Positions 1-64,000 of a DNA stretch of 64,000 bases are shown one piece after another. The translations under genes were made by a program, and so were the position numbers. The DNA comes from Sphingomonas sp. 67-36. GTDB lineage: Bacteria > Pseudomonadota > Alphaproteobacteria > Sphingomonadales > Sphingomonadaceae. The stretch is taken from NCBI GenBank assembly GCA_001897375.1, contig MKSU01000010.1, positions 1 to 64,000 on the forward strand, in the 5' to 3' direction. Under the pieces are notes generated by a model. The model ran no database searches and was not told the DNA's origin. It worked only from the letters and a program-made list of their open reading frames with translations. Every line of letters begins with the position of its first letter. The stretch's first letter is position 1.

Positions 1-2289
1 CGCGCTGGTGATCCCTGAGGCCTGCATCGCGGCATCGAGATTGTTGTGGATGATCTGGAACGCAGCCGCATAGCTGTCGTAGATGCGGACCTGTTCGGGC
101 GTCAGCATATGTTCGAGCACCTCATATTCGACGCCGTCGAACGACAGCGATCGCGCGGCATAAAGCCCAAGCGCCTTGAGATCGCGCGCCAGCACCTCCA
201 TCGCCGCGACCCCGCCATTCTCGATCGCGGTGACGAAGGCCGCGCGCGTCTCGAACGGGAAATCCTCGCCGCCCCAAAGTCCGAGCCGCTGGGCGTAGGC
301 GAGATTCTGGACGGTGGTCGCGCCGGTCGCCGAGACATAGACGATCCGCGCATCGGGCAACGCGTGCTGGAGACGAAGGCCGGCGCGCCCCTGCTGCGAC
401 GGGGCGACGTCGCCGCGCTCGCCCTTGCCGCCGACCGCATTGGCCATGGCGTGCGCCTCATCGAACACGAGAACGCCATCGAAGTCGCGGCCGAGCCAAT
501 CAACGATCTGCTCGACGCGCGACTTCTTGCCGCCGCGCTCCTGCGAGCGCAGCGTGGCGTAGGTGGTGAACAGCACGCCTTCCTCGAGCCGGATGTCGCT
601 GCCCTGGCGGAATCGCGAGAGTGGCGTCACCAGCAAGCGCTCCTGGCCGAGCGCCGACCAGTCGCGCTGTGCGTCTTCGAGCAATTTGTCGGACTTGCTG
701 ATCCAGACCGCCTTGCGACGGCCTTTCAGCCAATTGTCGAGGATGATCCCCGCGACCTGCCGCCCCTTGCCCGCGCCCGTGCCGTCACCCAGGAACCAGC
801 CGCGGCGAAAACGAAGCGCGCCCGCGGCGTCGTCGGGCGCAGCCGAGACGATCTCCCATGTCGCGTCGACCGTCCAGGCGCCCGAGAGATGGCCGGCATG
901 GGCCTCGCCGGCATAGATCACGGATTCGAGCTGGGCGTCGGACAGGATGCCGAGCGTGACCAGCGACGGAGGCAGATGCGGGCGGTAGGAAGGCTTGGGC
1001 GGCGCGACCGATGCCATCGCGGCCGATTGGACCAAAGGCGAAGGGTGCGGCAGCACGCCGGGAATGGCGAGCGACTGGAGCGCGTAGGACTCGTAGATGC
1101 TGTCGCCGAGACGTCCTTCGGGTGCCGTCCAGTCCCGCGTCTCGTAATCGAGTTCGACCCCTTCGGGCTCGGGGGCGGCCGGCGCTGGCGTAGCGGTCGT
1201 TGTCGAAGGCTTCGCGCGGATCGCCGTGGCAGATGCGCTGATCGGCAACGCCGCGACCGGCGCGGGCGTGGTCGGCGTGCGCGGCGGCATCTGGTCGAGC
1301 ACCCATGCCAGCAGCGTCGCCGTGTCGGCCGCCTTGCCCGCGCTTTCGGGGAAGCGGTCGGGGTCGTCGGCCGGGATCTTGTCGATGACGGTGAGCCGCG
1401 TGGCGATCGACGTCCCGTGCCGGGCATAGACGCTGCCGTCGATCGCGGCGGTGAACTGGACCCGGCCATGCTCCTGAAGCCCGGCGAACGCGCTGCGCCA
1501 TGCCGGTGCGGCCGGTGCGCAATTGGCGCCGGTGATGGCCACCAGCCGCCCGCCGGGTTCGAGCCGGGCAAGCGCCGACGCGATATGGCGCAGCGCCGTG
1601 TCCTTCATTGCGCGATCGACATCGGCCGTGGCCGAGAAAGGCGGATTCATCAGCACGACGGTCGGACGAACCGCCGACGACAGCCGATCGTCGATCGACG
1701 CGGCATCATGGTGCGATACCGCAATGCCCGGGAAGAGGCGGCCGAGCAGCGTGGCGCGGACCTCGGCCAGCTCGTTGAGCGCTAGATCGGCCCGCGCCAG
1801 TTCGGCATGGATCGCGAGCATGCCCGTGCCGGCGGATGGTTCGAGCACGCGATCGTTCGGGCCGACCGCGGCGGCGACTGCGGCGACATAGGCAAGGCCG
1901 GGAGGCGTGGAGAATTGCTGGAGCGCCTGGCTCGTCTCCGATCGACGCGTGTGGCTGGGCAGCAATCCGGCGATCCGCTCGATCAGCGAGAGCGAACTGG
2001 CCGGCGTGCGGGCAAGGATCGTGCGGCCATATTTGCGCAAAAACAGGATCGTCGCCGCCTCACAGGCGTCATAGCCGGTCTTCCAATCCCAGGCGCCTTC
2101 GGCATCGCTGGCGTTGAAGGCTTGCGACATGGCGGCGCGCAGTTCGGCGGCGTCGATCTGTCGGCCGGCTTCGAGCGTGGGCAGGAGCCGGGCGGCGGCA
2201 AGAAGGATCGCCGCGGCGGGGGCGGCGAAGGCGGACGCGGCGGCGGCTGGCGCGACGTCGGGCGCCGCGTCGGACAGGGTGCGGGTCAT
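1..2289 (-). CDS. Strawberry notch-type methyltransferase/DEAD-box helicase, partial (3' end off window)
   Basis: The reverse strand is open from ATG at 2289 to the left edge, so at least 763 residues of a longer protein are present. Around residues 130-230 lies a class I SAM-dependent DNA methyltransferase domain with the catalytic motif NPPF (near 1645). Around residues 500-640 lies an SF2 helicase core with Walker A GDGTGAGKG (near 755) and Walker B DEAH (near 455). This domain order is the bifunctional N6-methylase/helicase of the strawberry notch family, known from plasmids and integrative elements of alphaproteobacteria, where its role is thought to lie in DNA transfer or anti-restriction (unproven). 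A GGAG box sits about eight bases before the ATG. A long open frame on the opposite strand is a codon-bias shadow. Family assignment is strong; the biological role is inference. Confidence 0.88.
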   Translation of the reverse strand, partial: MTRTLSDAAPDVAPAAAASAFAAPAAAILLAAARLLPTLEAGRQIDAAELRAAMSQAFNASDAEGAWDWKTGYDACEAATILFLRKYGRTILARTPASSLSLIERIAGLLPSHTRRSETSQALQQFSTPPGLAYVAAVAAAVGPNDRVLEPSAGTGMLAIHAELARADLALNELAEVRATLLGRLFPGIAVSHHDAASIDDRLSSAVRPTVVLMNPPFSATADVDRAMKDTALRHIASALARLEPGGRLVAITGANCAPAAPAWRSAFAGLQEHGRVQFTAAIDGSVYARHGTSIATRLTVIDKIPADDPDRFPESAGKAADTATLLAWVLDQMPPRTPTTPAPVAALPISASATAIRAKPSTTTATPAPAAPEPEGVELDYETRDWTAPEGRLGDSIYESYALQSLAIPGVLPHPSPLVQSAAMASVAPPKPSYRPHLPPSLVTLGILSDAQLESVIYAGEAHAGHLSGAWTVDATWEIVSAAPDDAAGALRFRRGWFLGDGTGAGKGRQVAGIILDNWLKGRRKAVWISKSDKLLEDAQRDWSALGQERLLVTPLSRFRQGSDIRLEEGVLFTTYATLRSQERGGKKSRVEQIVDWLGRDFDGVLVFDEAHAMANAVGGKGERGDVAPSQQGRAGLRLQHALPDARIVYVSATGATTVQNLAYAQRLGLWGGEDFPFETRAAFVTAIENGGVAAMEVLARDLKALGLYAARSLSFDGVEYEVLEHMLTPEQVRIYDSYAAAFQIIHNNLDAAMQASGITSA

Positions 2290-2380
2290 GGAAAGTCTCC
2301 GGGAGGGTGGGTTGGCCAGCCCGCGGATCTCTCCCTCTGGTCCTGCCGGGCTCGCCCCTTTCCGGCCAGCCCTCTCCCTC

Positions 2381-2575
2381 TCACCCGGGTCCGATATCCA
2401 GATCCTGCTCGACGCCGAGAGCCTTCAGCCGCGCATGGTCGAGGTAGCTGACGATCTCATAGTCGTCGGACATATGCGCATAGTCACCCGCCCGGACCTC
2501 GCCGAGCGTCGCCCAGGTGCCATCGGGCCAGACGGCGATATCGTCGCTGTTATGGGGGTGTGCATTGCGGGTCAT
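2381..2575 (-). CDS. Small conserved-looking hypothetical protein (64 aa)
   Basis: A 64-residue acidic reading frame begins with MTRNAHPHNSDDIAVWPDG and ends at TGA 2381. It lies directly upstream of the methyltransferase/helicase gene on the same strand, about 90 bases away, so the two may share a transcript. Its composition (a PDGTWATLGEV segment, a Y-rich centre and a helical C-terminus) looks like a real small protein rather than noise. I recognise no domain and assign no function. A longer in-frame extension exists upstream, but its composition is low-complexity and it is probably non-coding. Confidence 0.55.
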   Translation of the reverse strand: MTRNAHPHNSDDIAVWPDGTWATLGEVRAGDYAHMSDDYEIVSYLDHARLKALGVEQDLDIGPG

Positions 2576-2756
2576 GGCTGTCTCCGTTCCGTGCGCGGGA
2601 CGATTCCCGCCGACGCCGGGGACAAGGGGCCGGACGTAACTGTCACCGAGCGTAGCGAGGGGAACCCGCCTGCGGGTTGACGGTGGCGACGCCTTGCCCC
2701 TTACCGGGGCGTCGTTCGGGCGGGATGGCAGACGCACGGGAGGGGGGCCAGGATCG

Positions 2757-2942
2757 CTACGCCGCCGCACGCCACCAGGCGATCCGCTCCTCCCGACTGG
2801 CATTGGCCAGCCTGAGCAGCAGATCGCCGTGACAGGGCAGCGGCGCGCAGAAGCAGAAGAGATCGTGCCCGCGCAATTCGTCGAGCGCGCGAAGGAGATG
2901 ATGCTGGGTGCGCAGCCAGGCTGCATATTTCGCGATGACCAT
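2757..2942 (-). CDS. DUF4326-like small protein, N-terminus uncertain
   Basis: The frame reads through a pattern typical of DUF4326 proteins: GDRAMVIAKYAAWL, then LDELRGHDLFCFCAP, then PCHGDLLLRLAN. The Cys/His-containing core FCFC...CHGD is the recognisable feature. Homologues normally have a further N-terminal stretch with an NPF motif. Here that part would need the sequence upstream of 2942 (NRFQRAGQWIGIDGD), which is in frame but has no start codon before a TGA near 3003. The gene is therefore either 5'-truncated, frameshifted, or started at 2942. Proteins of this family are common near plasmid and phage genes; their function is unknown. Confidence 0.5.
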   Translation of the reverse strand: MVIAKYAAWLRTQHHLLRALDELRGHDLFCFCAPLPCHGDLLLRLANASREERIAWWRAAA

Positions 2943-3184
2943 GGCCCGGTCGCCGTCGATGCCGATCCATTGGCCGGCGCGCTGAAAGCGGTTGTTCGTT
3001 CATGCGAATACTTGAGCCACAAGGGGCCGGCTCCGAACTGTCCGGTTTCAGGCGAAGCGGATGCCACCTCACCATGGGCAGATCCTCGGATACAAAATCT
3101 GTTTGATTCTGGGGGTAATGCGGGATCAAATTTGCAAACCCGTTGGCCTCTTGTTACGCATTACGAAACACTGTTGAGGAACCG

Positions 3185-3523
3185 GTGGAGATTTCGTTCG
3201 ATAATCCCGAAACCAGGGACCTGCTTTGCTGCCAGCAGAACATGGTCGCCAGGTTCGGAAATCAGCTGGCGAGATTGATCTGTTGCCGGCTCGCCGTGCT
3301 GCGGGCGGCGCCTTCGCTCGCCCACATTCCGGCCGCGCCCCCGATCAGTCTCGTCGTTTCCGCGAAGGACGGACTGTGCTCGGTCGCGCTCGGCCGCCTC
3401 GCGCGGCTCGATTTTCGGCCCTACGCCGCCAAGCGCGTGCTCGCCAAGAACCTGGCTGCAATTTCCGAAATCGAGATCGTCGGAGTCGGCCTTATCGCCG
3501 ATGCCAAGGGAAAGAAGTCATGA
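3185..3523 (+). CDS. higB: HigB/RelE-type toxin
   Basis: About 112 residues starting at GTG 3185 (VEISFDNPETRDL), chosen because GAGGA lies about five bases upstream. The sequence shows the RelE/HigB layout: an N-terminal beta strand, a helical AxxFGxxLAxxI region, a proline-rich loop, and the closing strand pair LARLDFRPY ... EIEIVGVG. HigB proteins are ribosome-dependent mRNA endonucleases. The stop overlaps the ATG of the next gene (ATGA), the usual toxin-first order of hig loci. What is unusual is the partner, a large antitoxin fused to a metallopeptidase. The catalytic residues cannot be assigned with certainty by eye. Confidence 0.8.
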   Translation: MEISFDNPETRDLLCCQQNMVARFGNQLARLICCRLAVLRAAPSLAHIPAAPPISLVVSAKDGLCSVALGRLARLDFRPYAAKRVLAKNLAAISEIEIVGVGLIADAKGKKS

Positions 3524-4620
3524 CCAAGCAACCCCAGCGCTACGCCTACACCCCGGATTACGCCTGCCCACCAGGCGAACTGATCCAGGAATACCTCGAC
3601 AGCCTCGACATCTCGGCGCGCGAGCTTGCCCGTCGGTGCGGGCGGTCGGGCAAGCTGATGGCGGAGATCGCCTCGGGCCGTGCGCCGATCGAGCCGGCGA
3701 CCGCGCTTCAGCTCGAGCGGGTCCTCGGCGTTTCGGCGTCGATTTGGTCGGGGATGGAGGCCGCCTATCAGCTTCACCAGGCTAAGGAAGCCGAGAACAG
3801 GGAGCTCGAGGCCTGCTACAAATGGGCCAGTGACTTTCCATTGAAGGAACTGGCCGAGCGGGATCTCATCGATCGCAGCGGGACCAAGTCGGACCAGGTC
3901 CGTGAGATGCTGCGGTTCTTCGGGGTGGGTAACGTGAAGGCCTGCGACGAACGGGTGCTCGAGTTGCTCGACGGCGACTATCGCACATCGGATACCTTCA
4001 AGAACGACGAGCTGTCGCTCGCAACCTGGTTGCAGATCGGTGAACGCCGCGCCGCCGGGATTGAGACGAAGGCCTACTCCAGGGACGCCTTCATCAAGGC
4101 ACTCACCGCCATTCGCGAACTAACGCTAATCCCGATCGACAAGGCCCTACCGGAGCTCGCCGAGCAGTGCGCCGAAGCCGGGGTAGCGTTCATTCTCGAA
4201 AAGCCGCTCAACAAGGTCAGGGCAAGCGGAGTCGCGCGCTGGCTCTCGCCTCGCAAGGCGCTGATCCAGCAAAGCCTGCGGCACAAGTCCGATGACCATT
4301 TCTGGTTCACGTTCTTCCATGAGTGCGCCCACATCCTGCTGCACAGCCGGCGCGAAACGTTCATCGACATGACGAAGGGACCGGGCAGCGGGAAACCGGT
4401 ACAGGAAGCCGAGGCCAATGCTTGGGCCGCCGACTTCCTAGTTCCCGCCCCGGCGCTCAAGAAATTCGTCAGGTCGTTTTCCAAGACGCCCGAGGAGGTG
4501 CAGTACTTCGCGGCGGCGCATCGGGTTGCGCCAGGCATCGTGGTAGGACAGCTCCAGCACGCTCACGTCTTGGGCTATAACGAACTTAACCACCTGAAAA
4601 TCCGGTACGAATGGGTCTGA
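3520..4620 (+). CDS. higA: HigA-type XRE regulator fused to ImmA/IrrE metallopeptidase
   Basis: 366 residues. Residues about 15-85 form a HigA-type XRE helix-turn-helix (ELARRCGRSGKLMAEIASG, then ALQLERVLGV). Residues about 200-310 form an ImmA/IrrE zinc peptidase domain, with the metal motif HECAH at residues 267-271 and a downstream acidic segment EAEANAWAADFLVP. Proteins of this fused type act as antitoxin and transcriptional repressor; the peptidase part may cleave a regulator, as ImmA does with ImmR. The start ATG overlaps the toxin stop, so the two are translationally coupled. The pair lies 140 bases upstream of the ubiquitin-like conjugation operon on the same strand, which raises the possibility that it controls or guards that operon; this is inference. 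Confidence 0.88.
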   Translation: MTKQPQRYAYTPDYACPPGELIQEYLDSLDISARELARRCGRSGKLMAEIASGRAPIEPATALQLERVLGVSASIWSGMEAAYQLHQAKEAENRELEACYKWASDFPLKELAERDLIDRSGTKSDQVREMLRFFGVGNVKACDERVLELLDGDYRTSDTFKNDELSLATWLQIGERRAAGIETKAYSRDAFIKALTAIRELTLIPIDKALPELAEQCAEAGVAFILEKPLNKVRASGVARWLSPRKALIQQSLRHKSDDHFWFTFFHECAHILLHSRRETFIDMTKGPGSGKPVQEAEANAWAADFLVPAPALKKFVRSFSKTPEEVQYFAAAHRVAPGIVVGQLQHAHVLGYNELNHLKIRYEWV

Positions 4621-4690
4621 TTCCGATTATGCAACGTGATACGTGACAGCTAATTAAAAAAAAATGCAGCGTAAGAGGTAACACTTTTTG

Positions 4691-4720
4691 TTGACGGCGG
4701 CGAAGGGCCTGCCGTATTCA
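4691..4720 (+). promoter_or_regulatory. Putative sigma70-type promoter of the Ubl operon
   Basis: TTGACG (4691-4696) and TATTCA (4715-4720) are separated by 18 bases and lie 40 bases before the ATG of the Ubl gene. An A-rich tract stands just upstream (4655-4665). This is a plausible -35/-10 pair seen by eye only. Confidence 0.4.
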
Positions 4721-4759
4721 CCGTGCATGGCGATTCCCGCCAGGCACGGAGCCAGAATC

Positions 4760-5074
4760 ATGACTGCACCCAATCCCGCGAAAGGCTCTCCCGACGACAA
4801 GACGATCGGGGTGACCGCCACCTATCTGCCAGCGCGCCAGCCCGCGCAGCTCACCTTCCCCGAGACCGCCGGTGTCGGCGCGGTCAAGACGGGCATCATG
4901 GAGAAGTTCGGGGTCGCCGAAGGGCCCACCCCGGATGGCCAGGGCCAGATCGTCTTCCAGCTGTTCGACAAGGACGAGCAGCTCACCGACATGAGCCGGA
5001 CGATCGGCGACGTCGCGGCGCCCGCGCGCCACGTCAAGCTGAACCTGGTCAAGCAGATCGTCCAGGGAAGCTGA
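4760..5074 (+). CDS. Ubiquitin-like modifier protein of a bacterial conjugation operon (BilA-like)
   Basis: 104 residues. It is followed at once by genes for an E2-like, a JAB protease and an E1-like protein, which is what identifies it. The sequence fits a single beta-grasp fold: strand VTATYLPARQPAQLTF, a helix AVKTGIMEKFGV, then QIVFQLFDKDEQLTD and a final strand HVKLNLVKQIV. In eukaryotic ubiquitin the C-terminus is a di-glycine; here it ends in QGS, so only one glycine stands near the end. Proteins like this are conjugated to target proteins via E1 and E2. Known Bil modifiers usually have two beta-grasp domains, so this one is short. The start at 4760 was chosen over an upstream frame extension because GGAG lies about nine bases before it. 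Confidence 0.75.
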   Translation: MTAPNPAKGSPDDKTIGVTATYLPARQPAQLTFPETAGVGAVKTGIMEKFGVAEGPTPDGQGQIVFQLFDKDEQLTDMSRTIGDVAAPARHVKLNLVKQIVQGS

Positions 5075-5077
5075 CCC

Positions 5078-5515
5078 GTGAGCTCGCTCGACGAGTTGCT
5101 GTTCGACAAGGATCTCGCGGAGGTCTGGCAGGATGCCGAAGCCCACCGCTGGACCCTCGAGCGAGCGGACACCCTGGCGGTCGACGTAACCATCTCGCCG
5201 CAGCGCGCTCCGAACGAGCTCTACCTGGCGCGGCTCCGCTGGACCGAATATCCGGGGCGGTTGCCCGCCTCGGTGGTGTTCCTGCATCCCGAGACGCGGG
5301 CAGCCGGTGCCAAGTCCTCATGGCCGACGATCGCCGGCGTCCGCCCGCCGAATGACATCTGCGCCTGCTGGACCGCCGAGGGCTATATCGCGCACCAGGA
5401 GTGGCTGGGCGACTCGAACATGACCTGGGACACCGGCGACAATGCGCTGCTCACCCAACTGCGCTTCCTCCAGCACCAGATGGACTTCACCTACGAAGGA
5501 CGCACCAATGACTGA
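5078..5515 (+). CDS. Prokaryotic E2-like ubiquitin-conjugating protein (BilB-like)
   Basis: 145 residues from GTG 5078, three bases after the Ubl stop and preceded by GGGAAG. The fold order fits E2 proteins: an N-terminal helix, beta strands (LAVDVTIS, ELYLARLRW, ASVVFLHP), then the PPNDICACWTAEG segment. Cys95 or Cys97 of that segment is the candidate thioester cysteine, in the place of the usual HPN...C segment. A C-terminal helix LLTQLRFLQHQ follows. In homologous operons the E2 accepts the Ubl from the E1 and passes it to the target. The gene overlaps the JAB gene by eight bases. Pairwise similarity to eukaryotic E2s would be very low; the call rests on fold pattern and neighbours. Confidence 0.75.
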   Translation: MSSLDELLFDKDLAEVWQDAEAHRWTLERADTLAVDVTISPQRAPNELYLARLRWTEYPGRLPASVVFLHPETRAAGAKSSWPTIAGVRPPNDICACWTAEGYIAHQEWLGDSNMTWDTGDNALLTQLRFLQHQMDFTYEGRTND

Positions 5516-6041
5516 CTTCTTCGAAATGCCCGAGCGCTGGGTGCTGCCCGACTTCATCTGGAAGCAATCGCTCGAAGACATGGCGCTTGACGGCGCGAAG
5601 GGCTGCGAGGGCGTCGCTCTATGGCTCGGCCGGCACCACGAGGGCGCCGCCGTCATCAGCGCCTGCGTGCTGCTGCGCGGACCCGGTGTGGTCAAGCGCC
5701 CCAACCATCTTTCGATCAGCGCAGGCCTGATGAACCAGGTGACGATGGCTGCCCTCGAACTCGACCTGATCCTGATCGGGCAGGTGCATTCGCACAGTCC
5801 GCTCGCCTCGACTGATCTCAGCTATCCCGACCGCTACCTCGGCATTACCGAGCGCGGGTACCTGTCGCTCGTCGCCCCCGACTTCGCGCAGAACCCCGCG
5901 ACGCGTCTCGCGCACTGCGGGGTGCATGTCCACGAGGGTGCAGCGGGGTGGCGCCGCATGGCCGCCGCGGAAATCTCCAGCCGCTTCGAACTGCCCGACC
6001 TTACGCCCCACGCTCCGCTGGTGATCGGAGGACCGGCATGA
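5508..6041 (+). CDS. JAB/MPN-domain metalloprotease (DUB-like, BilD-like)
   Basis: 177 residues. The JAMM zinc centre is visible as a glutamate in CEGVALWLG (Glu34) and the His-x-His pair of GQVHSHSPL (His94, His96), followed by STDLSYPD with Asp103 or Asp108 as third ligand. The spacing after HSH differs a little from the classic HxHx7SxxD, so the exact ligand is uncertain. JAB proteins of such operons remove or process the ubiquitin-like modifier. The start ATG lies inside the end of the E2 gene and the stop overlaps the E1 start (ATGA), so the four genes form one tightly coupled operon. Confidence 0.82.
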   Translation: MTDFFEMPERWVLPDFIWKQSLEDMALDGAKGCEGVALWLGRHHEGAAVISACVLLRGPGVVKRPNHLSISAGLMNQVTMAALELDLILIGQVHSHSPLASTDLSYPDRYLGITERGYLSLVAPDFAQNPATRLAHCGVHVHEGAAGWRRMAAAEISSRFELPDLTPHAPLVIGGPA

Positions 6042-7519
6042 GCGCGGATCTGCATCGCAGCCGTACCGCGGCCACCGTCGCCGCGCTGGCGTCCGGGAAC
6101 GAACATCGCTTTACCAGCAAACGCGTGCTGCTCACCGGCGACCGTGATGCTCTGCTCACCGCCAACGGTGCGGACATGGCGCGGGCCGCACTGCAGCTGC
6201 TTATGCGGATTAGTGACAACGTCGACGTGGCGCTGCCGCTGCTGAGCGGATCGCTGGGCACCGATCTTGCCCGCGATGGCGAGAGATTCGCATGGGACCG
6301 CGCGCCGCAGTTCGTGGCTTGCGACGGTGACTGGAGCGGCTACGATGCGATCCTCTCGATCGGTTCAAGTGTCCGTGCCGACCTGCCCTGGACCGCGATG
6401 ACCGCGAACGGCTGGATCGCGAGCGTGACTTCGGGCGCCCGCGGCATCGCTGCCGACTGCAGCCGGCCCAATCCGATCACCGCGCTGGCGGCGGCGAGTC
6501 TCGGGGTCTGCGAGGTATTCAAGCGGCTCATCGAGCTGCGGCCCGAACTCGGGGAACTGCTCGACGGGTCTGTGCTGAGCCTGTGGGATCATACGCTGGG
6601 CGGCTCGGAAGGTCCCGACATCCCGGCGAAGCTCGAAGCTGACCTGATGGTCAACGGGGCCGGGGCGATCGGCAGCGCCATCGCGCACCTGCTCGCCCGG
6701 CTACCGCGCGTGGGCGAACTCACCGTGGTGGACAAGCAGGACTACGGTCCGGAGAACTGGGGCACCTGCCTCGATCTCGAGCGCAGCCAGGTCGGCCAGC
6801 CTAAGGCGGAGATCGTGGCGCACCGGTTGCAACCGGGCGGTTCGGTTCGCGGTCTTAACACGACGATCAAGGCAGCCACCAAAGACCATTTTGGCGCAGT
6901 GACCCGCTGGCCCGAGATCGTTCTCAACGGCCTCGACGGCATCGACGCGCGCCATGACGCGCAGGAGATCTGGCCCGACCTGGTTATTGACGGCGCGCTC
7001 GATGCCGACCTCCAGGTCCGGGTCAGCGCGCACGAATGGGCCTCGGATCGGGCTTGCTTGCGATGTCTCTACCAGCATCCTCCGGGTGAACTGGCAGTGG
7101 TCAAACAGATGCGGGATACCGGCCTGTCCTGGGCGAGCTTGCAAAACCAAGACCGGCCCTTGACCGAACAGGACGTCGCCGCGGCCGACCCGGCGCGGCA
7201 GGCCGGCTTGCGCTCGCGGCTCGGCAGGACGGTCTGCTCGATCGTGACCGAGGACGGGGCGCGGGCAATGTCGCGCTCGCAGTTGGACGAAGGCTTCTCA
7301 CCCTCGGTGCCATTCGCGGCCTGCTTCAGCGCGTGCCTCGTCGTTACCGAGCTGGTGCGCTACTTGATTACCGGCGAAGTCGGGGTGCGCCCGCTCTGGC
7401 AGGTGAGCATGCTGATCGGACCCGATACCGCGCAGATGCTTCCCGACAAGCGCCATGCCGACTGCAGGTGTCGGCATCGCGAACTGATCGATAAAGTCCG
7501 CGCCAGCTGCATTGGTTGA
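6038..7519 (+). CDS. ThiF/E1-like ubiquitin-activating enzyme (BilC-like)
   Basis: 493 residues. The N-terminal 200 residues resemble an inactive or accessory domain. Residues about 200-330 form the ThiF/E1 adenylation domain: nucleotide motif NGAGAIGSA (207-214), the acidic strand end VVDKQDYGPEN, Lys256, and the NGLDGIDAR segment. Cys340-x2-Cys343 and a C-terminal CRCRH probably bind zinc; Cys in RTVCSIVTEDG is one candidate for the thioester cysteine. E1 enzymes adenylate the modifier's C-terminus with ATP and form a thioester. The gene closes the Ubl-E2-JAB-E1 operon. No cGAS/CD-NTase or UvrD neighbour exists, which separates it from CBASS. Confidence 0.85.
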   Translation: MSADLHRSRTAATVAALASGNEHRFTSKRVLLTGDRDALLTANGADMARAALQLLMRISDNVDVALPLLSGSLGTDLARDGERFAWDRAPQFVACDGDWSGYDAILSIGSSVRADLPWTAMTANGWIASVTSGARGIAADCSRPNPITALAAASLGVCEVFKRLIELRPELGELLDGSVLSLWDHTLGGSEGPDIPAKLEADLMVNGAGAIGSAIAHLLARLPRVGELTVVDKQDYGPENWGTCLDLERSQVGQPKAEIVAHRLQPGGSVRGLNTTIKAATKDHFGAVTRWPEIVLNGLDGIDARHDAQEIWPDLVIDGALDADLQVRVSAHEWASDRACLRCLYQHPPGELAVVKQMRDTGLSWASLQNQDRPLTEQDVAAADPARQAGLRSRLGRTVCSIVTEDGARAMSRSQLDEGFSPSVPFAACFSACLVVTELVRYLITGEVGVRPLWQVSMLIGPDTAQMLPDKRHADCRCRHRELIDKVRASCIG

Positions 7520-8013
7520 ATCCTAAATCTGCAGGGTTGATGCGCAGGTGATCGTCGAGTGGACAGGCCTGTCCGACATCGCTGCCTTTTCGCGCAGGCC
7601 AATTCAATGTCTGCCTTTGGGAAATTGGCGAGCGAGCTCGAACGATTGAGCTGGGGCGCGTTGCTGCCGTTATCGTCGATCGGCGGCATGGTCTCTTTAC
7701 CCCAGCTTCATTCTCATGAACGGACTATCAGGACCATCCGACAGCCCGGACCTGGAGAAAGGCCTAAGGCGGATCCACGAATGGCCGGTGTCGGCGTATC
7801 CGGACGCTCCCAGTTGCCGCCCCGACCGACAGGAATGTCCCAAATTCTGCTCGTTTCACCTTTGAAAACCCCGAGCGGTATGCGGAGACCCGCCTGTTTG
7901 CGGCCGCAACGTATTCCCAGCATCGAACCGGACGGGCGTTGAAGCGCAGCAGTCCTTGTTTTCGGTCAGCCGGCGCAAATCAGGTGATGATCGGTGGGTA
8001 CGGTCGGCTCCTT
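7520..8013. other. Intergenic gap between the E1 gene and the kinase gene
   Basis: About 490 bases without a convincing gene. Short reading frames occur but none has a ribosome site or a protein-like composition. The mixed, non-periodic sequence could be the decayed remains of a mobile element or an intergenic dispersed repeat; I can see no inverted repeats or transposase fragments that would settle this. Confidence 0.4.
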
Positions 8014-10752
8014 TCAACCGCCGCTCATCGGCGCAACGGAACCCTGATGCAACGCCTGCCTAAGCATCAGGTATTTCCGACGCTGGAACGCATCGGCTTG
8101 CGGTGAGCTATACGCAATGGTGGCAGCATCCAGCTTGGTGGTGGCCTCCGCGCGGCGGCCGGCGTGGAGCGCGATCTCGGCTTGCGCGAGATCGACGTTC
8201 GCGCCCCAGTTCCTGTCGCCGGACAGGTCGGCGACCGCCTTGCGATTCACCCCGACGAGAAGCGGCGCGGCTTCCGTATCCTTGCCCGCCTCGATCAGGC
8301 ATTGCGCCAGCGCGGTCGCGACGCCTTGCGTCAGCGCCGCATCGTCGCCGAATGCATCGCGCGACGCGAGCCATGCGCGCCGCGCGTCGGCGATGCCGTG
8401 CACGGTGTCGGGGATGCGGCATTCGCTGGTCGCGAGGTCGGAGAGCGCGGCGATCGTGCGGAACGCGCCCATCCCCTGCTGCGCCAGCGCGATCGCATAG
8501 AGCTTCCGCCCGTCCGCCACGGAATCGCGGTAGTCGCCCATCCCGCCATAGGCCTCCAGCCGCGCGGCGAGCGTCTGCTGGGCGAGCCGGTGACGCGGGC
8601 CGAGTTGCCGCTCGATCAGCGGCAGCACCGCCGACAATTCCGCCACCGCTTCGGGAAAGCGCCGCTGAAACAGATAGGCTTGCCCGAGGTTCATCCGCAG
8701 CAGCAGCACATCGGGATTAGTAGGCCCGAGGAGGGCGGTCTGCGCCGCGAGCAAGGGCTTGATGAGCGACTCCCCGCGCGCGCCGTCGCCCGAGCGGATA
8801 TAGGAGAAGGCGAGGCGCTGGCGGAAATCGTTGCGCGTCCGCTCATCGAACCGATCGGGCAGGGTGTCGGCGAGCCGCGTGGCGAGCGCGAAACGGTCGC
8901 GCGCCACCTTCATGTCCCCGCCCGCCAGCTCCACCATCCCCTCGGCAGTGGCGAGCCATATGCGGATTTCGGGGTCGGCCGCATCGGCATCGCCCAGCCG
9001 CTTGCGCTCCGCCGCGATCAGCGCGCGGGCGTGCTCGACCGATCCCTGCTCGTAAGACAGCGCCTCCATGAAGGCGTGCTGGAGCCGCGAGACGACCGCG
9101 GGCTTGCTATCGCCAAGATGCGCGCGGGCGAAGGCGTCGTCGGCCTTGCCATAAGCGACGCGCGCCGCCTTCCAGTCCGATTGCTGGGCATAGACCCGCG
9201 CCAGCGTGTGATAGAGCTGGCCCGCGATCCGTGGCGCGTTGGCGAAGCGGCGGTCGATTTCCGGCTCGGCGCGATGAGTGGCGTCGATCAGCGTCTCGCG
9301 CGCATCGCCGCTGCGCGCGGGGTCGCCGCGCCCGAGCAGATCGTCGGCGAGGAAGCCGTTGATCGCCTGCGTGATCGCGGTCTGCCGCTGCGCCTCGTCG
9401 CGCTGGCGCGCCGCCTGCCATGCCGCTGCCGAGGCCGCCACCGCGCCGAGCGAGAGCGCGAGGCCCGCGCCGATCACCCACGGCCGCCGCATCCGCGCGC
9501 GTTCCGCCTCGTGCCTCGCCCGTTCGGTCGCGCGCGCTTCCTCCGCCGCGCGGCGGGCCGCCTCGCGCCGTTGTTCCAGCGTGGCGAGATGCCCGGCGAG
9601 CGCGTCGGCCGAGCCGAAACGGTCGCCGGGATCGAGCGCGCAGGCACGGGCGATATCGGCGCGGAGCAAGGGATCGTCGACCAGCGCATCCCAACCCGGC
9701 GCGAGCGGCCGGTGGAGATCGCCGACGACCAGATGGAACAGCAGCAATCCGAGCGCATAGATGTCCGAGGCGACCGAGGGCGTGCCCTCGCCGATCAGCT
9801 CGGGCGCGCGATAGAGCGGCGTGCCGGTGGGGGAGGGGCCATCCGGCTCGGCGGTTTCCGTCAGCGCGAGGTCGGGCGCGCGCGGAAGATCGAGCAGGGC
9901 GCTACTGCCGAAATCGATCAGCCTGAGGCGTGGAGGCCCGCTCGCCGCGTCGGTCACCAGCAGGTTGGCGGGTTTCAGGTCGAGGTGCAGCACGCCCACC
10001 GCATGCGCCGCCGCCACCGCGCGCGCGGTCTGCCCGACCAGCGCGATCCGCCCCGCGCGATCGAGCGCGGCGCCATGCCGCACGAACCATTGGCCGAGAT
10101 CGATCCCGGCATCGGGAAAGGCGAGCCACGCCGGCACGCGATCGAACGCCTGCGCGACCGGCAGGACGAAACGGCTCGCGGCGTCCGCGGTGCCGGCGAG
10201 GACGCGCCCGACGCGCGCCTCGCGCTTCAACTGGCGCAGCCGGCCCGGCGTCTCGGCGAACTTGAACACGCGCGCCACGCCCGTATCCGATCGCGCGAGC
10301 CAAACGTTGTCCGCCTCGCCGCGTGCCAGCAAGTTCTTCAGCCGCCAGCCCGGCGCGCCCGGCACCTCGTCGCCCGCGATCAGCCCGATCAGCGGCCGGT
10401 CGCCTAGCTCGGTGCAGCGTATCTCGCAGCCGGCGGCGATCCGGTAGCCGAGACGCGGCACCGTCTCGACGATGGATGCATCGTCGCCCAGCGCGCGGCG
10501 CAGCTTCGCGATGGCGGTCGGCAGCGACGAGGCGACGACCGTCACGCCCGGCCACACCAGATCGAGCAATTCCTCCTTGGTGACGACCTCGCCGTTGCGG
10601 TGGAGCAGCGCGAGCAGCAGCTCCATCGGCTTCTGCTCGATCTCCACGCCCCGACCGCCGACCCGAAGCCGCCAGCTCGACTCATCCAGCTCGACCGATC
10701 CGATCGCCCAGACCAGCCTCGCCCGGCGCGAATTACTCGATTTCAATGACAT
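8014..10752 (-). CDS. Winged-helix / Ser-Thr kinase / TPR multidomain receptor-like protein
   Basis: 912 residues. Residues about 12-105 are an OmpR/CadC-type winged helix (RNGEVVTKEELLDLVWPG ... RLGYRI). Residues about 130-395 are a protein kinase domain: Lys in ARVFKFAE, catalytic loop HLDLKPANLL, DFG, and YRAPE. One membrane segment stands near residues 424-445 (GAGLALSLGAVAASAAAW). The remaining 450 residues are TPR-like helical repeats (for example LYHTLARVYAQQSDWKAARVAYG). The HRD motif is replaced by HLD, still compatible with activity. A single protein could thus bind DNA, phosphorylate and sense a partner in the periplasm through the TPRs. It is divergent from a cold-shock-domain membrane protein 106 bases away. 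Function is unknown; the domain order is visible directly. Confidence 0.88.
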   Translation of the reverse strand: MSLKSSNSRRARLVWAIGSVELDESSWRLRVGGRGVEIEQKPMELLLALLHRNGEVVTKEELLDLVWPGVTVVASSLPTAIAKLRRALGDDASIVETVPRLGYRIAAGCEIRCTELGDRPLIGLIAGDEVPGAPGWRLKNLLARGEADNVWLARSDTGVARVFKFAETPGRLRQLKREARVGRVLAGTADAASRFVLPVAQAFDRVPAWLAFPDAGIDLGQWFVRHGAALDRAGRIALVGQTARAVAAAHAVGVLHLDLKPANLLVTDAASGPPRLRLIDFGSSALLDLPRAPDLALTETAEPDGPSPTGTPLYRAPELIGEGTPSVASDIYALGLLLFHLVVGDLHRPLAPGWDALVDDPLLRADIARACALDPGDRFGSADALAGHLATLEQRREAARRAAEEARATERARHEAERARMRRPWVIGAGLALSLGAVAASAAAWQAARQRDEAQRQTAITQAINGFLADDLLGRGDPARSGDARETLIDATHRAEPEIDRRFANAPRIAGQLYHTLARVYAQQSDWKAARVAYGKADDAFARAHLGDSKPAVVSRLQHAFMEALSYEQGSVEHARALIAAERKRLGDADAADPEIRIWLATAEGMVELAGGDMKVARDRFALATRLADTLPDRFDERTRNDFRQRLAFSYIRSGDGARGESLIKPLLAAQTALLGPTNPDVLLLRMNLGQAYLFQRRFPEAVAELSAVLPLIERQLGPRHRLAQQTLAARLEAYGGMGDYRDSVADGRKLYAIALAQQGMGAFRTIAALSDLATSECRIPDTVHGIADARRAWLASRDAFGDDAALTQGVATALAQCLIEAGKDTEAAPLLVGVNRKAVADLSGDRNWGANVDLAQAEIALHAGRRAEATTKLDAATIAYSSPQADAFQRRKYLMLRQALHQGSVAPMSGG

Positions 10753-10858
10753 GGTTGTCGATCAGCCAATCTTGAGAACTTCTTCATCAGCGCCCGGCCG
10801 CCATGTGAGCATATCCTGCGGCGCGGGATCAATGATCAGCCGATGATGGGAGACAGCG

Positions 10859-11581
10859 ATGAAGGGCAAGGTTCTGGGCTTTTCGGCCGACGCCGGCACG
10901 GGGGCGATCGCGGGCGACGACGGCAAGCGCTACGCCTTTTCCGTCGCGGACTGGCAGGGCGGCCAGCCGGTCGATCCCGGCGCGCGGGTCGATTTCGAGG
11001 CGGAGGGGCAAGTGGCGCGCGGCATCTACGCCGAAACGGGCGGGGCGGGCATCGACATGGGGGCGATCGCCGCCTCGCCGGCGGCGGGCAAGGCGAAGTC
11101 GCTGCTTACCGGAACGATCGCGGTGCCGATCGCGATCGTCGCCCTGCTGGCCTGCGTGATGCCCGCGCTCTCCATGCCGCAGAAAAGCGTGTCATTGCTC
11201 GATCTCCCGTCGATCCTGACGATCCTCAACCCGTTCGGCGCGCTCGGCGGCGGGGACGAGGGCGCGGGCGGCCCCAGCGCCGGGTTCAAGCTGCTGCTGA
11301 TGCTGCGTTTCGCCGCGCCGCTGCTGTCGGCGCTGGTGCTGTGGCAGGCATGGCGCGGCGGCGCGCTCCGCATGGTGACGCTGGCGGCCGGAGCGGCGTC
11401 GATCCTCGCCTTCCTGCTGGTGATGCTGGTCAAGACGGGGATCACCTCGCAGGGCGGGATGTTCGGCGAGGCGATCGGATCGGCGCTGAGCACCGGCTTC
11501 GGCGCATGGCTGTTGCTGTTGTGCGGGATCGGCCTCATCCTCGCCGGGCTGGGCAAGATCACCAGCCCGTTCAAGGCGTGA
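10859..11581 (+). CDS. Cold-shock-domain membrane protein
   Basis: 240 residues. Residues 1-55 resemble a cold-shock domain (KVLGFSADAGTGAIAG, then KRYAFSVADW), an RNA-binding fold. The rest has about four hydrophobic segments (LLTGTIAVPIAIVALLACV, FKLLLMLRFAAPLLSAL, a third around residues 180-200, and LLLLCGIGLILAGLG). Such CSD-membrane fusions exist in several alphaproteobacteria; their function is not known. The gene starts 106 bases from the divergent kinase gene and is followed after 23 bases by a secreted protein gene, so a bicistron is likely. Confidence 0.75.
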   Translation: MKGKVLGFSADAGTGAIAGDDGKRYAFSVADWQGGQPVDPGARVDFEAEGQVARGIYAETGGAGIDMGAIAASPAAGKAKSLLTGTIAVPIAIVALLACVMPALSMPQKSVSLLDLPSILTILNPFGALGGGDEGAGGPSAGFKLLLMLRFAAPLLSALVLWQAWRGGALRMVTLAAGAASILAFLLVMLVKTGITSQGGMFGEAIGSALSTGFGAWLLLLCGIGLILAGLGKITSPFKA

Positions 11582-11604
11582 AGCGACGAGGGGAGGATCA
11601 GGCG

Positions 11605-12777
11605 ATGACCACGCATGCACGCACATTCGCATCGGCCGTGCTCGCCTTGCTCGGCGTTGCGATCCCGGCCGCTGTCATCGCGCAGGCGCAACCTTCGCAT
11701 CCGGCGGCGGTGGCGCAATTGTTCGCGCGCTTCCTGCTGCCGGCCAGCGTCGATTATTCGCTCGGCGACTGGGACACGGCGCGCAAGGTCTCCGGCGTCC
11801 AATGGGGCAAGGGGCCGCTGCCGCTCGACAAGGCGACGCCGGACGGCGATTTCTTCGCCATGCCGGCGCGCGCCATGATCGGCGGCCGCCCCGTGATGCT
11901 CGTCGCCAACGGCGCGCGGACGATGGTGTCGAATATCTACCTGCTCGATCCGCAGCCGCTCGCCTCGCCCGAGGGCGTGGCGGCGGGATTCAAGGCGGCG
12001 GGCTTCACGCTCGCCCCAGCACGCTGCACGATAGGCAACCGGCCCTATCCCGACGCGCGGCGCTGGTATCGCATCACCTATCCGGCGAAGCGGGCGGCGT
12101 TCCTCTATGCCGCGCCGCTCAAATCCGGCGGGACCGGCTATATCCTCTATCTCGGCGGCTTGCCCGCGATGTCGGAGCGCGACGCGGGCCTCTACACCGA
12201 CGATTGTTCCGGCAAGGCGGCGCCGGGCCCGCGCACCGGCACGGAGGCGGTGGTCGCGCTGATCGACCGGCTGATGCGGCCGGCCGGCGCGCCGCCCGCG
12301 CTGAGCTGGGCGGAGGTGCAGAAGCTGCCCGCGCTCTCCTGGCACCCGCCGGTACGCAAGCTGACGGTGCCCTATCCGCCCGGCGGGGACGATCCCAATC
12401 CCTATACATTGGACGGTGCGCTCGATACGCCGACCACGAAATCCGAAGCGCGGGCGACGGGCAATGCGCAGGCCGCGACGCGCTTCTATTTCCTCAGCCT
12501 CGATCACATGCGGCCGACCGAGGTGTTCGACCGGCTCCGCGCGCAGGGTTATCGCATCGCCGCCGTTCGCTGCGGCAAGCCCTATACGAAAATGAGCGAG
12601 AACTGGTTCGCGATCACCGCGTCAGGCAAGCGGCCGGCGATCCTCTATCGCTCCGCCTATCTGGATACCGGCACGCCGGTGATGAACTATGTGCTGCGGA
12701 TCGACAATGTGATGCCGCCGATTGCACAGGGCCAGCGCCCCGCGCCGCCGGCGGGCTGCCCCGACCTGTTTCGCTAG
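11605..12777 (+). CDS. Secreted hypothetical protein with two similar halves
   Basis: 390 residues from ATG 11605, preceded by GGGAGG at 11591-11596. A signal peptide (ASAVLALLGVAIPAAVIAQAQ) points to export. The first and second halves both contain a RGY/FYLLxxDxxRP-type motif with an AAGFxLAPARCTIG or AQGYRIAAVRCGKP element and a WYRITYP or WFAITAS strand, which suggests an internal duplication. Cysteines in these two elements could form disulphides. I know no family for it. It lies downstream of the CSD membrane gene, in the same direction. Confidence 0.65.
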   Translation: MTTHARTFASAVLALLGVAIPAAVIAQAQPSHPAAVAQLFARFLLPASVDYSLGDWDTARKVSGVQWGKGPLPLDKATPDGDFFAMPARAMIGGRPVMLVANGARTMVSNIYLLDPQPLASPEGVAAGFKAAGFTLAPARCTIGNRPYPDARRWYRITYPAKRAAFLYAAPLKSGGTGYILYLGGLPAMSERDAGLYTDDCSGKAAPGPRTGTEAVVALIDRLMRPAGAPPALSWAEVQKLPALSWHPPVRKLTVPYPPGGDDPNPYTLDGALDTPTTKSEARATGNAQAATRFYFLSLDHMRPTEVFDRLRAQGYRIAAVRCGKPYTKMSENWFAITASGKRPAILYRSAYLDTGTPVMNYVLRIDNVMPPIAQGQRPAPPAGCPDLFR

Positions 12778-13380
12778 GGGACGGCTTCGGGGCTACAGGA
12801 GCCAGGAGAAGGCGCGGCGTAATGCCGGCTGCCGGCGCCTGACCAATGCGACAAGGATTCTTGTGGCGATCGTCGTGAAGCCTTGCCATTGCTGGGCCTC
12901 ACGCCGTGGCGGTTGCGTCTCTCGACGGCAGTCGCCCCTAAAGCTGTCGCTCGCCGGGAGCGGTGAGAACGGCAGAACAGTCGCGATCCGGCGTTCGCTT
13001 GCAGCAGCAGTCGACCAACTCAAGCCGTTCCGGTGAAGCCCCAGGAATGTCAACTCACGCCGGAGCCGGTCATCGTAGGGCCAAACAGCGGCCGAGCAGG
13101 TACGTGCCCAAACCGGTCGTCAAGCGGGCGGCCCGGTGCCCCTGAAGCTGCCATTTGCTTGAGGGGTTTCGGACGCCAACTTCTGGGTGGGTATCCCAGT
13201 GTCGAGGACTAGAAGACGATCCTTTTGCAGGGCCACGGCTTGTTGGCGAGCAGAATTGCCCGGAGCCCATGAAGGCGAAGCGCCTTCAGCGCAGATGCAA
13301 GATAGCAAAAGGCGATTGGTCCCTGGTGTTTGGTGGTGCTCCTTCTTCGCGTTCATCGGTCTGTTCGCCAGCGGGCGCGA
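12778..13380. other. Intergenic gap upstream of the Mrr-nSTAND3 gene end
   Basis: About 600 bases with no gene I can support. The stretch near 12880-13040 has the look of a dispersed intergenic repeat of sphingomonads, but a comparison with other genomes would be needed to confirm this. Nothing else is recognised. Confidence 0.35.
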
Positions 13381-15669
13381 TTATTCTTCGGACGCGAGCA
13401 GAGGCGAAAAAAGGTTGCGCAGATCTTCATCAGTGAACCAATCGATCTCGATGGTGCTGTCGCCGCGTACCGACAGCGCGTCTTCCCCGGGCGTTTCCGC
13501 ACGCAGGCGGTCAGCGCGGCTGGATATGGCGTCCTTGGCCCGGGCTATTTCGGCACGTGTCGCGCCAACAGCGGGGCCAAGCTCATCGACCAGCTTCGTA
13601 TAGTCGTCGAGTGTGGATTCGGAATCCACGTGTTCGAGATTGTTGGGAAGCTCGGCTATCACGCGGTGTGCCGCGGAATCGACACTCCAGCCGATACGCT
13701 GCGCCAAATGCCCTTTGCGTGGAAGCACTGCATTGCGGATGCGGCGGACATCATCGAGATCGAGATCAAAATTCAAGATCTGAATCAGGCGATCCTCCAG
13801 TGCTTCAACCAAGGCAGTGGTCCTTTCGCGCTCGGCCTTAGGGGCGCCGCGCAAGCTGGCGATCAGCCGCGGCATTAAACGGCCATCGGCCCAGGAACTG
13901 AACCAGATGTCCCTGCTGGATGCCACGACCAGTGCCGCATCTAGGAATTCTTGGCGTTTGCTGGTCTTCCACCATCCCCGCAAAAGCTCGATCTGACCCG
14001 AATGGGACATGCCTATCCATCGCCGCCGGTTGGGTTCGCCCCGGATCGGCTTCCAGGGTTCCTCATTTACCGCGTTAGCCGCGAGGGGGATAAAGGAGAT
14101 TAGGAAAGCCGCTTTGTCCTCGCGGCTCACCTCCGGTACCTTCTTGAAATGATCGTAGAGCGCCCGCGCGGCGCGGAGCGTCGCCATTCCCTCGGCCATG
14201 GCGCGTAGCAGCGCACTGTCGGTCAGATATTGCGCAAGATAGTCGCGAACCGACGGATTGATCAGGGATACGTGACCATTCGAGATCGTGACGAAGCTAC
14301 CCTCAAGCGTTCGCACGCTCTCTTCAAAATCTTTGGGCCCCGATGACAGCGAGAAGCGGCGGCATAGCGCCTGGTGCAACGGGTTGTAGACCTCCTCGAG
14401 ATCTTCGATCTCGACGCCGTGCTCAGCGCTGACGTACATCGCGAACAGCAAATGCCGGCAGCGGCTGGGGATATGCGTGCGGAACGCCTTGTCCCAAACG
14501 CTCAACGGATCGTCGAGCGCGGCGATAAACACGTCAGGATAGTCGGCCGGCGCGATTTCCTCGACGCGGTCCGCATTGGTCAGGGTCTGGACGATGCGCG
14601 GATTATAATGGTCGTGATCGACGATCTTCTTGATCGCGTTCTGCTCGATCAGCGCCTGAATATGGGCTTCCGGGACGCCGGCGACGATCAAGTGATTATA
14701 CAATATGCGTGCCCGGATGCGCCGGGTGTAGATGCCGACATCCAGCACGTAGCTGGCGACGTCGAGGGCCCGGGTCGACAGGGCTTCCGACTGAAGCCGC
14801 GCCTCCTCGTAGATATAGGCACGCGTGGTCAGGATGAACCGCGCGTTGGACGTGCGGCGAACGCGGCCGATAAACCGGGCGAGATCGGAATCTTGGTTCG
14901 AAAGGGCGCGGGCATCGAGCGCGATCCGGCCTAGGAAATCGTCGAAGAAGAAGATTTGCCGCTTGGTATCGTCGATGTGGGCGAATGCATCGTCCAGGCT
15001 GCGGATCGCGACCAGTTCCCAATCCTCCGCAAGATAGGCATAGCTCAGCATCTCGGCGAGCGTGGTCTTGCCGACACCGGGCGGGCCGGACACGATCAGG
15101 ACGTGGATCGACTCAAGGATGTCGCGCCCGGCCTTAAAGCTGGGATTCTCGGCATAGACGCTCAGCTTGGCCTTGATGTCATCGCACGTCAGCGTCGTGA
15201 AATTATGCGTCGCGGCATGGAGCACGCGCTCCAGCACCCCGGCGCCCGAAAGCCAGAGTTTGACATGGCTTTTCTGGACATCGGGGTATTTTCGCAGCAG
15301 CCCATTGATGTCGTCGTTGCCAAAGATATCGCACGTGCCCTCGAGGCTAAGTCCAATGATCGTCGCCAGCCGGTCTTTGTTCGGCGGCGTCAGCGGCCGC
15401 GATGTCGTCAGCAGATACCGGTTCGGCGTCAACGCATCGATCGATGCCCGTTCCTTCTGCATCGTGCGCGCCAGCGCATTGAAATCCGAAAGCCGGTAAT
15501 GTTTAGCCTGCAAGATCGTCATGTCGCCCGCCGCGGCATGCCGCCCATCGACACCGCCATCGCGCCCGGGGCCAAACGCTTCAAAGCGGACGCCAAGTTC
15601 GCGGCCGAGCAGGTCGCGGGACAGGTCCTCGAAATCGGCAGGAGAGAGGGCGTCGAAACTGAACGTCAC
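13381..15669 (-). CDS. Mrr-type nuclease fused to nSTAND3-type NTPase (predicted defence protein)
   Basis: 762 residues. Residues about 10-120 are a Mrr-like restriction endonuclease domain with the PD-(D/E)xK signature: FEDLSRDLLG, GRDGGVDG, then LQAKHY. Residues about 185-330 form an nSTAND3-type NTPase: P-loop SGPPGVGKTT, Walker B FFFDDFLG, and sensor FILTTRAYIYEE. The C-terminal 430 residues are helical with a possible winged-helix and target-binding part. STAND NTPases of this kind (for example the Avs group) sense phage proteins and then activate a nuclease. This one is shorter than typical Avs proteins. It stands near an OLD nuclease and a toxin-antitoxin pair. The defence role is an inference from domains and location. 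Confidence 0.83.
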   Translation of the reverse strand: MTFSFDALSPADFEDLSRDLLGRELGVRFEAFGPGRDGGVDGRHAAAGDMTILQAKHYRLSDFNALARTMQKERASIDALTPNRYLLTTSRPLTPPNKDRLATIIGLSLEGTCDIFGNDDINGLLRKYPDVQKSHVKLWLSGAGVLERVLHAATHNFTTLTCDDIKAKLSVYAENPSFKAGRDILESIHVLIVSGPPGVGKTTLAEMLSYAYLAEDWELVAIRSLDDAFAHIDDTKRQIFFFDDFLGRIALDARALSNQDSDLARFIGRVRRTSNARFILTTRAYIYEEARLQSEALSTRALDVASYVLDVGIYTRRIRARILYNHLIVAGVPEAHIQALIEQNAIKKIVDHDHYNPRIVQTLTNADRVEEIAPADYPDVFIAALDDPLSVWDKAFRTHIPSRCRHLLFAMYVSAEHGVEIEDLEEVYNPLHQALCRRFSLSSGPKDFEESVRTLEGSFVTISNGHVSLINPSVRDYLAQYLTDSALLRAMAEGMATLRAARALYDHFKKVPEVSREDKAAFLISFIPLAANAVNEEPWKPIRGEPNRRRWIGMSHSGQIELLRGWWKTSKRQEFLDAALVVASSRDIWFSSWADGRLMPRLIASLRGAPKAERERTTALVEALEDRLIQILNFDLDLDDVRRIRNAVLPRKGHLAQRIGWSVDSAAHRVIAELPNNLEHVDSESTLDDYTKLVDELGPAVGATRAEIARAKDAISSRADRLRAETPGEDALSVRGDSTIEIDWFTDEDLRNLFSPLLASEE

Positions 15670-15828
15670 ATCTGGCTACTCCGCCCGCTCTTTCAGCGGG
15701 GTGCATTTTGGGTCGAACAATATCTACTGCCGATCGCCTCGCGCGCTAGTATTCACGCGCTCGGCGTTCGAAATTCGCTCGCGCCCGTAATCTTATGGCG
15801 GGTTGAGAGGTACTGAGAGGAAACCGGT

Positions 15829-16053
15829 ATGAAGTTGGTTCACTTGCCCAGCGCTGCCATCTTTGCAACGCTCAAGATCATCCCGTCCCATGGCGACCGC
15901 GTGCGCGCGGTGATGTCCGTCAAAAGTCCGATGCAGGGCTTTGCCGAGGAGCGTGACTTCGCATCGGTCGAAGAAGCACAACGTGAAGGGATCGCTTGGG
16001 CGCGGCAGCGGAATGCCGAGGTACTGCTGATCGCGGGCGGTATACACAGCTAA
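15829..16053 (+). CDS. Small hypothetical protein (74 aa)
   Basis: 74 residues (MKLVHLPSAAIFATLKIIPS). A GAGAGG ribosome site lies about eight bases before the ATG. The frame runs divergent from the Mrr-nSTAND3 gene, 160 bases away. Composition and helix pattern (VEEAQREGIAWARQRN) are protein-like. I recognise no domain; a two-strand, one-helix fold is likely. Function unknown. Confidence 0.6.
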   Translation: MKLVHLPSAAIFATLKIIPSHGDRVRAVMSVKSPMQGFAEERDFASVEEAQREGIAWARQRNAEVLLIAGGIHS

Positions 16054-16194
16054 AGTGCGGGAGCTGAACAAGCGGTGAGGACACTTGGTGGCGCGCGCGC
16101 ATGCATGTCATCGCTTCGATCGTGAAAACTCGAGCATTCCTCATCCTTTACCGCGCTATCGCTGTGCCTTTGTCGAGCAGCGCTCCCTCAAATA

Positions 16195-18024
16195 TCAGGC
16201 AAGTGCGCTCATGCTTCGAAGCCATCCTTCGATCTCGCCCGCCGGATCGCGTGCACGAATTTGCGCTGCGGTCATGTGGCTGAAGGCCTTCGACAAATAT
16301 CCCTTCGCCTTGTCGGCTCCCATCCTTCCGTCGAAATTTCGCTTAGCCGAGAGCGCGATCGCGAAGGCTTCTGGCACGGAGGGCGCTCCATCGGCGGGGT
16401 GATCCACGCAGTCCACATCGATATCGAAGGCAGCCTTGATCGCGTCAGCGTGTAGATAGCACTCGATTTCATGTTTCTGGGTCTGGACTGCCCAGGACCC
16501 AAGGCCGTCGGTGCGCCCGTTCACCTCGGCGACCGATACCGCATATTTAGCCACGTCGGAGTCGTAGATGTGAGCCTCGGGTCGGTGCATGTTGCGCAAG
16601 TAGTTCTCGGTTACCCAGTGCTTGAGCGTCGACCCGCCCGCCGGAATGAAGGCGAAGCGCTCATCGGTCATCAGGTTCGGTATGGTGTCGTCTTCCGCGT
16701 GCAATGCGGCACTCAGGCACTTTAGGGCTGTCACGTCCGTCGGCCCCTCGACACAGATGAGGACGCGTACGCGACTGTCCGGGGTGAGGCCGAGAGCTTT
16801 CGCCACCGTGTCAAACACGTCGACCCCGGCCCGGACCGCAGGCGTCGCCGGCGGTCCTTCGCTGGAAACGAACCGGATGCTTTCTATAGGAAGGTCGGCC
16901 GCCAGCCCCGGGCTGTGAGTCGTGAGGATCACTTGGCAATGAGGCGTCGTCGCTATCTCCTTGAACGCGTCAATGAGGACCCGCTGGTTCGCTGGATGCT
17001 GCGACGTCTCGGGCTCTTCGATCGCATAGATCAGGTTTCGCTTTGCGGAACTTGACAGTTTGCGCTCCGCCTCTGCCTTGAAGAAGCTGACCAGGATGAG
17101 CCTCCGCACACCGCTGCCGCGCTTGTTCAAGGGAATGCGGTCATCTGTGTCCATGCCGAGCGAGAACAGGCCCATCCACTTGGACGCGGTGGGCGGGACA
17201 AACTTCGGCGAAAGCGAGTTCGCAAGCTTGGGATCGATGCTCTTAAGAGCCTCGTGCGTGAGCTTCGCGATCTCCTCCGTCTTCGCCTGTACCAGATTCT
17301 GAATGGACTCGATCGCCTCCTGAGCCTCGGAGATGGCCGCCGCGATAGCCCCTTTGAGCGGGTTCTGCACCTCGCCATCGGAATCGCGGCTCTGACGATC
17401 GCTCTGAAAGAGCGCAAACATCGGAAGATGTAGTTCCAGCTGATCCCAGATACGCTTGCTATCCTCCTTGGGCTTCGAAACCGGGATGCGCGCTTCCACC
17501 AAACCAAGTTCGGGGCAGGCTCCCCAGAGGGCCTGACGCATGCCCGGATTGCCCTTTAGCGCGACGTCTAGTGACTGCGCCCTCACAAGGGCCTGCAGCT
17601 CTTTTTCCTTCAGTTCAAGGAGGTTATCCAGCCCCGAAGCGCTCGGATGCCGGGCGAGTATAAATGTTTCGCATGTCGGCGTCTTCTTCGAGCAGTCGTA
17701 GACTCGCGCGATCTTCAGGGTGCCAGCGCCGGTCAGGAGGTATTCTTCGCGGAGCGTAGTCGGCGCCCCGGCGTCCAGTGTGATCTCCTCCGGAAGATCC
17801 GCAAATTCAGCAGTGATGCTGACGAGTGACGAACCGCTGAAGACGTTGGCGTCGGCCTGATCGATCTTCACGACATCGCCGTTGAAGAAGATTTCCAGCG
17901 CCTCCAGCAGGCAAGATTTACCGATGTCGTTCCGCCCGATGATTGTGGTCAGCTCCGAGAACTCGATAGTCGTCGCAGTCTGATAGGCTCGAAAATTTTC
18001 GAGTGTCAGCGAAACCAGCCTCAT
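16195..18024 (-). CDS. OLD-family ATPase/TOPRIM nuclease
   Basis: 609 residues with ATG at 18024, chosen because GAGGGGG lies about eight bases upstream and MRLVSLTLENFRAY is the normal OLD start; longer in-frame extensions look non-coding. Residues 30-37 are the ABC-type P-loop GRNDIGKS. Further on stand RGSGVRRL (signature) and YAIEEPETSQHP (Walker B). The C-terminal TOPRIM nuclease has VEGPTDVTAL and a following DSDVAK. Known members (OLD of phage P2, GajA of Gabija) restrict phages. No GajB/UvrD helicase gene is adjacent, so this is a stand-alone (class 1 like) protein. Its place between Mrr-nSTAND3 and ParDE fits a defence island. Confidence 0.87.
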   Translation of the reverse strand: MRLVSLTLENFRAYQTATTIEFSELTTIIGRNDIGKSCLLEALEIFFNGDVVKIDQADANVFSGSSLVSITAEFADLPEEITLDAGAPTTLREEYLLTGAGTLKIARVYDCSKKTPTCETFILARHPSASGLDNLLELKEKELQALVRAQSLDVALKGNPGMRQALWGACPELGLVEARIPVSKPKEDSKRIWDQLELHLPMFALFQSDRQSRDSDGEVQNPLKGAIAAAISEAQEAIESIQNLVQAKTEEIAKLTHEALKSIDPKLANSLSPKFVPPTASKWMGLFSLGMDTDDRIPLNKRGSGVRRLILVSFFKAEAERKLSSSAKRNLIYAIEEPETSQHPANQRVLIDAFKEIATTPHCQVILTTHSPGLAADLPIESIRFVSSEGPPATPAVRAGVDVFDTVAKALGLTPDSRVRVLICVEGPTDVTALKCLSAALHAEDDTIPNLMTDERFAFIPAGGSTLKHWVTENYLRNMHRPEAHIYDSDVAKYAVSVAEVNGRTDGLGSWAVQTQKHEIECYLHADAIKAAFDIDVDCVDHPADGAPSVPEAFAIALSAKRNFDGRMGADKAKGYLSKAFSHMTAAQIRARDPAGEIEGWLRSMSALA

Positions 18025-18546
18025 CGTGACATCCCCCTCTTTTTCGAAAATTGCCGCGCGTTTCATTCCATGGCAAGGGAATCTGAAACGGGGTTGAGAG
18101 CTGCGGCCCAGTCTCAAAAAGCTGCGGCGGATCAGATTAGGCGCGGCATGCGCGACAATCGGAACGTGCATCCAGCAGGTTGATTAGCCCGCCCCGCTCG
18201 ATCCGCACGGGCGTTGTCCGCTTTCCGAGGTGAGTGATCGAAAGCTGCTAGTCCGCACTCGGCCAGCCTTTCCGGTTCCCTGCCGCTGTTTGCTGTCTTT
18301 AAGAAAGTCCGGTGTTGGGCTGAAAGCCGCCCTTTCGACGCGGGCCCGGGATTGACGGCAATGTCCCAATCTCAGTCGTTCCGACCGCCGCTCGAACCCG
18401 GATTCACAAGCGGCAGGTTTCAGGATCGCGCCGAGTCAAGCTGAACAGCCGAGATAAGGGCGCGTTCCGGCCTGGCGTCTCTCATCCCAATGCAGTCATT
18501 CAGCGAAATCTCGATCAATCCCGATCCCGGCCTTTGGTTCGGTTGA
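18025..18546. other. Intergenic gap between OLD and ParE genes
   Basis: About 520 bases with no supported gene. Part of it (18240-18400) resembles the kind of dispersed intergenic repeat seen in other gaps of this window, but this is an impression only. It may hold the OLD gene promoter at its left end. Confidence 0.35.
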
Positions 18547-18861
18547 TCAGGACGCGCTGTCTTCGCGGAAGTGATCCATCTGGTGCATCCGCTCATGCAG
18601 GATAGTCACGATGCCGACCGTGCCATCGGCGAACTGGCGCCAATAGATGTAATGATGCGCGTGCCGGCAGTAGAAGCCGTCCACGCCGAACTCGGCCGGT
18701 ACCGCGCGCCAGACCTGATCGCGGTGCGCGATACGGTCGAAGCACCCGAAGAGCTCCCGCACATAGGTTTCCGCTTGCGCTTCGCCCCAGATGTCGCGGG
18801 TATAGACGTAAATCTCGTCGAGGCGTTGCCCAGCGATTGTCGAGACCGTGAAGCCGGTCAT
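18547..18861 (-). CDS. parE: ParE/RelE-type toxin
   Basis: 104 residues. The sequence fits ParE: an N-terminal strand FTVSTIAGQRLDEIYVYT, helices with WGEAQAETYVRELFGCFDRIA, and the closing strands YCRHAHHYIYWRQF and VGIVTILHERM. ParE toxins poison DNA gyrase. The start lies one base after the end of the antitoxin gene, the usual antitoxin-first order. Confidence 0.85.
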   Translation of the reverse strand: MTGFTVSTIAGQRLDEIYVYTRDIWGEAQAETYVRELFGCFDRIAHRDQVWRAVPAEFGVDGFYCRHAHHYIYWRQFADGTVGIVTILHERMHQMDHFREDSAS

Positions 18862-18862
18862 G

Positions 18863-19120
18863 TCAGCCCCGACGGTTGCGCGCGATCACCGCGTCCGCAT
18901 CGAGCGGCGCATAGCTGGATTGGGGCGCGGCAAAGGCCCGGGTCAGCTCGGCCTTGAGCCGGTCGAACTGCTTGGCTTCGGTTCGCTCCTTGTCGCGGCG
19001 GATTAGGTCACGGACATATTCGCTGACATTCTCATAGGCACCCTGGTCGCCGACATTGGTGGCGACGAAATCACCCAGCGTGCCGCTGATGCGGACATTG
19101 AGAGTCATGGGCTTATTCAT
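18863..19120 (-). CDS. parD: ParD-type antitoxin
   Basis: 85 residues from ATG 19120. The N-terminus MTLNVRISGTLGDFVATNV is the ribbon of a ribbon-helix-helix DNA-binding domain; ENVSEYVRDLIRRDKE is the dimer helix pair. The C-terminal tail (FDRLKAELTRAF, then APLDADAVIARNR) would wrap the toxin. ParD represses its own operon and neutralises ParE. The longer in-frame extension upstream of 19120 is unlikely. Such modules stabilise integrative elements and plasmids. Confidence 0.85.
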   Translation of the reverse strand: MNKPMTLNVRISGTLGDFVATNVGDQGAYENVSEYVRDLIRRDKERTEAKQFDRLKAELTRAFAAPQSSYAPLDADAVIARNRRG

Positions 19121-19422
19121 ATGTCTCAATATAGTGGAAGGATGTGGACAGGCAAGCCGCTTCGCACAGGGCGAGGTGAACTGTCGATCAATCGCCCACC
19201 CACGCAACACTGGAGCGTCTGCTCTCCGAAAGCCTCTTTCAAGCAGCAAGCCCAAAATGGCGGTTTCGTCCTATCGGCGGTCGTTTCAGCCGGCTCCGTC
19301 TCGTAGATGCATGGAGGGCTTTCGGGATCAGTATGACGACCCTGGAACGGCGACAATTGGGGCGCTTAGCGGTCACAGCGCATCAACCTTCACCCGGAGA
19401 CGCTCAATAAGCCAGTTGAGCG
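19121..19422. other. Gap upstream of parDE
   Basis: About 300 bases with no gene I can support. The parDE promoter must lie at the left end; TATATT at about 19128-19133 on the reverse strand is very near the parD ATG and could be a -10 box giving a nearly leaderless transcript, or part of a ParD operator. Confidence 0.3.
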
Positions 19423-19617
19423 GCGAAGACGATCTATTCAAAACGCGCGTGGACGATCAGCAGCCACACGTTCCTGGTCGATCCGGGAGACGGCTTCGAC
19501 ATCCTCGAAACCGGCGAACGCGTGACCGCCGATCGAGTGGATGTCGGTAAACCTGCGCCGGGCAAGTTGGTGGTTCCGGTGTCGGTCTGGGTCACGCCGA
19601 AAGCCGGAGGGGTGTGA
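19423..19617 (+). pseudogene. Start-less C-terminal fragment of an unrecognised protein
   Basis: After a TGA the frame reads about 60 codons with a clear protein-like composition (TFLVDPGDGFDILETGERV, then KLVVPVSVWVTPKAGG) to a TGA at 19615-19617. It has no start codon. It looks like the C-terminal remnant of a beta-rich protein left beside the integrase gene after recombination. I do not recognise the family. Confidence 0.3.
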
Positions 19618-19647
19618 CACCGGGTTGGGAGCAGTGGACGCCCGAAC

Positions 19648-21066
19648 TCACGCCGCTTTTCGGAGCGTAGACCCTTCGGCTTCAGGTGCCTCGAACAAGC
19701 TCGCGATGACGGTACGCCGGGCCGTGCCAAGGCCTAGCCAGTTGTGCAGGATCCCGGGCTTGCTGGCCTCTTCGACGATAGTGCCGAACATCACGTTGGA
19801 GATTGCCTGCTGCTGTCCGCGCAGGAAATCCTCGACGATCTTTTCGCGCGTGATGTAGCCAGAATTCACACCCGCAATCGCGTGGTTCATCAGGAGCTTG
19901 GCGTCGATCTCCGAGATTCTTGCATGCGTCGCCAAGGTTCGGAACGTCTGGCGCAGGTCGTTGCCCCACTTCGAGAGATCTTCCCGATCCTCCTTCGTTT
20001 CAACCATGTGTCCTGCTTCGCTGTTGGCCGGAAACAGCCACGTGGCAGCCTGATCGGGATGGAGGAGGCGGCCGAACCGGATGGCGCGCAACAGACACAG
20101 GATCATCTGCCGGGAAAGGGGTATGTCGAATGCGCGGATCTCGCCGCCCTTGGGGGCGGCGATGTGGAGGACGCGGCGGCGCAGATCGAGATGCTTTAGC
20201 ATTGCGAGCTTCAGGGCCGTCGTCCGGCTGCCCGACAGCAACGTGAACAGGTGAAATTCACGGCGGATGGGGTTCTCCAGCTTTGCTGCTTCCTTGAACC
20301 AGCCTGGAAGGTCCTTCAGGCCCATCGCGGTGTTGCGGCGGTGCTCGGGGTTCCAATCGACAGCATCGACTGGATTTTCCGGCGGCAAGGCGCGTTTGTT
20401 TTTACGCCAGGCGTAATTGTAGATTGCGCGAAGAGTACGCATCGCTCCGTTCGCGCCATAGGGACCGGAAGACACGGTCAACGCGTCGTGTTTCGTCGCC
20501 ACGAGATCAGGGTTGTCGGCCAATTCGCTGAGAGGTTTATCAAGCCAATCGGTGAAAACGTGCAGCACGTCGTGCTCGTAGCCTTCGATGGTCTTGGGAG
20601 ACCGGTTCTTTCGGATCAGGTGCGAGATTTTGTAACGCAGCCACGCTTCGCGAAGCGTAATGCCCGCCGTGATCGGCTTCGCCTCAATGTCTTCTTCCGT
20701 GAAGTCAGTCTGAGCGGGGGGCGGGCTGGACTCGGGAGCGAGACCGAGCCTTTTGGCGGATACCGAACGCTTCCGCACCGCATCTGGTTTGGGATGTCGG
20801 CCCTTGCTGATCTCCGCCAGATATCCCTTTGCGATCGCACGGGCAGCGGCAGTGGTCATCTCCGTGGCGTCTCCGACCGATACCTTGATCGTGGTAGCCT
20901 TCCTGTCGATGCGAAGATCGCCCTGGACCATGTAACGACGGGTGCGGGCGCCGACGAGAACATAGAAGCCCTTCAGCTTTTCGTCTTTGACAAGATATTG
21001 CCCCTTGAAGGCCGGGGGGAGGGCTTTCACTGCTGCCTCGCTGAGGACCATCCGAGTGACTGTCAT
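19648..21066 (-). CDS. Tyrosine recombinase/phage-type integrase (DUF4102-containing)
   Basis: 472 residues. The N-terminus (MVLSEAAVKALPP, KGFYVLVGA, KATTIKVSVGDA) matches the DUF4102 arm-binding domain of P4-type integrases. A core-binding SAM-like helix bundle follows (TLREAWLRY, SPKTIEGYEHDV). The catalytic part has Arg in LLSGSRTTAL, the DLRQTFRT box and Tyr in GVNSGYI. P4-type integrases usually insert elements at tRNA 3' ends, and a tRNA-Arg 3' fragment lies 190 bases upstream of this gene. This strongly suggests that the gene drives the island to its left. Confidence 0.9.
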   Translation of the reverse strand: MTVTRMVLSEAAVKALPPAFKGQYLVKDEKLKGFYVLVGARTRRYMVQGDLRIDRKATTIKVSVGDATEMTTAAARAIAKGYLAEISKGRHPKPDAVRKRSVSAKRLGLAPESSPPPAQTDFTEEDIEAKPITAGITLREAWLRYKISHLIRKNRSPKTIEGYEHDVLHVFTDWLDKPLSELADNPDLVATKHDALTVSSGPYGANGAMRTLRAIYNYAWRKNKRALPPENPVDAVDWNPEHRRNTAMGLKDLPGWFKEAAKLENPIRREFHLFTLLSGSRTTALKLAMLKHLDLRRRVLHIAAPKGGEIRAFDIPLSRQMILCLLRAIRFGRLLHPDQAATWLFPANSEAGHMVETKEDREDLSKWGNDLRQTFRTLATHARISEIDAKLLMNHAIAGVNSGYITREKIVEDFLRGQQQAISNVMFGTIVEEASKPGILHNWLGLGTARRTVIASLFEAPEAEGSTLRKAA

Positions 21067-21252
21067 TTGCTGTCTCGAAAATTAGGTCGGTGTTTAGGTC
21101 GGTTTTTCTGGATTCCAAGTCGATCAAAAATCTTAGGGTTTTCTTATCCAGAGGATGTAGTTTCTACGAAAAGTGGCTGAAAAGCAAGAATTATTCCATG
21201 CGAGCAAGCATAGAATAGGTCGGTATAGGAAAGCCTGTAATAGAAAAAAAGG

Positions 21253-21299
21253 AACTACGAATCTGAGGGTCGGACGTTCGAATCGTTCCGGGCGCGCCA
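21253..21299 (+). other. tRNA-Arg(ACG) 3' fragment, putative attachment site
   Basis: The stretch begins with ACTACGAATCTGAGGGTCGG (anticodon loop CTACGAA and variable loop), continues with a T arm containing GTTCGAATC, and ends with the acceptor GGGCGCGCCA. The 5' half of a tRNA is missing: the sequence upstream is A/T-rich and unrelated. This is what remains at the distal end of an element that integrated into a tRNA-Arg gene. The same bases encode the last residues of the serine recombinase on the other strand. Confidence 0.75.
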
Positions 21300-23003
21300 T
21301 TTCGGTTCAAAGCTGCGAACGCCTAGAACCGCCGCCTCTACGCCAGAGGCGGCGGTTAGCGTTCGTAGCAGTTCGCTCCGCAGGCCACGGATACGCACTT
21401 CGGTCTTGCTGATGACCTCGACCCGTTGGGCGACGGCACGGATATGGTCGCGGGCGAATGTTCCATCATCATTGCGTAGCTTCTTTTTCGCCGTCACGGC
21501 GAACGTGCGCAGGCTCTCGGCGGTGATCTCGGGGCCGATCTTCTCGATATGCGAGACAGCGCGATCGGCATCTCCACGCGCTTGATCCCGCACCGCCTGC
21601 AACTCGGCAATCCGATCCTTGAGTGACGGGTCGCTCATATCGACCACACCGTTCTCAATCGCTTCATAGAGCCGCTTGAGTTTCGCCTCGGCCTCGGTCG
21701 CCCGTCGCTCCAGATCGGCCACATGAAGCCGACGCTGATCAACCCATTCGTCCCGTCGCTCGATGAGCTGATCCATAAGCAACGTGAGTCGCTTCGGATC
21801 GAGCAGGCGTGATTCGAGATGGTCGATCACGGCGTCGTTCAGCCGGTCCATCGGGACGGTGATGCCAGGGCAGCCCTTCACACCTTGCCGAGCCTTAGTC
21901 GAACAGGTGTAATAGCGATGCTCGCGCCCGACGCTGCTGGTGCCGGTGCGGAGCGTCATTGCGCCGCCGCAGCAAGCGCAGAAGCAGATGCCGGTGAGGA
22001 GGGTCGGGCCGCCGACCGCCATCGGTGCCATCATTTTTGGGCTGCGCGCCGTGAGCGACCGCTGCACCGCCCGGAACTCGGCTTCGGTGACGATCGGCGG
22101 CACTTCCATGATAGCATGTTCGCTCTTGGGCTTCGACGCCTTGGTGCGATAATCCCGATAGTTGAACTTGTGTTGGCCGATATAGGTGGTGCGGGTCAGC
22201 ACGAGGTGCACCGCCCCAAGGCCCCAACGCCCGCCATCGCGTGTGCGGATATTGTTTTCATTGAGCCAGGACACGATAGCTTTCAGGCCCATCGGGCCGC
22301 TATTCTCGACACCGTTCAGCGCCATGCGGTACATCATTCGCACCGTCTCGGCCTGGATCGGGTCGATCTCCAGCTTCTTCTTCACTTTTGCACCGCGCTG
22401 CCCGGCGACAACAATGCGATAGCCGATCGGCGGGCGCGCGCCGTTCCAGAAGCCCTGCCGCGCATTCTCCTTCATCGAACGGAGCGTATGCTTGCCGTTC
22501 TCCTTCGACTGATATTCGTCGAACAGCGTCATGATCTTACGCATCATCACGCTCATCGTATCGTCCCCGATGTCCTGCGTGATCGAGACCAACTTCACCC
22601 CGTTCTTTGCCAGCTTGCGCAGGTAGAACTCGAACTGGAATTGGTCGCGGAAGAAGCGAGAGAAGCTATGGACTACAATGACATTGAAGGTTGGCGGCTT
22701 CTCCATTGCCGCGTCGATCATCGCCTGGAACGAAGGCCGACGATCATCGGTGGCAGAGTTGCCCGGTTCGACGAACTCGGTTGCAACCTCCCACCCGCGT
22801 GACAGACAATAGCCTTCGATCTGGCGGCGCTGGTCAGGAATCGAAAGGTCGCTTTGGGCCTGCCGATTGGTCGATACGCGCAGGTAAAGGGCTGCGCGGG
22901 TCGGCTCCGCAACCAGCCTATGCGGCCCACGGCATGGCGCTCGGGATGGGTTCGCAGTCTGCTCATGACCTCGTCCCGATGTGACCTGGTCTGATTGCGC
23001 CAA
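21255..23003 (-). CDS. Large serine recombinase
   Basis: 582 residues if started at TTG 23003. Residues about 35-180 form the resolvase catalytic domain (RAALYLRVSTNRQ with the active Ser, VVHSFSRFFRD). A recombinase domain follows (GARPPIGYRI), then a zinc-ribbon (ICFCACCGG ... YYTCSTKARQGVKGCPG) and a coiled-coil C-terminal part. Such proteins integrate phages or ICEs. The start is problematic: before RAALYLRV no ATG or GTG lies in frame, since the upstream DNA is the out-of-frame 5' end of another gene. The 3' end (ARNDSNVRPSDS) is translated from the tRNA-Arg fragment. Both ends hence look like recombination joints; expression is uncertain. Confidence 0.85.
   Translation of the reverse strand: MAQSDQVTSGRGHEQTANPSRAPCRGPHRLVAEPTRAALYLRVSTNRQAQSDLSIPDQRRQIEGYCLSRGWEVATEFVEPGNSATDDRRPSFQAMIDAAMEKPPTFNVIVVHSFSRFFRDQFQFEFYLRKLAKNGVKLVSITQDIGDDTMSVMMRKIMTLFDEYQSKENGKHTLRSMKENARQGFWNGARPPIGYRIVVAGQRGAKVKKKLEIDPIQAETVRMMYRMALNGVENSGPMGLKAIVSWLNENNIRTRDGGRWGLGAVHLVLTRTTYIGQHKFNYRDYRTKASKPKSEHAIMEVPPIVTEAEFRAVQRSLTARSPKMMAPMAVGGPTLLTGICFCACCGGAMTLRTGTSSVGREHRYYTCSTKARQGVKGCPGITVPMDRLNDAVIDHLESRLLDPKRLTLLMDQLIERRDEWVDQRRLHVADLERRATEAEAKLKRLYEAIENGVVDMSDPSLKDRIAELQAVRDQARGDADRAVSHIEKIGPEITAESLRTFAVTAKKKLRNDDGTFARDHIRAVAQRVEVISKTEVRIRGLRSELLRTLTAASGVEAAVLGVRSFEPKWRARNDSNVRPSDS
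22907..22966 (-). pseudogene. 5' remnant of a VIT/CCC1-family transporter gene
   Basis: In a frame different from the recombinase, ATG 22966 begins MSRLRTHPERHAVGRIGWLR. This is the characteristic start of VIT1/CCC1-type iron/manganese transporters, in which the next residues would be AAVLGANDGIV. At 22907 the match stops and recombinase sequence begins. The remainder of the transporter is absent from the window. It marks an insertion or deletion joint. Confidence 0.6.
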
Positions 23004-23012
23004 ACGGCTGTT

Positions 23013-23561
23013 CTAGATGCGCCATGGCAGCATCCTGCGTAATGTATCGTCTTTCATGACATAGTGATGGACAAGTGCGGCCAAGGCATGAACGCCGATG
23101 AGATAATAGCCGACGCTGCCTATCGTCTCATGTAATTCCTTGATCTGATGAGCGACGTTCCTGTTTTCTCCCATCAGGGGCGGCAGGGTGAAGCCGAAGA
23201 ATGGGATCGGCTCTCCCGAAGCGCTCAGGACCAGCCAGCCCGCTATCGGCATGCAAATCATGAACAGATACAATGCCAGATGCACGGAGCGCGCCAGGAC
23301 ATTCTGCCATGTCTTGGGTTCAGGCGTGATCCGGGGTGTGCTCCCCACCGCGCGCGCGATCAGGCGGACGATGACCAGAGCCAGGACCGCCAAGCCCAGC
23401 ATGAAATGCCATGCCTTCATTCCTTCGCGAATGTCACTCCCCTTGGGATAGAATTCGCGCAGTTCGATGCAGGCGTATACGGCTGCGATCAACAACAGCA
23501 TCAGCCAGTGCAGCGCGATGCTGAAGCTACCATACCGTTCGAGTTTCGGGCTGCCGCTCAT
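23013..23561 (-). CDS. Cytochrome b561-type membrane protein
   Basis: 182 residues with four membrane helices. The haem-ligand histidines are visible: FSIALHWLMLL, MKAWHFMLGLAVL, RSVHLALYLFM and IGVHALAALVHHYV. This is the pattern of bacterial CybB-like di-haem cytochrome b561, which shuttles electrons from quinol, often to superoxide or other periplasmic acceptors. It stands just upstream of the VIT remnant on the same strand and would be ordinary chromosomal flank. Ribosome site not striking. Confidence 0.85.
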   Translation of the reverse strand: MSGSPKLERYGSFSIALHWLMLLLIAAVYACIELREFYPKGSDIREGMKAWHFMLGLAVLALVIVRLIARAVGSTPRITPEPKTWQNVLARSVHLALYLFMICMPIAGWLVLSASGEPIPFFGFTLPPLMGENRNVAHQIKELHETIGSVGYYLIGVHALAALVHHYVMKDDTLRRMLPWRI

Positions 23562-23766
23562 CGTTACCGCTCCACCTCCGACATCGCCTCGGCCTTGATC
23601 TGAGGTTTAAGACCCATGCCCAAGCCGACCAACGCGTGGCTCTGACCCCATATCCCCGCACCTGTTCCTGATCCGACGATCATTCACATGCGCATTTAGG
23701 CCTGGCGTCATCTCGATCACCGAATGTTGGCCCGATCGGCAGTATCGCTACTGTCAGCTTGGCTAT

Positions 23767-24054
23767 TTACAAGGCGAGCCTGACCGCATCCTGACGATGG
23801 GGTGGAACTCCCCATTCCCAAATGACATTAGACTCACGTCTGACCGATGAGCGGCCCTCACGGGGTGGACTGGCTTGATTCTTAGTGCATGATCGCCTCC
23901 TTCGCCATGGTCGGGCAGAATTAGAGCGAAGCGGAATCAGAGGCCGGCTATGCGGTTTCGTCGTTTCTGGGGACGGCGGTCGGTAGCCGAGGCTGCTGTG
24001 AGGGCGGATGGTATTGTAGTAGTGTCGCCAAGCCTCGATTAACACCTGCGGTGG
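23767..24054 (-). pseudogene. IS3-family transposase, C-terminal remnant
   Basis: The frame begins inside the motif VLIEAWRHYYNTIRPHSSLGYRPP, the invariable end of the IS3-family OrfB DDE domain with its last catalytic Glu and the HxxLGYRPP box. About 60 further residues are out-of-family, so the 3' end is probably shifted. Everything upstream (integrase core, OrfA) is gone; the join stands near 24054. No inverted repeats were identified. Confidence 0.75.
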
Positions 24055-24114
24055 GCCTGCTGACTGACCCAGACATTATGGCTACGTTCGTCCGCAGACA
24101 CGCATAGTTGCGGG

Positions 24115-25164
24115 TCACGGTTGGGTGTTGGTCGGCCGCGAGGTAGGCGCTGCGTCGAGAGTTGGGATTACATCACATCGCAGCGGCGGTCGTGATGACA
24201 GCGACGTTTGTTCGGACGAGGCGGAGGGATTCTGCGTGACGCGGTTTTTCGCTTGGTGTCCTTTGAGCGCGTCGATCTCAGCCTGCCGCTTGCGCAGATA
24301 AAAGGTGCGGCGAGATACGTAGGGGTTCTCGGTCTCGTCGCGAATCCGCCTGAGGTCTTCGTCGAATTCGATGCGCCGATCGAGCGTACCCAAGACGGTG
24401 GCTGGCACGGAATAGGCGGGTCGGTTGAAAGGGGCGCCGATCGCCGTGAGCAGCAGCGCACGATCGGCGACGCCCCCGATCGCGTCGCGCAGCGTCGTCG
24501 GTCCGATCAGCGGTAGGAAGAAGAATGGCCCCGGCTTGACGCCATAAAAGCCAAGAGTGTCGGCAAATCCATTAGGACGCCGCGGCAGATTGAAGGGCCG
24601 TCGTTTCGCAATATCGAGGAGACCTCCGATGCCCGCAGTCGAGTTGAGCGCGAACCTGCCCGCTGTCTCTGCCGCTTTTCCGGGCTTGAGCTGGAGAAGG
24701 AAGTTTACGAGCACTATTGGTTCGCGAAGGTTCTTGAGAATATTTCGCACGCCGTCACGAACCGGCCTTGGCACATGGCGTTTGTAGGCGAATGCCATGG
24801 GAGCGATGACGGCCTTGTCGACGGCCTGTGTGGCCTCGAACGATTTTTCATTGAGCGCGTGCAACGGATCACCGGCATCGTTTCGACGGTGAGCCTCCAC
24901 TATGATGTCCTCTGGCGCCGCCTGTGTACCGTCCTCCGACGCTTTATTGTCCGCGCTCCCGCGGCGGCTCGCGGGGGGTGCCTCGATCGCCGGGGGCGGT
25001 TCGGCAGGGGGCGGGCCAGGGCTCGCCTGGATGTAAGGCGCCGGAAGCGAAGGTGTCATGGTCCGCGAAATGGCATCGCGGGTTTCTGCTTCGGGAAATG
25101 CGGCTGCCGTCGGTTGCATCGACGAGGGAAGCAGGGTTGCGAACAAGATGACCGGAAACGACAA
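24115..25164 (-). CDS. mlaA: MlaA/VacJ-family outer-membrane lipid transport protein
   Basis: About 349 residues. The core (residues about 100-290) is MlaA: DPLHALNEKSFEATQAVDKAVIAP, then NLREPIVLVNFLLQ, RFALNSTAGIGGLLD and GPFFFLPLIGPTTLRDAIG. MlaA removes phospholipids from the outer leaflet with the Mla system. The TTG at 25164 was chosen because GAGGAG lies six bases before it and a signal-peptide-like segment follows. No lipobox cysteine is present, unlike classical MlaA lipoproteins. A proline-rich linker (PGPPPAEPPPAIEAPP) precedes the core and a long C-terminal tail follows. No mla transporter gene is adjacent. Confidence 0.82.
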   Translation of the reverse strand: MSFPVILFATLLPSSMQPTAAAFPEAETRDAISRTMTPSLPAPYIQASPGPPPAEPPPAIEAPPASRRGSADNKASEDGTQAAPEDIIVEAHRRNDAGDPLHALNEKSFEATQAVDKAVIAPMAFAYKRHVPRPVRDGVRNILKNLREPIVLVNFLLQLKPGKAAETAGRFALNSTAGIGGLLDIAKRRPFNLPRRPNGFADTLGFYGVKPGPFFFLPLIGPTTLRDAIGGVADRALLLTAIGAPFNRPAYSVPATVLGTLDRRIEFDEDLRRIRDETENPYVSRRTFYLRKRQAEIDALKGHQAKNRVTQNPSASSEQTSLSSRPPLRCDVIPTLDAAPTSRPTNTQP

Positions 25165-25665
25165 GCACAACTCCTCAACCGCGTGCGGATAAGGATTGCA
25201 GCCGCGCTTCAACGGCAGGCCCCGCCCCGTTTGGGGTAGACACCGCTGCCTGCGGGTGTCCGCAGTTAGTCGTGGCAGGGGTGAGGCGAGCTTATCCGGT
25301 TCGGCGCCACAGCCGCAAGCGGCTGAGAACGATGACACCCAGCCACACACCGGCGAGCCGGCCGCGACCATGCGGTTGCGCAGCGAACTGCCGCGCGTGA
25401 CGAGCCCGCGATGTGCTGGTCTGGCGGGTCGGCTGAGCGAGCAGTCGGTGAACGCGTCCGGCGCGATCCAAACGCGCCCGGCATTGTTGCAGGCACCAAG
25501 GCGCAGCCTTTGCCCGGTTGAGGTCAGGTTTCGCAGTGCGGCGCGGATCGCGCGGCCACAGAACTCTCAGGAGGCGAAAAAGAAAAAATTCCACAAAAAT
25601 TCTCGAACAGCTGGGGAGAATGCCGACGCGCAGTGTCTTTGGGGCAACCCACCGAGAGGACCTGT
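25165..25665. other. Divergent intergenic region between mlaA and the TlpA gene
   Basis: About 500 bases. The right part (25575-25605) is A-rich and follows a strong AGGAGG box at 25569-25574 that is not followed by a convincing gene. The promoters of the two divergent units must lie here; I cannot place them with confidence. Confidence 0.35.
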
Positions 25666-26190
25666 ATGCGAAACTCACCTTGCTGCGCAAAATTGGGGCG
25701 CGGCCCATTCCTCACTAAGTCATTCCTTGCCCTGGCAGCCAGTTCCCTCGTCCTCATAGGTTATTCCGTTCCCGTCAGCGCAAATTCGAGCGCGGCGCCG
25801 ATCGCCGCTTCTGTTGATTTGGCTCAATACCGCGGCAAGGTCGTCTACCTCGACTTCTGGGCATCATGGTGCGCGCCGTGTAAATTATCGTTCCGATTCA
25901 TGAATTCATTGCGTTCGTTCTATGGCCCGAACGATTTGGTGATCGTTACGGTCAACATGGATCATGATCGGCGGGCTGCGGAGGAATTCCTGCGGGAGAC
26001 CAACAGCACGCTTGCGGTGGCCTATGACCCGCAAGGCAGGTTGGCCGCGCGCTACAAGGTCAGCGCTATGCCAACCTCGGTCCTGATCGGTCGTGACGGT
26101 CGGGTGCGCTACGTTCACCGCGGATATTTCGACACCAAAGCCGCCGAATACCAGCAGCACGTCAATGCGCTGGTTTCCGAACACTCCTGA
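25666..26190 (+). CDS. TlpA/ResA-like periplasmic thioredoxin
   Basis: 174 residues from ATG 25666, with GAGAGGA about seven bases upstream. An N-terminal hydrophobic segment (SFLALAASSLVLIGYSVPVSA) exports it. The thioredoxin fold has the redox motif WCAPC at residues 68-72 and the cis-Pro segment SAMPTSVLIG. Such proteins reduce disulphides in the periplasm, for example during cytochrome or metalloprotein maturation. It is the first gene of the operon TlpA-DUF4266-DUF3570-ApbE-DsbD, in which the DsbD-like protein would supply its electrons. Confidence 0.88.
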   Translation: MRNSPCCAKLGRGPFLTKSFLALAASSLVLIGYSVPVSANSSAAPIAASVDLAQYRGKVVYLDFWASWCAPCKLSFRFMNSLRSFYGPNDLVIVTVNMDHDRRAAEEFLRETNSTLAVAYDPQGRLAARYKVSAMPTSVLIGRDGRVRYVHRGYFDTKAAEYQQHVNALVSEHS

Positions 26191-26208
26191 TCGGCAAGGA
26201 TAATTCTC

Positions 26209-26418
26209 ATGATCAAATTGGTCGGCGCGGCCACCTGCCTCGCGCTGCTTTCCGGATGCGTAGGGGTTCACCCTTGGCAACGCGACCTGCTTGCGCGCAA
26301 TGCCATGCAATTGAACGCTTATCCACGCGTCATTGCCTTCCGCGAGCACATCTATTTCAGCAAAGAAGCCGCAAGCGGCGGCCGCAGCTTCGATGGCGGA
26401 GGATGCGGATGCAACTGA
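26209..26418 (+). CDS. DUF4266 small lipoprotein
   Basis: 69 residues with a lipoprotein signal peptide and lipobox LLSGC (Cys17). The mature part starts VGVHPWQRDLLARNAMQ and ends in GGGCGCN, the hallmark of DUF4266. The family is known to be linked to DUF3570 and ApbE genes. The C-terminal CGC could bind a metal or form a redox pair, an inference. The gene overlaps the start of the DUF3570 gene. Confidence 0.82.
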   Translation: MIKLVGAATCLALLSGCVGVHPWQRDLLARNAMQLNAYPRVIAFREHIYFSKEAASGGRSFDGGGCGCN

Positions 26419-27788
26419 AACCCGCCAAGCCGGGGCATCTTGCCGCCGGCCTCAGCCTTCTGACCGCCGCGCTTCTGGCCTCGACCAGCGCAGAGGCGCA
26501 GGACAGCCAGGCCCACGGCCTGATGCAGGAAGACGCGGCAGCACCCGGTACGACCACCGTCGACAGCGCCGTCCTCTTCTATAAGGAAAGCGGTGGCCGG
26601 GTACAGGCGATCGAACCGACGACGGAAATCACAATAAACCGCCTCAATGGTGATACGCTGACCGCATCGTTCACCTTCGATTCCTTGACCGGGGCAACGC
26701 CTACCGGGGCAACGCCGTGGTCACAGCCGCAGACATTTACGACATTGATCCCGGCACCAAGCCATCAGGTAGCCAGCACCAGCGCCTCCGGCAACCGCAC
26801 CATCGTGACCGTACCAGGCACGGGCCTTGTGCAGAGCAGCTATTCGGTGCCGGCGAATAGCCTGCCGGTCGACAGCGGGTTCCACGATCGACGTTATGCC
26901 GGATCGCTCGGCTACAGCCTGCTGATGGATCCCGATACGCGTTTGAAATTCGGAGGCGCGTTGTCATTCGAGCGTGACTATGCCTCTTATTCGGGGAACG
27001 TTGGGATTTCTCGGGATCTGTTCAACAAGAACACGACGCTCTCTCTTGCGGCTAATTTCGAGTATGATCAGTCCAAGCCGTACTATGGCACGCCTACGCC
27101 CTTCGAGAATTACGCTGGGCAAATTACGGGAGGCCACGACCACAAGACGGTGGTCAGTCTGGTTGGAGGGATCACACAAACCGTCACGCGATTCTGGCTT
27201 ACCCAGCTGAATTACAGTTTCGGCAGCAACCGTGGATATCAGGCAGATCCATACAAGATTTTGACCGTCGTAGATGCTGCCTCCGGTGCTCCTCAATCAT
27301 ATCTTTATGAAAGTCGACCACGTAGCCGAACGCGGCAGAGCGTTTACTGGGGAAACAAGATACAGATCGGACCTACGGTCGCAGATGTTTCACTACGATA
27401 CTATCATGACAATTGGGGAATCAAATCTATTACAATAGATGCTTCTGAGCAGGTGCCCTTCGGTCGCAATTTCTATGTCGAGCCGCTTTTCCGCTACTAC
27501 CATCAGAGCGCAGTAAACTTTTTCCGCTACTATCTCGTCAGCAACGCGGCGCTGCCGCAATACGCAAGCGCGGACAGCAGATTATCGCGCTTCAACGCAA
27601 CAACTATCGGCATCAAGGCCGGCGTGCGTCTTCTTCCTGACACGGAACTCTACGTCGATGTCGAGAGATATCGCCAAACCGGCGCTCATAACGATCCGAC
27701 GGCACCAGGTGCGTTGGCGTCGATGGACCTGTTCTCGGGGGTGCACGCGCTTTCGGCGATGACAGGCTTCCGGTTCAAGTTCCAATGA
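26409..27788 (+). CDS. DUF3570 outer-membrane protein with flavinylation motif
   Basis: 459 residues from ATG 26409, preceded by GGAGG. A signal peptide (GLSLLTAALLASTSAEA) is followed by a beta-strand-rich sequence with aromatic ends (SVYWGNKIQ, VEPLFRYYHQS, final FRFKFQ), consistent with a beta barrel ending in an aromatic-rich strand. Residues 91-97, DSLTGAT, followed by PTGAT, match the consensus for ApbE flavin attachment, Dxx(S/T)GAT, the threonine being the FMN acceptor in known substrates. The apbE gene starts within the stop codon of this gene. I infer that this protein carries covalent FMN. Confidence 0.85.
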   Translation: MQLKPAKPGHLAAGLSLLTAALLASTSAEAQDSQAHGLMQEDAAAPGTTTVDSAVLFYKESGGRVQAIEPTTEITINRLNGDTLTASFTFDSLTGATPTGATPWSQPQTFTTLIPAPSHQVASTSASGNRTIVTVPGTGLVQSSYSVPANSLPVDSGFHDRRYAGSLGYSLLMDPDTRLKFGGALSFERDYASYSGNVGISRDLFNKNTTLSLAANFEYDQSKPYYGTPTPFENYAGQITGGHDHKTVVSLVGGITQTVTRFWLTQLNYSFGSNRGYQADPYKILTVVDAASGAPQSYLYESRPRSRTRQSVYWGNKIQIGPTVADVSLRYYHDNWGIKSITIDASEQVPFGRNFYVEPLFRYYHQSAVNFFRYYLVSNAALPQYASADSRLSRFNATTIGIKAGVRLLPDTELYVDVERYRQTGAHNDPTAPGALASMDLFSGVHALSAMTGFRFKFQ

Positions 27789-28726
27789 TGGCGGTCGAAA
27801 CGATAGCTGAAGATTCTAGCGCGTGGCGGCTGCCGCCTTCCCGTACTGGGGCGACGAGCAAGCGCCGTGAGATCTACAGCTATCGTTTTGCGGCCATGGG
27901 CTCGCCATGTGAGGTGCAAGTCGACGACCCGGATCCCAGCCTCGGCGATCGGCTCGGGTGCGTTGCTGAAATGGAAGCGCTCCGGATCGAGCACAAGTTC
28001 AGCCGCTATCGTGCCGATAGCGTGGTTGGAAGGATCAATGGCTCGCGCGGGAACGCTATAGCCTTGGACGAAGAGAGCGCCGCCTTGCTCGACTATGCCC
28101 AGGCCTGCTGGGAAATGAGTGGCGGACTGTTTGATATTACGTCCGGCATTCTGCGGAGAGCCTGGACCTTCGACGGCTCGGATCGGCTGCCGGAGCCATC
28201 GCTTGTGAACCGGCTGCTGCCCCATGTCGGCTGGCACAAGGTCCGCTGGCAGCGGCCGAACCTTGTCCTGCCGGAGGGCATGGAGATCGACCTCGGCGGC
28301 ATCGGCAAGGAATATGCCGTCGACATGGCAATCGCCAGAATTCGTGCCGAAAGCGATGTGCCGGTACTAGTCAACTTCGGTGGCGATCTCGCCGTTACCG
28401 GCGCACGTGTCGGCGGCGGACGCTGGCGTGTCCTCATTGACGCTATGGACGAAGGAGACGGCAAAGCCGCCTGGCTGGAGATCGTGAGCGGCGCCATCAC
28501 GACCAGCGGCGATGCCCGTCGCTATGTCATGCGCGATGGGGTCCGTTACGGCCACATCCTGGATCCAACAACCGGCTATCCAGTTGTTGGAGCCCCGCGC
28601 TCGGTCACGGTCGCGGCGCCTACCTGCGTCGAGGCGGGTATCATTTCCACTCTCGCCATGCTGCGCGGTCGCGAGGCAGAACGCTTTTTGAAGGGGGAAC
28701 AGATTCCGGCATGGGTGACACGCTGA
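27785..28726 (+). CDS. apbE: ApbE-like FAD:protein FMN transferase
   Basis: 313 residues. ApbE motifs are present: YRFAAMGSPCEV, KFSRYRADS, ALLDYAQACWEMSGGLFDIT, IDLGGIGKEYAVD, VNFGGDLAVTG, and RYGHILDPTTGYPV. The enzyme moves FMN from FAD onto a Thr/Ser of the target. Unlike classical Gram-negative ApbE it has no evident signal peptide, so it may act in the cytoplasm or be exported otherwise. Translation is coupled to the DUF3570 gene (ATGATG over its stop) and the end overlaps the DsbD gene. Confidence 0.9.
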   Translation: MMAVETIAEDSSAWRLPPSRTGATSKRREIYSYRFAAMGSPCEVQVDDPDPSLGDRLGCVAEMEALRIEHKFSRYRADSVVGRINGSRGNAIALDEESAALLDYAQACWEMSGGLFDITSGILRRAWTFDGSDRLPEPSLVNRLLPHVGWHKVRWQRPNLVLPEGMEIDLGGIGKEYAVDMAIARIRAESDVPVLVNFGGDLAVTGARVGGGRWRVLIDAMDEGDGKAAWLEIVSGAITTSGDARRYVMRDGVRYGHILDPTTGYPVVGAPRSVTVAAPTCVEAGIISTLAMLRGREAERFLKGEQIPAWVTR

Positions 28727-30819
28727 TGTGGGAGCAGCTCTCTCGAGCCAACAGACTGAAGACAAGAGCGATAAAGGAACTGCTCGTCCTCATCCTCGCG
28801 ATCTCGGGCTGGTCGTTTACCGGCACCGCCAATGCTCAAGAGGCCATCCCGCAACTCGCTGCACATCTCCTGGTCGCTTCGGATCAGCCTGCGCCTGGTT
28901 CAACCGTCACTATGGCGATCGAAGTTCATCCGGGAGCAGGCTGGCACATCTATTGGCAGAACCCGGGCGACAGCGGCTATCCGCCCCGCGTGAGTTGGGT
29001 CGTCCCCAGCGGCTTTCGCGTTGATCCGCTACAACATCCGGCTCCTGTGCGAACGGTCGTCGGCGGCATCGCCATGAATGTGCATGAGGGTGACACGACG
29101 CTCTTGACCGCCCTCCACGTCCCTTCGACTATTCAAAGGGGTGACGCGATCCACATCGGGGGCTCGGCCGATTTCCTAGTTTGCTCACGCGACATGTGCG
29201 TGCCGCAGTCCCTCGATCTCTCCAGCAATCTGACGGTTGGAAGTGGCGCCCCGAACCCTGCAGCGCTGCAACCTATCGCATTCGCCAAAGCGTCGATTCC
29301 TCAGGAATTGACAGGCGATATTCCCTTCGCCGTTACCGCTCGTCATATCGCATTTGTGCTGCCGGATTCGATCCTGTCGAACACTGGCTCGATCGTTCTC
29401 TTCTCGGCCGACCCGGACTCCGGCGTGCCCGGCTCGGCAAGCATTGTCTCCCATGATCGTGGGATGGCGAGGATTTCTGTCGAGCTCGGCTCGCTGAAGC
29501 CCGCGCGTGACCACGCCTTCGTTGTTGTCGTAAGCCGGGGCGACGGATCTTCGATGGCCTGGCGCTTCCACGCCGTGCAGGCAGCGCCAGCCAATGGGAT
29601 CGCTGATCGTGCGCAGCAGTCCGTTCACAGGCCTGTCTGGCTTGCGCTCGGCGCGATGGGAGGCGCGATCCTTGGCGGCCTGCTGTTGAATTTCATGCCT
29701 TGCGTATTTCCGATCCTCAGCCTCAAGGCGATGACTCTCGTTCGGTCCGGTGCCGATGCCAGCGAAGCTCGGGCGGAAGCGATCGGCTATCTGGTCGGCG
29801 CGGTCGTCGTCATGGTCGTGCTGGGCGGAGTGGTCCTGGTCTTGCGCGCCGCCGGCGAAGCCGTTGGTTGGGCGTTCCAGTTGCAGGATCCGCGGGTAAT
29901 CGGGCTGTTGCTTCTGTTGGTGACCGCGATCGCCATGAACCTTGCGGGGTTGTTCGAGCTTCCGGTCCCGGCGATCGGATCTACGGCGCGGCGTGGCTTG
30001 GCAGGTGGCATCGGGACGGGTGCGCTGGCGGCTTTCATCGCGACGCCATGCACGGGGCCTTTCATGGCCGGCGCCCTGGGCACGGCGCTGATGCTTCCGG
30101 CTCTGCCGGCGCTGGCCGTGTTCGCGGGCCTTGGTCTGGGACTGTCGTTACCCTTTCTCTTGATCGGATTCTGGGAACCTGCGCGACGCAGACTCCCACG
30201 CCCGGGCCAATGGATGGTCACGCTTCGCCGGGCACTGGCCATCCCGATGCTTGCAACGGCCTTGGGGTTGACCTGGCTGCTCGGTCAGCAAGGCGGTGTG
30301 GTGGTCATGACCCAAGGCCTGGCCTTGGCGCTTACGCTCGGTCTGGCGCTCTGGTGGTGGGGCTTGCGGCAGGCGAGGGGGCGCGGCATTCGGTCGCCAT
30401 TGATAGCCGCGCTGCTTATTGCGGCCTTGCCGGGGATGCTCATATCCCCTTCGACGAACAGCAGTGTGCTCGCAGCCACTTCGGATGGTGTGATGCCTTA
30501 TCGCCCCGACACGTTCGCCGGTCTGCGTCGCCGTCATCGTCCGATCCTGCTTTATGCCACTGCCCAATGGTGCCTCACATGCAAGGTCAACGAGCTCAGC
30601 AGCCTCGATCCCGCGCGCGCAGCCTTTCGCAAATCCGGCGCCGTGATGATGGAGGCCGACTGGACGCATAACGATCCTGAGGTGACACGCCTGCTTACCC
30701 AGAATGGCCGAGCAGGTGTCCCTCTTTATATCTGGTATCCAGCCGCTGGATCGCCACGCTTGCTACCGCAGGTTTTGACCCCAGCGTTGGTATTGGGCCT
30801 CCTCGGCCCGAACATATGA
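28711..30819 (+). CDS. DsbD/ScsB-like thiol:disulphide interchange protein
   Basis: 702 residues. A signal peptide, then an N-terminal periplasmic domain (residues about 45-270) with Cys in FLVCSRDMCVPQ. A membrane domain of eight helices follows with the redox cysteines in NFMPCVFPILSLK and ATPCTGPFMAG. The C-terminal thioredoxin domain has WCLTC. Electrons pass from cytoplasmic thioredoxin through the membrane cysteines to periplasmic partners, probably the TlpA protein encoded in the same operon. The first ATG overlaps the apbE end by 16 bases; ATG 28726 is an alternative start. Confidence 0.9.
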   Translation: MGDTLMWEQLSRANRLKTRAIKELLVLILAISGWSFTGTANAQEAIPQLAAHLLVASDQPAPGSTVTMAIEVHPGAGWHIYWQNPGDSGYPPRVSWVVPSGFRVDPLQHPAPVRTVVGGIAMNVHEGDTTLLTALHVPSTIQRGDAIHIGGSADFLVCSRDMCVPQSLDLSSNLTVGSGAPNPAALQPIAFAKASIPQELTGDIPFAVTARHIAFVLPDSILSNTGSIVLFSADPDSGVPGSASIVSHDRGMARISVELGSLKPARDHAFVVVVSRGDGSSMAWRFHAVQAAPANGIADRAQQSVHRPVWLALGAMGGAILGGLLLNFMPCVFPILSLKAMTLVRSGADASEARAEAIGYLVGAVVVMVVLGGVVLVLRAAGEAVGWAFQLQDPRVIGLLLLLVTAIAMNLAGLFELPVPAIGSTARRGLAGGIGTGALAAFIATPCTGPFMAGALGTALMLPALPALAVFAGLGLGLSLPFLLIGFWEPARRRLPRPGQWMVTLRRALAIPMLATALGLTWLLGQQGGVVVMTQGLALALTLGLALWWWGLRQARGRGIRSPLIAALLIAALPGMLISPSTNSSVLAATSDGVMPYRPDTFAGLRRRHRPILLYATAQWCLTCKVNELSSLDPARAAFRKSGAVMMEADWTHNDPEVTRLLTQNGRAGVPLYIWYPAAGSPRLLPQVLTPALVLGLLGPNI

Positions 30820-30911
30820 GCATGGGTGCCGCACGACGTCAGAGCTACGGCGTAACGGGGCATTCTCAGTAGATTCCCGGAGGCACTATCGACGCAACGT
30901 GTCAACGGGAA

Positions 30912-30950
30912 CCAGGCCATCGCCAAGACCCCTTCTTGGCGGTGGCCTGG
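30912..30950. terminator. Strong hairpin between convergent genes
   Basis: CCAGGCCATCGCCAAGA (30912-30928) pairs with TCTTGGCGGTGGCCTGG (30934-30950) over 17 positions with a single G-U/A-G mismatch and a five-base loop. It lies between the end of the DsbD gene and, five bases away, the end of the TonB receptor gene. It probably ends transcription from both sides, although no U-tract follows. Confidence 0.6.
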
Positions 30951-30955
30951 CGTGG

Positions 30956-33316
30956 TCAGAAGTTTGCAGTCAGGCCGAATGATATCTGCAAGGGGCGCTG
31001 TGGAGTGAACTGTGGGCCGCTTGAAAATCTCAAAGGATTGCCGAACGCGAAACTGTCGGATGCGCGGTTCAGAAAATTGTCTATGCCGATGCTGAAGCTA
31101 TAGCTGCGCCAAACTGCGTTTGCCTCTAGCCGGCTCTCGAGCAGGTTTCCCATTGGGCGATCGAGGGTGGGATCGAAGCTCAAGTGCATGGGGCCGAGAT
31201 AGCGTAATTTCGCCCGGATCGTTGTCGTCGCGGGACCCAGCGTAAATGTATAGGCGAGAGCGCTACGCAACGTGAATTCAGGCACGACCGGAAGCCGCCG
31301 GTCGTCGAGTGCAAAGCCAAGGTTATTCCGGACAAGGTCGGCTTGCGTGAAGCTGGCCCCGGCCTCAAGCTTCCAGCGGGGTGAAATCGGCTGATTCAGT
31401 GATGCCTCGAAGCCCAATATCCGGGCGTTGCCTGCCGTTTCCGTGCTGATCAATCCGTCTGGACGCAGCATGTCAGACTGAAGGCTTTTCCACGTCGAAT
31501 AATAGATGCCCACATCGAGTTGCCCACCACTAAGCAGATGCTCGCGCCAACCGCCTTCGACCGTCTTGAGCTCATCCCCTTTGAGGGCCTGCGGTCTGCC
31601 CTGGCTGTCGGTGCTGAGCACCCCTTGCCGAATAGCTGAGCCGTAGCGGATATAGAATAATCGTCCTGCCTGCGGCTCCCACGAAATAGACGTGCTCGGT
31701 GTGAAACCATCGCGCTGGCGTTCATCGCGGGCGATTTGACCCGGTGTTTCATCGGACTGCTTGACAACGCTGTGAAACAGCCGGCCGCCAATCTCGATCT
31801 TAAGCTTGTTCGAAAGCCGAAGGCCGATGTTGCCAAATAACCCAGTATCCGACGTCGTTCGGTCCTGCACATCGACGAGAAGCGAAGCAGCAGAAGTTGC
31901 GGAAAACAGGGTTTTGTCACGACTTTGGCTTGCATAGAGATGTGATAGGCCAATCAACCAATCGATCGATTTGATGCTTCCACTGAAGCGTGCCTCACTG
32001 TCCCAAGTGTGATAGAGGCGATCGTCGCTCAACCAGCTTGGATCCAAAAGACCGAAGCTCACCGCCCCCTGCGTGGCGTCGAATTTGTCTTTGACCTGAT
32101 GCCAGGTCATTCCCGTGCTGAGGACGATGTCGACGTCACCCACATGCTTGGCGACGCGGGCTGAAAGGAAACTGATGTCGTTGTCGTGGGGCTCTGGTCG
32201 TTGCGTCGGCCGGCTGTACGCCCCGTCGCGGTATACGTACTGACTGTCGCGAGAATTGATCCATTGCCCGAACGCCGTGAGATCGACGAGCCAGCCATCG
32301 CCCGGCTCGATGCGAAGCCTACCCCGCAAGCCGCTGAGACGGGTCTCATTCGAGTCCTTCCGTGTCCCGGTATCAATCCAACCCGGTTCGCTGCTATAGT
32401 AGCCTACCAAACGGACGCCGGCCCGATCATGGATCACGGGCAGATTGGCGACCATCGATCCAGAATAGCCGAGTCCACCATTCCCAACAGCTTCTCCACT
32501 GCTAGAGGCCGTGACGGATGTTTCGTCGAGTTCCGGGCGTCGTGTGACGATATGATAGATGCCGCCTAGTGTGCCGGTGCCATATAATGACCCTTGCGGG
32601 CCTTTGAGGAGCTCGACCCGCGCGATATCTACCAGGCGAATGTCCGGGTCCGGCGCGGAATAGGTCAGCCGAGAGTCGTCGAACACGACTGCGACGGTCG
32701 ATTGGCTATCGCCGTCGAAAGGACTGTCGGCGACGCCCCGCAGGAACATCCTGTTGCGACCCGGTCCCTGATTAGTCAGCGCGAGCCCTTCCGTTTGCTC
32801 GCTAATCCAGTGTGTGCCTATGCCCGGATCAAAACGGTGTGCTCGGTCGAAGTCGACAACGGACGCGGCCATGGGCAGGTCAGCAAGCAACTGCTCGCGT
32901 TTCACCCCGGTCACTACAATAGGCGCCACCTCGCTTACGGGCGGGGGTAATGAGGAAGCTGTGCGGAGCTTCGCGGCACGAGGCGGTCTACGCTCGATCC
33001 TCCACGCTGTCGTGCCGACGCGGCGCGCGACATAGTCGCTGCGAGAGAGGATGCGCGCCAGCGCTTCGTCCACAGTCATTCGGCCCCGGATTTGGGGTGT
33101 ACGAATTATGGGGAGAGCGCCATCGGTTCCGAACGAAATGTCAGTTTCCCGGGAAAGCCTCGCCAGCGCTTCAGGCAGCGTCGTCGCTGGAAGATCGATC
33201 TCGCTCGCCGCCTGGCGAGGCTCAGCGCTCGCGCTCGTCAAGGCGATAGCCGCTACGATCGTGATGCAACTCCAGGCCCATGAGTTGGGAAAGATCGCGC
33301 AACGCCGCTTTACCAT
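30956..33316 (-). CDS. TonB-dependent receptor with STN signalling domain
   Basis: About 786 residues from ATG 33316, chosen because the signal peptide (WAWSCITIVAAIALTSASA) must lie near the start; a longer in-frame extension exists. Residues about 45-115 are an STN domain (LPATTLPEALARLSRETDISFG). A plug with the TonB-box region and VELLKGPQGSLYG follows, then a 22-strand barrel ending ISFGLTANF. STN receptors signal through an anti-sigma factor, and the fecR and fecI genes lie directly upstream, the start overlapping fecR by 95 bases. The substrate, probably an iron chelate or a carbohydrate, cannot be told. Confidence 0.9.
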   Translation of the reverse strand: MVKRRCAIFPNSWAWSCITIVAAIALTSASAEPRQAASEIDLPATTLPEALARLSRETDISFGTDGALPIIRTPQIRGRMTVDEALARILSRSDYVARRVGTTAWRIERRPPRAAKLRTASSLPPPVSEVAPIVVTGVKREQLLADLPMAASVVDFDRAHRFDPGIGTHWISEQTEGLALTNQGPGRNRMFLRGVADSPFDGDSQSTVAVVFDDSRLTYSAPDPDIRLVDIARVELLKGPQGSLYGTGTLGGIYHIVTRRPELDETSVTASSSGEAVGNGGLGYSGSMVANLPVIHDRAGVRLVGYYSSEPGWIDTGTRKDSNETRLSGLRGRLRIEPGDGWLVDLTAFGQWINSRDSQYVYRDGAYSRPTQRPEPHDNDISFLSARVAKHVGDVDIVLSTGMTWHQVKDKFDATQGAVSFGLLDPSWLSDDRLYHTWDSEARFSGSIKSIDWLIGLSHLYASQSRDKTLFSATSAASLLVDVQDRTTSDTGLFGNIGLRLSNKLKIEIGGRLFHSVVKQSDETPGQIARDERQRDGFTPSTSISWEPQAGRLFYIRYGSAIRQGVLSTDSQGRPQALKGDELKTVEGGWREHLLSGGQLDVGIYYSTWKSLQSDMLRPDGLISTETAGNARILGFEASLNQPISPRWKLEAGASFTQADLVRNNLGFALDDRRLPVVPEFTLRSALAYTFTLGPATTTIRAKLRYLGPMHLSFDPTLDRPMGNLLESRLEANAVWRSYSFSIGIDNFLNRASDSFAFGNPLRFSSGPQFTPQRPLQISFGLTANF

Positions 33317-34166
33317 TACTGACGACGAGTGTCCCAGAGAAAAGCCGACCGCGAAGAGCCCGCCCAATTTCGACCTGGATGCCGGAATAGCGAGCCAAGT
33401 CAGCTATCACCAGCGACAATGGAGTTTCTTCATAGGTGATGCGGCCCTGGCGCCACTGCCCAACGGCATCGGTCGGAAGCTTGCTGACAGCCGCTCTGCC
33501 CCCTTCACCGTCAAAGAGCAGCGCGTCGCCCGAGTGCAGATGGACCGGCTGCGCCAGTGAGGACGACGAGACTTGCACCTCGCCTTCCGCCACCGCGACC
33601 CGCACTTGGCCATCGGTCGCCTGGACGTCGAACCGGGTTCCGATATCCGTGATCTCCACCTGACCAGCGGTGATCGCGAGCGCGCGCGCCGCGTTGTGCC
33701 TGATGTTAAACCAGGCACCGCCGGCAAGCTCGATCTTCTCGTCTCGTCCGCCCGTCACGACAAGCCGGCTGCGCGGTGCCAGCAAGACCGTCGACCCGTC
33801 CTCGAGCGCCACTTGCTCGGTCGAGCCGAATGTCTGGTATGTCGCCATCGGTGCCGACAGGAAATGCGGCGCGAAGAAGGCGATAAGCGAAGCCGCGGCA
33901 GCGGCGGTGAGCCCGGCGCTCCATTTCAGCGGTCTGCGCCAGCGGCCCGCTTGACGAACATCGTGCTCGTGCAAGTTATCGCGATGCTCTTCGACCAGCG
34001 AATCCGCCAAAGCGATCTGATCATAGGCGGACCGATGGCGTGGATCGGCCGCCAGCCACGTCATGAAGCCCTCCCAGTCCATATCGTCGCGGGACGTCTC
34101 GACATGCCATGCCGATGCCGCGTCGAATATCGATCTCGAGTTCCCTGTTTCGTCTTCCCGGATCAT
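33222..34166 (-). CDS. fecR: FecR-type anti-sigma factor
   Basis: 314 residues. The cytoplasmic N-terminus has the WHVETSRDDMDWEGFMTWLAADPRHRSAYDQI element (DUF4880). One membrane segment stands near residues 82-102 (WSAGLTAAAAASLIAFFAP). A periplasmic FecR domain follows (EDGSTVLLAPRSRLVV, GGAWFNIRHNAARALAITAGQVEITDIGTRFDV) with a C-terminal STN-like part. It holds the sigma factor until the receptor signals substrate. It overlaps fecI by four bases. Confidence 0.9.
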   Translation of the reverse strand: MIREDETGNSRSIFDAASAWHVETSRDDMDWEGFMTWLAADPRHRSAYDQIALADSLVEEHRDNLHEHDVRQAGRWRRPLKWSAGLTAAAAASLIAFFAPHFLSAPMATYQTFGSTEQVALEDGSTVLLAPRSRLVVTGGRDEKIELAGGAWFNIRHNAARALAITAGQVEITDIGTRFDVQATDGQVRVAVAEGEVQVSSSSLAQPVHLHSGDALLFDGEGGRAAVSKLPTDAVGQWRQGRITYEETPLSLVIADLARYSGIQVEIGRALRGRLFSGTLVVSNGKAALRDLSQLMGLELHHDRSGYRLDERER

Positions 34167-34777
34167 GGTCGTTCTTCCGTTCGCGGCTTCGCCGCGCTCG
34201 TTGTTCCCCGCTCTCGTGACACCTTCGGCGCGAAGTATCCGCGGTCTGCCAGTGCGTTTCGCAGATGCCTCATGGCCACGGCGAGGTGCTTTTCCACGCC
34301 GCTGCGGCTAATTCCCATGATGCGCCCGACTTCCCCTTGATCATGCCCATCGAGACGATGGAGCCGCAGTGCCCGCTGCGCGCCCGGCGGCAGCGCGTCG
34401 ATCGCTGAACGAAGGATCTCCACTTCCTGTTGCCTCTCTATCTGCTCGTCAGCCAGAAGATCGGGATCGGACCTATCCTCGGGCGATCGCTCATCGCCGT
34501 CAGTTCGGAGCCAGCGCCGATCCCGCAACATTGTTCGATGACGGCAGCGTGTGTGATTAAGGACTAGGTTGTTCGCCATGCGGAACAGGTAAGCACGCGG
34601 ATTGGCGATCGGGCCGATAGCGCGTGTCGACAGCCTGATCCACAATTCCTGCAATAGGTCCTTCGCCTCCTCGCTATCGCCGCAACGCGCGGCGAGAAAG
34701 CGCGCCAGATCGTGGCGGTGCAATTCGAAGACGCCTGCTAGCCCGCTGCCCACATCCTGTCCGCTATGCTGTTTCAT
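34163..34777 (-). CDS. fecI: ECF sigma factor, FecI type
   Basis: 204 residues. Region 2 (DLARFLAARCGDSEEAKDLLQELWIRL, ANPRAYLFRMANNLVLNH) and region 4 (IDALPPGAQRALRLHRLDGHDQGEVGRIMGISRSGVEKHL) are clear. It should direct RNA polymerase to the downstream receptor gene. It heads the operon fecI-fecR-receptor on the reverse strand. Confidence 0.9.
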   Translation of the reverse strand: MKQHSGQDVGSGLAGVFELHRHDLARFLAARCGDSEEAKDLLQELWIRLSTRAIGPIANPRAYLFRMANNLVLNHTRCRHRTMLRDRRWLRTDGDERSPEDRSDPDLLADEQIERQQEVEILRSAIDALPPGAQRALRLHRLDGHDQGEVGRIMGISRSGVEKHLAVAMRHLRNALADRGYFAPKVSRERGTTSAAKPRTEERP

Positions 34778-35279
34778 GAGCCCTTCAACGCCAGCGATTT
34801 CAGCATCGCGTGAGGGCGAACAAGCCCTTCACGCCGCGCGCGATCGGTGCTGTCGCGACGTAAATCCCATCCCGCGCAAATCCCCCTGCTACCATCGGGG
34901 CGATGAGCGCTTCCTCATCGAAAAGGCGGTGATATACCCAAGCGCGGCGTCCCGACGAGTGAAGTGGCTCGGAAAGTCCGGCCAGGCGTGAGCGCCGCAG
35001 GCCTCCTCATACTTATGTTGGATCAGTTGAAACTCACTTCCGACCGACATGCTTGAATCCTTGGACTTGAGCCAAAGACACCACCCACCATTAGCCTCCA
35101 CAGCGCAGCGAAGAAAATTTAATGGGGCCACCGTGGCAACCGGCGTTCGTGACCCGATACACATGGTGTTCAATGCGCGGGATAGGCCGTTGGTTATCGA
35201 GGCAGAGGCGCACATGTTCGGGTGCCTCCCCTGTATCGCATGACCCGCATCATGTTGGGATCAGCGTAAATCCTGGCCT
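34778..35279. other. Intergenic gap upstream of fecI
   Basis: About 500 bases with no supported gene. The promoter of fecI lies at the left end. Short frames on either strand have no ribosome site and no recognisable motifs. Confidence 0.35.
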
Positions 35280-35809
35280 CCATCCAATCGATCGCTCCCT
35301 GATCGTAGAGCCGATGGATCGTGCGCTGAGCGCCTGGCGTGCATCGCGGCTTCAAGGCGCAGGTTTGCACGCTGACCCTGCGGCGCTGGCCGCGGCGATC
35401 ATGGATCGCACCGGCTATAGGGCAATGGCCCGTGACGAATTCGGGGCGGCGACGGTGCGCTGATTCCTCGACACGTCTGAGGATGTGGGGGACATCGCCA
35501 CCATGCTGACGGTCGCGGTGGCGATCGGTTTCGGGTTCACCGACGTCATGCTGTATATCTTCGCCGCTGAGCATCTGCATCAATATGCCGTACTTCGCGC
35601 GCTGGGCGCGCCGCCGACGACATTGTGGCGGATGATTATAGCGCAGGCGGGGGTGGTGGGACTGCTCGGCACAGGTATCGGTCTTGGCCTATGTACTGTT
35701 GCCAGTGTTGCCGTCGGTTTGGCCGAATTGCCTTTTCGCCTGATGTGGTGGGTGCCGCTCGGTTGCGCTTTGCTCAATCTGCTCGCCTGCCTGGGCGCAG
35801 TATTCCTTA
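35280..35809 (+). pseudogene. Decayed ABC-transporter permease (FtsX/DevC type)
   Basis: Two frame parts read as one protein: ADPAALAAAIMDRTGYRAMARDEFGAATVR, a TGA at 35461-35463, then FLDTSEDVGDIATMLTVAVAIGFG and the membrane segments with HLHQYAVLRALGAPPTTLWRM. Homologues have Trp at the TGA position, so this is a TGG-to-TGA nonsense mutation. The N-terminal half is missing and the C-terminus is cut by the IS remnant at 35810. It was an MacB/DevC-type FtsX permease for an efflux or lipid exporter. Confidence 0.65.
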
Positions 35810-36291
35810 GGGTCAGGACCCATTGATGTGAGAGGCGCGCTGCGATTCAGGCTCTGCAAGGAGACTGACTGTGCCAACGGCCGCCCGTTGAGCTTCTTCA
35901 TGACCGCCGGCCAGATCAGCGTTACATCGGTGCGGCGGCCTGATCGACGAACTCCCTCCACAGCCAACGATGCATCGTCGGAACCTTGGGCTGCTCCGCC
36001 CAGGGCGCAATCGCTGCTCGCCGACCGAGGCTATGATGCCGACTGGTTCAGGGGCGCGCTGGAGGAAAAAGGCATCAAGCCCCGAATCTCGGGCCGGAGA
36101 TCGCGCAACGAGCCCATCAAATACGACAAACGCCGCTACCGGCGTCGCAACCGGATCGAGATCATGTTCGGCCGTCTGAAGGACTGGCGCCGCGTCGCCA
36201 CCCGCTACGACCGCTGCCCAACCGCCTTCTTCTCGGCAATTGCGCTCGCTGCCACCGTCATCTTCCGGCTCTGATCGGTAAGTCCTGACCC
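35810..36291 (+). mobile_element. Internally deleted IS5-family (IS427 group) element with intact ends
   Basis: The left end GGGTCAGGACC (35810) and right end GTCCTGACCC (36282-36291) are inverted repeats, flanked by the TA target duplication (35808-35809 and 36292-36293). The interior codes for the C-terminal part of an IS427-type transposase, LLADRGYDADWFRGALEEKGI ... RIEIMFGRLKDWRRVATRYDR, with its second half intact. The N-terminus is deleted and shifted, giving a 482-base element instead of about 850. It cannot code for an active transposase but could be mobilised in trans. Confidence 0.85.
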
Positions 36292-36857
36292 TAGTTGGTT
36301 AGCAGCTCGATAAGCGCTGGCATGGCATCACCCCGAAGAGCGTAGCTTTTTCGCCCCGTCTCGATCGCCGACACGGCATATCCGTGATTCTCGAACGTCC
36401 GGCGAAGATGGTGAATATAGACTTTGATCGCGCGCCCGTCGTTCGAACAAAGGCCGGCCGCCCTCACTAATTCTTCCTGCGGGACGAAGATATCAGGCTC
36501 CTGCATCAACCGGAACAGGATTGCTGCCCCCGGACGGCCAGCCCGCTCGACGCGACCGCGGATGCGCTCAAGGATGAGGTCCTTCCACTTGTCCATGACG
36601 TTCCCGTCCGGTGTCAGCAGACCTTCTTGAAAGGAGGTGAGGAGATCGTTGGTCAGCCTCGCCGCGCTCGTGCCGACCTTTTCCCGGCTTACTTGCAGAC
36701 CGCGCCGGCAGGAACCGCGCCCGCCTGACCTGCTCTCCAGCGTCTCGCTGATTTCCGCCAGCATGCGATGGGCTACCGAAATCGCCCTGTATGCGATGTC
36801 GAGCTGCTCCCGCAGATCGGGCGCAATCTCATTTCCAAGCAATTGTTCAATGCTCAT
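36291..36857 (-). CDS. Orphan OmpR-type winged-helix protein without receiver
   Basis: 188 residues from ATG 36857. Residues about 110-180 form an OmpR/PhoB-type effector domain: ILFRLMQEPDIFVPQEELVRAAGL, then GRAIKVYIHHLRRTFENHGY and the wing TGRKSYALRG. The N-terminal half is helical (LREQLDIAYRAISVAHRML) and carries no receiver domain. It should bind DNA and might be controlled through its N-terminal helices or the membrane protein encoded just upstream, whose end it overlaps. Its stop codon TAG forms part of the target duplication of the IS remnant. Confidence 0.75.
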   Translation of the reverse strand: MSIEQLLGNEIAPDLREQLDIAYRAISVAHRMLAEISETLESRSGGRGSCRRGLQVSREKVGTSAARLTNDLLTSFQEGLLTPDGNVMDKWKDLILERIRGRVERAGRPGAAILFRLMQEPDIFVPQEELVRAAGLCSNDGRAIKVYIHHLRRTFENHGYAVSAIETGRKSYALRGDAMPALIELLTN

Positions 36858-37314
36858 GGTCAGGCGTCCGCTTTCCGAACCCGGATTGAACCCACGGGCC
36901 TGAAGCAGGCGATCCGGTGCCACAGCGGTCGCCCCGGTTGTGTCGCTCCGCCCAGAGGAGGACGGAGGCGAGGACAGCTAACGACATGATCGCTTGCGCG
37001 AGAACGATGGCCGCCACCATGCGCCGCGGCCGAGAACGGGCATGGGTCAGGCAACCGCGATATGCCGCGAGGTCGGCCTGTACCAACGAGAGTGTCCGAT
37101 TGATATCGAGGGTGCTATTCCGTGTCAGCTCGCCGATCCGATCGAGCTCGTCTCCCACAAGGATATGCACATCCCGTCGAAGCGCCGCGCGGGTTTCCAC
37201 CGCATCGGCTTTGATTACACGCACCACCAATTCTTCGATCCGATCTTCCTTGACCCCGGCGGCGAGCAGCATGCGCCCGAGCCCTTCATAGGTTCCTTCG
37301 GCGAACATCTTCAC
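36847..37314 (-). CDS. Small one-TM protein with coiled-coil-like N-terminus
   Basis: 155 residues. The N-terminal 100 residues are helical and charged (EGLGRMLLAAGVKEDRIEELVVRVIKADA, then NRTLSLVQADLAAYRG). One membrane segment stands near residues 107-127 (MVAAIVLAQAIMSLAVLASVLLW). No known domain is recognised. The stop overlaps the start of the winged-helix gene by eleven bases, which suggests that the pair work together, for example a membrane anchor or sensor for the regulator. Confidence 0.6.
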   Translation of the reverse strand: MKMFAEGTYEGLGRMLLAAGVKEDRIEELVVRVIKADAVETRAALRRDVHILVGDELDRIGELTRNSTLDINRTLSLVQADLAAYRGCLTHARSRPRRMVAAIVLAQAIMSLAVLASVLLWAERHNRGDRCGTGSPASGPWVQSGFGKRTPDHEH

Positions 37315-37464
37315 AGCCCGCCCTCCGCTGCAGCCGCCGAGATCATTGCGCGCCGTGCCTCACGGCCGACCGCATCGCTCCACGGACGCTCGGGGCTATT
37401 GCTCTTTCGGTGCTTCTCGTCCGCTGATGATCCAGACCGGCGTCAGCGCCTTGTGGCAGACACC

Positions 37465-38631
37465 TCATGCCTCCACGCCCCCGGTCCGATGCGCCTCTCG
37501 CTGCGTCGCGTTTCCTCGAGAATTCAGACCGAAGAGAAGGTCGTCATAGCTGTCGCACAATGCGCTGCTCGTCGGAAGAAACCGACCGATCGCATGTCGC
37601 TGTCTCTCGCGATACCGCTCCCACCCCACGTCATGAGAGGATGTTGCTTCAATCAGGAGCGCTGCAGCTGTCTCGACGTCGTTGCCTGGATAGTAATATC
37701 CAAGATCGGCTACGAGCTGCGCGTTGTGGATTACGGGATATCCCAGCCAGCAAAACTCAAGATAGTGTTGCGCGAGCGCCAGACCCCATTGATGGGAGAT
37801 CACTATGTCCGTGCTGCCCGCCAGAAAGGCGGGTGTCTCGACACGGCCGAGAAATCTCGTTTTGTCGCTTTTCACGATATCGAGTTGCTGCATGACGCTG
37901 GCGAACTCGGTATCGTCATAGATGAGGCTCTCGGCATTGGCCACTTGGAGACACGCGATCGCGCTTGGCCGCGCCCGATAGGCCTGCTCGGCCGCGAGGA
38001 TCGGATAGAGACAGAAGCGAAGCACATCGTCATTCGGTTCAATGACTGAGAGCCTTCGCGGCCCGCCCCGCGGACGATATTCGCCCTTCTCCTCAAGCTG
38101 CGCAGCCGCGTTTTCGATCACCATCGGATCCCACACGAACGGCACGACCTTCGTCGTCCTTCCATACAGCGTCTGGAAGAAATGGAGACTCGTCTCGGCA
38201 ACAGGCTGAGTTACCCAGATCTCATCATAGTCCTGATTGATGAATGTCGTGTGCCAGAGCGGCCGGCGAGAGATCGCAGCTTCGAGGCTTCGGACATAAG
38301 CCGGCTCACAACAGTAGCGAACAATACGAATTGCGAGCGCCTTCGCTCGCCGGGTCTGAATGGCCGAGAGCGGCGCGGCAAGTTCGATCAGGACGTCGAG
38401 ATCGGCGCATCCCTCATCAAATGCCATTGTCGGGAACGGGAGGCCATCGGGCGTCAGCTGGTTGTCAGGGGATCCGTTCGCCGGCCTGATCAGGCGTACA
38501 CTGTGTCCGAACCGCGAATTGGACAGCAGCTTCCCAAGAAAGATCGCGGTCTGATTGGTGCTCTTCGACAGGAGGCGCTCAGCGGCTGTGCCAGGCCCAA
38601 TAGTGATACCGATGGACAGTCCCCGGCGCAT
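37465..38631 (-). CDS. DUF2827 protein, glycosyltransferase-like
   Basis: 388 residues from ATG 38631; a longer in-frame extension to 38778 lacks support. The pattern is that of DUF2827: RRGLSIGITIGPG at the start, CADLDVLIELAAPLS, RIVRYCCEPAYVRSLE, YDEIWVTQPV, VPFVWDPMVIE, SVIEPNDDVLRFCLYPILAAEQAYR, and near the end VISHQWGLALAQHYLEFCWLGYPVIHN with LGYYYPGNDVE. The fold is probably GT-B like and the E/N-rich motifs would bind a nucleotide sugar; function of the family is not proven. In this cluster it could modify the large adhesin or a surface sugar. Confidence 0.85.
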   Translation of the reverse strand: MRRGLSIGITIGPGTAAERLLSKSTNQTAIFLGKLLSNSRFGHSVRLIRPANGSPDNQLTPDGLPFPTMAFDEGCADLDVLIELAAPLSAIQTRRAKALAIRIVRYCCEPAYVRSLEAAISRRPLWHTTFINQDYDEIWVTQPVAETSLHFFQTLYGRTTKVVPFVWDPMVIENAAAQLEEKGEYRPRGGPRRLSVIEPNDDVLRFCLYPILAAEQAYRARPSAIACLQVANAESLIYDDTEFASVMQQLDIVKSDKTRFLGRVETPAFLAGSTDIVISHQWGLALAQHYLEFCWLGYPVIHNAQLVADLGYYYPGNDVETAAALLIEATSSHDVGWERYRERQRHAIGRFLPTSSALCDSYDDLLFGLNSRGNATQREAHRTGGVEA

Positions 38632-38895
38632 GTCTGCTCGCGTTGCCACCTGGAGGCTAGCCTCCAATGGGCGACGACGCGCAGACGAACGGTGCCGGCC
38701 GAGGGCCCGGAAGGTGACGAGACATGGTGCGGTAGAGCGTGTGGGACCGCTCTGTGCTACCATGTCTCGCCTTCCCATGGTGCGACCCGAGGGAACCGGC
38801 GACGTGGAGATATGCCGGCTCGACGGAGGCGCACGGGAAAAGGATATCGTGCATTCCGGTCGATGCGGCAGAGCCTCGAATGGACAATTTACGGT

Positions 38896-39120
38896 TCAAT
38901 GAAGCGCGCCCCAGATTTTCCAGATGACGACACCCCAGAAAAACAGGGCGAACGGGGCGCCGACCACAACGAGGAGCGGCAGAACGCTTGGCTCGCCGCC
39001 GTCATCCTGCTCGCCGCGGTAGAACAGCATCCGGTCGTATGGCTCGCCGGGGTGCGAGATGACGTTTGCTGGGAGGCCTTGCGCCTTGCTCTCCACTCCA
39101 TTGAGCTCATCAAGATTCAT
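38896..39120 (-). CDS. One-TM microprotein (74 aa)
   Basis: 74 residues: a soluble N-terminus (MNLDELNGVESKAQGLPANVI) and a C-terminal membrane segment (LPLLVVVGAPFALFFWGVVIW). The start overlaps the stop of the preceding microprotein gene (ATGA). No family known. With the next gene upstream and the EAL gene it forms a three-gene coupled operon, which suggests a role in membrane targeting or control of that enzyme. Confidence 0.6.
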   Translation of the reverse strand: MNLDELNGVESKAQGLPANVISHPGEPYDRMLFYRGEQDDGGEPSVLPLLVVVGAPFALFFWGVVIWKIWGALH

Positions 39121-39299
39121 GCGAGCGCCCTCCACAGCAGGACGAGGCCCCACCAGAGCAAGCCGCTCAGCGGCATGGCGATCAGGAAGCCCTTGGCAAA
39201 CGGAGAGCCATCCTCGGGCCATTCCTCGACCGGAGCTTCAGGATCAGACGGCGCGACGACCCACCGGCTCGTGAACGACGCGCGAGCACCTTCAATCAT
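39117..39299 (-). CDS. One-TM microprotein (60 aa)
   Basis: 60 residues. An acidic stretch (APSDPEAPVEEWPEDGSPFA) precedes a membrane segment (GFLIAMPLSGLLWWGLVLLWRA). The start ATG overlaps the stop of the EAL gene, and the end overlaps the next microprotein gene, both as ATGA. No family known. Confidence 0.62.
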   Translation of the reverse strand: MIEGARASFTSRWVVAPSDPEAPVEEWPEDGSPFAKGFLIAMPLSGLLWWGLVLLWRALA

Positions 39300-40597
39300 A
39301 CAGCTGCCCTCAGTTCTGAATTATATGTGGGAAGGGGTTCCGCGACGGCGGATCTCGGGCGGCTCAGCGATGGCGCCCCCCACAAATATCCCTGTTGCCA
39401 ATCGCAACCGGCTTCGAACGCCAGTTCCGATTGCGCTTCGGTTTCCACGCCTTCCGCGATGATCGTTGCGCCAAGCGCGCCGGCCAGGCCAACGAGGCGC
39501 TTGAAAAGCTCGCGCTGACGCGCGCCTTGGGTCGCACAGCGCAGGAAGACCTTGTCGATCTTCACGAATTGCGGAGACAGCGCCATCAGGTGGCGCACCG
39601 ATGCAAAGCCACATCCGAAATCGTCGAGGGCAAACCGGCACCCAAGCCCGCGCATGCGGTCGATGAACTTCACCGCGCTGGTCATGCAGCGGATCGGCGA
39701 CGTCTCGGTGAGCTCAATGATCAGCCGGCTCGCAAGGTCGGGCCGTCCGGCCAATCGCGCCTCGACCTCGTCCCAGAGAAAATCGAGTTCCGCGCTTCGA
39801 GCCGATACGTTGACGGCCAGCACGATGTCGCTCGTGAGCTGATCAAGTTCATCGATCGCGCGCGAAACCACATGATGATCGACAAAGCGCGCATAACCCA
39901 GGCGCTCGATGGCTTCCATCTGCTCCCCAAGCGCGTTCACCTGGCCACTTGCCGTGATCTCGCGAAGCAGACCTTCCCAGTAGAGAATCTTCGCGGGTTG
40001 AAACGCGCTGCGGATCGGCTGCCAGGCCAGAACCGGCCCCGCCTGTCCGCTTTCCATCGCCTCGAGGATCGGAGCGGCGGCGGCCATGTCCCGACGATAT
40101 TGCTCCGCCCAGCTTGCCGAGGCCTCGCACCGGTCTCCCGAGAACCGCACGCTGACAGCGTCGAGCACCCGAGCTCCGCCAAGTCCCGCTTCGACCGAGA
40201 CGATGTCTTCCGCGCTAAGGACTGGAAAGATCTTGGACCCGGCCGCGTCTATCGCCTGAAGCGACAGCGACCGGCACAAGAGCCTCAGCCACTTCATGCA
40301 TTCTTCAGTCGTCGCGTGGGAATGCGATGCCTGCATCCATATCAGGCACTCAATCGCTCCATCGGCCCCCAGGTCGATGACAGCATCCGCCCCCAATCCT
40401 GCGGCAACCGCCTTCCAGACCTCGTCGACGACCAGTTGCGCAGCCTCGCGGCCATAGGCGTGTCGGATCTGGCTGAAATTCTCCAGCCGGAGCGTGAAAC
40501 TCAACGCAGCACTGTCGAGCGCGCGGGCTTTGGGCAAAGGCAAATAGTGGATGTTGCCATCCACCATGACCTCCGTCCTTAACCCGGCTTCGCCCAT
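39296..40597 (-). CDS. EAL-domain c-di-GMP phosphodiesterase
   Basis: 433 residues. The first 180 residues look like a degenerate GGDEF domain (LSFTLRLENFSQIRHAYG) without an active site. The EAL domain (residues about 190-420) keeps the catalytic set: EGLLRE (as EAL), NVSARS, IELTETS, LDDFGCG, KIDKVF, AEGVET and QGYLWG. It should therefore cleave c-di-GMP. Placed between a phosphorelay, a DUF2827 protein and a giant adhesin, it would fit control of surface attachment. Two microprotein genes follow in coupled fashion. Confidence 0.87.
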   Translation of the reverse strand: MGEAGLRTEVMVDGNIHYLPLPKARALDSAALSFTLRLENFSQIRHAYGREAAQLVVDEVWKAVAAGLGADAVIDLGADGAIECLIWMQASHSHATTEECMKWLRLLCRSLSLQAIDAAGSKIFPVLSAEDIVSVEAGLGGARVLDAVSVRFSGDRCEASASWAEQYRRDMAAAAPILEAMESGQAGPVLAWQPIRSAFQPAKILYWEGLLREITASGQVNALGEQMEAIERLGYARFVDHHVVSRAIDELDQLTSDIVLAVNVSARSAELDFLWDEVEARLAGRPDLASRLIIELTETSPIRCMTSAVKFIDRMRGLGCRFALDDFGCGFASVRHLMALSPQFVKIDKVFLRCATQGARQRELFKRLVGLAGALGATIIAEGVETEAQSELAFEAGCDWQQGYLWGAPSLSRPRSAVAEPLPTYNSELRAAV

Positions 40598-40686
40598 CGC
40601 CCCACCTCAGAGTTCCTGCCAAGGCTCCGCACGATGCGGCTCTATGGCTGTATTGGTGCGAGACTTGCGCGGACACAGCGAAGCAG

Positions 40687-40755
40687 TTCCATGAAAAGGA
40701 TAAATATCCTTTTCATGTTTCATGGAAACTTAAATATTTCAGTTCAAAGGAACTG
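40687..40755. promoter_or_regulatory. Stacked palindromes upstream of the EAL and HisKA genes
   Basis: ATGAAAAGGATA (40691-40702) and TATCCTTTTCAT (40705-40716) form a perfect 12-base inverted repeat with a two-base centre. TTCCATGAAA (40687-40696) and TTTCATGGAA (40718-40727) form a second one that shares an arm, so the two hairpins exclude each other. CAGTTC (40740-40745) and GAACTG (40750-40755) form a third. They lie in an AT-rich stretch between divergent genes; operators or a regulatory RNA structure are possible. Confidence 0.5.
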
Positions 40756-40839
40756 TTATACTGTTCCTTGTTTATTCAAGCTATGGTTGTTCTCTTCGCT
40801 TGCGCCTGCATTCGGTTCACGAGTCTTGCAAATCGATCT

Positions 40840-41322
40840 ATGAACCAAATGCAGCGACATAGGCGGAAATTTGGGATCAAGGTGAAACCAAAATGGTGCC
40901 AGACTGGCGGTTATGGCGCGCAGTTTTTCTATAACGGTGCTTCAAATCGTCAGGGAGCCGACGCCCATTGCCTGACGGATTCCGATCCTTTAGGACAAGC
41001 ACGCAAACAGGACCCCGCAGGAAAGGCCGTTCTACTGAGAGAAGGTGTCGACATCGGTTCTGAAGGAACGGCGGCGGCCAAGGCCCCGCAGCAAGGACTG
41101 CTTCATGAGGTGAAGCAGCCCCTCAATGTGATACGCCTGGCCACGGACAATATCCGCGTCCGCATCCTCCCTCTTCTCGACCAAAGTGACGGGGAATATC
41201 TCAAGGCGAAGCTCGATCGGATCGAGCGCCAGGTGCTCAAGGCGGTGGAACTCACGGAGCGGGCTCCGCAACCTCTCCAGCCGTTGAACACCGTGCCGGC
41301 CGATACCCCACCTCCGCAATGA
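40840..41322 (+). CDS. HisKA-only protein (dimerisation/phosphoacceptor domain without ATPase)
   Basis: About 160 residues with ATG 40840; ATG 40768 is another start, and neither has a clear ribosome site. The C-terminal 75 residues read as a HisKA helical hairpin: GLLHEVKQPLNVIRLATDNI (H-box) then EYLKAKLDRIERQVLKAVEL. No HATPase domain follows: the frame ends at 41322 and the neighbouring receiver gene is on the other strand. The first 85 residues look unstructured. It could be a histidine phosphotransfer intermediate for the two single-domain receivers next to it, or a truncated kinase. Confidence 0.5.
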   Translation: MNQMQRHRRKFGIKVKPKWCQTGGYGAQFFYNGASNRQGADAHCLTDSDPLGQARKQDPAGKAVLLREGVDIGSEGTAAAKAPQQGLLHEVKQPLNVIRLATDNIRVRILPLLDQSDGEYLKAKLDRIERQVLKAVELTERAPQPLQPLNTVPADTPPPQ

Positions 41323-41349
41323 CGGTCGGCCCTGGGACCGGGGGCCTGT

Positions 41350-41706
41350 TCAATCTGGCGCTATCAGCGACCTGAGCTCACGCACATCGACAGGCTTCCT
41401 CATCACCGGCGGCGGCGCGCCCGTGAATCCGGCCATGTCGACCTCTCCTGGCGAACTGCCTGTGAGCAGGACGACAAACCTACCCTCGCGATGCCATTCC
41501 TGGGCGACTTCGAGGCCATTCTCCTGCCCAAGCGCAAGATCTACCAGCGCCACATCGAACTCCTGCTCGGCAGCGCGGGCGCGCGCGCTCGACAGGTCGT
41601 GCGCCACTCTCACGGTCATATCGTAGGATTCGAGCAACTCCGCGAGTTCCTCCGCGCAGTCGATGTCATCCTCGATCACCAGCACATTGGGACGTCTCTC
41701 GTTCAT
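41350..41706 (-). CDS. Single-domain response regulator (receiver only)
   Basis: 118 residues, one receiver domain: acidic pair Glu12-Asp13-Asp14, phospho-acceptor Asp56 (VALVDLALG), Thr in LLTGSS, and Lys104 (MRKPVD). No output domain. It follows the next receiver gene after nine bases on the reverse strand, downstream of the sensor kinase gene. Such proteins pass phosphate along a relay or bind a target when phosphorylated. Confidence 0.88.
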   Translation of the reverse strand: MNERRPNVLVIEDDIDCAEELAELLESYDMTVRVAHDLSSARARAAEQEFDVALVDLALGQENGLEVAQEWHREGRFVVLLTGSSPGEVDMAGFTGAPPPVMRKPVDVRELRSLIAPD

Positions 41707-41715
41707 GCTATCCCT

Positions 41716-42102
41716 TCAATCGCTTCCAATCCGCATGATCGTGTCGACCGACCCAAGCAGGTCCCTGTAATCCACCGGCTTCACGAAATAGGCGGCGGCG
41801 CCTTGCGCCGTGCCGGCTCTGACGACCTCGGGATCTCCAAAAGCAGACAGGAAAATTGCGGGCACTTCGCTCCGCTCTTCGGGGAGCTGGCGCACACGGT
41901 TGAGAAGCTCGATTCCGCCCATGCCTGGCAGCTGAATATCGCATATGATCAGATCAAACCGCTCGGCGCTGAACAAAGCGAGCGCCGCATGGCCGTCGCG
42001 GCATCCCTCGACACGATAGCCGTGATCGCTCAACTCAAGAACGAGATCGTCAAGAAGATCCGCCTGATCCTCGACGCAAAGAATCCGGCGCGACGCCCTC
42101 AT
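41716..42102 (-). CDS. Single-domain response regulator (receiver only)
   Basis: 128 residues, one receiver domain: Glu11-Asp12, phospho-acceptor Asp55 (LIICDIQLPGMGG), Ser in FLSAFG and Lys108 (YFVKPVD). No output domain. Its start ATG overlaps the end of the kinase gene by four bases, so it is very likely the direct partner of that kinase. Confidence 0.9.
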   Translation of the reverse strand: MRASRRILCVEDQADLLDDLVLELSDHGYRVEGCRDGHAALALFSAERFDLIICDIQLPGMGGIELLNRVRQLPEERSEVPAIFLSAFGDPEVVRAGTAQGAAAYFVKPVDYRDLLGSVDTIMRIGSD

Positions 42103-44321
42103 GCGGCCAAGTCTCCTTCGCGCAAAGCAATCGGGAGTGTGATACGCACGGTTGTCCCTGTCTCGTCCGACGCCAGCGTGAGATCGCCTCCGGCCGACAT
42201 CATCAGCTTACGCGCGATGTAAAGGCCCATGCCGGTCCCCTCGATACCGGTCGAATTCCTGCCCCGGTAAAAGCGCTGCCCGATGAAGGCCAACTCGGCG
42301 CCGGGGATCCCCGGGCCTTTGTCGACCACCGTCACATGCACCGCCTCGCCATCAGGATGGACGCCGATGGTGATCCGGCCATCTTCTATCGAATAGCGCA
42401 CGCAGTTGTCGAGGACCGCACTCAACGCGATCGGGAAAGCAGGGCCGTCGGAGATGAAAAGCTGCTCGGTTGCGAGTTCCAGGCCGAGGCGCTCCTGCGG
42501 AATATGCGAGGCGGCCACCTCACGGACGAGCAAGTTCGCATCGATGACCCCTCGCTGGTCACGCGGAGATGATGCAATGTCCACGGCGGCGTTATCGACA
42601 AGACGACTCAACAGATTCGAAATGGTCTGCACCGAACTGCGCAGCCTTCCGGCACGCTTGCGCAGATCCGCCGCGCTCATCGCTTCCGCCTTCCGATCGA
42701 TGATCTGCGCCCCGCTATCGATCACCGACAGCGGGGTACGAAGTTCATGAGACATGATCCTCACGAACCGCACCTGCTCCTCATTCGCAGCACGTTGCCG
42801 CATCAGGGCAAGGCTCACCGTCCTCTGCTGCGTCCGGATGCTTTCGTTCGCAGCGCCCAGTCGCTTGCCGGTCTCGACAAGCCGATGCCCGAGGGTATCG
42901 AGCTCCTCGACCTCGGACCCTTCGAATGTCTGCCGATAGTCTCCGGTCCCGATCCTCTGAAAGAGCGCGGAAATCTGGTCAAGCGGCGCGGCGATCCTGG
43001 CGCTCATCCGGCTCGCGCGGCGGTTGAGGAACATGAAGAAGAGCACATAGAAGAAAAAGAGCGCCGCGAGCATGACGAGGCCCACGGTCTCGAACTTCTG
43101 ACGCAGCGCGTCTGCCTTGGCGTGAATGCGGGCAGTCGGCGCTATGACGACAAGCCGCCAGTCGGGACCTGCAATCCGAGCAAAGCTCGCGAGATGCGGA
43201 GCGCCGGCGAAAGTGAACTCCGTAACCCCATCCGGCGATCTCCCCATGGCAGCCACGAGGGTTTTCATGTCGGCACGCTTGCGGAGGTTGAACTGATCCG
43301 GCTTGAAGGTGTCTGACCGGATCGCCTGCGCATAATGATGATCGGTCAGTTCCTTGAGGCCAAAATCCCGTTCGCCAGCTGGCGGCAGGGCGATGATCCC
43401 CCCTTTGCGATCGACGAGGAGCGCGTAGGCATCCCAGGGGAGATGAAGGTCCAGAAGGCGGTTGACGACGGTATCGAGTGTCAGATCGATGCCGGCTACG
43501 CCTTCAAGTGAGTTGCCCTCCCAGACCGGCACGATCGAGGATACCATCCAGCCATGGCCGGCAGGATCGACATAGGCATCTGTCCAGACCGGTACGCGAC
43601 GCGGATTGTGGGCGGCATCAGCCTCGTAGTAGAAATTGTACGTCGGGATGGCCATCCGCCTGGGATACTGTCGGATGACGTCCACATAGGGATAAATCAG
43701 ATTGTAGCTGTCATGCGAGTTGAAATAGATCGAGCTGATGGAGGTATCGCTTCGCGCGATATCGATCATGATTGGTTCGAGCGCAGCCAGCTTCCAGACC
43801 TTGGCGATTTCCTTTGGGCCGATCGGCCGTACATTGCTATAGAAGCCTGCCGTCGTGCCGATGTCACGCTTCGTGTAGAATGCGCCATCGCTCGAAAACC
43901 CGTAGCGCGCCTTGTCTTCCGCCGTCGGCTCGAAGCTGCCATTGAGCGCCCGCTGCGTCAGGAGGGCAAAGGTCTTTGTCCGCCGCGATACGTCGGCGAG
44001 GCTCGTGTCGATGGTCTGCGCCTCGCGCCGTGCTACGTCGGAAAGATAGTCGTGCGACAGACTGTTCAGCTCGGCAATATTCTGGCGATAAATGATGAGA
44101 TTGCTCACCCAGTAGACGGCGAGGAAACTGAGTTCGATGACAAGAAGCGGAATGATCGCCGATCGCATGTACGACCGCCACAACCACCTACGCAGGGGGA
44201 CTTTTGCAGCTTCGCCGGGAGCGCCGCTATGACGCTCTTTGGCAACACCCCCATCTTCGCCTGACCGATGGCTGCGCAGGAACCGAAGGAATCTCACAGG
44301 GATGGCGCGACTGAAAACCAA
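42099..44321 (-). CDS. Membrane sensor histidine kinase with dCache-like domain
   Basis: Up to 740 residues. A first membrane segment (IIPLLVIELSFLAVYWVSNLII) stands near residue 60 of the longest frame. A periplasmic region of about 320 residues follows with the pattern of a double-Cache domain (YPYVDVIRQYPRRMAIPTYNFYYEA, GVAGIDLTLDTVVNRLL). A second segment (VMLAALFFFYVLFFMFLNRR), HAMP, HisKA with SHELRTPL, and HATPase boxes NCVRYS, DKGPGIP, GTGMGLYIA follow. It is divergent from another kinase gene; the start near 44321 overlaps it and the true start may be internal, for instance near 44170. The gene overlaps the receiver gene downstream. Confidence 0.88.
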   Translation of the reverse strand: MVFSRAIPVRFLRFLRSHRSGEDGGVAKERHSGAPGEAAKVPLRRWLWRSYMRSAIIPLLVIELSFLAVYWVSNLIIYRQNIAELNSLSHDYLSDVARREAQTIDTSLADVSRRTKTFALLTQRALNGSFEPTAEDKARYGFSSDGAFYTKRDIGTTAGFYSNVRPIGPKEIAKVWKLAALEPIMIDIARSDTSISSIYFNSHDSYNLIYPYVDVIRQYPRRMAIPTYNFYYEADAAHNPRRVPVWTDAYVDPAGHGWMVSSIVPVWEGNSLEGVAGIDLTLDTVVNRLLDLHLPWDAYALLVDRKGGIIALPPAGERDFGLKELTDHHYAQAIRSDTFKPDQFNLRKRADMKTLVAAMGRSPDGVTEFTFAGAPHLASFARIAGPDWRLVVIAPTARIHAKADALRQKFETVGLVMLAALFFFYVLFFMFLNRRASRMSARIAAPLDQISALFQRIGTGDYRQTFEGSEVEELDTLGHRLVETGKRLGAANESIRTQQRTVSLALMRQRAANEEQVRFVRIMSHELRTPLSVIDSGAQIIDRKAEAMSAADLRKRAGRLRSSVQTISNLLSRLVDNAAVDIASSPRDQRGVIDANLLVREVAASHIPQERLGLELATEQLFISDGPAFPIALSAVLDNCVRYSIEDGRITIGVHPDGEAVHVTVVDKGPGIPGAELAFIGQRFYRGRNSTGIEGTGMGLYIARKLMMSAGGDLTLASDETGTTVRITLPIALREGDLAA

Positions 44322-46137
44322 TTTTCCTTACCTGGAACAAAATGCCCTCGATGCCTTCGCGCTTCTAGGGACTCCGCTTTACATCTACAGTTTCGAAACA
44401 CAAAGAATCTGCTGGGCCAATCACCTGGCCCTGGCCTTCTGGGATTCTCCTTCTGCAAAGGAGCTCCTGAACCGCCCCATGACGCCCTATAGCGATTCAA
44501 CGCGCATCCGCCTCAGCGATTATCAAGACGCCTTCGCCAGGGGCGAAATACGGCACGAGAGCTGGACCTTTTATCCAAAAGGAAAAGCGACCTCGGCCAT
44601 GTGCCGCTGCAGCGGCGTCAGCCTCCTTGGCCATGGTCACGCCATGCTGGTCGAGATTGAAAACACGCTCGCCACCGAGTTGCCCTTCGCTGACCTGCGC
44701 TCGCTCGAGGCACTGCGCCACACCCCGCTCATGATCTCCCTCTTCTCCGAGGAGGGCTTTCTCCTCACCCAGAACCCCGCCGCAACAGCGTGTTTTGGCG
44801 GACTCCTCCACGGGCTCGGGGAAAGGGCGGACGCCTTTGGAAAGCTCTTCGCCGAGCAAGATGCTGCGCGATCGATTCTCAAGGAGGCGCGCCAGGTCGG
44901 GGCCGTGCGCACGACAGCGGTGATGGCACTTGAAGGTTCGCCCGTTCACTCTCTTCAGGTCTCGCTCGTCAGCGACCCGGTTACCGGCCAGAACGCCGTC
45001 CTCGTCTCGCAGGAAGATATCTCGCATCTCCTCGAGATGTCCCGCCAGCTTGCCGCGAGCGAATATGCCCTCGACGCCGTTCTAAACCTCAATCTTACCC
45101 CCGCTCTCGTCCTCTCTGAAGCCGACGGCCGCGTGCTCAAAGCCAACGTGTCCGCCAGCCGGCTTCTTGGTGAGGGCCGTGAGGAGCCTGACGGCCCCGA
45201 AGCGATCTTCGAAAAGACGCAGGACTATGCACGGCTCCGCTCGATGGTGCTCGCGAGCGGAACCGGGGCGCTTCCGACCCGAGTCAGGCTCCATGACGGC
45301 CGCACCTCTTGGTTCCATATTTCCGGGGCCAGGATCCGCTACGAGCGCAATGACGCGATCGTTATCCTGATGACCGACGTCGATGACGTGTACCAGACAA
45401 CCGCTGATCTCGAGGCCGCCCTATCGAGCGAGCGGCGTGTCAGCGATATGCAGCGGCGCTTCCTCGCCATCGCGTCGCACGAATTCCGCACACCCCTCGC
45501 GATCATCGACAGCGCCGCACAGCGGCTTGAGCGTCGCGCGGAAGAGAAGACGCCCGAGCAGATCCGGGCGCGCGCCGCGCGCATCCGCAGCACCATCAAG
45601 AACCTGCTTCATCTTCTGGACAATACGGTCGAGCGTGTCCGTCTCGACCAGGGGGAGATGGGCTATGCACCCGAGCATGGCGATCTCGCGGCCGTCATTC
45701 GCCGAGTGATTGACAGCTTCTCGGAGAAGGATCCGCAGATCGCCTTCCGCTTGGATGTCGCCGACCTGCCGCCCGTCGCGTTCGATACGATGCTCATGGA
45801 ACAGCTGATGAGGAACGTCATCTCCAACGCGATCAAATATTCCGAGGGGCAAACAAAGATCGAGATAGCCATCACCGCGCCAGCGGACTCGGTGCAGATC
45901 GAAATCCGCGATCACGGTATCGGCATCCCTGTTCCGGAGCGCGACAGGGTGTTCAAGGCCTATGCGCGTGCGTCAAATGCCGAAGGGATCGAGGGAACCG
46001 GTCTTGGTCTCTCGATCGTCCATCATATCGTCGACCTCCATGGCGGGACGGTTGGAATCGTTAACACCGAAGGTAAAGGCACCACGATCAGGATCGACCT
46101 TCCTCAGCGCCGCGAGACCGACCTCGAAGGACGCTAG
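44302..46137 (+). CDS. Soluble PAS-containing histidine kinase
   Basis: 611 residues from ATG 44302 (MARLKTNF); ATG 44239 is an alternative. No membrane segment. Three PAS-like domains: residues about 15-115 (PLYIYSFETQRICWANHLALAFW), about 135-250 (PLMISLFSEEGFLLTQNPAATACF) and about 260-375 (TPALVLSEADGRVLKANVSA). HisKA with SHEFRTPLAIID, then HATPase NAIKYS, DHGIGIP, GTGLGLSIV. It would sense an internal signal. It lies between the membrane kinase (divergent) and a receiver-winged-helix gene (convergent), its likely partner. Confidence 0.88.
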   Translation: MARLKTNFPYLEQNALDAFALLGTPLYIYSFETQRICWANHLALAFWDSPSAKELLNRPMTPYSDSTRIRLSDYQDAFARGEIRHESWTFYPKGKATSAMCRCSGVSLLGHGHAMLVEIENTLATELPFADLRSLEALRHTPLMISLFSEEGFLLTQNPAATACFGGLLHGLGERADAFGKLFAEQDAARSILKEARQVGAVRTTAVMALEGSPVHSLQVSLVSDPVTGQNAVLVSQEDISHLLEMSRQLAASEYALDAVLNLNLTPALVLSEADGRVLKANVSASRLLGEGREEPDGPEAIFEKTQDYARLRSMVLASGTGALPTRVRLHDGRTSWFHISGARIRYERNDAIVILMTDVDDVYQTTADLEAALSSERRVSDMQRRFLAIASHEFRTPLAIIDSAAQRLERRAEEKTPEQIRARAARIRSTIKNLLHLLDNTVERVRLDQGEMGYAPEHGDLAAVIRRVIDSFSEKDPQIAFRLDVADLPPVAFDTMLMEQLMRNVISNAIKYSEGQTKIEIAITAPADSVQIEIRDHGIGIPVPERDRVFKAYARASNAEGIEGTGLGLSIVHHIVDLHGGTVGIVNTEGKGTTIRIDLPQRRETDLEGR

Positions 46138-46284
46138 CGTTCAACAATCGATCCATTTTGGCACCATTGGGATTGTCACCGACCGCAATCTCCGGCGGCC
46201 AAAGAGCAAGTCCGGCAGTATTTCCGACCGCGATGCTGCTCATTTTAGCGCTCGATTCGGCCTTCTTTTCGCTGCGCTTCCCGA

Positions 46285-47175
46285 TCAGCCGACCGGCACC
46301 CCCTGTTTCCGCCAGAGGGCCGCGAGATAGCCTCTCATCGCCTCCAGCGTTTCGTCTTCCAGCTGCAGGAGCGTCCGACGCTTGTCGAGAGGGTCCTGCC
46401 AACGGCGAACGAGACCGGCCGCGACAAGCTGGCGGACATAGCGAAGGGCCGTGGTAAAGGGCACTTGCGCCGCGGCACAGACGCTCGACGGCGGCACCGG
46501 CCGTCCTTTGAGCCCCGCCGACGTCAAATCGAGGAGAATCTCCCAGGCGGGATCGGCGAAAAGCGCGGAATCCAGGAAGTCGGATCGGCTCTGCCGCGTC
46601 TTGACGATGGACCGCACAAAGGCCTGCAGTTCCTCGGGCGTCGGATCCCGGCCCTCACGGCTGTCACTCGGTTGCGGAATCTCCACGGGGCGGCCAGCGC
46701 CGGTGCGGGCGAGCGCCGCCATCAGGTTGAATTGCCCGACCAGCTGCATCCAGCGGGTCGAAGCCCGCCGAAGCGCGCCGGAAAGCGTCTCCCGCCCCAC
46801 CGGTTTTGTCAGGAAATCAATGGCATTCGAGCGCATGGCCTGGACGACATTTTCAAGCGAGCCGTCCCCCGTGACGATGATCGCGACGAGGGGACGGGCC
46901 GCGACAAAACGCGCGGACAGCTCTTCCAGCAACGTAAGGCCATCCATCAAAGGCATGCGCAAATCTGCCAGAACAATGCCGATCCTGGGATCTTCAGCGA
47001 TCATGCGCAACGCCGATCCTGGCGTCTCAGCCTTTTGACAAATATAGCCTAGGGCTTCGATCATCTCGGCATATTCGTCCAGGCACTCGATATCATCGTC
47101 GACGATAAGAACGGTGCATTGGCCCGAATTCGGAAGCTGGAGCGGATTGTCAAAATGAAGATCGCTCACGGTCAT
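46285..47175 (-). CDS. Response regulator with receiver and MarR-like winged helix
   Basis: 296 residues if started at ATG 47175 (MTVSDLHFDN); longer starts (47214, 47310, GTG 47316) are possible. Receiver: Asp26-28, phospho-acceptor Asp71 (IVLADLRMPLMDG), Thr in IVTGDGS, Lys in FLTKPVG. The C-terminal 100 residues resemble a MarR-like winged helix (DPAWEILLDLTSAG, VPFTTALRYVRQLVAAGLVRRWQDPLDKRRT). This is the only regulator of the cluster with a receiver and DNA-binding part, and it is divergent from the adhesin gene, which it probably controls. Confidence 0.87.
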   Translation of the reverse strand: MTVSDLHFDNPLQLPNSGQCTVLIVDDDIECLDEYAEMIEALGYICQKAETPGSALRMIAEDPRIGIVLADLRMPLMDGLTLLEELSARFVAARPLVAIIVTGDGSLENVVQAMRSNAIDFLTKPVGRETLSGALRRASTRWMQLVGQFNLMAALARTGAGRPVEIPQPSDSREGRDPTPEELQAFVRSIVKTRQSRSDFLDSALFADPAWEILLDLTSAGLKGRPVPPSSVCAAAQVPFTTALRYVRQLVAAGLVRRWQDPLDKRRTLLQLEDETLEAMRGYLAALWRKQGVPVG

Positions 47176-47400
47176 TGATCCATCGCTCCCCGGCCGCTCA
47201 CTTGCCGCCATAATCACACTATTTCCGCCTCTATTGCCGGGGATCAAAGAGCGCCCAAGAAAAATTGGTACATGAATGGCGGCGCTTTCGTCGCTAATTT
47301 GCCTGACCATATTCACGTAGATCGCCTTTCTCTCTCTCGGTCCGCGCGGCGTTACGCTTCTGAAAGATCCGCGCAAAGAAAGAACTGCAAATGATATTAC

Positions 47401-47426
47401 TAATTATAACTGAACATTAATTATAA
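47401..47426. repeat. Direct repeats TAATTATAA, candidate regulator binding site
   Basis: TAATTATAA occurs at 47401-47409 and again at 47418-47426, a spacing of 17 bases, in an AT-rich stretch upstream of the regulator gene. Direct repeats with such spacing are typical of a dimeric DNA-binding protein. By-eye observation. Confidence 0.4.
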
Positions 47427-48027
47427 TCGAGAAAGGTAACCCGCAACGATTAATCAAAAATTTGCTAGTTTTCGTGGGGTGGTGTGAAAGATGACGGTAA
47501 AGCTTTAACCGAGCGTATCGGGCCGCATTCTAATTTAATGCCCATAGCTACCACCACACTTGCGACCGGATCGATGTCTTTCTTATTCTGAGCCTGCTTC
47601 TTTCCTCAGATAAGAATGTGTCTGTCTCCGCCCTTGACCTGATGGCAATACTCGGGGACGGTTCTACCCCGCGCAATCCCCGTGGTTCGACGACAACAGA
47701 TCAATCCCACAGATCAGCTTCTCCCCAAAGCATGGCCTGGCCTGTGCGCCGGATCGCAAATACGTCGCGGTGATAGCTGGTAAAGTTTATACTACATCGA
47801 CGTTAACCGCCTTGTCCAGAATTTATTCGGCAGTATTATTGATGAATTCAGCCAGAAGGTTTGGCCGCAATGTCGCTTTCAAGTCGTCTAATCAGGCCGA
47901 AGGAAACACTTTTATTCAAGAATGCGCTAACATAAATGCAAGCCTATACTACAGAATGTAACCATTTGCTTGTGATTACTTAATCTGAAATGTCCCCGGT
48001 ATTTGAGCGTTCAATCCTGGGGCCTAT
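47427..48027 (+). promoter_or_regulatory. Long AT-rich leader upstream of the adhesin gene
   Basis: About 600 bases of much lower GC content than the surroundings, holding no convincing gene. Together with the direct repeats to its left it separates the regulator and adhesin genes, and should contain the promoters and operators of both. A long 5' untranslated leader for the adhesin is also possible. I see no clear ribosome site before ATG 48028. Confidence 0.45.
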
Positions 48028-51000
48028 ATGAGAAACGTTACCCGCCTTCGCATGTCCTCCTCCGTTATTGCCACGGGCATCATGCTCCTGTCCGGCACGG
48101 CTTATGCCGACCCGACGACCGTGGTTGATGGCGGCGCAAGCAACGGGGCGATCATTACCTCAAATCAAACGACGAACGTTGGAAGCAGCGGTAGTCAGAC
48201 GGTCTACACCGACTTCAGGACCGAAGGGGGTGCCGGCAGCGGTGGCGGCGGTGGCCTTGGCGGCGTTTTCTTCATCGACACGGGAAGCACGCTCAATCTG
48301 AACAATGTGAGCCTGGTCGGCAACACGGCGAAGGGTGGGACCGGCGGCGGGATCACCGTAGTTTCGGCGTCGGGCAAGGCGCTCTCCCTCACTGCGGCGA
48401 GTGCCGACGCCACCGCAACCCCGGTCATCGCGCCGACCATCGCGGCAACCTACGCCAACGGTCAGATTCAGATCACGGGGATGACCTTGTCCTCGGCCAA
48501 CAGCCTGATCGGCGCCGGTGCCGGCGTCGCCATCTCTGGCTCGTCAGTGGGGGCAACGATCTCGTCCGTCACGACAAACGGCTCGGGGCAGACCCTCACT
48601 TTCTCCCAGCCCTATGTGCTGCCCTCGACCGCGATCGCTGAAAGCTCCATTTCGGGGCTCTCGGGAACAAGCGTCAGCACCGTAAGCGTGACAGGAACCT
48701 ATGGCGGCATGGACATCCGCCAGGGCATGGCAGTTTATGGCGACGGCGTTCCGAGCGGCACCACCGTGGCGTCGGTGACGTACGATTCCAATGGCCACGT
48801 CACGAGCTACACAACCTCCAATCCCATCACCCTCGCCGGAGCGGCCAATGGTGGCGGCAGTGGTGGCGTCGGCGGTGGCGGCGGCGGCGGTGGCGGCGGC
48901 GGGCCGTCCCCAGTATCGCAGTCCGTCTATCTCATCACGGCATCGCAGTTCGACGTCACGCGCTACGCGGCCTCGGCGTCGAGCCAGATGTCCAACGTCA
49001 TCAACCCCATCGGGTCGGTCTCCGGCTTTTCCCCGGGTATGACGGTGACAGGGACGGGCATCCCCAGTGGCACGACCGTTCTGGCGGTCGACGCGACGAC
49101 GGGCGCCATCACGCTCTCCAACGCCGTTGACCTCAATGCGGTGACCTCGCTCTCCGCAAGCTTCAACCCCCTCGTCTCGAACAATGGGAATGCCGTCCTC
49201 AAGGTGAACTCGGCGGCAGACCTCGTTGTCGGCCAGAGCGTGAGCGGCCAGGGCATCGCGAGCGGGACGACCATCACCGCCATAAACGGAAATCTCGTCA
49301 CGCTCAGCAGCACGATATCGAGTTCGGGCACCGACGCCATCGCCAACGGCACGATGATCGTCTCCGCTAACCCGGTGCTTTCCGTCGACACATCGGGCCA
49401 GGCGATCAGCTTCTCCTCGACCGCGGGCCTCAAGGTGGGCGCGCTCGTGACCGGCGCCGGCATCCCCGACAACGCGGTGATCACGAGCATCGATCCCAAC
49501 ACCAAGGTCGTTCATTATCGCATCGACGCCGCCGCCGCCAACCTCGCGAAGGGCGGTTCCATGAACGGCCTTGTTTCGACCGGAACCGTCGGCAGCAACG
49601 GCGCCAACGGCTCGGCGGCAAGCTCGTTCAATTCCCAATGGGTCAATGGCGAGGGCCAGAACGGCACGAACGGCTATAACGCCGGCAACGGCAGCGGCGC
49701 CGCGGGCGGCAATGGAGGCACAGGCGGCACCGGCAGCAACGGCAGCACCTACAACTTCTCGCTCATTTCCCAGGCGACCTCCGGCCCGCTCCGCGTAACG
49801 CAGGCAGCAGGCCAGGTCGTTGCTGCCTTTTCAGGCCTCCAGTTCGCGCTTGGCACGTTCTTCATCGGAAAGCTCGCGACGGAAGTCACGCAGATGGTGA
49901 GCGACATCACCAACCTCGCGTCCTGGACGACCGATCTCAACAAGGGGCTTGTCGCGTTCGGCGGCACCGGCGGGCAAGGCGGTAGCGGCGGCAGGGGGTC
50001 GGATTTCTTCGGCGGCGGCGCCGGCGGTAGCGGCGGCGCAGGCGGTGCCGGGGCGCTCTCGATCACCGATGGCGGCGCCGGCGGCAATGGCGGTGCGGGC
50101 GGTGCGGGCGGCTTTGGCGCGGGCGGTGGCGCCGGCGGCGCGGGCGGCATTGGCGGCGCTAACGGGCAAAGCGTGAACGGTCAGGACGGAGCAGGGGGCG
50201 CTGCGGGCTTCGGCGGCGGCGTGGGTTCTTCCAACGGCAGTGGCGGCGGCGGCGGTTCGGGCTATGGCGGCGCCATCTTCGTGCGTAGCGGCGGTGCCCT
50301 CCATCTCACCGGCAATGGGCTCATCGCCGGAAACACGGTGCTCGGCGGCTCGAGCACGAATGGCGGTCAGTCGGGTAACGCGGTCGGCAGTGGCCTGTTC
50401 ATCATGACCGGCGCCGACGTCGTCATCGCTCCCGGCACCGGCCACGTCATCACCGTGCTGGACACGATCGCCGATGATAGCCGCCTCAATCTCCCCGACA
50501 GTTCGATCGCCACCGGCTTTGGGGCCGGCGTGCACATCACAGGCGGCGGTACCGTCCAGTTCTTCGGCGCCAACACCTATTCCGGTACGACCTCGATCGA
50601 AGGCGGCACGCTGGAAGCCCAGGACGGAATCGGGATCAATACCAACAGCCATATCGACCTCGCCGGGTCAGGCACGATCGGGCAAGGCCTCGATAGCACA
50701 ACTGCCGGCGTATTGCTGAGCACCGGGACGATCACCCGACGCCTGGGCTCGGGGTCGACGCAGCTTTCCTGGAGCGGAAGCGGCGGCTTCGCGGCGACGG
50801 CGGATGGGCTGACGCTCAACTTCGGCGGCAACCTCGCACGGCAATCCCTCGTCTGGGGGGTTAACAGCTTCGTTCCGGATGGAAGCACCCTCGTTTTCGG
50901 CTCCGACGCTTTGGACGCAACCGGTGCCGTCACCCTGCTCAACACGATCGACCTCAACGGCCTCACCGGACGCATCGCCGTCTTCAACAACATCGCGAGC

Positions 51001-54000
51001 AACAATGACTACGCCGTGCTTTCAGGCGCCGTCACGAATGGCAGGCTGCTGGTCAATGATGCCGGATATGCGGGCTCCCTCTTCCTGACCGCGCAGAACA
51101 GCCTCTCCGGCATTACGGTCAACGACGGCCTGGTATCCACCACGTTGAACGGGCAAGTCGGCCGGCTCATGAACGCCCAGAGCGGCGGCGACGTGACCGT
51201 AAACGGCGGCACGCTCCTGCTTGCCGGCGCCGAACATCTGACCAGCGTGGATGTCACCGCCGGCAGCCTCGTGACGCTTTCGACGATTACCGCGAACTCC
51301 GTCACAAACGCTTATGGCGGGCTGATCAGCTTCGGCGGTACGACCACGACCGACGATATCGACAATAGCGGGATGCTGCTGATCCACGGGTCGACCACCG
51401 CGCACGATGTCGTCAATCACAGTGATGGCGTCACTTCCTCCTCGGCGTCACTCGGCGCCCGATCGGTGCTGAATGACGGCACCTGGCTGCAATCCGCCTC
51501 GATCGACACCAGTCTCCAGTTCACCAATAATGGGCTGCTCGCCATCCTGGGCTCGGTCGATCCAAATACGAACGCGCAAGTGGCCGCGACGCGCACCATC
51601 ACCACCGGCGGCTTCGCCGGCGGCGCGAGCGGCATTGTACAGCTCGGCGGCTCCACGGGGTTGCTCGCCAACACGCTCGTGATCGACCAGTCCGGCGACA
51701 GCATCTATGCCGGTAGCTTTACCGGCGCGGGTTCGCTCACCAAGCTGGGCGTCGGAACGCTGACCCTCACCGGTGCGAATGATTTCACAGGGGGGCTCGC
51801 CATCAGTGGCGGAACGCTCGACACGACGGGCGGAGGAACTCTGGCCGACACGCTTGCCGTCACCGTAGCGCCTGCGTCCACCTATATCGTCGGCACGGCC
51901 GATACGATCGGCTCGATCAGCAATGCCGGATCGGTCATCAGCAACGCAGACCTCGCCCTTGGCACGCTCGACAATAGCGGTACCGTCACGGTCAATGCGG
52001 GCTTCACCTCGGCTGGAAGGGTCACAAACACAGCCGACGGGACCATCTACCTCGCTTCGACCTCGACACCGGCCTTCGCCAGCCTCGCCAACAATGGCCT
52101 CATCACGGCCGATGCGCCGCTCACCATCGAGGGCGAGTATATCCAGAACGCCGGCAGCCTTTCCGCCAATGTCGGCCTCTCGTCAGGAACGCTCTCGGGG
52201 ACCGGTGGCGCCATCCTTCTCGCCGACGCGAGCGTCCACTACGCCATCGATCAAAGTGCTGACGGCACCTATGCAGGCAGCCTCACCGGCGGCGTGGTCG
52301 ATAAATCCGGACTTGGGAAACTGACCCTCAGCGGTGCGGCCGGAAGCTTCGCTCCGATCGTCTTCGACGTAATCGAAGGGCCTGCGGCCGCGGCATCGAC
52401 GCACGTGTTCGGTTCGCAAATGATTGCGCATGTCGGCAGCGAGGGCGGCCTCGACCTTTCCGCCGATCAGGCGATCGCATTGCTCGACAATTACGGCATC
52501 GTTGCACTTCGGGCCGACCTGACAACCAGCGGACCAGTAATGAACAACGGCCTCATTGGCGTGATCGGGTCGACCGACGGCAATGGCACCGAGACGATGG
52601 CGGCGACCCGCACAATCGTCACCGCCGGCTTCAACGGCGGATCGACTGGGCTCGTCCAGCTCGGCGGCCTCACCGGCAATATGGCCAACAGCCTCGTCAT
52701 CGATCAATCAGGCAACAGCAACTATGCCGGCAGCTTCACCGGCGCTGGCTCCCTCATCAAAACCGGGTCCGGCACTCTGACGCTGACCGGCGCGAGCAAC
52801 TTCACCGGTGGCCTCGCGATCAATGGTGGTACGCTCGACACCACGGGCGGTGGCACGCTGGCAGACACACTCGCCGTCACCGTCGGTGCCGCCGGCACTT
52901 ATACCGTCGGCACAGCCGATATCATCGGCGCCCTGACAAACGGCGGACATGTCACCGCGAACGCGGACTTCGTCGTCGCCTCCCTGGCAAACACCGGCGT
53001 GGCAGCCTTCAACGGCAATTTCGGCGTTCAGGGCGATGTCACCAATGGTGCGACCGGTGTCCTCACGCTGGCCGCTAACAAGCAAGCCTTGATCGCCGGC
53101 GCACTCAACAATTCCGGCAGTCTGACCTCTGGCGGCACCCTGCAGGTCGCCGGCGCCGTCACCAATGCGTCTGGCGGGTCGATCACCCTTCAGGCGGGCA
53201 GCAGCACCCAGTTCGGCAACCTTCTCAACAACGGTGCGATCACGGCTGATGCAGCCTTGTCTACCGGGACGCTTTCAGGAACCACCGGTTCGATCGCCAT
53301 GGGCTCGAACACATTGTCGATCACCCAGGCGGCCAACGCTGCCTATGCCGGCTCCATCACGGGGACGGGGAGCGTCGTCAAAACCGGGTCGGGCACGCTG
53401 ACCCTCAATGGCGCTGCAGGCAGCTTCGCGCCGGCAAGCCTTACCATCCAGCAGGGCACGGTTGCTGCCACGACGCAGAACAACCTTGCCTCGACCTTGA
53501 CCGTCAACATCCAGCACGACGGCGCCCTGTCGCTTGGGGCAGATCAGGCGATCACGACGCTTTTCGGCAACGGCTCGCTCAATCTGGGGACGAACGTTCT
53601 GACCCTCTCCGCGGGGGGAACCTTCTCGGGACAGATTGGCGGCTCGGGAACCGTGAACCTGCAGTCGGGCACCTTCACGCTCAACAACAACGGGACATCG
53701 CAGAGCCAGAACTTTACCGTCAATCCGGACAGCGTCCTCAACATCGCGCAGGGTTCGACGGTCGCCACCAACCTCCTGCAGGTCAGCCATGCCACGCTCA
53801 ACCTGATGGGCAGCGTCAACACGACGACGGCGCGGTTCGACGGCGCAATCGTCCAACTCGGAAATGGTGTCGATCTCGACCAGAGCGGCGCGACCAAGGG
53901 ATCGATCACCGCAACGACGACCTATGTCATGGGCGGCAGCATCTTGCGCGGAAACGGGTCGGTGACGGGTCAGACAATTGTTGGCGGCCAGTCCGCCGGC

Positions 54001-55434
54001 ACCATCGCTCCGGGCAATTCGCCCGGTATCATGACGTTCGGCGACCTCAAGTTCACCAGCAATTCGGTCGCGGCCATGCAGATCGATGGTCCGGGCGCAG
54101 CGGGCGTTGCTGGCGGCCATGATCTCATCCACGTCACCGGCACCCTTACCCTCGACGGCTCCTCCGTCCTCGCGCTGCAGAAGTCATTGCCAGCGTCAAA
54201 CTACCAGATACCGTTAGGCACCGCGGTCCAGATCTTCGACTATGCGCCTGGCCATGTCGTCGGTCATTTCGGAAGCGTGACCAAGACAGGGCACACGCCC
54301 AACCTCATCTTCAACCTTTCCGACGGCACCGTCGTCTCGCTGGGAAACAATACCCTAGCCAATCTTGCGAGCGCGACCGCCAACGCCAATCTTGCGGCGG
54401 CGTTGGGCGCTATGGTCGTCAGCACGAACGGGGACGTCCCTCAATATTATGGCGGCTCTCTCCTCGCGCCGCTTCTCTCCAGCTATGGCGCGGGCGGCGC
54501 TCAGGCCATGAATGCCACGTTCAATCGCTGGGCACCGGGCGGATACGCCAACATGGCCTCACAGATGCAGACCGTGACCTTGCAGAGCCTGCCGGAATTT
54601 GGCGGCTATAAGCACCTGGCAGCCGGCCAGATCATCGCGACGGGCGACATCCACAGCGAACAGATCGAAACGCAATCGACGAACGCCACGCCGGCAAGCC
54701 GCCTGCGCAACACCTCGTTCAATGTGGGCTTCTCCGGCGATCTGCGGTTCGCGCGCGTCAATCTGACCTATGGCCACAACACCGGCAATTTCGGCAACGA
54801 TTACATCAGGGGCGACATTAAGGGCGACATTTTTGCCGCCGGCCTGTCTGTGCCTCTCTCGCGCGACCAGGCCCTGCGTTTGACGGGCAGGCTCGTCTAT
54901 GGCCGGTATGATACGGACAGCACGCGACAGACCCTTGCGGGTACTGCCAAAGCCAATGGCGTGAAGGGCGACAGTTGGGCCTATGGCGGCGGCTTGGAGT
55001 ATCACAAGGAAACGGGTCGCCTAATCTACAATGGCGAACTCGAATATCTCGCTCTGCACCGCGTGACCGACGGGTTCACCGAAACTGGCACCAACAATCC
55101 TCTGAACCTCTTTGCCATCGATCGCAGTGCAATGAATTCCGGTACAGGCCTCGCCACGGCGAAGCTTGGCTACGCGCTCTCCTCCAACCTGATCGCCTAC
55201 ACCAGCGTTCGCTACGAACATGACTTCGGATCAACCGGTCCGCAGGTCGTCGCGCATAATCTGGCGGATCCGGTCACCGTCACGCTGAACGATCCCGGCC
55301 TCGCTAAAGACAGGGTGAACGGCGACGTAGGCTTGCGCGTGAACTTGGCCAGCGGCCTCCAATTCAATGTCTATGGCAGCATGGGAACGCGCAGCAGTCA
55401 CCGGTTTGGAGGCGGTGTCCGAATGACGTTCTAG
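48028..55434 (+). CDS. Giant autotransporter adhesin (type Va, 2,468 aa)
   Basis: A signal peptide (SSVIATGIMLLSGTAYA) exports the protein. Residues about 30-2,180 are the passenger: Thr/Gly/Ser-rich beta-helix-like repeats, an early set of motifs like VGQSVSGQGIASGTTI, a long glycine-rich block (residues about 545-765, GGAGGSGG type) and several autotransporter-associated repeats (GSLTKLGVGTLTLTGANDFTGG). Residues about 2,190-2,468 are the beta barrel (SFNVGFSGDLRFARVNLTYGH, ending FGGGVRMTF). It should be surface-anchored and mediate attachment or aggregation. Two near-identical passenger segments are described separately. Upstream stand the two-component genes which likely regulate it. Confidence 0.92.
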   Translation: MRNVTRLRMSSSVIATGIMLLSGTAYADPTTVVDGGASNGAIITSNQTTNVGSSGSQTVYTDFRTEGGAGSGGGGGLGGVFFIDTGSTLNLNNVSLVGNTAKGGTGGGITVVSASGKALSLTAASADATATPVIAPTIAATYANGQIQITGMTLSSANSLIGAGAGVAISGSSVGATISSVTTNGSGQTLTFSQPYVLPSTAIAESSISGLSGTSVSTVSVTGTYGGMDIRQGMAVYGDGVPSGTTVASVTYDSNGHVTSYTTSNPITLAGAANGGGSGGVGGGGGGGGGGGPSPVSQSVYLITASQFDVTRYAASASSQMSNVINPIGSVSGFSPGMTVTGTGIPSGTTVLAVDATTGAITLSNAVDLNAVTSLSASFNPLVSNNGNAVLKVNSAADLVVGQSVSGQGIASGTTITAINGNLVTLSSTISSSGTDAIANGTMIVSANPVLSVDTSGQAISFSSTAGLKVGALVTGAGIPDNAVITSIDPNTKVVHYRIDAAAANLAKGGSMNGLVSTGTVGSNGANGSAASSFNSQWVNGEGQNGTNGYNAGNGSGAAGGNGGTGGTGSNGSTYNFSLISQATSGPLRVTQAAGQVVAAFSGLQFALGTFFIGKLATEVTQMVSDITNLASWTTDLNKGLVAFGGTGGQGGSGGRGSDFFGGGAGGSGGAGGAGALSITDGGAGGNGGAGGAGGFGAGGGAGGAGGIGGANGQSVNGQDGAGGAAGFGGGVGSSNGSGGGGGSGYGGAIFVRSGGALHLTGNGLIAGNTVLGGSSTNGGQSGNAVGSGLFIMTGADVVIAPGTGHVITVLDTIADDSRLNLPDSSIATGFGAGVHITGGGTVQFFGANTYSGTTSIEGGTLEAQDGIGINTNSHIDLAGSGTIGQGLDSTTAGVLLSTGTITRRLGSGSTQLSWSGSGGFAATADGLTLNFGGNLARQSLVWGVNSFVPDGSTLVFGSDALDATGAVTLLNTIDLNGLTGRIAVFNNIASNNDYAVLSGAVTNGRLLVNDAGYAGSLFLTAQNSLSGITVNDGLVSTTLNGQVGRLMNAQSGGDVTVNGGTLLLAGAEHLTSVDVTAGSLVTLSTITANSVTNAYGGLISFGGTTTTDDIDNSGMLLIHGSTTAHDVVNHSDGVTSSSASLGARSVLNDGTWLQSASIDTSLQFTNNGLLAILGSVDPNTNAQVAATRTITTGGFAGGASGIVQLGGSTGLLANTLVIDQSGDSIYAGSFTGAGSLTKLGVGTLTLTGANDFTGGLAISGGTLDTTGGGTLADTLAVTVAPASTYIVGTADTIGSISNAGSVISNADLALGTLDNSGTVTVNAGFTSAGRVTNTADGTIYLASTSTPAFASLANNGLITADAPLTIEGEYIQNAGSLSANVGLSSGTLSGTGGAILLADASVHYAIDQSADGTYAGSLTGGVVDKSGLGKLTLSGAAGSFAPIVFDVIEGPAAAASTHVFGSQMIAHVGSEGGLDLSADQAIALLDNYGIVALRADLTTSGPVMNNGLIGVIGSTDGNGTETMAATRTIVTAGFNGGSTGLVQLGGLTGNMANSLVIDQSGNSNYAGSFTGAGSLIKTGSGTLTLTGASNFTGGLAINGGTLDTTGGGTLADTLAVTVGAAGTYTVGTADIIGALTNGGHVTANADFVVASLANTGVAAFNGNFGVQGDVTNGATGVLTLAANKQALIAGALNNSGSLTSGGTLQVAGAVTNASGGSITLQAGSSTQFGNLLNNGAITADAALSTGTLSGTTGSIAMGSNTLSITQAANAAYAGSITGTGSVVKTGSGTLTLNGAAGSFAPASLTIQQGTVAATTQNNLASTLTVNIQHDGALSLGADQAITTLFGNGSLNLGTNVLTLSAGGTFSGQIGGSGTVNLQSGTFTLNNNGTSQSQNFTVNPDSVLNIAQGSTVATNLLQVSHATLNLMGSVNTTTARFDGAIVQLGNGVDLDQSGATKGSITATTTYVMGGSILRGNGSVTGQTIVGGQSAGTIAPGNSPGIMTFGDLKFTSNSVAAMQIDGPGAAGVAGGHDLIHVTGTLTLDGSSVLALQKSLPASNYQIPLGTAVQIFDYAPGHVVGHFGSVTKTGHTPNLIFNLSDGTVVSLGNNTLANLASATANANLAAALGAMVVSTNGDVPQYYGGSLLAPLLSSYGAGGAQAMNATFNRWAPGGYANMASQMQTVTLQSLPEFGGYKHLAAGQIIATGDIHSEQIETQSTNATPASRLRNTSFNVGFSGDLRFARVNLTYGHNTGNFGNDYIRGDIKGDIFAAGLSVPLSRDQALRLTGRLVYGRYDTDSTRQTLAGTAKANGVKGDSWAYGGGLEYHKETGRLIYNGELEYLALHRVTDGFTETGTNNPLNLFAIDRSAMNSGTGLATAKLGYALSSNLIAYTSVRYEHDFGSTGPQVVAHNLADPVTVTLNDPGLAKDRVNGDVGLRVNLASGLQFNVYGSMGTRSSHRFGGGVRMTF
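51520..52947 (+). repeat. Two tandem-type copies of a ~339-residue unit inside the adhesin
   Basis: The segment 51520-51930 recurs at about 52537-52947, offset 1,017 bases (339 codons), with matching stretches such as GLVQLGG, NSLVIDQSG, YAGSFTGAGSL, GTLDTTGGGTLADTLAVTV and GTAD. The nucleotide similarity is high between otherwise diverged repeats, so the duplication appears recent or kept alike by gene conversion. A third, more distant copy starts near 53220. Confidence 0.7.
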
Positions 55435-55891
55435 CCGCGCGCTTCAGCAGGCTCAGCAACCATGAGGCTTGACGCCCGTGGAGCGGTCGGGAACCGAGCA
55501 ATCTCCCGTCCCCTTCGCGGGCAGCCGCTGCCTCGAATTCAACGGGATTCCTGGTGTGCCCCCCGAGACTTCAGAAGGACCGATCATTCATACCCAAGGC
55601 GCGGCGGCGCAATACCCCGCCCGGTGCTGACGGCGATTGCACCTATGGCCCTCTGTCGGCGTTCGCGCGCAAGGACGTCCTGGAACGTTTTTCGCCGCTC
55701 TACGCGCAACTTGCCCGCGTGGACCGGTGACAAGGATGATCTCCTTTCTCTTGACCGTCACGGACGGACCCACATCGTCACGGTGGCAAGGCTGCTCGCT
55801 GAACTGGCGCTAGATCGCCAGGCCTCAGCCAGTCTGTCCCGCTGAACTGCAAAGCCGAGATACTCCCGGCGCTGGTCTGCGACCTCGGAGA
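55435..55891. other. Gap downstream of the adhesin gene
   Basis: About 450 bases with no gene I can support. Reading frames are present but have no ribosome site and no recognisable motifs; the stretch may hold decayed sequence. Confidence 0.35.
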
Positions 55892-56050
55892 ATGACATTG
55901 CTCGCCGCACCGGGATGGGCGCGTGTCGGGCTGACGATGCCGGATCTGCGGCTGCACGAGCATGCGGCGGACACGCTGGCGACGACGATCATCGAAAAGC
56001 TGCGGGGAGGGGGCGTGCCCGATATCAACCAGCTCAGATTGCCGCTGTAG
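55892..56050 (+). CDS. Small DUF6771-like protein (52 aa)
   Basis: 52 residues from ATG 55892: LLAAPGWARVGLTMPDLRLHEHAADTLATTIIEKL. The pattern APxWARVGLTxPxxRLxExAAxxLAxxI is that of DUF6771, a small family I recall from sphingomonads. A GGAG stands very near the ATG, so a start upstream may be used. Function unknown. Confidence 0.55.
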   Translation: MTLLAAPGWARVGLTMPDLRLHEHAADTLATTIIEKLRGGGVPDINQLRLPL

Positions 56051-56179
56051 CGATGCGCGTGCGCCGGGCGCGCTCGGCCGGCCGTGTCGTGTTCTCAGCG
56101 GTGTGCTCAGCGAATGAGACAGGGAACCGCGGGCGCACGCACGCCGTTTCAACACGGAAGTTAGTCCAGGAGAGGTTTT

Positions 56180-56257
56180 ATGGGAAAGGGCATCCTTTTG
56201 TGGCTGATCGGCATTCCGATTCCGATCATCATCTTATTATTGATCTTTTGGCATTGA
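56180..56257 (+). CDS. 25-residue membrane microprotein
   Basis: MGKGILLWLIGIPIPIIILL and five more residues form one membrane helix with an IPIP kink. An AGGAGAGG ribosome site lies five bases before the ATG, which supports real translation. Similar very short proteins occur in alphaproteobacteria; the function is not known. Confidence 0.6.
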   Translation: MGKGILLWLIGIPIPIIILLLIFWH

Positions 56258-56666
56258 GCTTGGTTCCGACCGCTAGGTAGAAATTACACTTGGCGGTAGA
56301 CTGCTCGGCAATCGCGGGTCGGCTATTTCAGCAATTGATTCAGGAATGCCTGCAGGCAAAGGGAATCCATCGGACGCCGCCGTTCTATTGCGCAACCCGT
56401 CCGGGACTAAAATCGGGCGGTAACCGTGCTATAAGTCGCGCGCTCGTGTTCGACCTCTTCCGAACTATAGGCCGGAGCGAACGCGTCGAAGCAGGTCCAG
56501 CCTGAATTTCGATAAGCGGTCACGCGGGACTCTGTGTCGACAGTCTTGGGTCTGGAAAATTGCCCGGCGCCGCCACCTTATTTGCGAATCGCTCGCCACA
56601 GGAACATCGCGCGTTGGTGCTCGTAACGTTCCATGCGTTTCGCATGGACAATGAAAGGGCGATGTC
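56258..56666. other. Gap upstream of the ferritin-like gene
   Basis: About 400 bases without a supported gene. The promoter of the ferritin-like gene must lie in its right part. Confidence 0.35.
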
Positions 56667-57224
56667 ATGGCCGAGGATACGGCTTTCCTCACCGACGTTA
56701 AAACCTTGAGGGCCAGGGCGAAAAAGTCGCTGGACGAGGGGGCGGTCGTCTCCAGCTACAAGGGCAGCGCCGAAAAGACGATCGAGTTGCTCCAGACGGT
56801 GGTGGCGACGGAGCTGGTCTGCGTCCTGCGCTACCGGATGCACGCCATCTCGGCCGAGGGCATCACCAGCAGGAGCGTCGCGGCGGAATTCGTCGAACAT
56901 GCCGAGAGCGAACACCGCCATATGCTGATGGCGGCGGAGCGCATCGACCAGCTCGGCGGTGTGCCCGATCTCAATCCCGAAGGTCTGGCAAGCCGCTCCG
57001 CCACCGAATATGGCAAGGGCGGGGATCTCGTCCAGATGATCAAGGACGACCTTGTCGCCGAGCGGCTGGTGATCGAGCATTATCAGGAGCTGATCCGCTA
57101 CTTCGGTGACGATGATCCCACGACGCGGCGGATGCTGGAACATATCCTCGCGGAGGAGGAGGATCACGCCTCCGACATGCACGACCTGCTCGTCGCGCAT
57201 GAAGGCAAGCCCTTCCTGAAATAG
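56667..57224 (+). CDS. Ferritin-like/bacterioferritin-type protein
   Basis: 185 residues. A four-helix ferritin-like pattern with iron ligands is seen: TVVATELVCVLRYRMHA, AAEFVEHAESEHRHM (ExxH), KDDLVAERLVIEHYQELI and LEHILAEEEDHASDM (ExxH). Such proteins store iron or oxidise it. It is followed after 15 bases by an FAD oxidoreductase, so the two probably form an operon; that oxidoreductase could be a redox partner, which is inference. Confidence 0.87.
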   Translation: MAEDTAFLTDVKTLRARAKKSLDEGAVVSSYKGSAEKTIELLQTVVATELVCVLRYRMHAISAEGITSRSVAAEFVEHAESEHRHMLMAAERIDQLGGVPDLNPEGLASRSATEYGKGGDLVQMIKDDLVAERLVIEHYQELIRYFGDDDPTTRRMLEHILAEEEDHASDMHDLLVAHEGKPFLK

Positions 57225-57239
57225 CTTCCGGAGCGCGCC

Positions 57240-58499
57240 GTGGAACTGACCGAAAGCCGCGATCTGCGCGGCGGACAACCATGTTGGTCGGCCGACGGCA
57301 ACGAGCGCGTGTCGAGCGACATTCTGCCGGAGGGGTTTGTCGACGTGGCCGTCGTCGGCGCGGGCGTCATGGGCGCGATGCTCGCTGAGCGGCTCTCCGG
57401 CGCCGGGAAGCGCGTATTGTTGCTCGATCGCCGCCGCCCGGCACACGGCAGCACGGCCGCCTCCACCGCTTTGGTGATGTGGAGTGCGGATGTGCCCTTG
57501 TCTCACCTGTCCGCGCGGATCGGTCTCGAAGAAGCGGCGCGGCGCTGGCGGCGCGTTCAGGCCGCCGTGCGGCAATTGGACCAGAAAGCCTCATCGCTCG
57601 ATTGCGGCTGGGTCGCACGGCCGGAACTCTATCTGGCTGGCACGTTGCTGGACGAGGCCGGGCTTCGCATCGAGGAAGAGATGCGGCGCGCGGCGCAGTT
57701 GCCGTCGGATTTTTTCGATGGCGCGTCTGTGGCGGAGCGCTTCGGCATTGCGCCGTGCGCTGCCTTGCTATCGCGAGGCTGCTATGAGGTGGACCCGGTA
57801 AAGCTGACGCTGGCATTGCTCGCCCGTGCGCGACGCCACGGCGCCGCGGCCTGCTTTCCGGCCGATGTGACGCGGCTGGAGCCGGACAGGGAGGCGATCA
57901 GGGTGTGGACGCAGGACGGCGCGAGCATCCGTGCGAGGGACGTGATGCTCGCAACGGGTTATGAGCGCGCGACATGGTTCCTGCCGCCGCAATTCACCGT
58001 CGGATCGAGCTACGCGATCGCAACACCGCCGGGCTACGCCCCGTTATGGCGAGAGAATGCGATGATCTGGGAGGCGTCTTCTCCCTATCTCTATGCGCGC
58101 GCCACCAGCGACGGACGCGTAATCGCCGGCGGCGAGGACGAGGATTTCGCCGATGCGCATCAACGCGACGCACTGATCAATGCAAAAAGCGGGACGATCC
58201 GGGCCAAGCTGGAAGCGATGACCGGCAGGCCGGAGATTGCCACGGATTGCGCCTGGGCAGCCGCGTTCGGATCATCGCCCGATGGCCTGCCGGCGATCGG
58301 CAGGGCGGCGGGATACGATCACCTGTGGCTCGCCAGCGGTTTCGGCGGCAACGGCATCACCTTTGCCGCGCTGGCGACCGAATTGCTTGCCGGTGCGCTG
58401 GACGGGAAGCCGGACGCGGATTCCGGGTGTTTCGATCCCTATCGTTTTAGCGCTCATCCCGGCGGCGATCGTTGGCGTGTCCGCCGCCAGCAGTTGTAG
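57240..58499 (+). CDS. FAD-dependent oxidoreductase (DAO family)
   Basis: 419 residues. FAD-binding Rossmann motif VAVVGAGVMGAMLAERLSGAGKRVLLLDRR near residues 35-65. The second part has WEASSPYLYARATSDGRVIAGGEDEDF and the C-terminal flavin segment DGLPAIGRAAGYDHLWLASGFGGNGITF. This is the D-amino-acid-oxidase/glycine-oxidase type; the substrate cannot be told. An N-terminal Rieske domain, present in some relatives, is missing. Confidence 0.87.
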   Translation: MELTESRDLRGGQPCWSADGNERVSSDILPEGFVDVAVVGAGVMGAMLAERLSGAGKRVLLLDRRRPAHGSTAASTALVMWSADVPLSHLSARIGLEEAARRWRRVQAAVRQLDQKASSLDCGWVARPELYLAGTLLDEAGLRIEEEMRRAAQLPSDFFDGASVAERFGIAPCAALLSRGCYEVDPVKLTLALLARARRHGAAACFPADVTRLEPDREAIRVWTQDGASIRARDVMLATGYERATWFLPPQFTVGSSYAIATPPGYAPLWRENAMIWEASSPYLYARATSDGRVIAGGEDEDFADAHQRDALINAKSGTIRAKLEAMTGRPEIATDCAWAAAFGSSPDGLPAIGRAAGYDHLWLASGFGGNGITFAALATELLAGALDGKPDADSGCFDPYRFSAHPGGDRWRVRRQQL

Positions 58500-58507
58500 A
58501 GTAGATT

Positions 58508-58768
58508 TTAGCGCCGAGCGACGATCCTGTCTCCGGAAGCGGTTTCGAGGATCGGCGCGCCGGTCTCATCGATGCGATAGGCCCGGACGGCCTTCAGCAG
58601 GTCGATCAGCCGGCCTTCCTGATCCATGAGTGCCGGGGACAGGCGGTCGCTAAAGCCGGGCAGCTCGGCATTGGCTTTATCTGGCAGAAAACACGAGGGG
58701 GAGTCTGCTTCGCCATCTGCCGGGTCGGGCAGCCAATCGGCCGCCCAACGAGCAGGCCACTGAACAAG
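58508..58768 (-). pseudogene. Start-less protein fragment
   Basis: The reverse frame, which begins after a TGA near 58770, codes about 85 residues with protein-like composition (LMDQEGRLIDLLKAVRAYRI, then ETASGDRIVARR) and ends at TAA 58508-58510. It has no good start codon. It looks like the C-terminal remnant of an unrecognised protein. Confidence 0.3.
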
Positions 58769-59131
58769 CGCTTCTCAGGGCGTAGCCGGAATATTCGAAG
58801 CCGATGCCCAGTGGCCAACTCGCGCGTCGGCTCGATCTGGATGCGGTGCGCAGTGTCGCGGTGGTGGAGCTGGGTTTGACGGTGCTGCTCGCGATAATCG
58901 GGTTTCGAGGCTGTATCGGACTCGATTTCTGGCAGATCGGCGCGGGGGGCTCCCGGTCACCCTGCTCGGCCTGACCGGCTTTGCGATCACCTATTTTCTA
59001 CTGCCGTCGTTCATCGGCTATCCTTGCTTCATATCTGCCTCTGCATCGTTCCTGCACAACATCCTCACAACCATCGCCGCTAGCCCTGAACATGCGGCCG
59101 GCAACCGATTCCCGATCATCGGGAGACGGAC
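58769..59131 (+). other. Degenerate stretch before the DUF4173 gene
   Basis: A frame from ATG 58804 (RRLDLDAVRSVAVVELGLTVLLAIIGF) to a TGA at 58974 has a hydrophobic segment and may be a remnant of a membrane protein (perhaps CopD-like). After a likely frameshift, sequence like LPVTLLGLTGFAITYFLLPSF follows. Nothing else is recognised; the right part contains the upstream region of the DUF4173 gene. Confidence 0.3.
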
Positions 59132-60712
59132 ATGCCGTTCCAAACGTCGCGTTTTACATTTCTCGCCAAAATCGTTGCCACGCTCCTGCTGGTGACGGCC
59201 GCCGACTGGCTGTTCACGGGTTTTCGCGTTGGTTCATGGCTGGGCGGATTGGCGCTGGCGTGGGTTGTCGCCCTCGCGCTCCTGAAGCCTTCCACCCGCC
59301 ATGGCCCGGCGCTCGCCGCCTTGCTGTGCGCGGCAGGGTTTGCGCTGGCGTTGATCTATCAGCCCGGCCTGCTCGCTTGGGCGATGTTCTGGTCTGCGCT
59401 GTCGATTGCGACGCTATCGCCGCGGACCGTGGGCTTCGATGACGCATGGCGCTGGGCGATCCGGCTGCTGGCGCATGGCGTGTCCGGTCCCGCCATGCCG
59501 ATGGCTGATCTCGGGCGGCTATTGCGGAAGCGACCGGCTCACGGGCGACCAACGGTCCGCTCGACGGCCGTGATGCTGGCGTTGCCGGTGCTGATGAGCG
59601 CCTTGTTCGTCATCCTGTTCGCGAGCGCCAATCCGCTGATCGCACGATCGTTCGCCGGCATTCGCTTGCCGTCTTTGGGAGAGGTTCTCTTCTGGCTGTT
59701 CGCGCTCGCGATCATCTGGCCGAGCCTGCGCCCGGGACGATTCGCGACGCGCATCATAGCGCGGATTCCTGAGGCGGAAGTCACGCTGCCCGGCGTATCG
59801 CTTCCCTCGGTGCTGATTTCGCTGGTGCTTTTCAACGCGGTGTTCGCGGTCGAGAATGGGCTAGACCTGATCTTCTTGTGGAGCGGCGCGCCTCTGCCCG
59901 CAGGGGTGAGCCTTGCGGATTATGCCCATCGCGGCGCCTATCCGCTGATCGGAACCGCATTGCTGGCCGGCATCTTCGTGCTGACCACGATGAAGCCGGG
60001 ATCGGCGACCGCCGCCAGCCCCGCGATCCGCAAGCTGGTGGTGCTCTGGATCGTGCAGAACCTGCTGCTGGTCGCGTCGTCGATCCTTCGGACGTGCGAC
60101 TATATCGAAGTCTATATGCTGACCGGGTGGCGGATCGCCGCGCTGGCATGGATGGGTCTTGTAGCACTCGGACTGGTATTGATCTGCTGGCGGATGCTGA
60201 CGGGCAGGAGTGCGCGATGGCTTATCAACAGCAATGCCCTGGCCGCCGCGATATTGCTTTCGGTCGCCACGATCGCCGATCCCGACGCGATCGCGGCCGA
60301 GTGGAACGTCAACCATGCCCGCGAAGCCGGCGGACGCGGGGTGCCGCTCGACCTGTGCCAGTTGAATGGACTGGGGACATCGGCACTGCTGCCGTTGATC
60401 GAGCTTGAACACCGCCCGTTGAACGCCGGCTTCCGTGATCGCGTCACCTTTGTCCGTCATGAAGTCCTGCTCCGCGCCGACGATCAGCTCGACTGGCGGT
60501 CATGGAACTGGCTGGATTCATGGCGGCGGCAACGCGCGCTGGCGCTGCTGGGCAAGCATCCGCGCGTGCCGAAGAACATGAATCGCGGGTGCGGGGGCAG
60601 CGAACTGGTCGAGGATGAGGCGCCATCCCCGGCGGCGCAGCCTTCCCCGGCACCAGCGCCATCTGCGTCGGCCACGTCCACCCCGGCATTGACCCAGGCG
60701 CCCGTAACATGA
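59132..60712 (+). CDS. DUF4173 (DUF4153-like) polytopic membrane protein
   Basis: 526 residues with about eleven membrane segments. The DUF4173 signatures DYAHRGAYPLIGTALLAGIFVL and RTCDYIEVYMLTGWRIAALAWMGLV are clear; a soluble C-terminus with LDWRSWNWLDSWRR and a Pro/Ala tail follows. The function of the family is unknown. It is coupled (ATGA) to a response-regulator gene, forming the operon DUF4173-regulator-kinase. Confidence 0.85.
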   Translation: MPFQTSRFTFLAKIVATLLLVTAADWLFTGFRVGSWLGGLALAWVVALALLKPSTRHGPALAALLCAAGFALALIYQPGLLAWAMFWSALSIATLSPRTVGFDDAWRWAIRLLAHGVSGPAMPMADLGRLLRKRPAHGRPTVRSTAVMLALPVLMSALFVILFASANPLIARSFAGIRLPSLGEVLFWLFALAIIWPSLRPGRFATRIIARIPEAEVTLPGVSLPSVLISLVLFNAVFAVENGLDLIFLWSGAPLPAGVSLADYAHRGAYPLIGTALLAGIFVLTTMKPGSATAASPAIRKLVVLWIVQNLLLVASSILRTCDYIEVYMLTGWRIAALAWMGLVALGLVLICWRMLTGRSARWLINSNALAAAILLSVATIADPDAIAAEWNVNHAREAGGRGVPLDLCQLNGLGTSALLPLIELEHRPLNAGFRDRVTFVRHEVLLRADDQLDWRSWNWLDSWRRQRALALLGKHPRVPKNMNRGCGGSELVEDEAPSPAAQPSPAPAPSASATSTPALTQAPVT

Positions 60713-61425
60713 TCCTGTGCCCCATGCCCCGCACGATCCTTGTCGCCGATGACGATCCGCATATCCGCCAGTTGCTCGTCTTCGCGCTTCGCAAGGCCGG
60801 GCTCGACACGCTTGAAGCAGGCGACGGCGAGGAGACGATGGCGATGGTCTCCGGGCATCGGCCCGATCTCGTCGTGCTCGATATCAACATGCCGCGGATG
60901 GACGGGATCGAGGTCTGCCGTCGGCTGCGCGCTGCGGGAGATCTGCCGATCCTCTTCCTCTCCTCCCGCGACGATGAGATCGACCGTATCCTCGGGATCG
61001 AGCTTGGCGCGGACGATTATGTCACCAAGCCCTTTTCCCCGCGCGAGGTGGTGGCGCGGGTGATGGCGATCCTGCGTCGCGTCGCGTCGCGGCCGCCGAG
61101 GGTGGAAGCGAATGCGGCCAGCATCCGGCACGGCCGCCTGATGCTCGATCCGGACGGCTGGCAGGCGCAATGGGCCGGCGAGGCCGTGCCGCTCACCGTC
61201 ACCGAATTCGGCATCCTGCGGACGCTCGCCGCGATGCCCTCGCGGGTGTTCAGCCGCGATGCGATCATCGATCGGCTGCACGGCCCCGGCTTCGCCGTCA
61301 CCGACCGCACGATCGACAGCCACATCCGCAATCTGCGCGCGAAGTTCGGCCAAGCCGGTGCGGAGGACCTGATCGAGACCCGCCCCGGCATCGGCTATCG
61401 CATCGGCGCGTGCGGCGGGACATGA
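60709..61425 (+). CDS. OmpR-type response regulator
   Basis: 238 residues (233 if ATG 60724, MPRTILVADDD, is the true start). Receiver with DDD near residue 15, phospho-acceptor Asp in VVLDINMPRMDG, and Lys in YVTKPFSPRE. OmpR/PhoB-type winged helix at the C-terminus (PLTVTEFGILRTLAAMPSRVFSR, RTIDSHIRNLRAKFGQ, RPGIGYRIG). The end overlaps the kinase start. Confidence 0.92.
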   Translation: MILCPMPRTILVADDDPHIRQLLVFALRKAGLDTLEAGDGEETMAMVSGHRPDLVVLDINMPRMDGIEVCRRLRAAGDLPILFLSSRDDEIDRILGIELGADDYVTKPFSPREVVARVMAILRRVASRPPRVEANAASIRHGRLMLDPDGWQAQWAGEAVPLTVTEFGILRTLAAMPSRVFSRDAIIDRLHGPGFAVTDRTIDSHIRNLRAKFGQAGAEDLIETRPGIGYRIGACGGT

Positions 61426-63002
61426 TCGAGGCGATAAAGGCGCCGATCCGCCGGCATTGGCCACGGCTGAGGCTGCGCACGATCCTGCTGCTGACCTTCG
61501 TCTTCATTGCAGCACTGCCCGGCGTCGGGGCGCTGTTCCTCCGTGTCTATGAGAACACGCTGGTGCGGCAGACCGAGGCGGAGTTGGTCGCGCAGGGCGC
61601 GGCGCTCGCGGCGGCGGCCAGCGCGGATTGGCCGGGTTCGTCCGGTCCATCGACACCACCTCGCGAAAGAGAGGAGGGCGATGTCGCGGGCGGCCCGCTC
61701 TCCACCATAGACTTACGGACAAGCCGGATACTGCCGGAACGCCAGCCGCCAGCCTTGGTTTTCGGCGAACCGGCGCCGGTGGCGTTGGCGGCGGCAAGCC
61801 GCATCGCGCCGATCCTCGACGCGACCGCGCGGGCTACGCTCGCCTCGATCATGCTGCTCGATGCCGAAGGCCGGGTGCTGGCCGGTCGTGACAAGGGCGG
61901 CAGCTACCGTGCCTTGCCGGAGGTTGCCGCAGCGCGCGCGGGTCATTCCGTCACTGTCCTTCGGCGCAACGGCAGCTATCATCCGCGTTACCCGCTCGAA
62001 TGGCTGAGCCGCGCTTCCAGCCTGCGCATTCATCACGCGCGTCCGGTGATCGTGAACGGCAAGGTCGTCGCGATCCTGCTGCTCTCACGCTCGCCGCGCG
62101 TCCTGTTTCGCGGCCTCTATGAGGATCGTGGCAAGATAGCGATCGGCGTCGCCGCGATTTTCGCGATTCTGGTCGTGCTGAGCGGTCTGCTCTCGCGCGG
62201 GATTTTACGGCCGATCGAGGCACTGAGCGACGCGACGCGTAGCGTGGCGCGCGGTGGCGGGGCGGTGCCGCCGGCGCCATCCACCGCCGCGATCGAGATT
62301 CAGGCGCTCTATGCCGATTTCGCGCACATGGCCGAGGCGATCGAGCGTCGCTCACGCTACCTGCGCGATTTCGCCCATGCCGTCAGCCATGAGTTCAAGA
62401 CCCCGCTTGCCGGTATTTGCGGCGTGCTCGAACTGCTCGACGAGCATCATGACAGGATGTCGGAGAGCGAACGCCGCCTTTTCATCGCTAATGCCGGCGT
62501 CGATGCCGAACGGCTGGCGCATCTGGTCACACGGCTCCTCGATCTGGCGCGGGCGGATATGGCGGAGCCGGGCGTGACCGGCGCGGTCGATCTGGCGTCC
62601 GCGCTCCATCGTGTCGCGGACGCCTGTCGTTCGGACAGCTTCTCATTGGACCTTGATCTGCCCGGGACGCTTCCGCCGATTCAGGTGCCCGCCGCCACCA
62701 TCGAAGCCGTTGTCGGCAGCCTTATCGAAAACAGCCGGCAGGCGGGAGCCCGCGTGGTGAGTCTTTCGGCCCGCGCGGCAGCCGGCAGGGTCATTCTCAA
62801 CATATCGGATGACGGCCCAGGCATCGCGCCCGGCGACAGGGAGCGCATCTTCGAACCTTTCTTCACCAGCCGCCGCGCATCGGGAGGAACCGGTCTTGGC
62901 CTCCCGATCGCACGTTCGCTGTTGGCTGCATCACATGCGACCATCGAACTGGCGGAGTCTGATCGAGGGGCGGCGTTCATCATCAGCTTGCCGGCGATGT
63001 AA
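61422..63002 (+). CDS. Membrane sensor histidine kinase (partner of the OmpR-type regulator)
   Basis: 526 residues. Two membrane segments (TILLLTFVFIAALPGVGALF; IAIGVAAIFAILVVLSGLL) flank a periplasmic sensor of about 190 residues. HAMP, HisKA with SHEFKTPL, and HATPase boxes ENSRQAG, DDGPGIAPG and GTGLGLPIA follow. The layout resembles CreC/ChvG kinases. Translation is coupled to the regulator by ATGA. Confidence 0.9.
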   Translation: MIEAIKAPIRRHWPRLRLRTILLLTFVFIAALPGVGALFLRVYENTLVRQTEAELVAQGAALAAAASADWPGSSGPSTPPREREEGDVAGGPLSTIDLRTSRILPERQPPALVFGEPAPVALAAASRIAPILDATARATLASIMLLDAEGRVLAGRDKGGSYRALPEVAAARAGHSVTVLRRNGSYHPRYPLEWLSRASSLRIHHARPVIVNGKVVAILLLSRSPRVLFRGLYEDRGKIAIGVAAIFAILVVLSGLLSRGILRPIEALSDATRSVARGGGAVPPAPSTAAIEIQALYADFAHMAEAIERRSRYLRDFAHAVSHEFKTPLAGICGVLELLDEHHDRMSESERRLFIANAGVDAERLAHLVTRLLDLARADMAEPGVTGAVDLASALHRVADACRSDSFSLDLDLPGTLPPIQVPAATIEAVVGSLIENSRQAGARVVSLSARAAAGRVILNISDDGPGIAPGDRERIFEPFFTSRRASGGTGLGLPIARSLLAASHATIELAESDRGAAFIISLPAM

Positions 63003-63014
63003 CCTGCCGTCGAT

Positions 63015-64000
63015 CTACGTTTTCTGGAGTTGCCCGCGATAATGCACGACCCGACCTAAAATCGGTAGCGCTATCGGCACATCGAAATGGAAGCGACCGT
63101 TCTCCTCCCACTCGCGCGCAAGCGAACGCGGGGCGAGCGCAAGCGGCAGGCGGAAGGGGCCAATCCACCATCGGCGCATGACCATCGTCAGCCCGTCTTC
63201 ATCGGATGGCAAATCGAAGCCGAAGCGGAACGCGCCGAAGCGCTCGACCAGCAAATCCCCCCTCTGGTTCAACCGGCTGCGGAAGCTCTTGCCGCCGAAC
63301 GCGCGCGTCCACGTCTCCGCGCCATCCCTTTCCTCGAACGCGACATGAAGTTCATGCGTCCCGGCACGCGGAAAACCGATGACGGATGCGATCGCGGCGG
63401 TCAGGATGTTTGTCGGTCCGTTCACCTCGGCAAAGCCGCTTGCGCCTCCATCGCGCAACGCCTCGTGCATCGCGCGGACTGCATGCGGCAATTGTGCGAA
63501 CCGGGCTCCCATCACTCGCGCGTAGAGCGATGCAGGGAGGATATGCTCGGTCACTTCGTGGCGGATCGCGAGCCCGTCGAACGCCGGCTGATAATCGGCG
63601 AGATCGAGACTCGATCCCGCGTCTCGTGCGCCGGCTGGCTCCAGCCCGTCAAGAATGCGCGAAACCAGTGGCGGCACCGAGAGCGCGGGAATTTCCGGTC
63701 CGTCGCCCTTGCTCGCGATGAGCGTCCAGCGGCGCTCGACGCGCTTGCCGTCGATGATGCCGAACAGGCGCACGATCATCGCCGACCGATCGCTTCCCAC
63801 CCAGCCGGTCAATCCCTGAAGCGGCCGCAGCAGGCGCGCCATCGGCGCGAGGCTCGATAGCAGGTTCCATCGGACTAGCCAGCTTGCGAGCCATAACATG
63901 AAAGTCTGAAACCCAAGTTCGGTGCCAGCACGGAAGGTGACGGCAGGTCTTCCCGGCAGCCCGTCCGGCAGCAGCCCATGATCCGGAACATCGACCAATG
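63015..64000 (-). CDS. DUF4166 / saccharopine dehydrogenase-like protein, partial (5' end off window)
   Basis: The reverse frame is open from the right edge to the stop at 63015; about 328 residues are seen. The C-terminal 180 residues match DUF4166: LYARVMGARFAQLPHAVRAMHE, FPRAGTHELHVAFEER, ETWTRAFGGKSFRSRL, FGFDL, WWIGPFRLPLALAPRS and HFDVPIALPILGRVVHYRG. The N-terminal part present fits the end of a saccharopine dehydrogenase-like domain, whose NADP-binding part lies beyond the window. Function of such fusions is not known. It is convergent to the kinase gene, 12 bases apart. Confidence 0.82.
   Translation of the reverse strand, partial: LVDVPDHGLLPDGLPGRPAVTFRAGTELGFQTFMLWLASWLVRWNLLSSLAPMARLLRPLQGLTGWVGSDRSAMIVRLFGIIDGKRVERRWTLIASKGDGPEIPALSVPPLVSRILDGLEPAGARDAGSSLDLADYQPAFDGLAIRHEVTEHILPASLYARVMGARFAQLPHAVRAMHEALRDGGASGFAEVNGPTNILTAAIASVIGFPRAGTHELHVAFEERDGAETWTRAFGGKSFRSRLNQRGDLLVERFGAFRFGFDLPSDEDGLTMVMRRWWIGPFRLPLALAPRSLAREWEENGRFHFDVPIALPILGRVVHYRGQLQKT

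Follow-up and report, generated by a model that had tools for sequence, protein, structure and literature searches.

The question raised by this locus is whether four coupled bacterial genes that resemble the parts of a protein-conjugation pathway form an operon of the Bil type or belong to something else. The DNA analyzed, referred to here as the window, is a stretch of 64,000 nt from Sphingomonas sp. 67-36 (contig MKSU01000010.1, positions 1 to 64,000). The genes lie at 4760-7519 on the + strand in the order Ubl, E2, JAB and E1, with intergenic gaps of +3 nt (Ubl/E2), -8 nt (E2/JAB) and -4 nt (JAB/E1). Our analysis indicates that they are very probably a Bil-type protein-conjugation operon. 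The operon and the features directly upstream of it are as follows.

3517..4620, + strand: XRE HTH fused to an ImmA/IrrE (M78) metallopeptidase with an intact HEXXH, 139 bp upstream of the Ubl gene; it may regulate the operon or be the antitoxin of a separate module.
4721..4749, no strand assigned: 12-bp dyad with a 5-nt spacer, separated by 10 nt from the Ubl start that follows; a candidate for an operator or for a hairpin that controls translation.
4760..5074, + strand: BilA-like Ubl modifier with one beta-grasp domain, 104 aa, ending ...LVKQIVQGS; the residue conjugated is probably Gly103, with Ser104 a putative one-residue tail.
5078..5515, + strand: BilB-like E2, 145 aa, GTG start; active site C95-x5-E101-x4-H106-x-E-W.
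5508..6041, + strand: BilC-like JAMM deubiquitinase (JAB), 177 aa; Glu34, HSH 94-96, Ser105, Asp108.
6038..7519, + strand: BilD-like E1, 493 aa; the N-terminal half aligns with that of BilD and the C-terminal half is ThiF, with Cys pairs that probably form a zinc site and candidate catalytic Cys400.

Pfam, NCBIfam and PADLOC gave no significant match for the Ubl or the E2, and because Pfam and PADLOC were blank on both proteins, their identities needed testing. The Ubl profile found nothing of note among PDB sequences (best 0.29). The AlphaFold2 model of the Ubl (mean pLDDT 81.3, pTM 0.65) has the element order b-b-a-b-a-b, and its best Foldseek match is 8tyx_A, a chain from a bacterial Ubl-deubiquitinase complex. 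The E2 family profile returned a single PDB match, BilB 8tyz_C (2.1e-6), and the E2 model (mean pLDDT 92.1, pTM 0.87) was matched best by 8tz0_C, from a bacterial E1-E2-Ubl complex. The beta-grasp fold of the first protein and the E2 fold of the second, both proposed in the initial annotation, are therefore given by the models and Foldseek, and the E2 has the UBC fold with a catalytic Cys followed by a His that is expected of a Bil E2.

The other two proteins were recognized by sequence. The JAB matched the PADLOC model for BilC (6.3e-11), its family profile found BilC 8tyx_B in the PDB (1.8e-26), and its JAMM residues are kept in all ten loci of our set; it corresponds to the JAMM deubiquitinase of Bil. 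The E1, which alone among the four proteins is recognized by Pfam (ThiF, 1.4e-13), matched PADLOC BilD over residues 105-321 (2.9e-23), with weaker E1-E2 matches in addition. Its family profile matched BilD 8tyz_A (3.4e-38) over profile positions 23-502 of 505, a near full-length match that takes in the inactive and active adenylation halves of a Bil E1. The ThiF residues of the window E1 are intact (GAGAIG 207-212, D232, K256, D300, Cys 340/343 and Cys 476/478). The loop glycines, Asp232, Lys256, Asp300, Cys340/343, Cys400 and Cys476 are kept in all ten aligned E1 rows, so the loss of active residues that had been named as a possible objection did not appear. In BilD the cysteine that is loaded is Cys417, as described in PMC11354881; because Cys400 falls about ten residues ahead of it in the alignment, the catalytic role of Cys400 is putative. 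The Bil assignment stands on profile matches of the E1, E2 and JAB to solved Bil proteins, on the structural match of the Ubl and its profile-profile match to tandem BilA, and on the gene order and residues that are kept; the patchy distribution and the neighboring genes described below also favor it.

The four-gene set is not a chance arrangement, because it recurs with identical gene order and comparable sizes in nine further loci. These are on Deinococcus and Janibacter plasmids and in genomes of Terriglobia, Geobacteraceae, Curvibacter, an unclassified proteobacterium, Ramlibacter and Streptomyces, with a more distant member in a Thaumarchaeota genome. A plasmid search with the window E1 gave six records, the best of which was on a Deinococcus aetherius plasmid carrying the same four genes (104, 145, 179 and 505 aa); identity to the window proteins is about 41% for the E1, 44% for the JAB, 43% for the E2 and 31% for the Ubl. 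An alignment of the E1s from the window, Deinococcus and Janibacter was then the query in a scan of genome contigs, in which 409 candidate stretches yielded seven confirmed loci (L068-L074); as the scan used two peptide patterns, seven is a lower bound. The ten-locus set analyzed here consists of the window, L033, L035 and L068-L074, where L074 is the Thaumarchaeota member, and the order Ubl-E2-JAB-E1 was found in all ten.

The distribution among relatives is patchy. None of the 384 other genomes of the class matched the E1 profile at 1e-25 (385 were scanned and the window's own genome alone matched), and none of 60 relatives, 36 of them in the same genus, matched the JAB profile at 1e-8. Thus, the operon was probably acquired. 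A BLAST-type search of the 385 class genomes with the 8tyz_A stretch gave no match at 1e-20, and no relative of the E1 was found in the viral contigs scanned. The initial annotation of a four-gene conjugation operon related to Bil is borne out by the profiles, the models and the nine further loci, and the operon is real and probably intact, a divergent Bil. Four proteins with recognizable folds or homologs, kept active-site residues and coupled genes are present, and by analogy with the characterized Bil systems we infer that the operon would catalyze conjugation and protect against phage.

The C-terminus of the Ubl bears on how such a pathway would start. A Gly lies within the last five Ubl residues in all ten loci: it is the last residue in six, and the other loci have tails of one residue (Ser in the window, Gln in L068), two residues (L035) or four residues (L074). 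Because the ends vary, with tails of 0-4 residues, and BilC is described as trimming BilA (PMC11354881), a short tail trimmed by the JAB is plausible for the window Ubl. The JAMM protease would remove Ser104 and expose Gly103, which the E1 would adenylate before taking up the Ubl on a cysteine of its own, for which Cys400 is the probable site. Cys95 of the E2 would receive the Ubl next, and the E2 would transfer it to amino groups on target proteins. Bil conjugation interferes with phage assembly; the targets here would most likely be phage structural proteins, leading to poor virion assembly, and the JAMM protease may also take the Ubl back off its targets.

The E1 tree places the operon among its relatives. 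It was built from 31 E1s (four ThiF outgroups were tried and three entered), is unrooted and joins long branches to one another. The window and eight other E1s form a clade of nine (support 96/94) covering five phyla; L074 lies outside it and was included in the 8-row profiles. The clade is separate from a tandem-BilA clade (seven rows, 100/100), the NGR-type, a haloarchaeal group, two further groups and the ThiF outgroup. In addition, the E2 signature C-x5-E-x4-H-x-E-W is present in all nine clade loci, or in 9 of the 10 loci overall, being absent from L074. As judged from these sequences, the E1 clade and the E2 signature support a subfamily of Bil and not a new kind of system. The distinct subtype suggested by the initial annotation therefore stands as a sequence clade, and does not stand as a type defined by gene order, domain number or C-terminus.

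The gene directly upstream, at 3517-4620, invites two readings. Its protein matched Pfam M78 (1.5e-9), HigA TIGR02607 (4.9e-15), PADLOC PD-Lambda-2_B (1.5e-31) and capP (9.4e-10). On the one hand, 8 of the 16 loci examined have an ImmA/IrrE peptidase gene upstream of the operon at a distance of up to about 1.5 kb, and six of the nine window-clade operons have one just upstream (window, L033, L068, L069, L071 and L073; in L068 one gene intervenes), with none at L035, L070 or L072. Most of the genes that the M78 profile detected had served as its seeds, L033 being an exception. The ImmA-type gene of L068 is a strong capP match (1.4e-58), and CapP is described as a peptidase activated by ssDNA that cleaves the repressor CapH (PMC13373217, PMC10904395). 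There are slight indications that the HTH-ImmA protein of the window may turn on the operon when DNA is damaged.

On the other hand, the gene may encode the antitoxin of a separate HigBA/PD-Lambda-2-like module in the same island, a reading compatible with a Bil operon and to which we give an even chance. The best family matches of the protein are HigA and PD-Lambda-2_B, and because the fused HTH-peptidase of the window is most like these antitoxins, we rate a separate toxin-antitoxin module and a regulator as equally likely. A small ORF at 3143-3523, which we take to resemble HigB, overlaps the start of the gene and had no significant Pfam or PADLOC match. The partners of such genes vary, being PIN-like (by eye) in L069 and a HipA kinase in L033. 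However, such genes recur just upstream of the operon across phyla, compared with a total of five M78 genes in the 4.0-Mb genome from which the window comes, and the dyad lies directly upstream of the Ubl. A dyad of this kind occurred in 2 of 300 dinucleotide shuffles of 4621-4759, by a criterion set after the dyad had been seen. The dyad shared in L069-L072 was rejected as a base-paired RNA, as the arms lacked clean covariation by eye. Rfam at the gathering score gave nothing in the window or in L069-L072, a sigma-70-type promoter scan gave nothing in 3000-8100, and ARAGORN found no tRNA within the window.

An anti-phage role for the operon must also be weighed against another purpose for the same biochemistry, namely stress- or damage-induced conjugation of host proteins, as considered for Bub. 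The ImmA-type genes just upstream of six of the nine clade operons, including the one strong capP match, would suit this purpose. In Bub, 219 of 544 operons are reported to be associated with CapW or with CapH and CapP, and the same source states that protection against phage has yet to be demonstrated for Bub (PMC13373217). We regard this purpose as unlikely, because the window E1 is far closer to Bil than to Bub (BilD 3.4e-38, compared with 0.0055 for BubCD against the window-family E1 profile) and because the neighboring genes are of defense type. Within 16 kb these include an nSTAND3-Mrr protein (PADLOC PDC-S73, 2.6e-136) and an AAA_15/AriA-like ATPase, along with a serine recombinase and an integrase-type protein that carries an integrase Arm domain. 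With defense-type genes and recombinases nearby, the surroundings look like a mobile defense island. Lastly, a role in sulfur-carrier (ThiS/MoaD-like) metabolism instead of protein conjugation, suggested by the ThiF domain of the E1 and by ThiF and MoeB among its top NCBIfam matches, is highly improbable: the E2 has a UBC fold with its Cys kept, the E1 can be aligned with BilD along almost all of its length, and the neighbors scanned include no gene of sulfur metabolism.

The find matters for several reasons. First, this branch of Bil is recognized only in part: in the window copy Pfam sees the E1 alone, and the 2023 PADLOC models see the JAB and E1 alone. Secondly, the branch is present in at least five bacterial phyla. 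Third, with proteins as compact as 104, 145, 177 and 493 aa, the branch is convenient as a minimal system. In addition, the recurrent ImmA-type neighbor suggests a damage-responsive control of Bil that is testable directly. A fuller proposal joins these points: a separate Bil subfamily, occurring in different phyla and having an E2 active site of its own, that bridges two characterized branches and is induced by DNA damage through the neighboring HTH-ImmA peptidase. As a whole this is possible, but we hold it only tentatively.

The comparison with known systems begins with those that share only parts of the operon. Type II CBASS (Cap2/Cap3) also has E1, E2 and JAB parts, but it has a CD-NTase in the operon and a fused E2-E1 (Cap2), neither of which the window has. 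A SMODS search of the genome gave one match below the cut-off (E 0.001) on another contig and no CD-NTase in the operon, in agreement with the earlier exclusion of CBASS. Bub (for example, Citrobacter BubCD) and the polyUbl operons of type 6e, as described by Iyer 2006 (PMC1779556), likewise contain domains of the Ubl, JAB and E1 kinds; in those systems JAB and E1 form one fusion protein, whereas in the window they are separate genes. Type 6d operons, in the same description, are more similar, with Ubl, JAB, E1 and E2 as separate genes and an E2 that lacks the classical His and keeps one His after the Cys. However, type 6d also includes an alpha-helical protein, and its JAB carries an additional domain at the N-terminus (PMC1779556); the window has neither a fifth coupled gene nor such a JAB extension.

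The closest systems are two kinds of Bil. The Bil of the solved structures (8tyx, 8tyz and 8tz0; NGR234-type, on rhizobial plasmids) shares with the window the gene order, a one-domain Ubl, an E1 of about 500 aa, and E1, E2 and JAB proteins related by profile. It differs in the E2 site (C-x5-E-Y-H-x4-H, compared with C-x5-E-G-x3-H-x-E-W in the window), in a long E2 insert before the Cys, in the position of the candidate E1 Cys, about 10 residues apart, in its separate E1 clade and in Ubl profiles that do not match. Tandem-BilA Bil (PADLOC BilA/BilD models; L056-L062) has the same order, an E2 and E1 that match by profile, a C-terminal BilA domain that matches the window Ubl and, in L057, the same ...VQG ending; it differs in having two beta-grasp domains, in an E2 site of C-D-R-x4-G-H in four of seven and in an E1 on a long, separate branch (100/100).

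Three features that had been offered as contrasts with Bil are found in these systems. First, BilA, B, C and D are described as Ubl, E2, DUB and E1 in that order (PMC11354881), and six tandem-BilA loci (L056-L059, L061 and L062) and the NGR234 operon showed the arrangement Ubl-E2-JAB-E1. Secondly, a one-domain Ubl is normal in the NGR234 type, since the Ubl chains of solved Bil complexes have 82-83 residues (aligned at entry numbers 16-97) and the first gene of the NGR234 operon encodes a 98-aa Ubl; the E1 of that operon shares 96% identity with the crystallized BilD stretch. The two-domain form of the PADLOC BilA model is absent from the window Ubl, as it is from these one-domain Bil operons. 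Third, the two-domain BilAs end in a single Gly in four of the six loci read (L057, L058, L059 and L062) and in Gly plus six or four further residues in L056 and L061. The full CEHH spacing of BilB is kept neither in the window E2 nor in tandem-BilA loci. Neither this spacing nor a two-domain BilA was accepted as defining Bil, because established or PADLOC-recognized Bil loci also lack them.

Profile-profile comparison, in which three negative controls scored 0.1-0.2%, relates the branches to one another. The window-family Ubl matches tandem BilA at 96%, aligned to BilA residues 78-158, and thus corresponds to its C-terminal half; against the NGR-type Ubl it scored 0.9%, no match. The window-family E2 scored 94% against the tandem type and 96% against the NGR type, and the E1 99.5% and 99.9%, respectively. 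Compared directly, the NGR and tandem types reached 96% for the E1 but barely match in the Ubl (9%) and E2 (8%); the low NGR-type values are weak evidence, because those profiles hold two sequences each. The window clade links both Bil branches compared, which makes it useful for tracing the diversification of bacterial E1-E2-Ubl cascades. The find is real, yet it is an outlying branch of Bil, a known type of anti-phage system, and not a new kind of system.

A dyad, CGGCCGA...TCGGCCG, is common to four of the relatives' loci that carry the same four-gene operon as the window (L069-L072), and its copy in L070 is imperfect. The dyad lies about 130-175 bp 5' of the Ubl gene, is directly preceded by a very short ORF that carries a Shine-Dalgarno-like motif, and has further conserved blocks on its 3' side. 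The positions are as follows.
L069:6488-6519, dyad upstream of Ubl
L070:6496-6521, dyad upstream of Ubl, imperfect copy
L071:6493-6518, dyad upstream of Ubl
L072:4385-4412, dyad upstream of Ubl

When the genomes of these four loci were scanned at one mismatch, a single additional copy was detected beyond the operons, in the L071 genome. At three mismatches, the matches in these genomes were no more numerous than with a reversed-pattern control. Rfam gave zero matches at gathering score in the window and L069-L072. Operator and leader RNA are both candidate roles for this dyad.

A fused JAB-ThiF gene (L072:1554-2939; Pfam ThiF 2.3e-36, Prok-JAB 9.3e-4, below cut-off), which is from a different Ubl-type system, is found on the L072 contig, upstream of its Bil-type operon. 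By eye, a UvrD/Rep-like helicase gene was identified adjoining the tandem-BilA operons in L056-L059.

The window contains several other genes, listed below.
8014-10752, strand opposite to the operon and directly downstream of it, winged-helix, protein kinase and TPR fusion protein
13381-15669, nSTAND3 ATPase with Mrr-type nuclease domain (PADLOC candidate PDC-S73, strong match, 2.6e-136)
16195-18171, AAA_15/AriA-like ATPase
19648-21066, integrase Arm DNA-binding domain protein
21255-23003, serine recombinase
48028-55434, 2468-aa ORF, by eye resembling a secreted or surface protein at its start

A second Ubl-JAB-E1-like module is present in the window's own genome, on contig C21 of G000 (L064:2646-5166), and at L063:2479-4968. 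Its Ubl is 260 aa long and ends in RGG, its JAB match is at C21:11470-11880, and its E1-like protein has an unusual glycine loop. Inspection of the module by eye found no E2, and its neighbour is a helicase-like protein that carries an ImmA domain.

Among the seven E2s of the window's family at the tandem-BilA E1 clade loci, three (L060, L061 and L062) have Trp or Ile at the catalytic Cys position and are possibly inactive. Their sites read VYRPWDR or LYHPIDR, whereas the other four have LYLPCDR.
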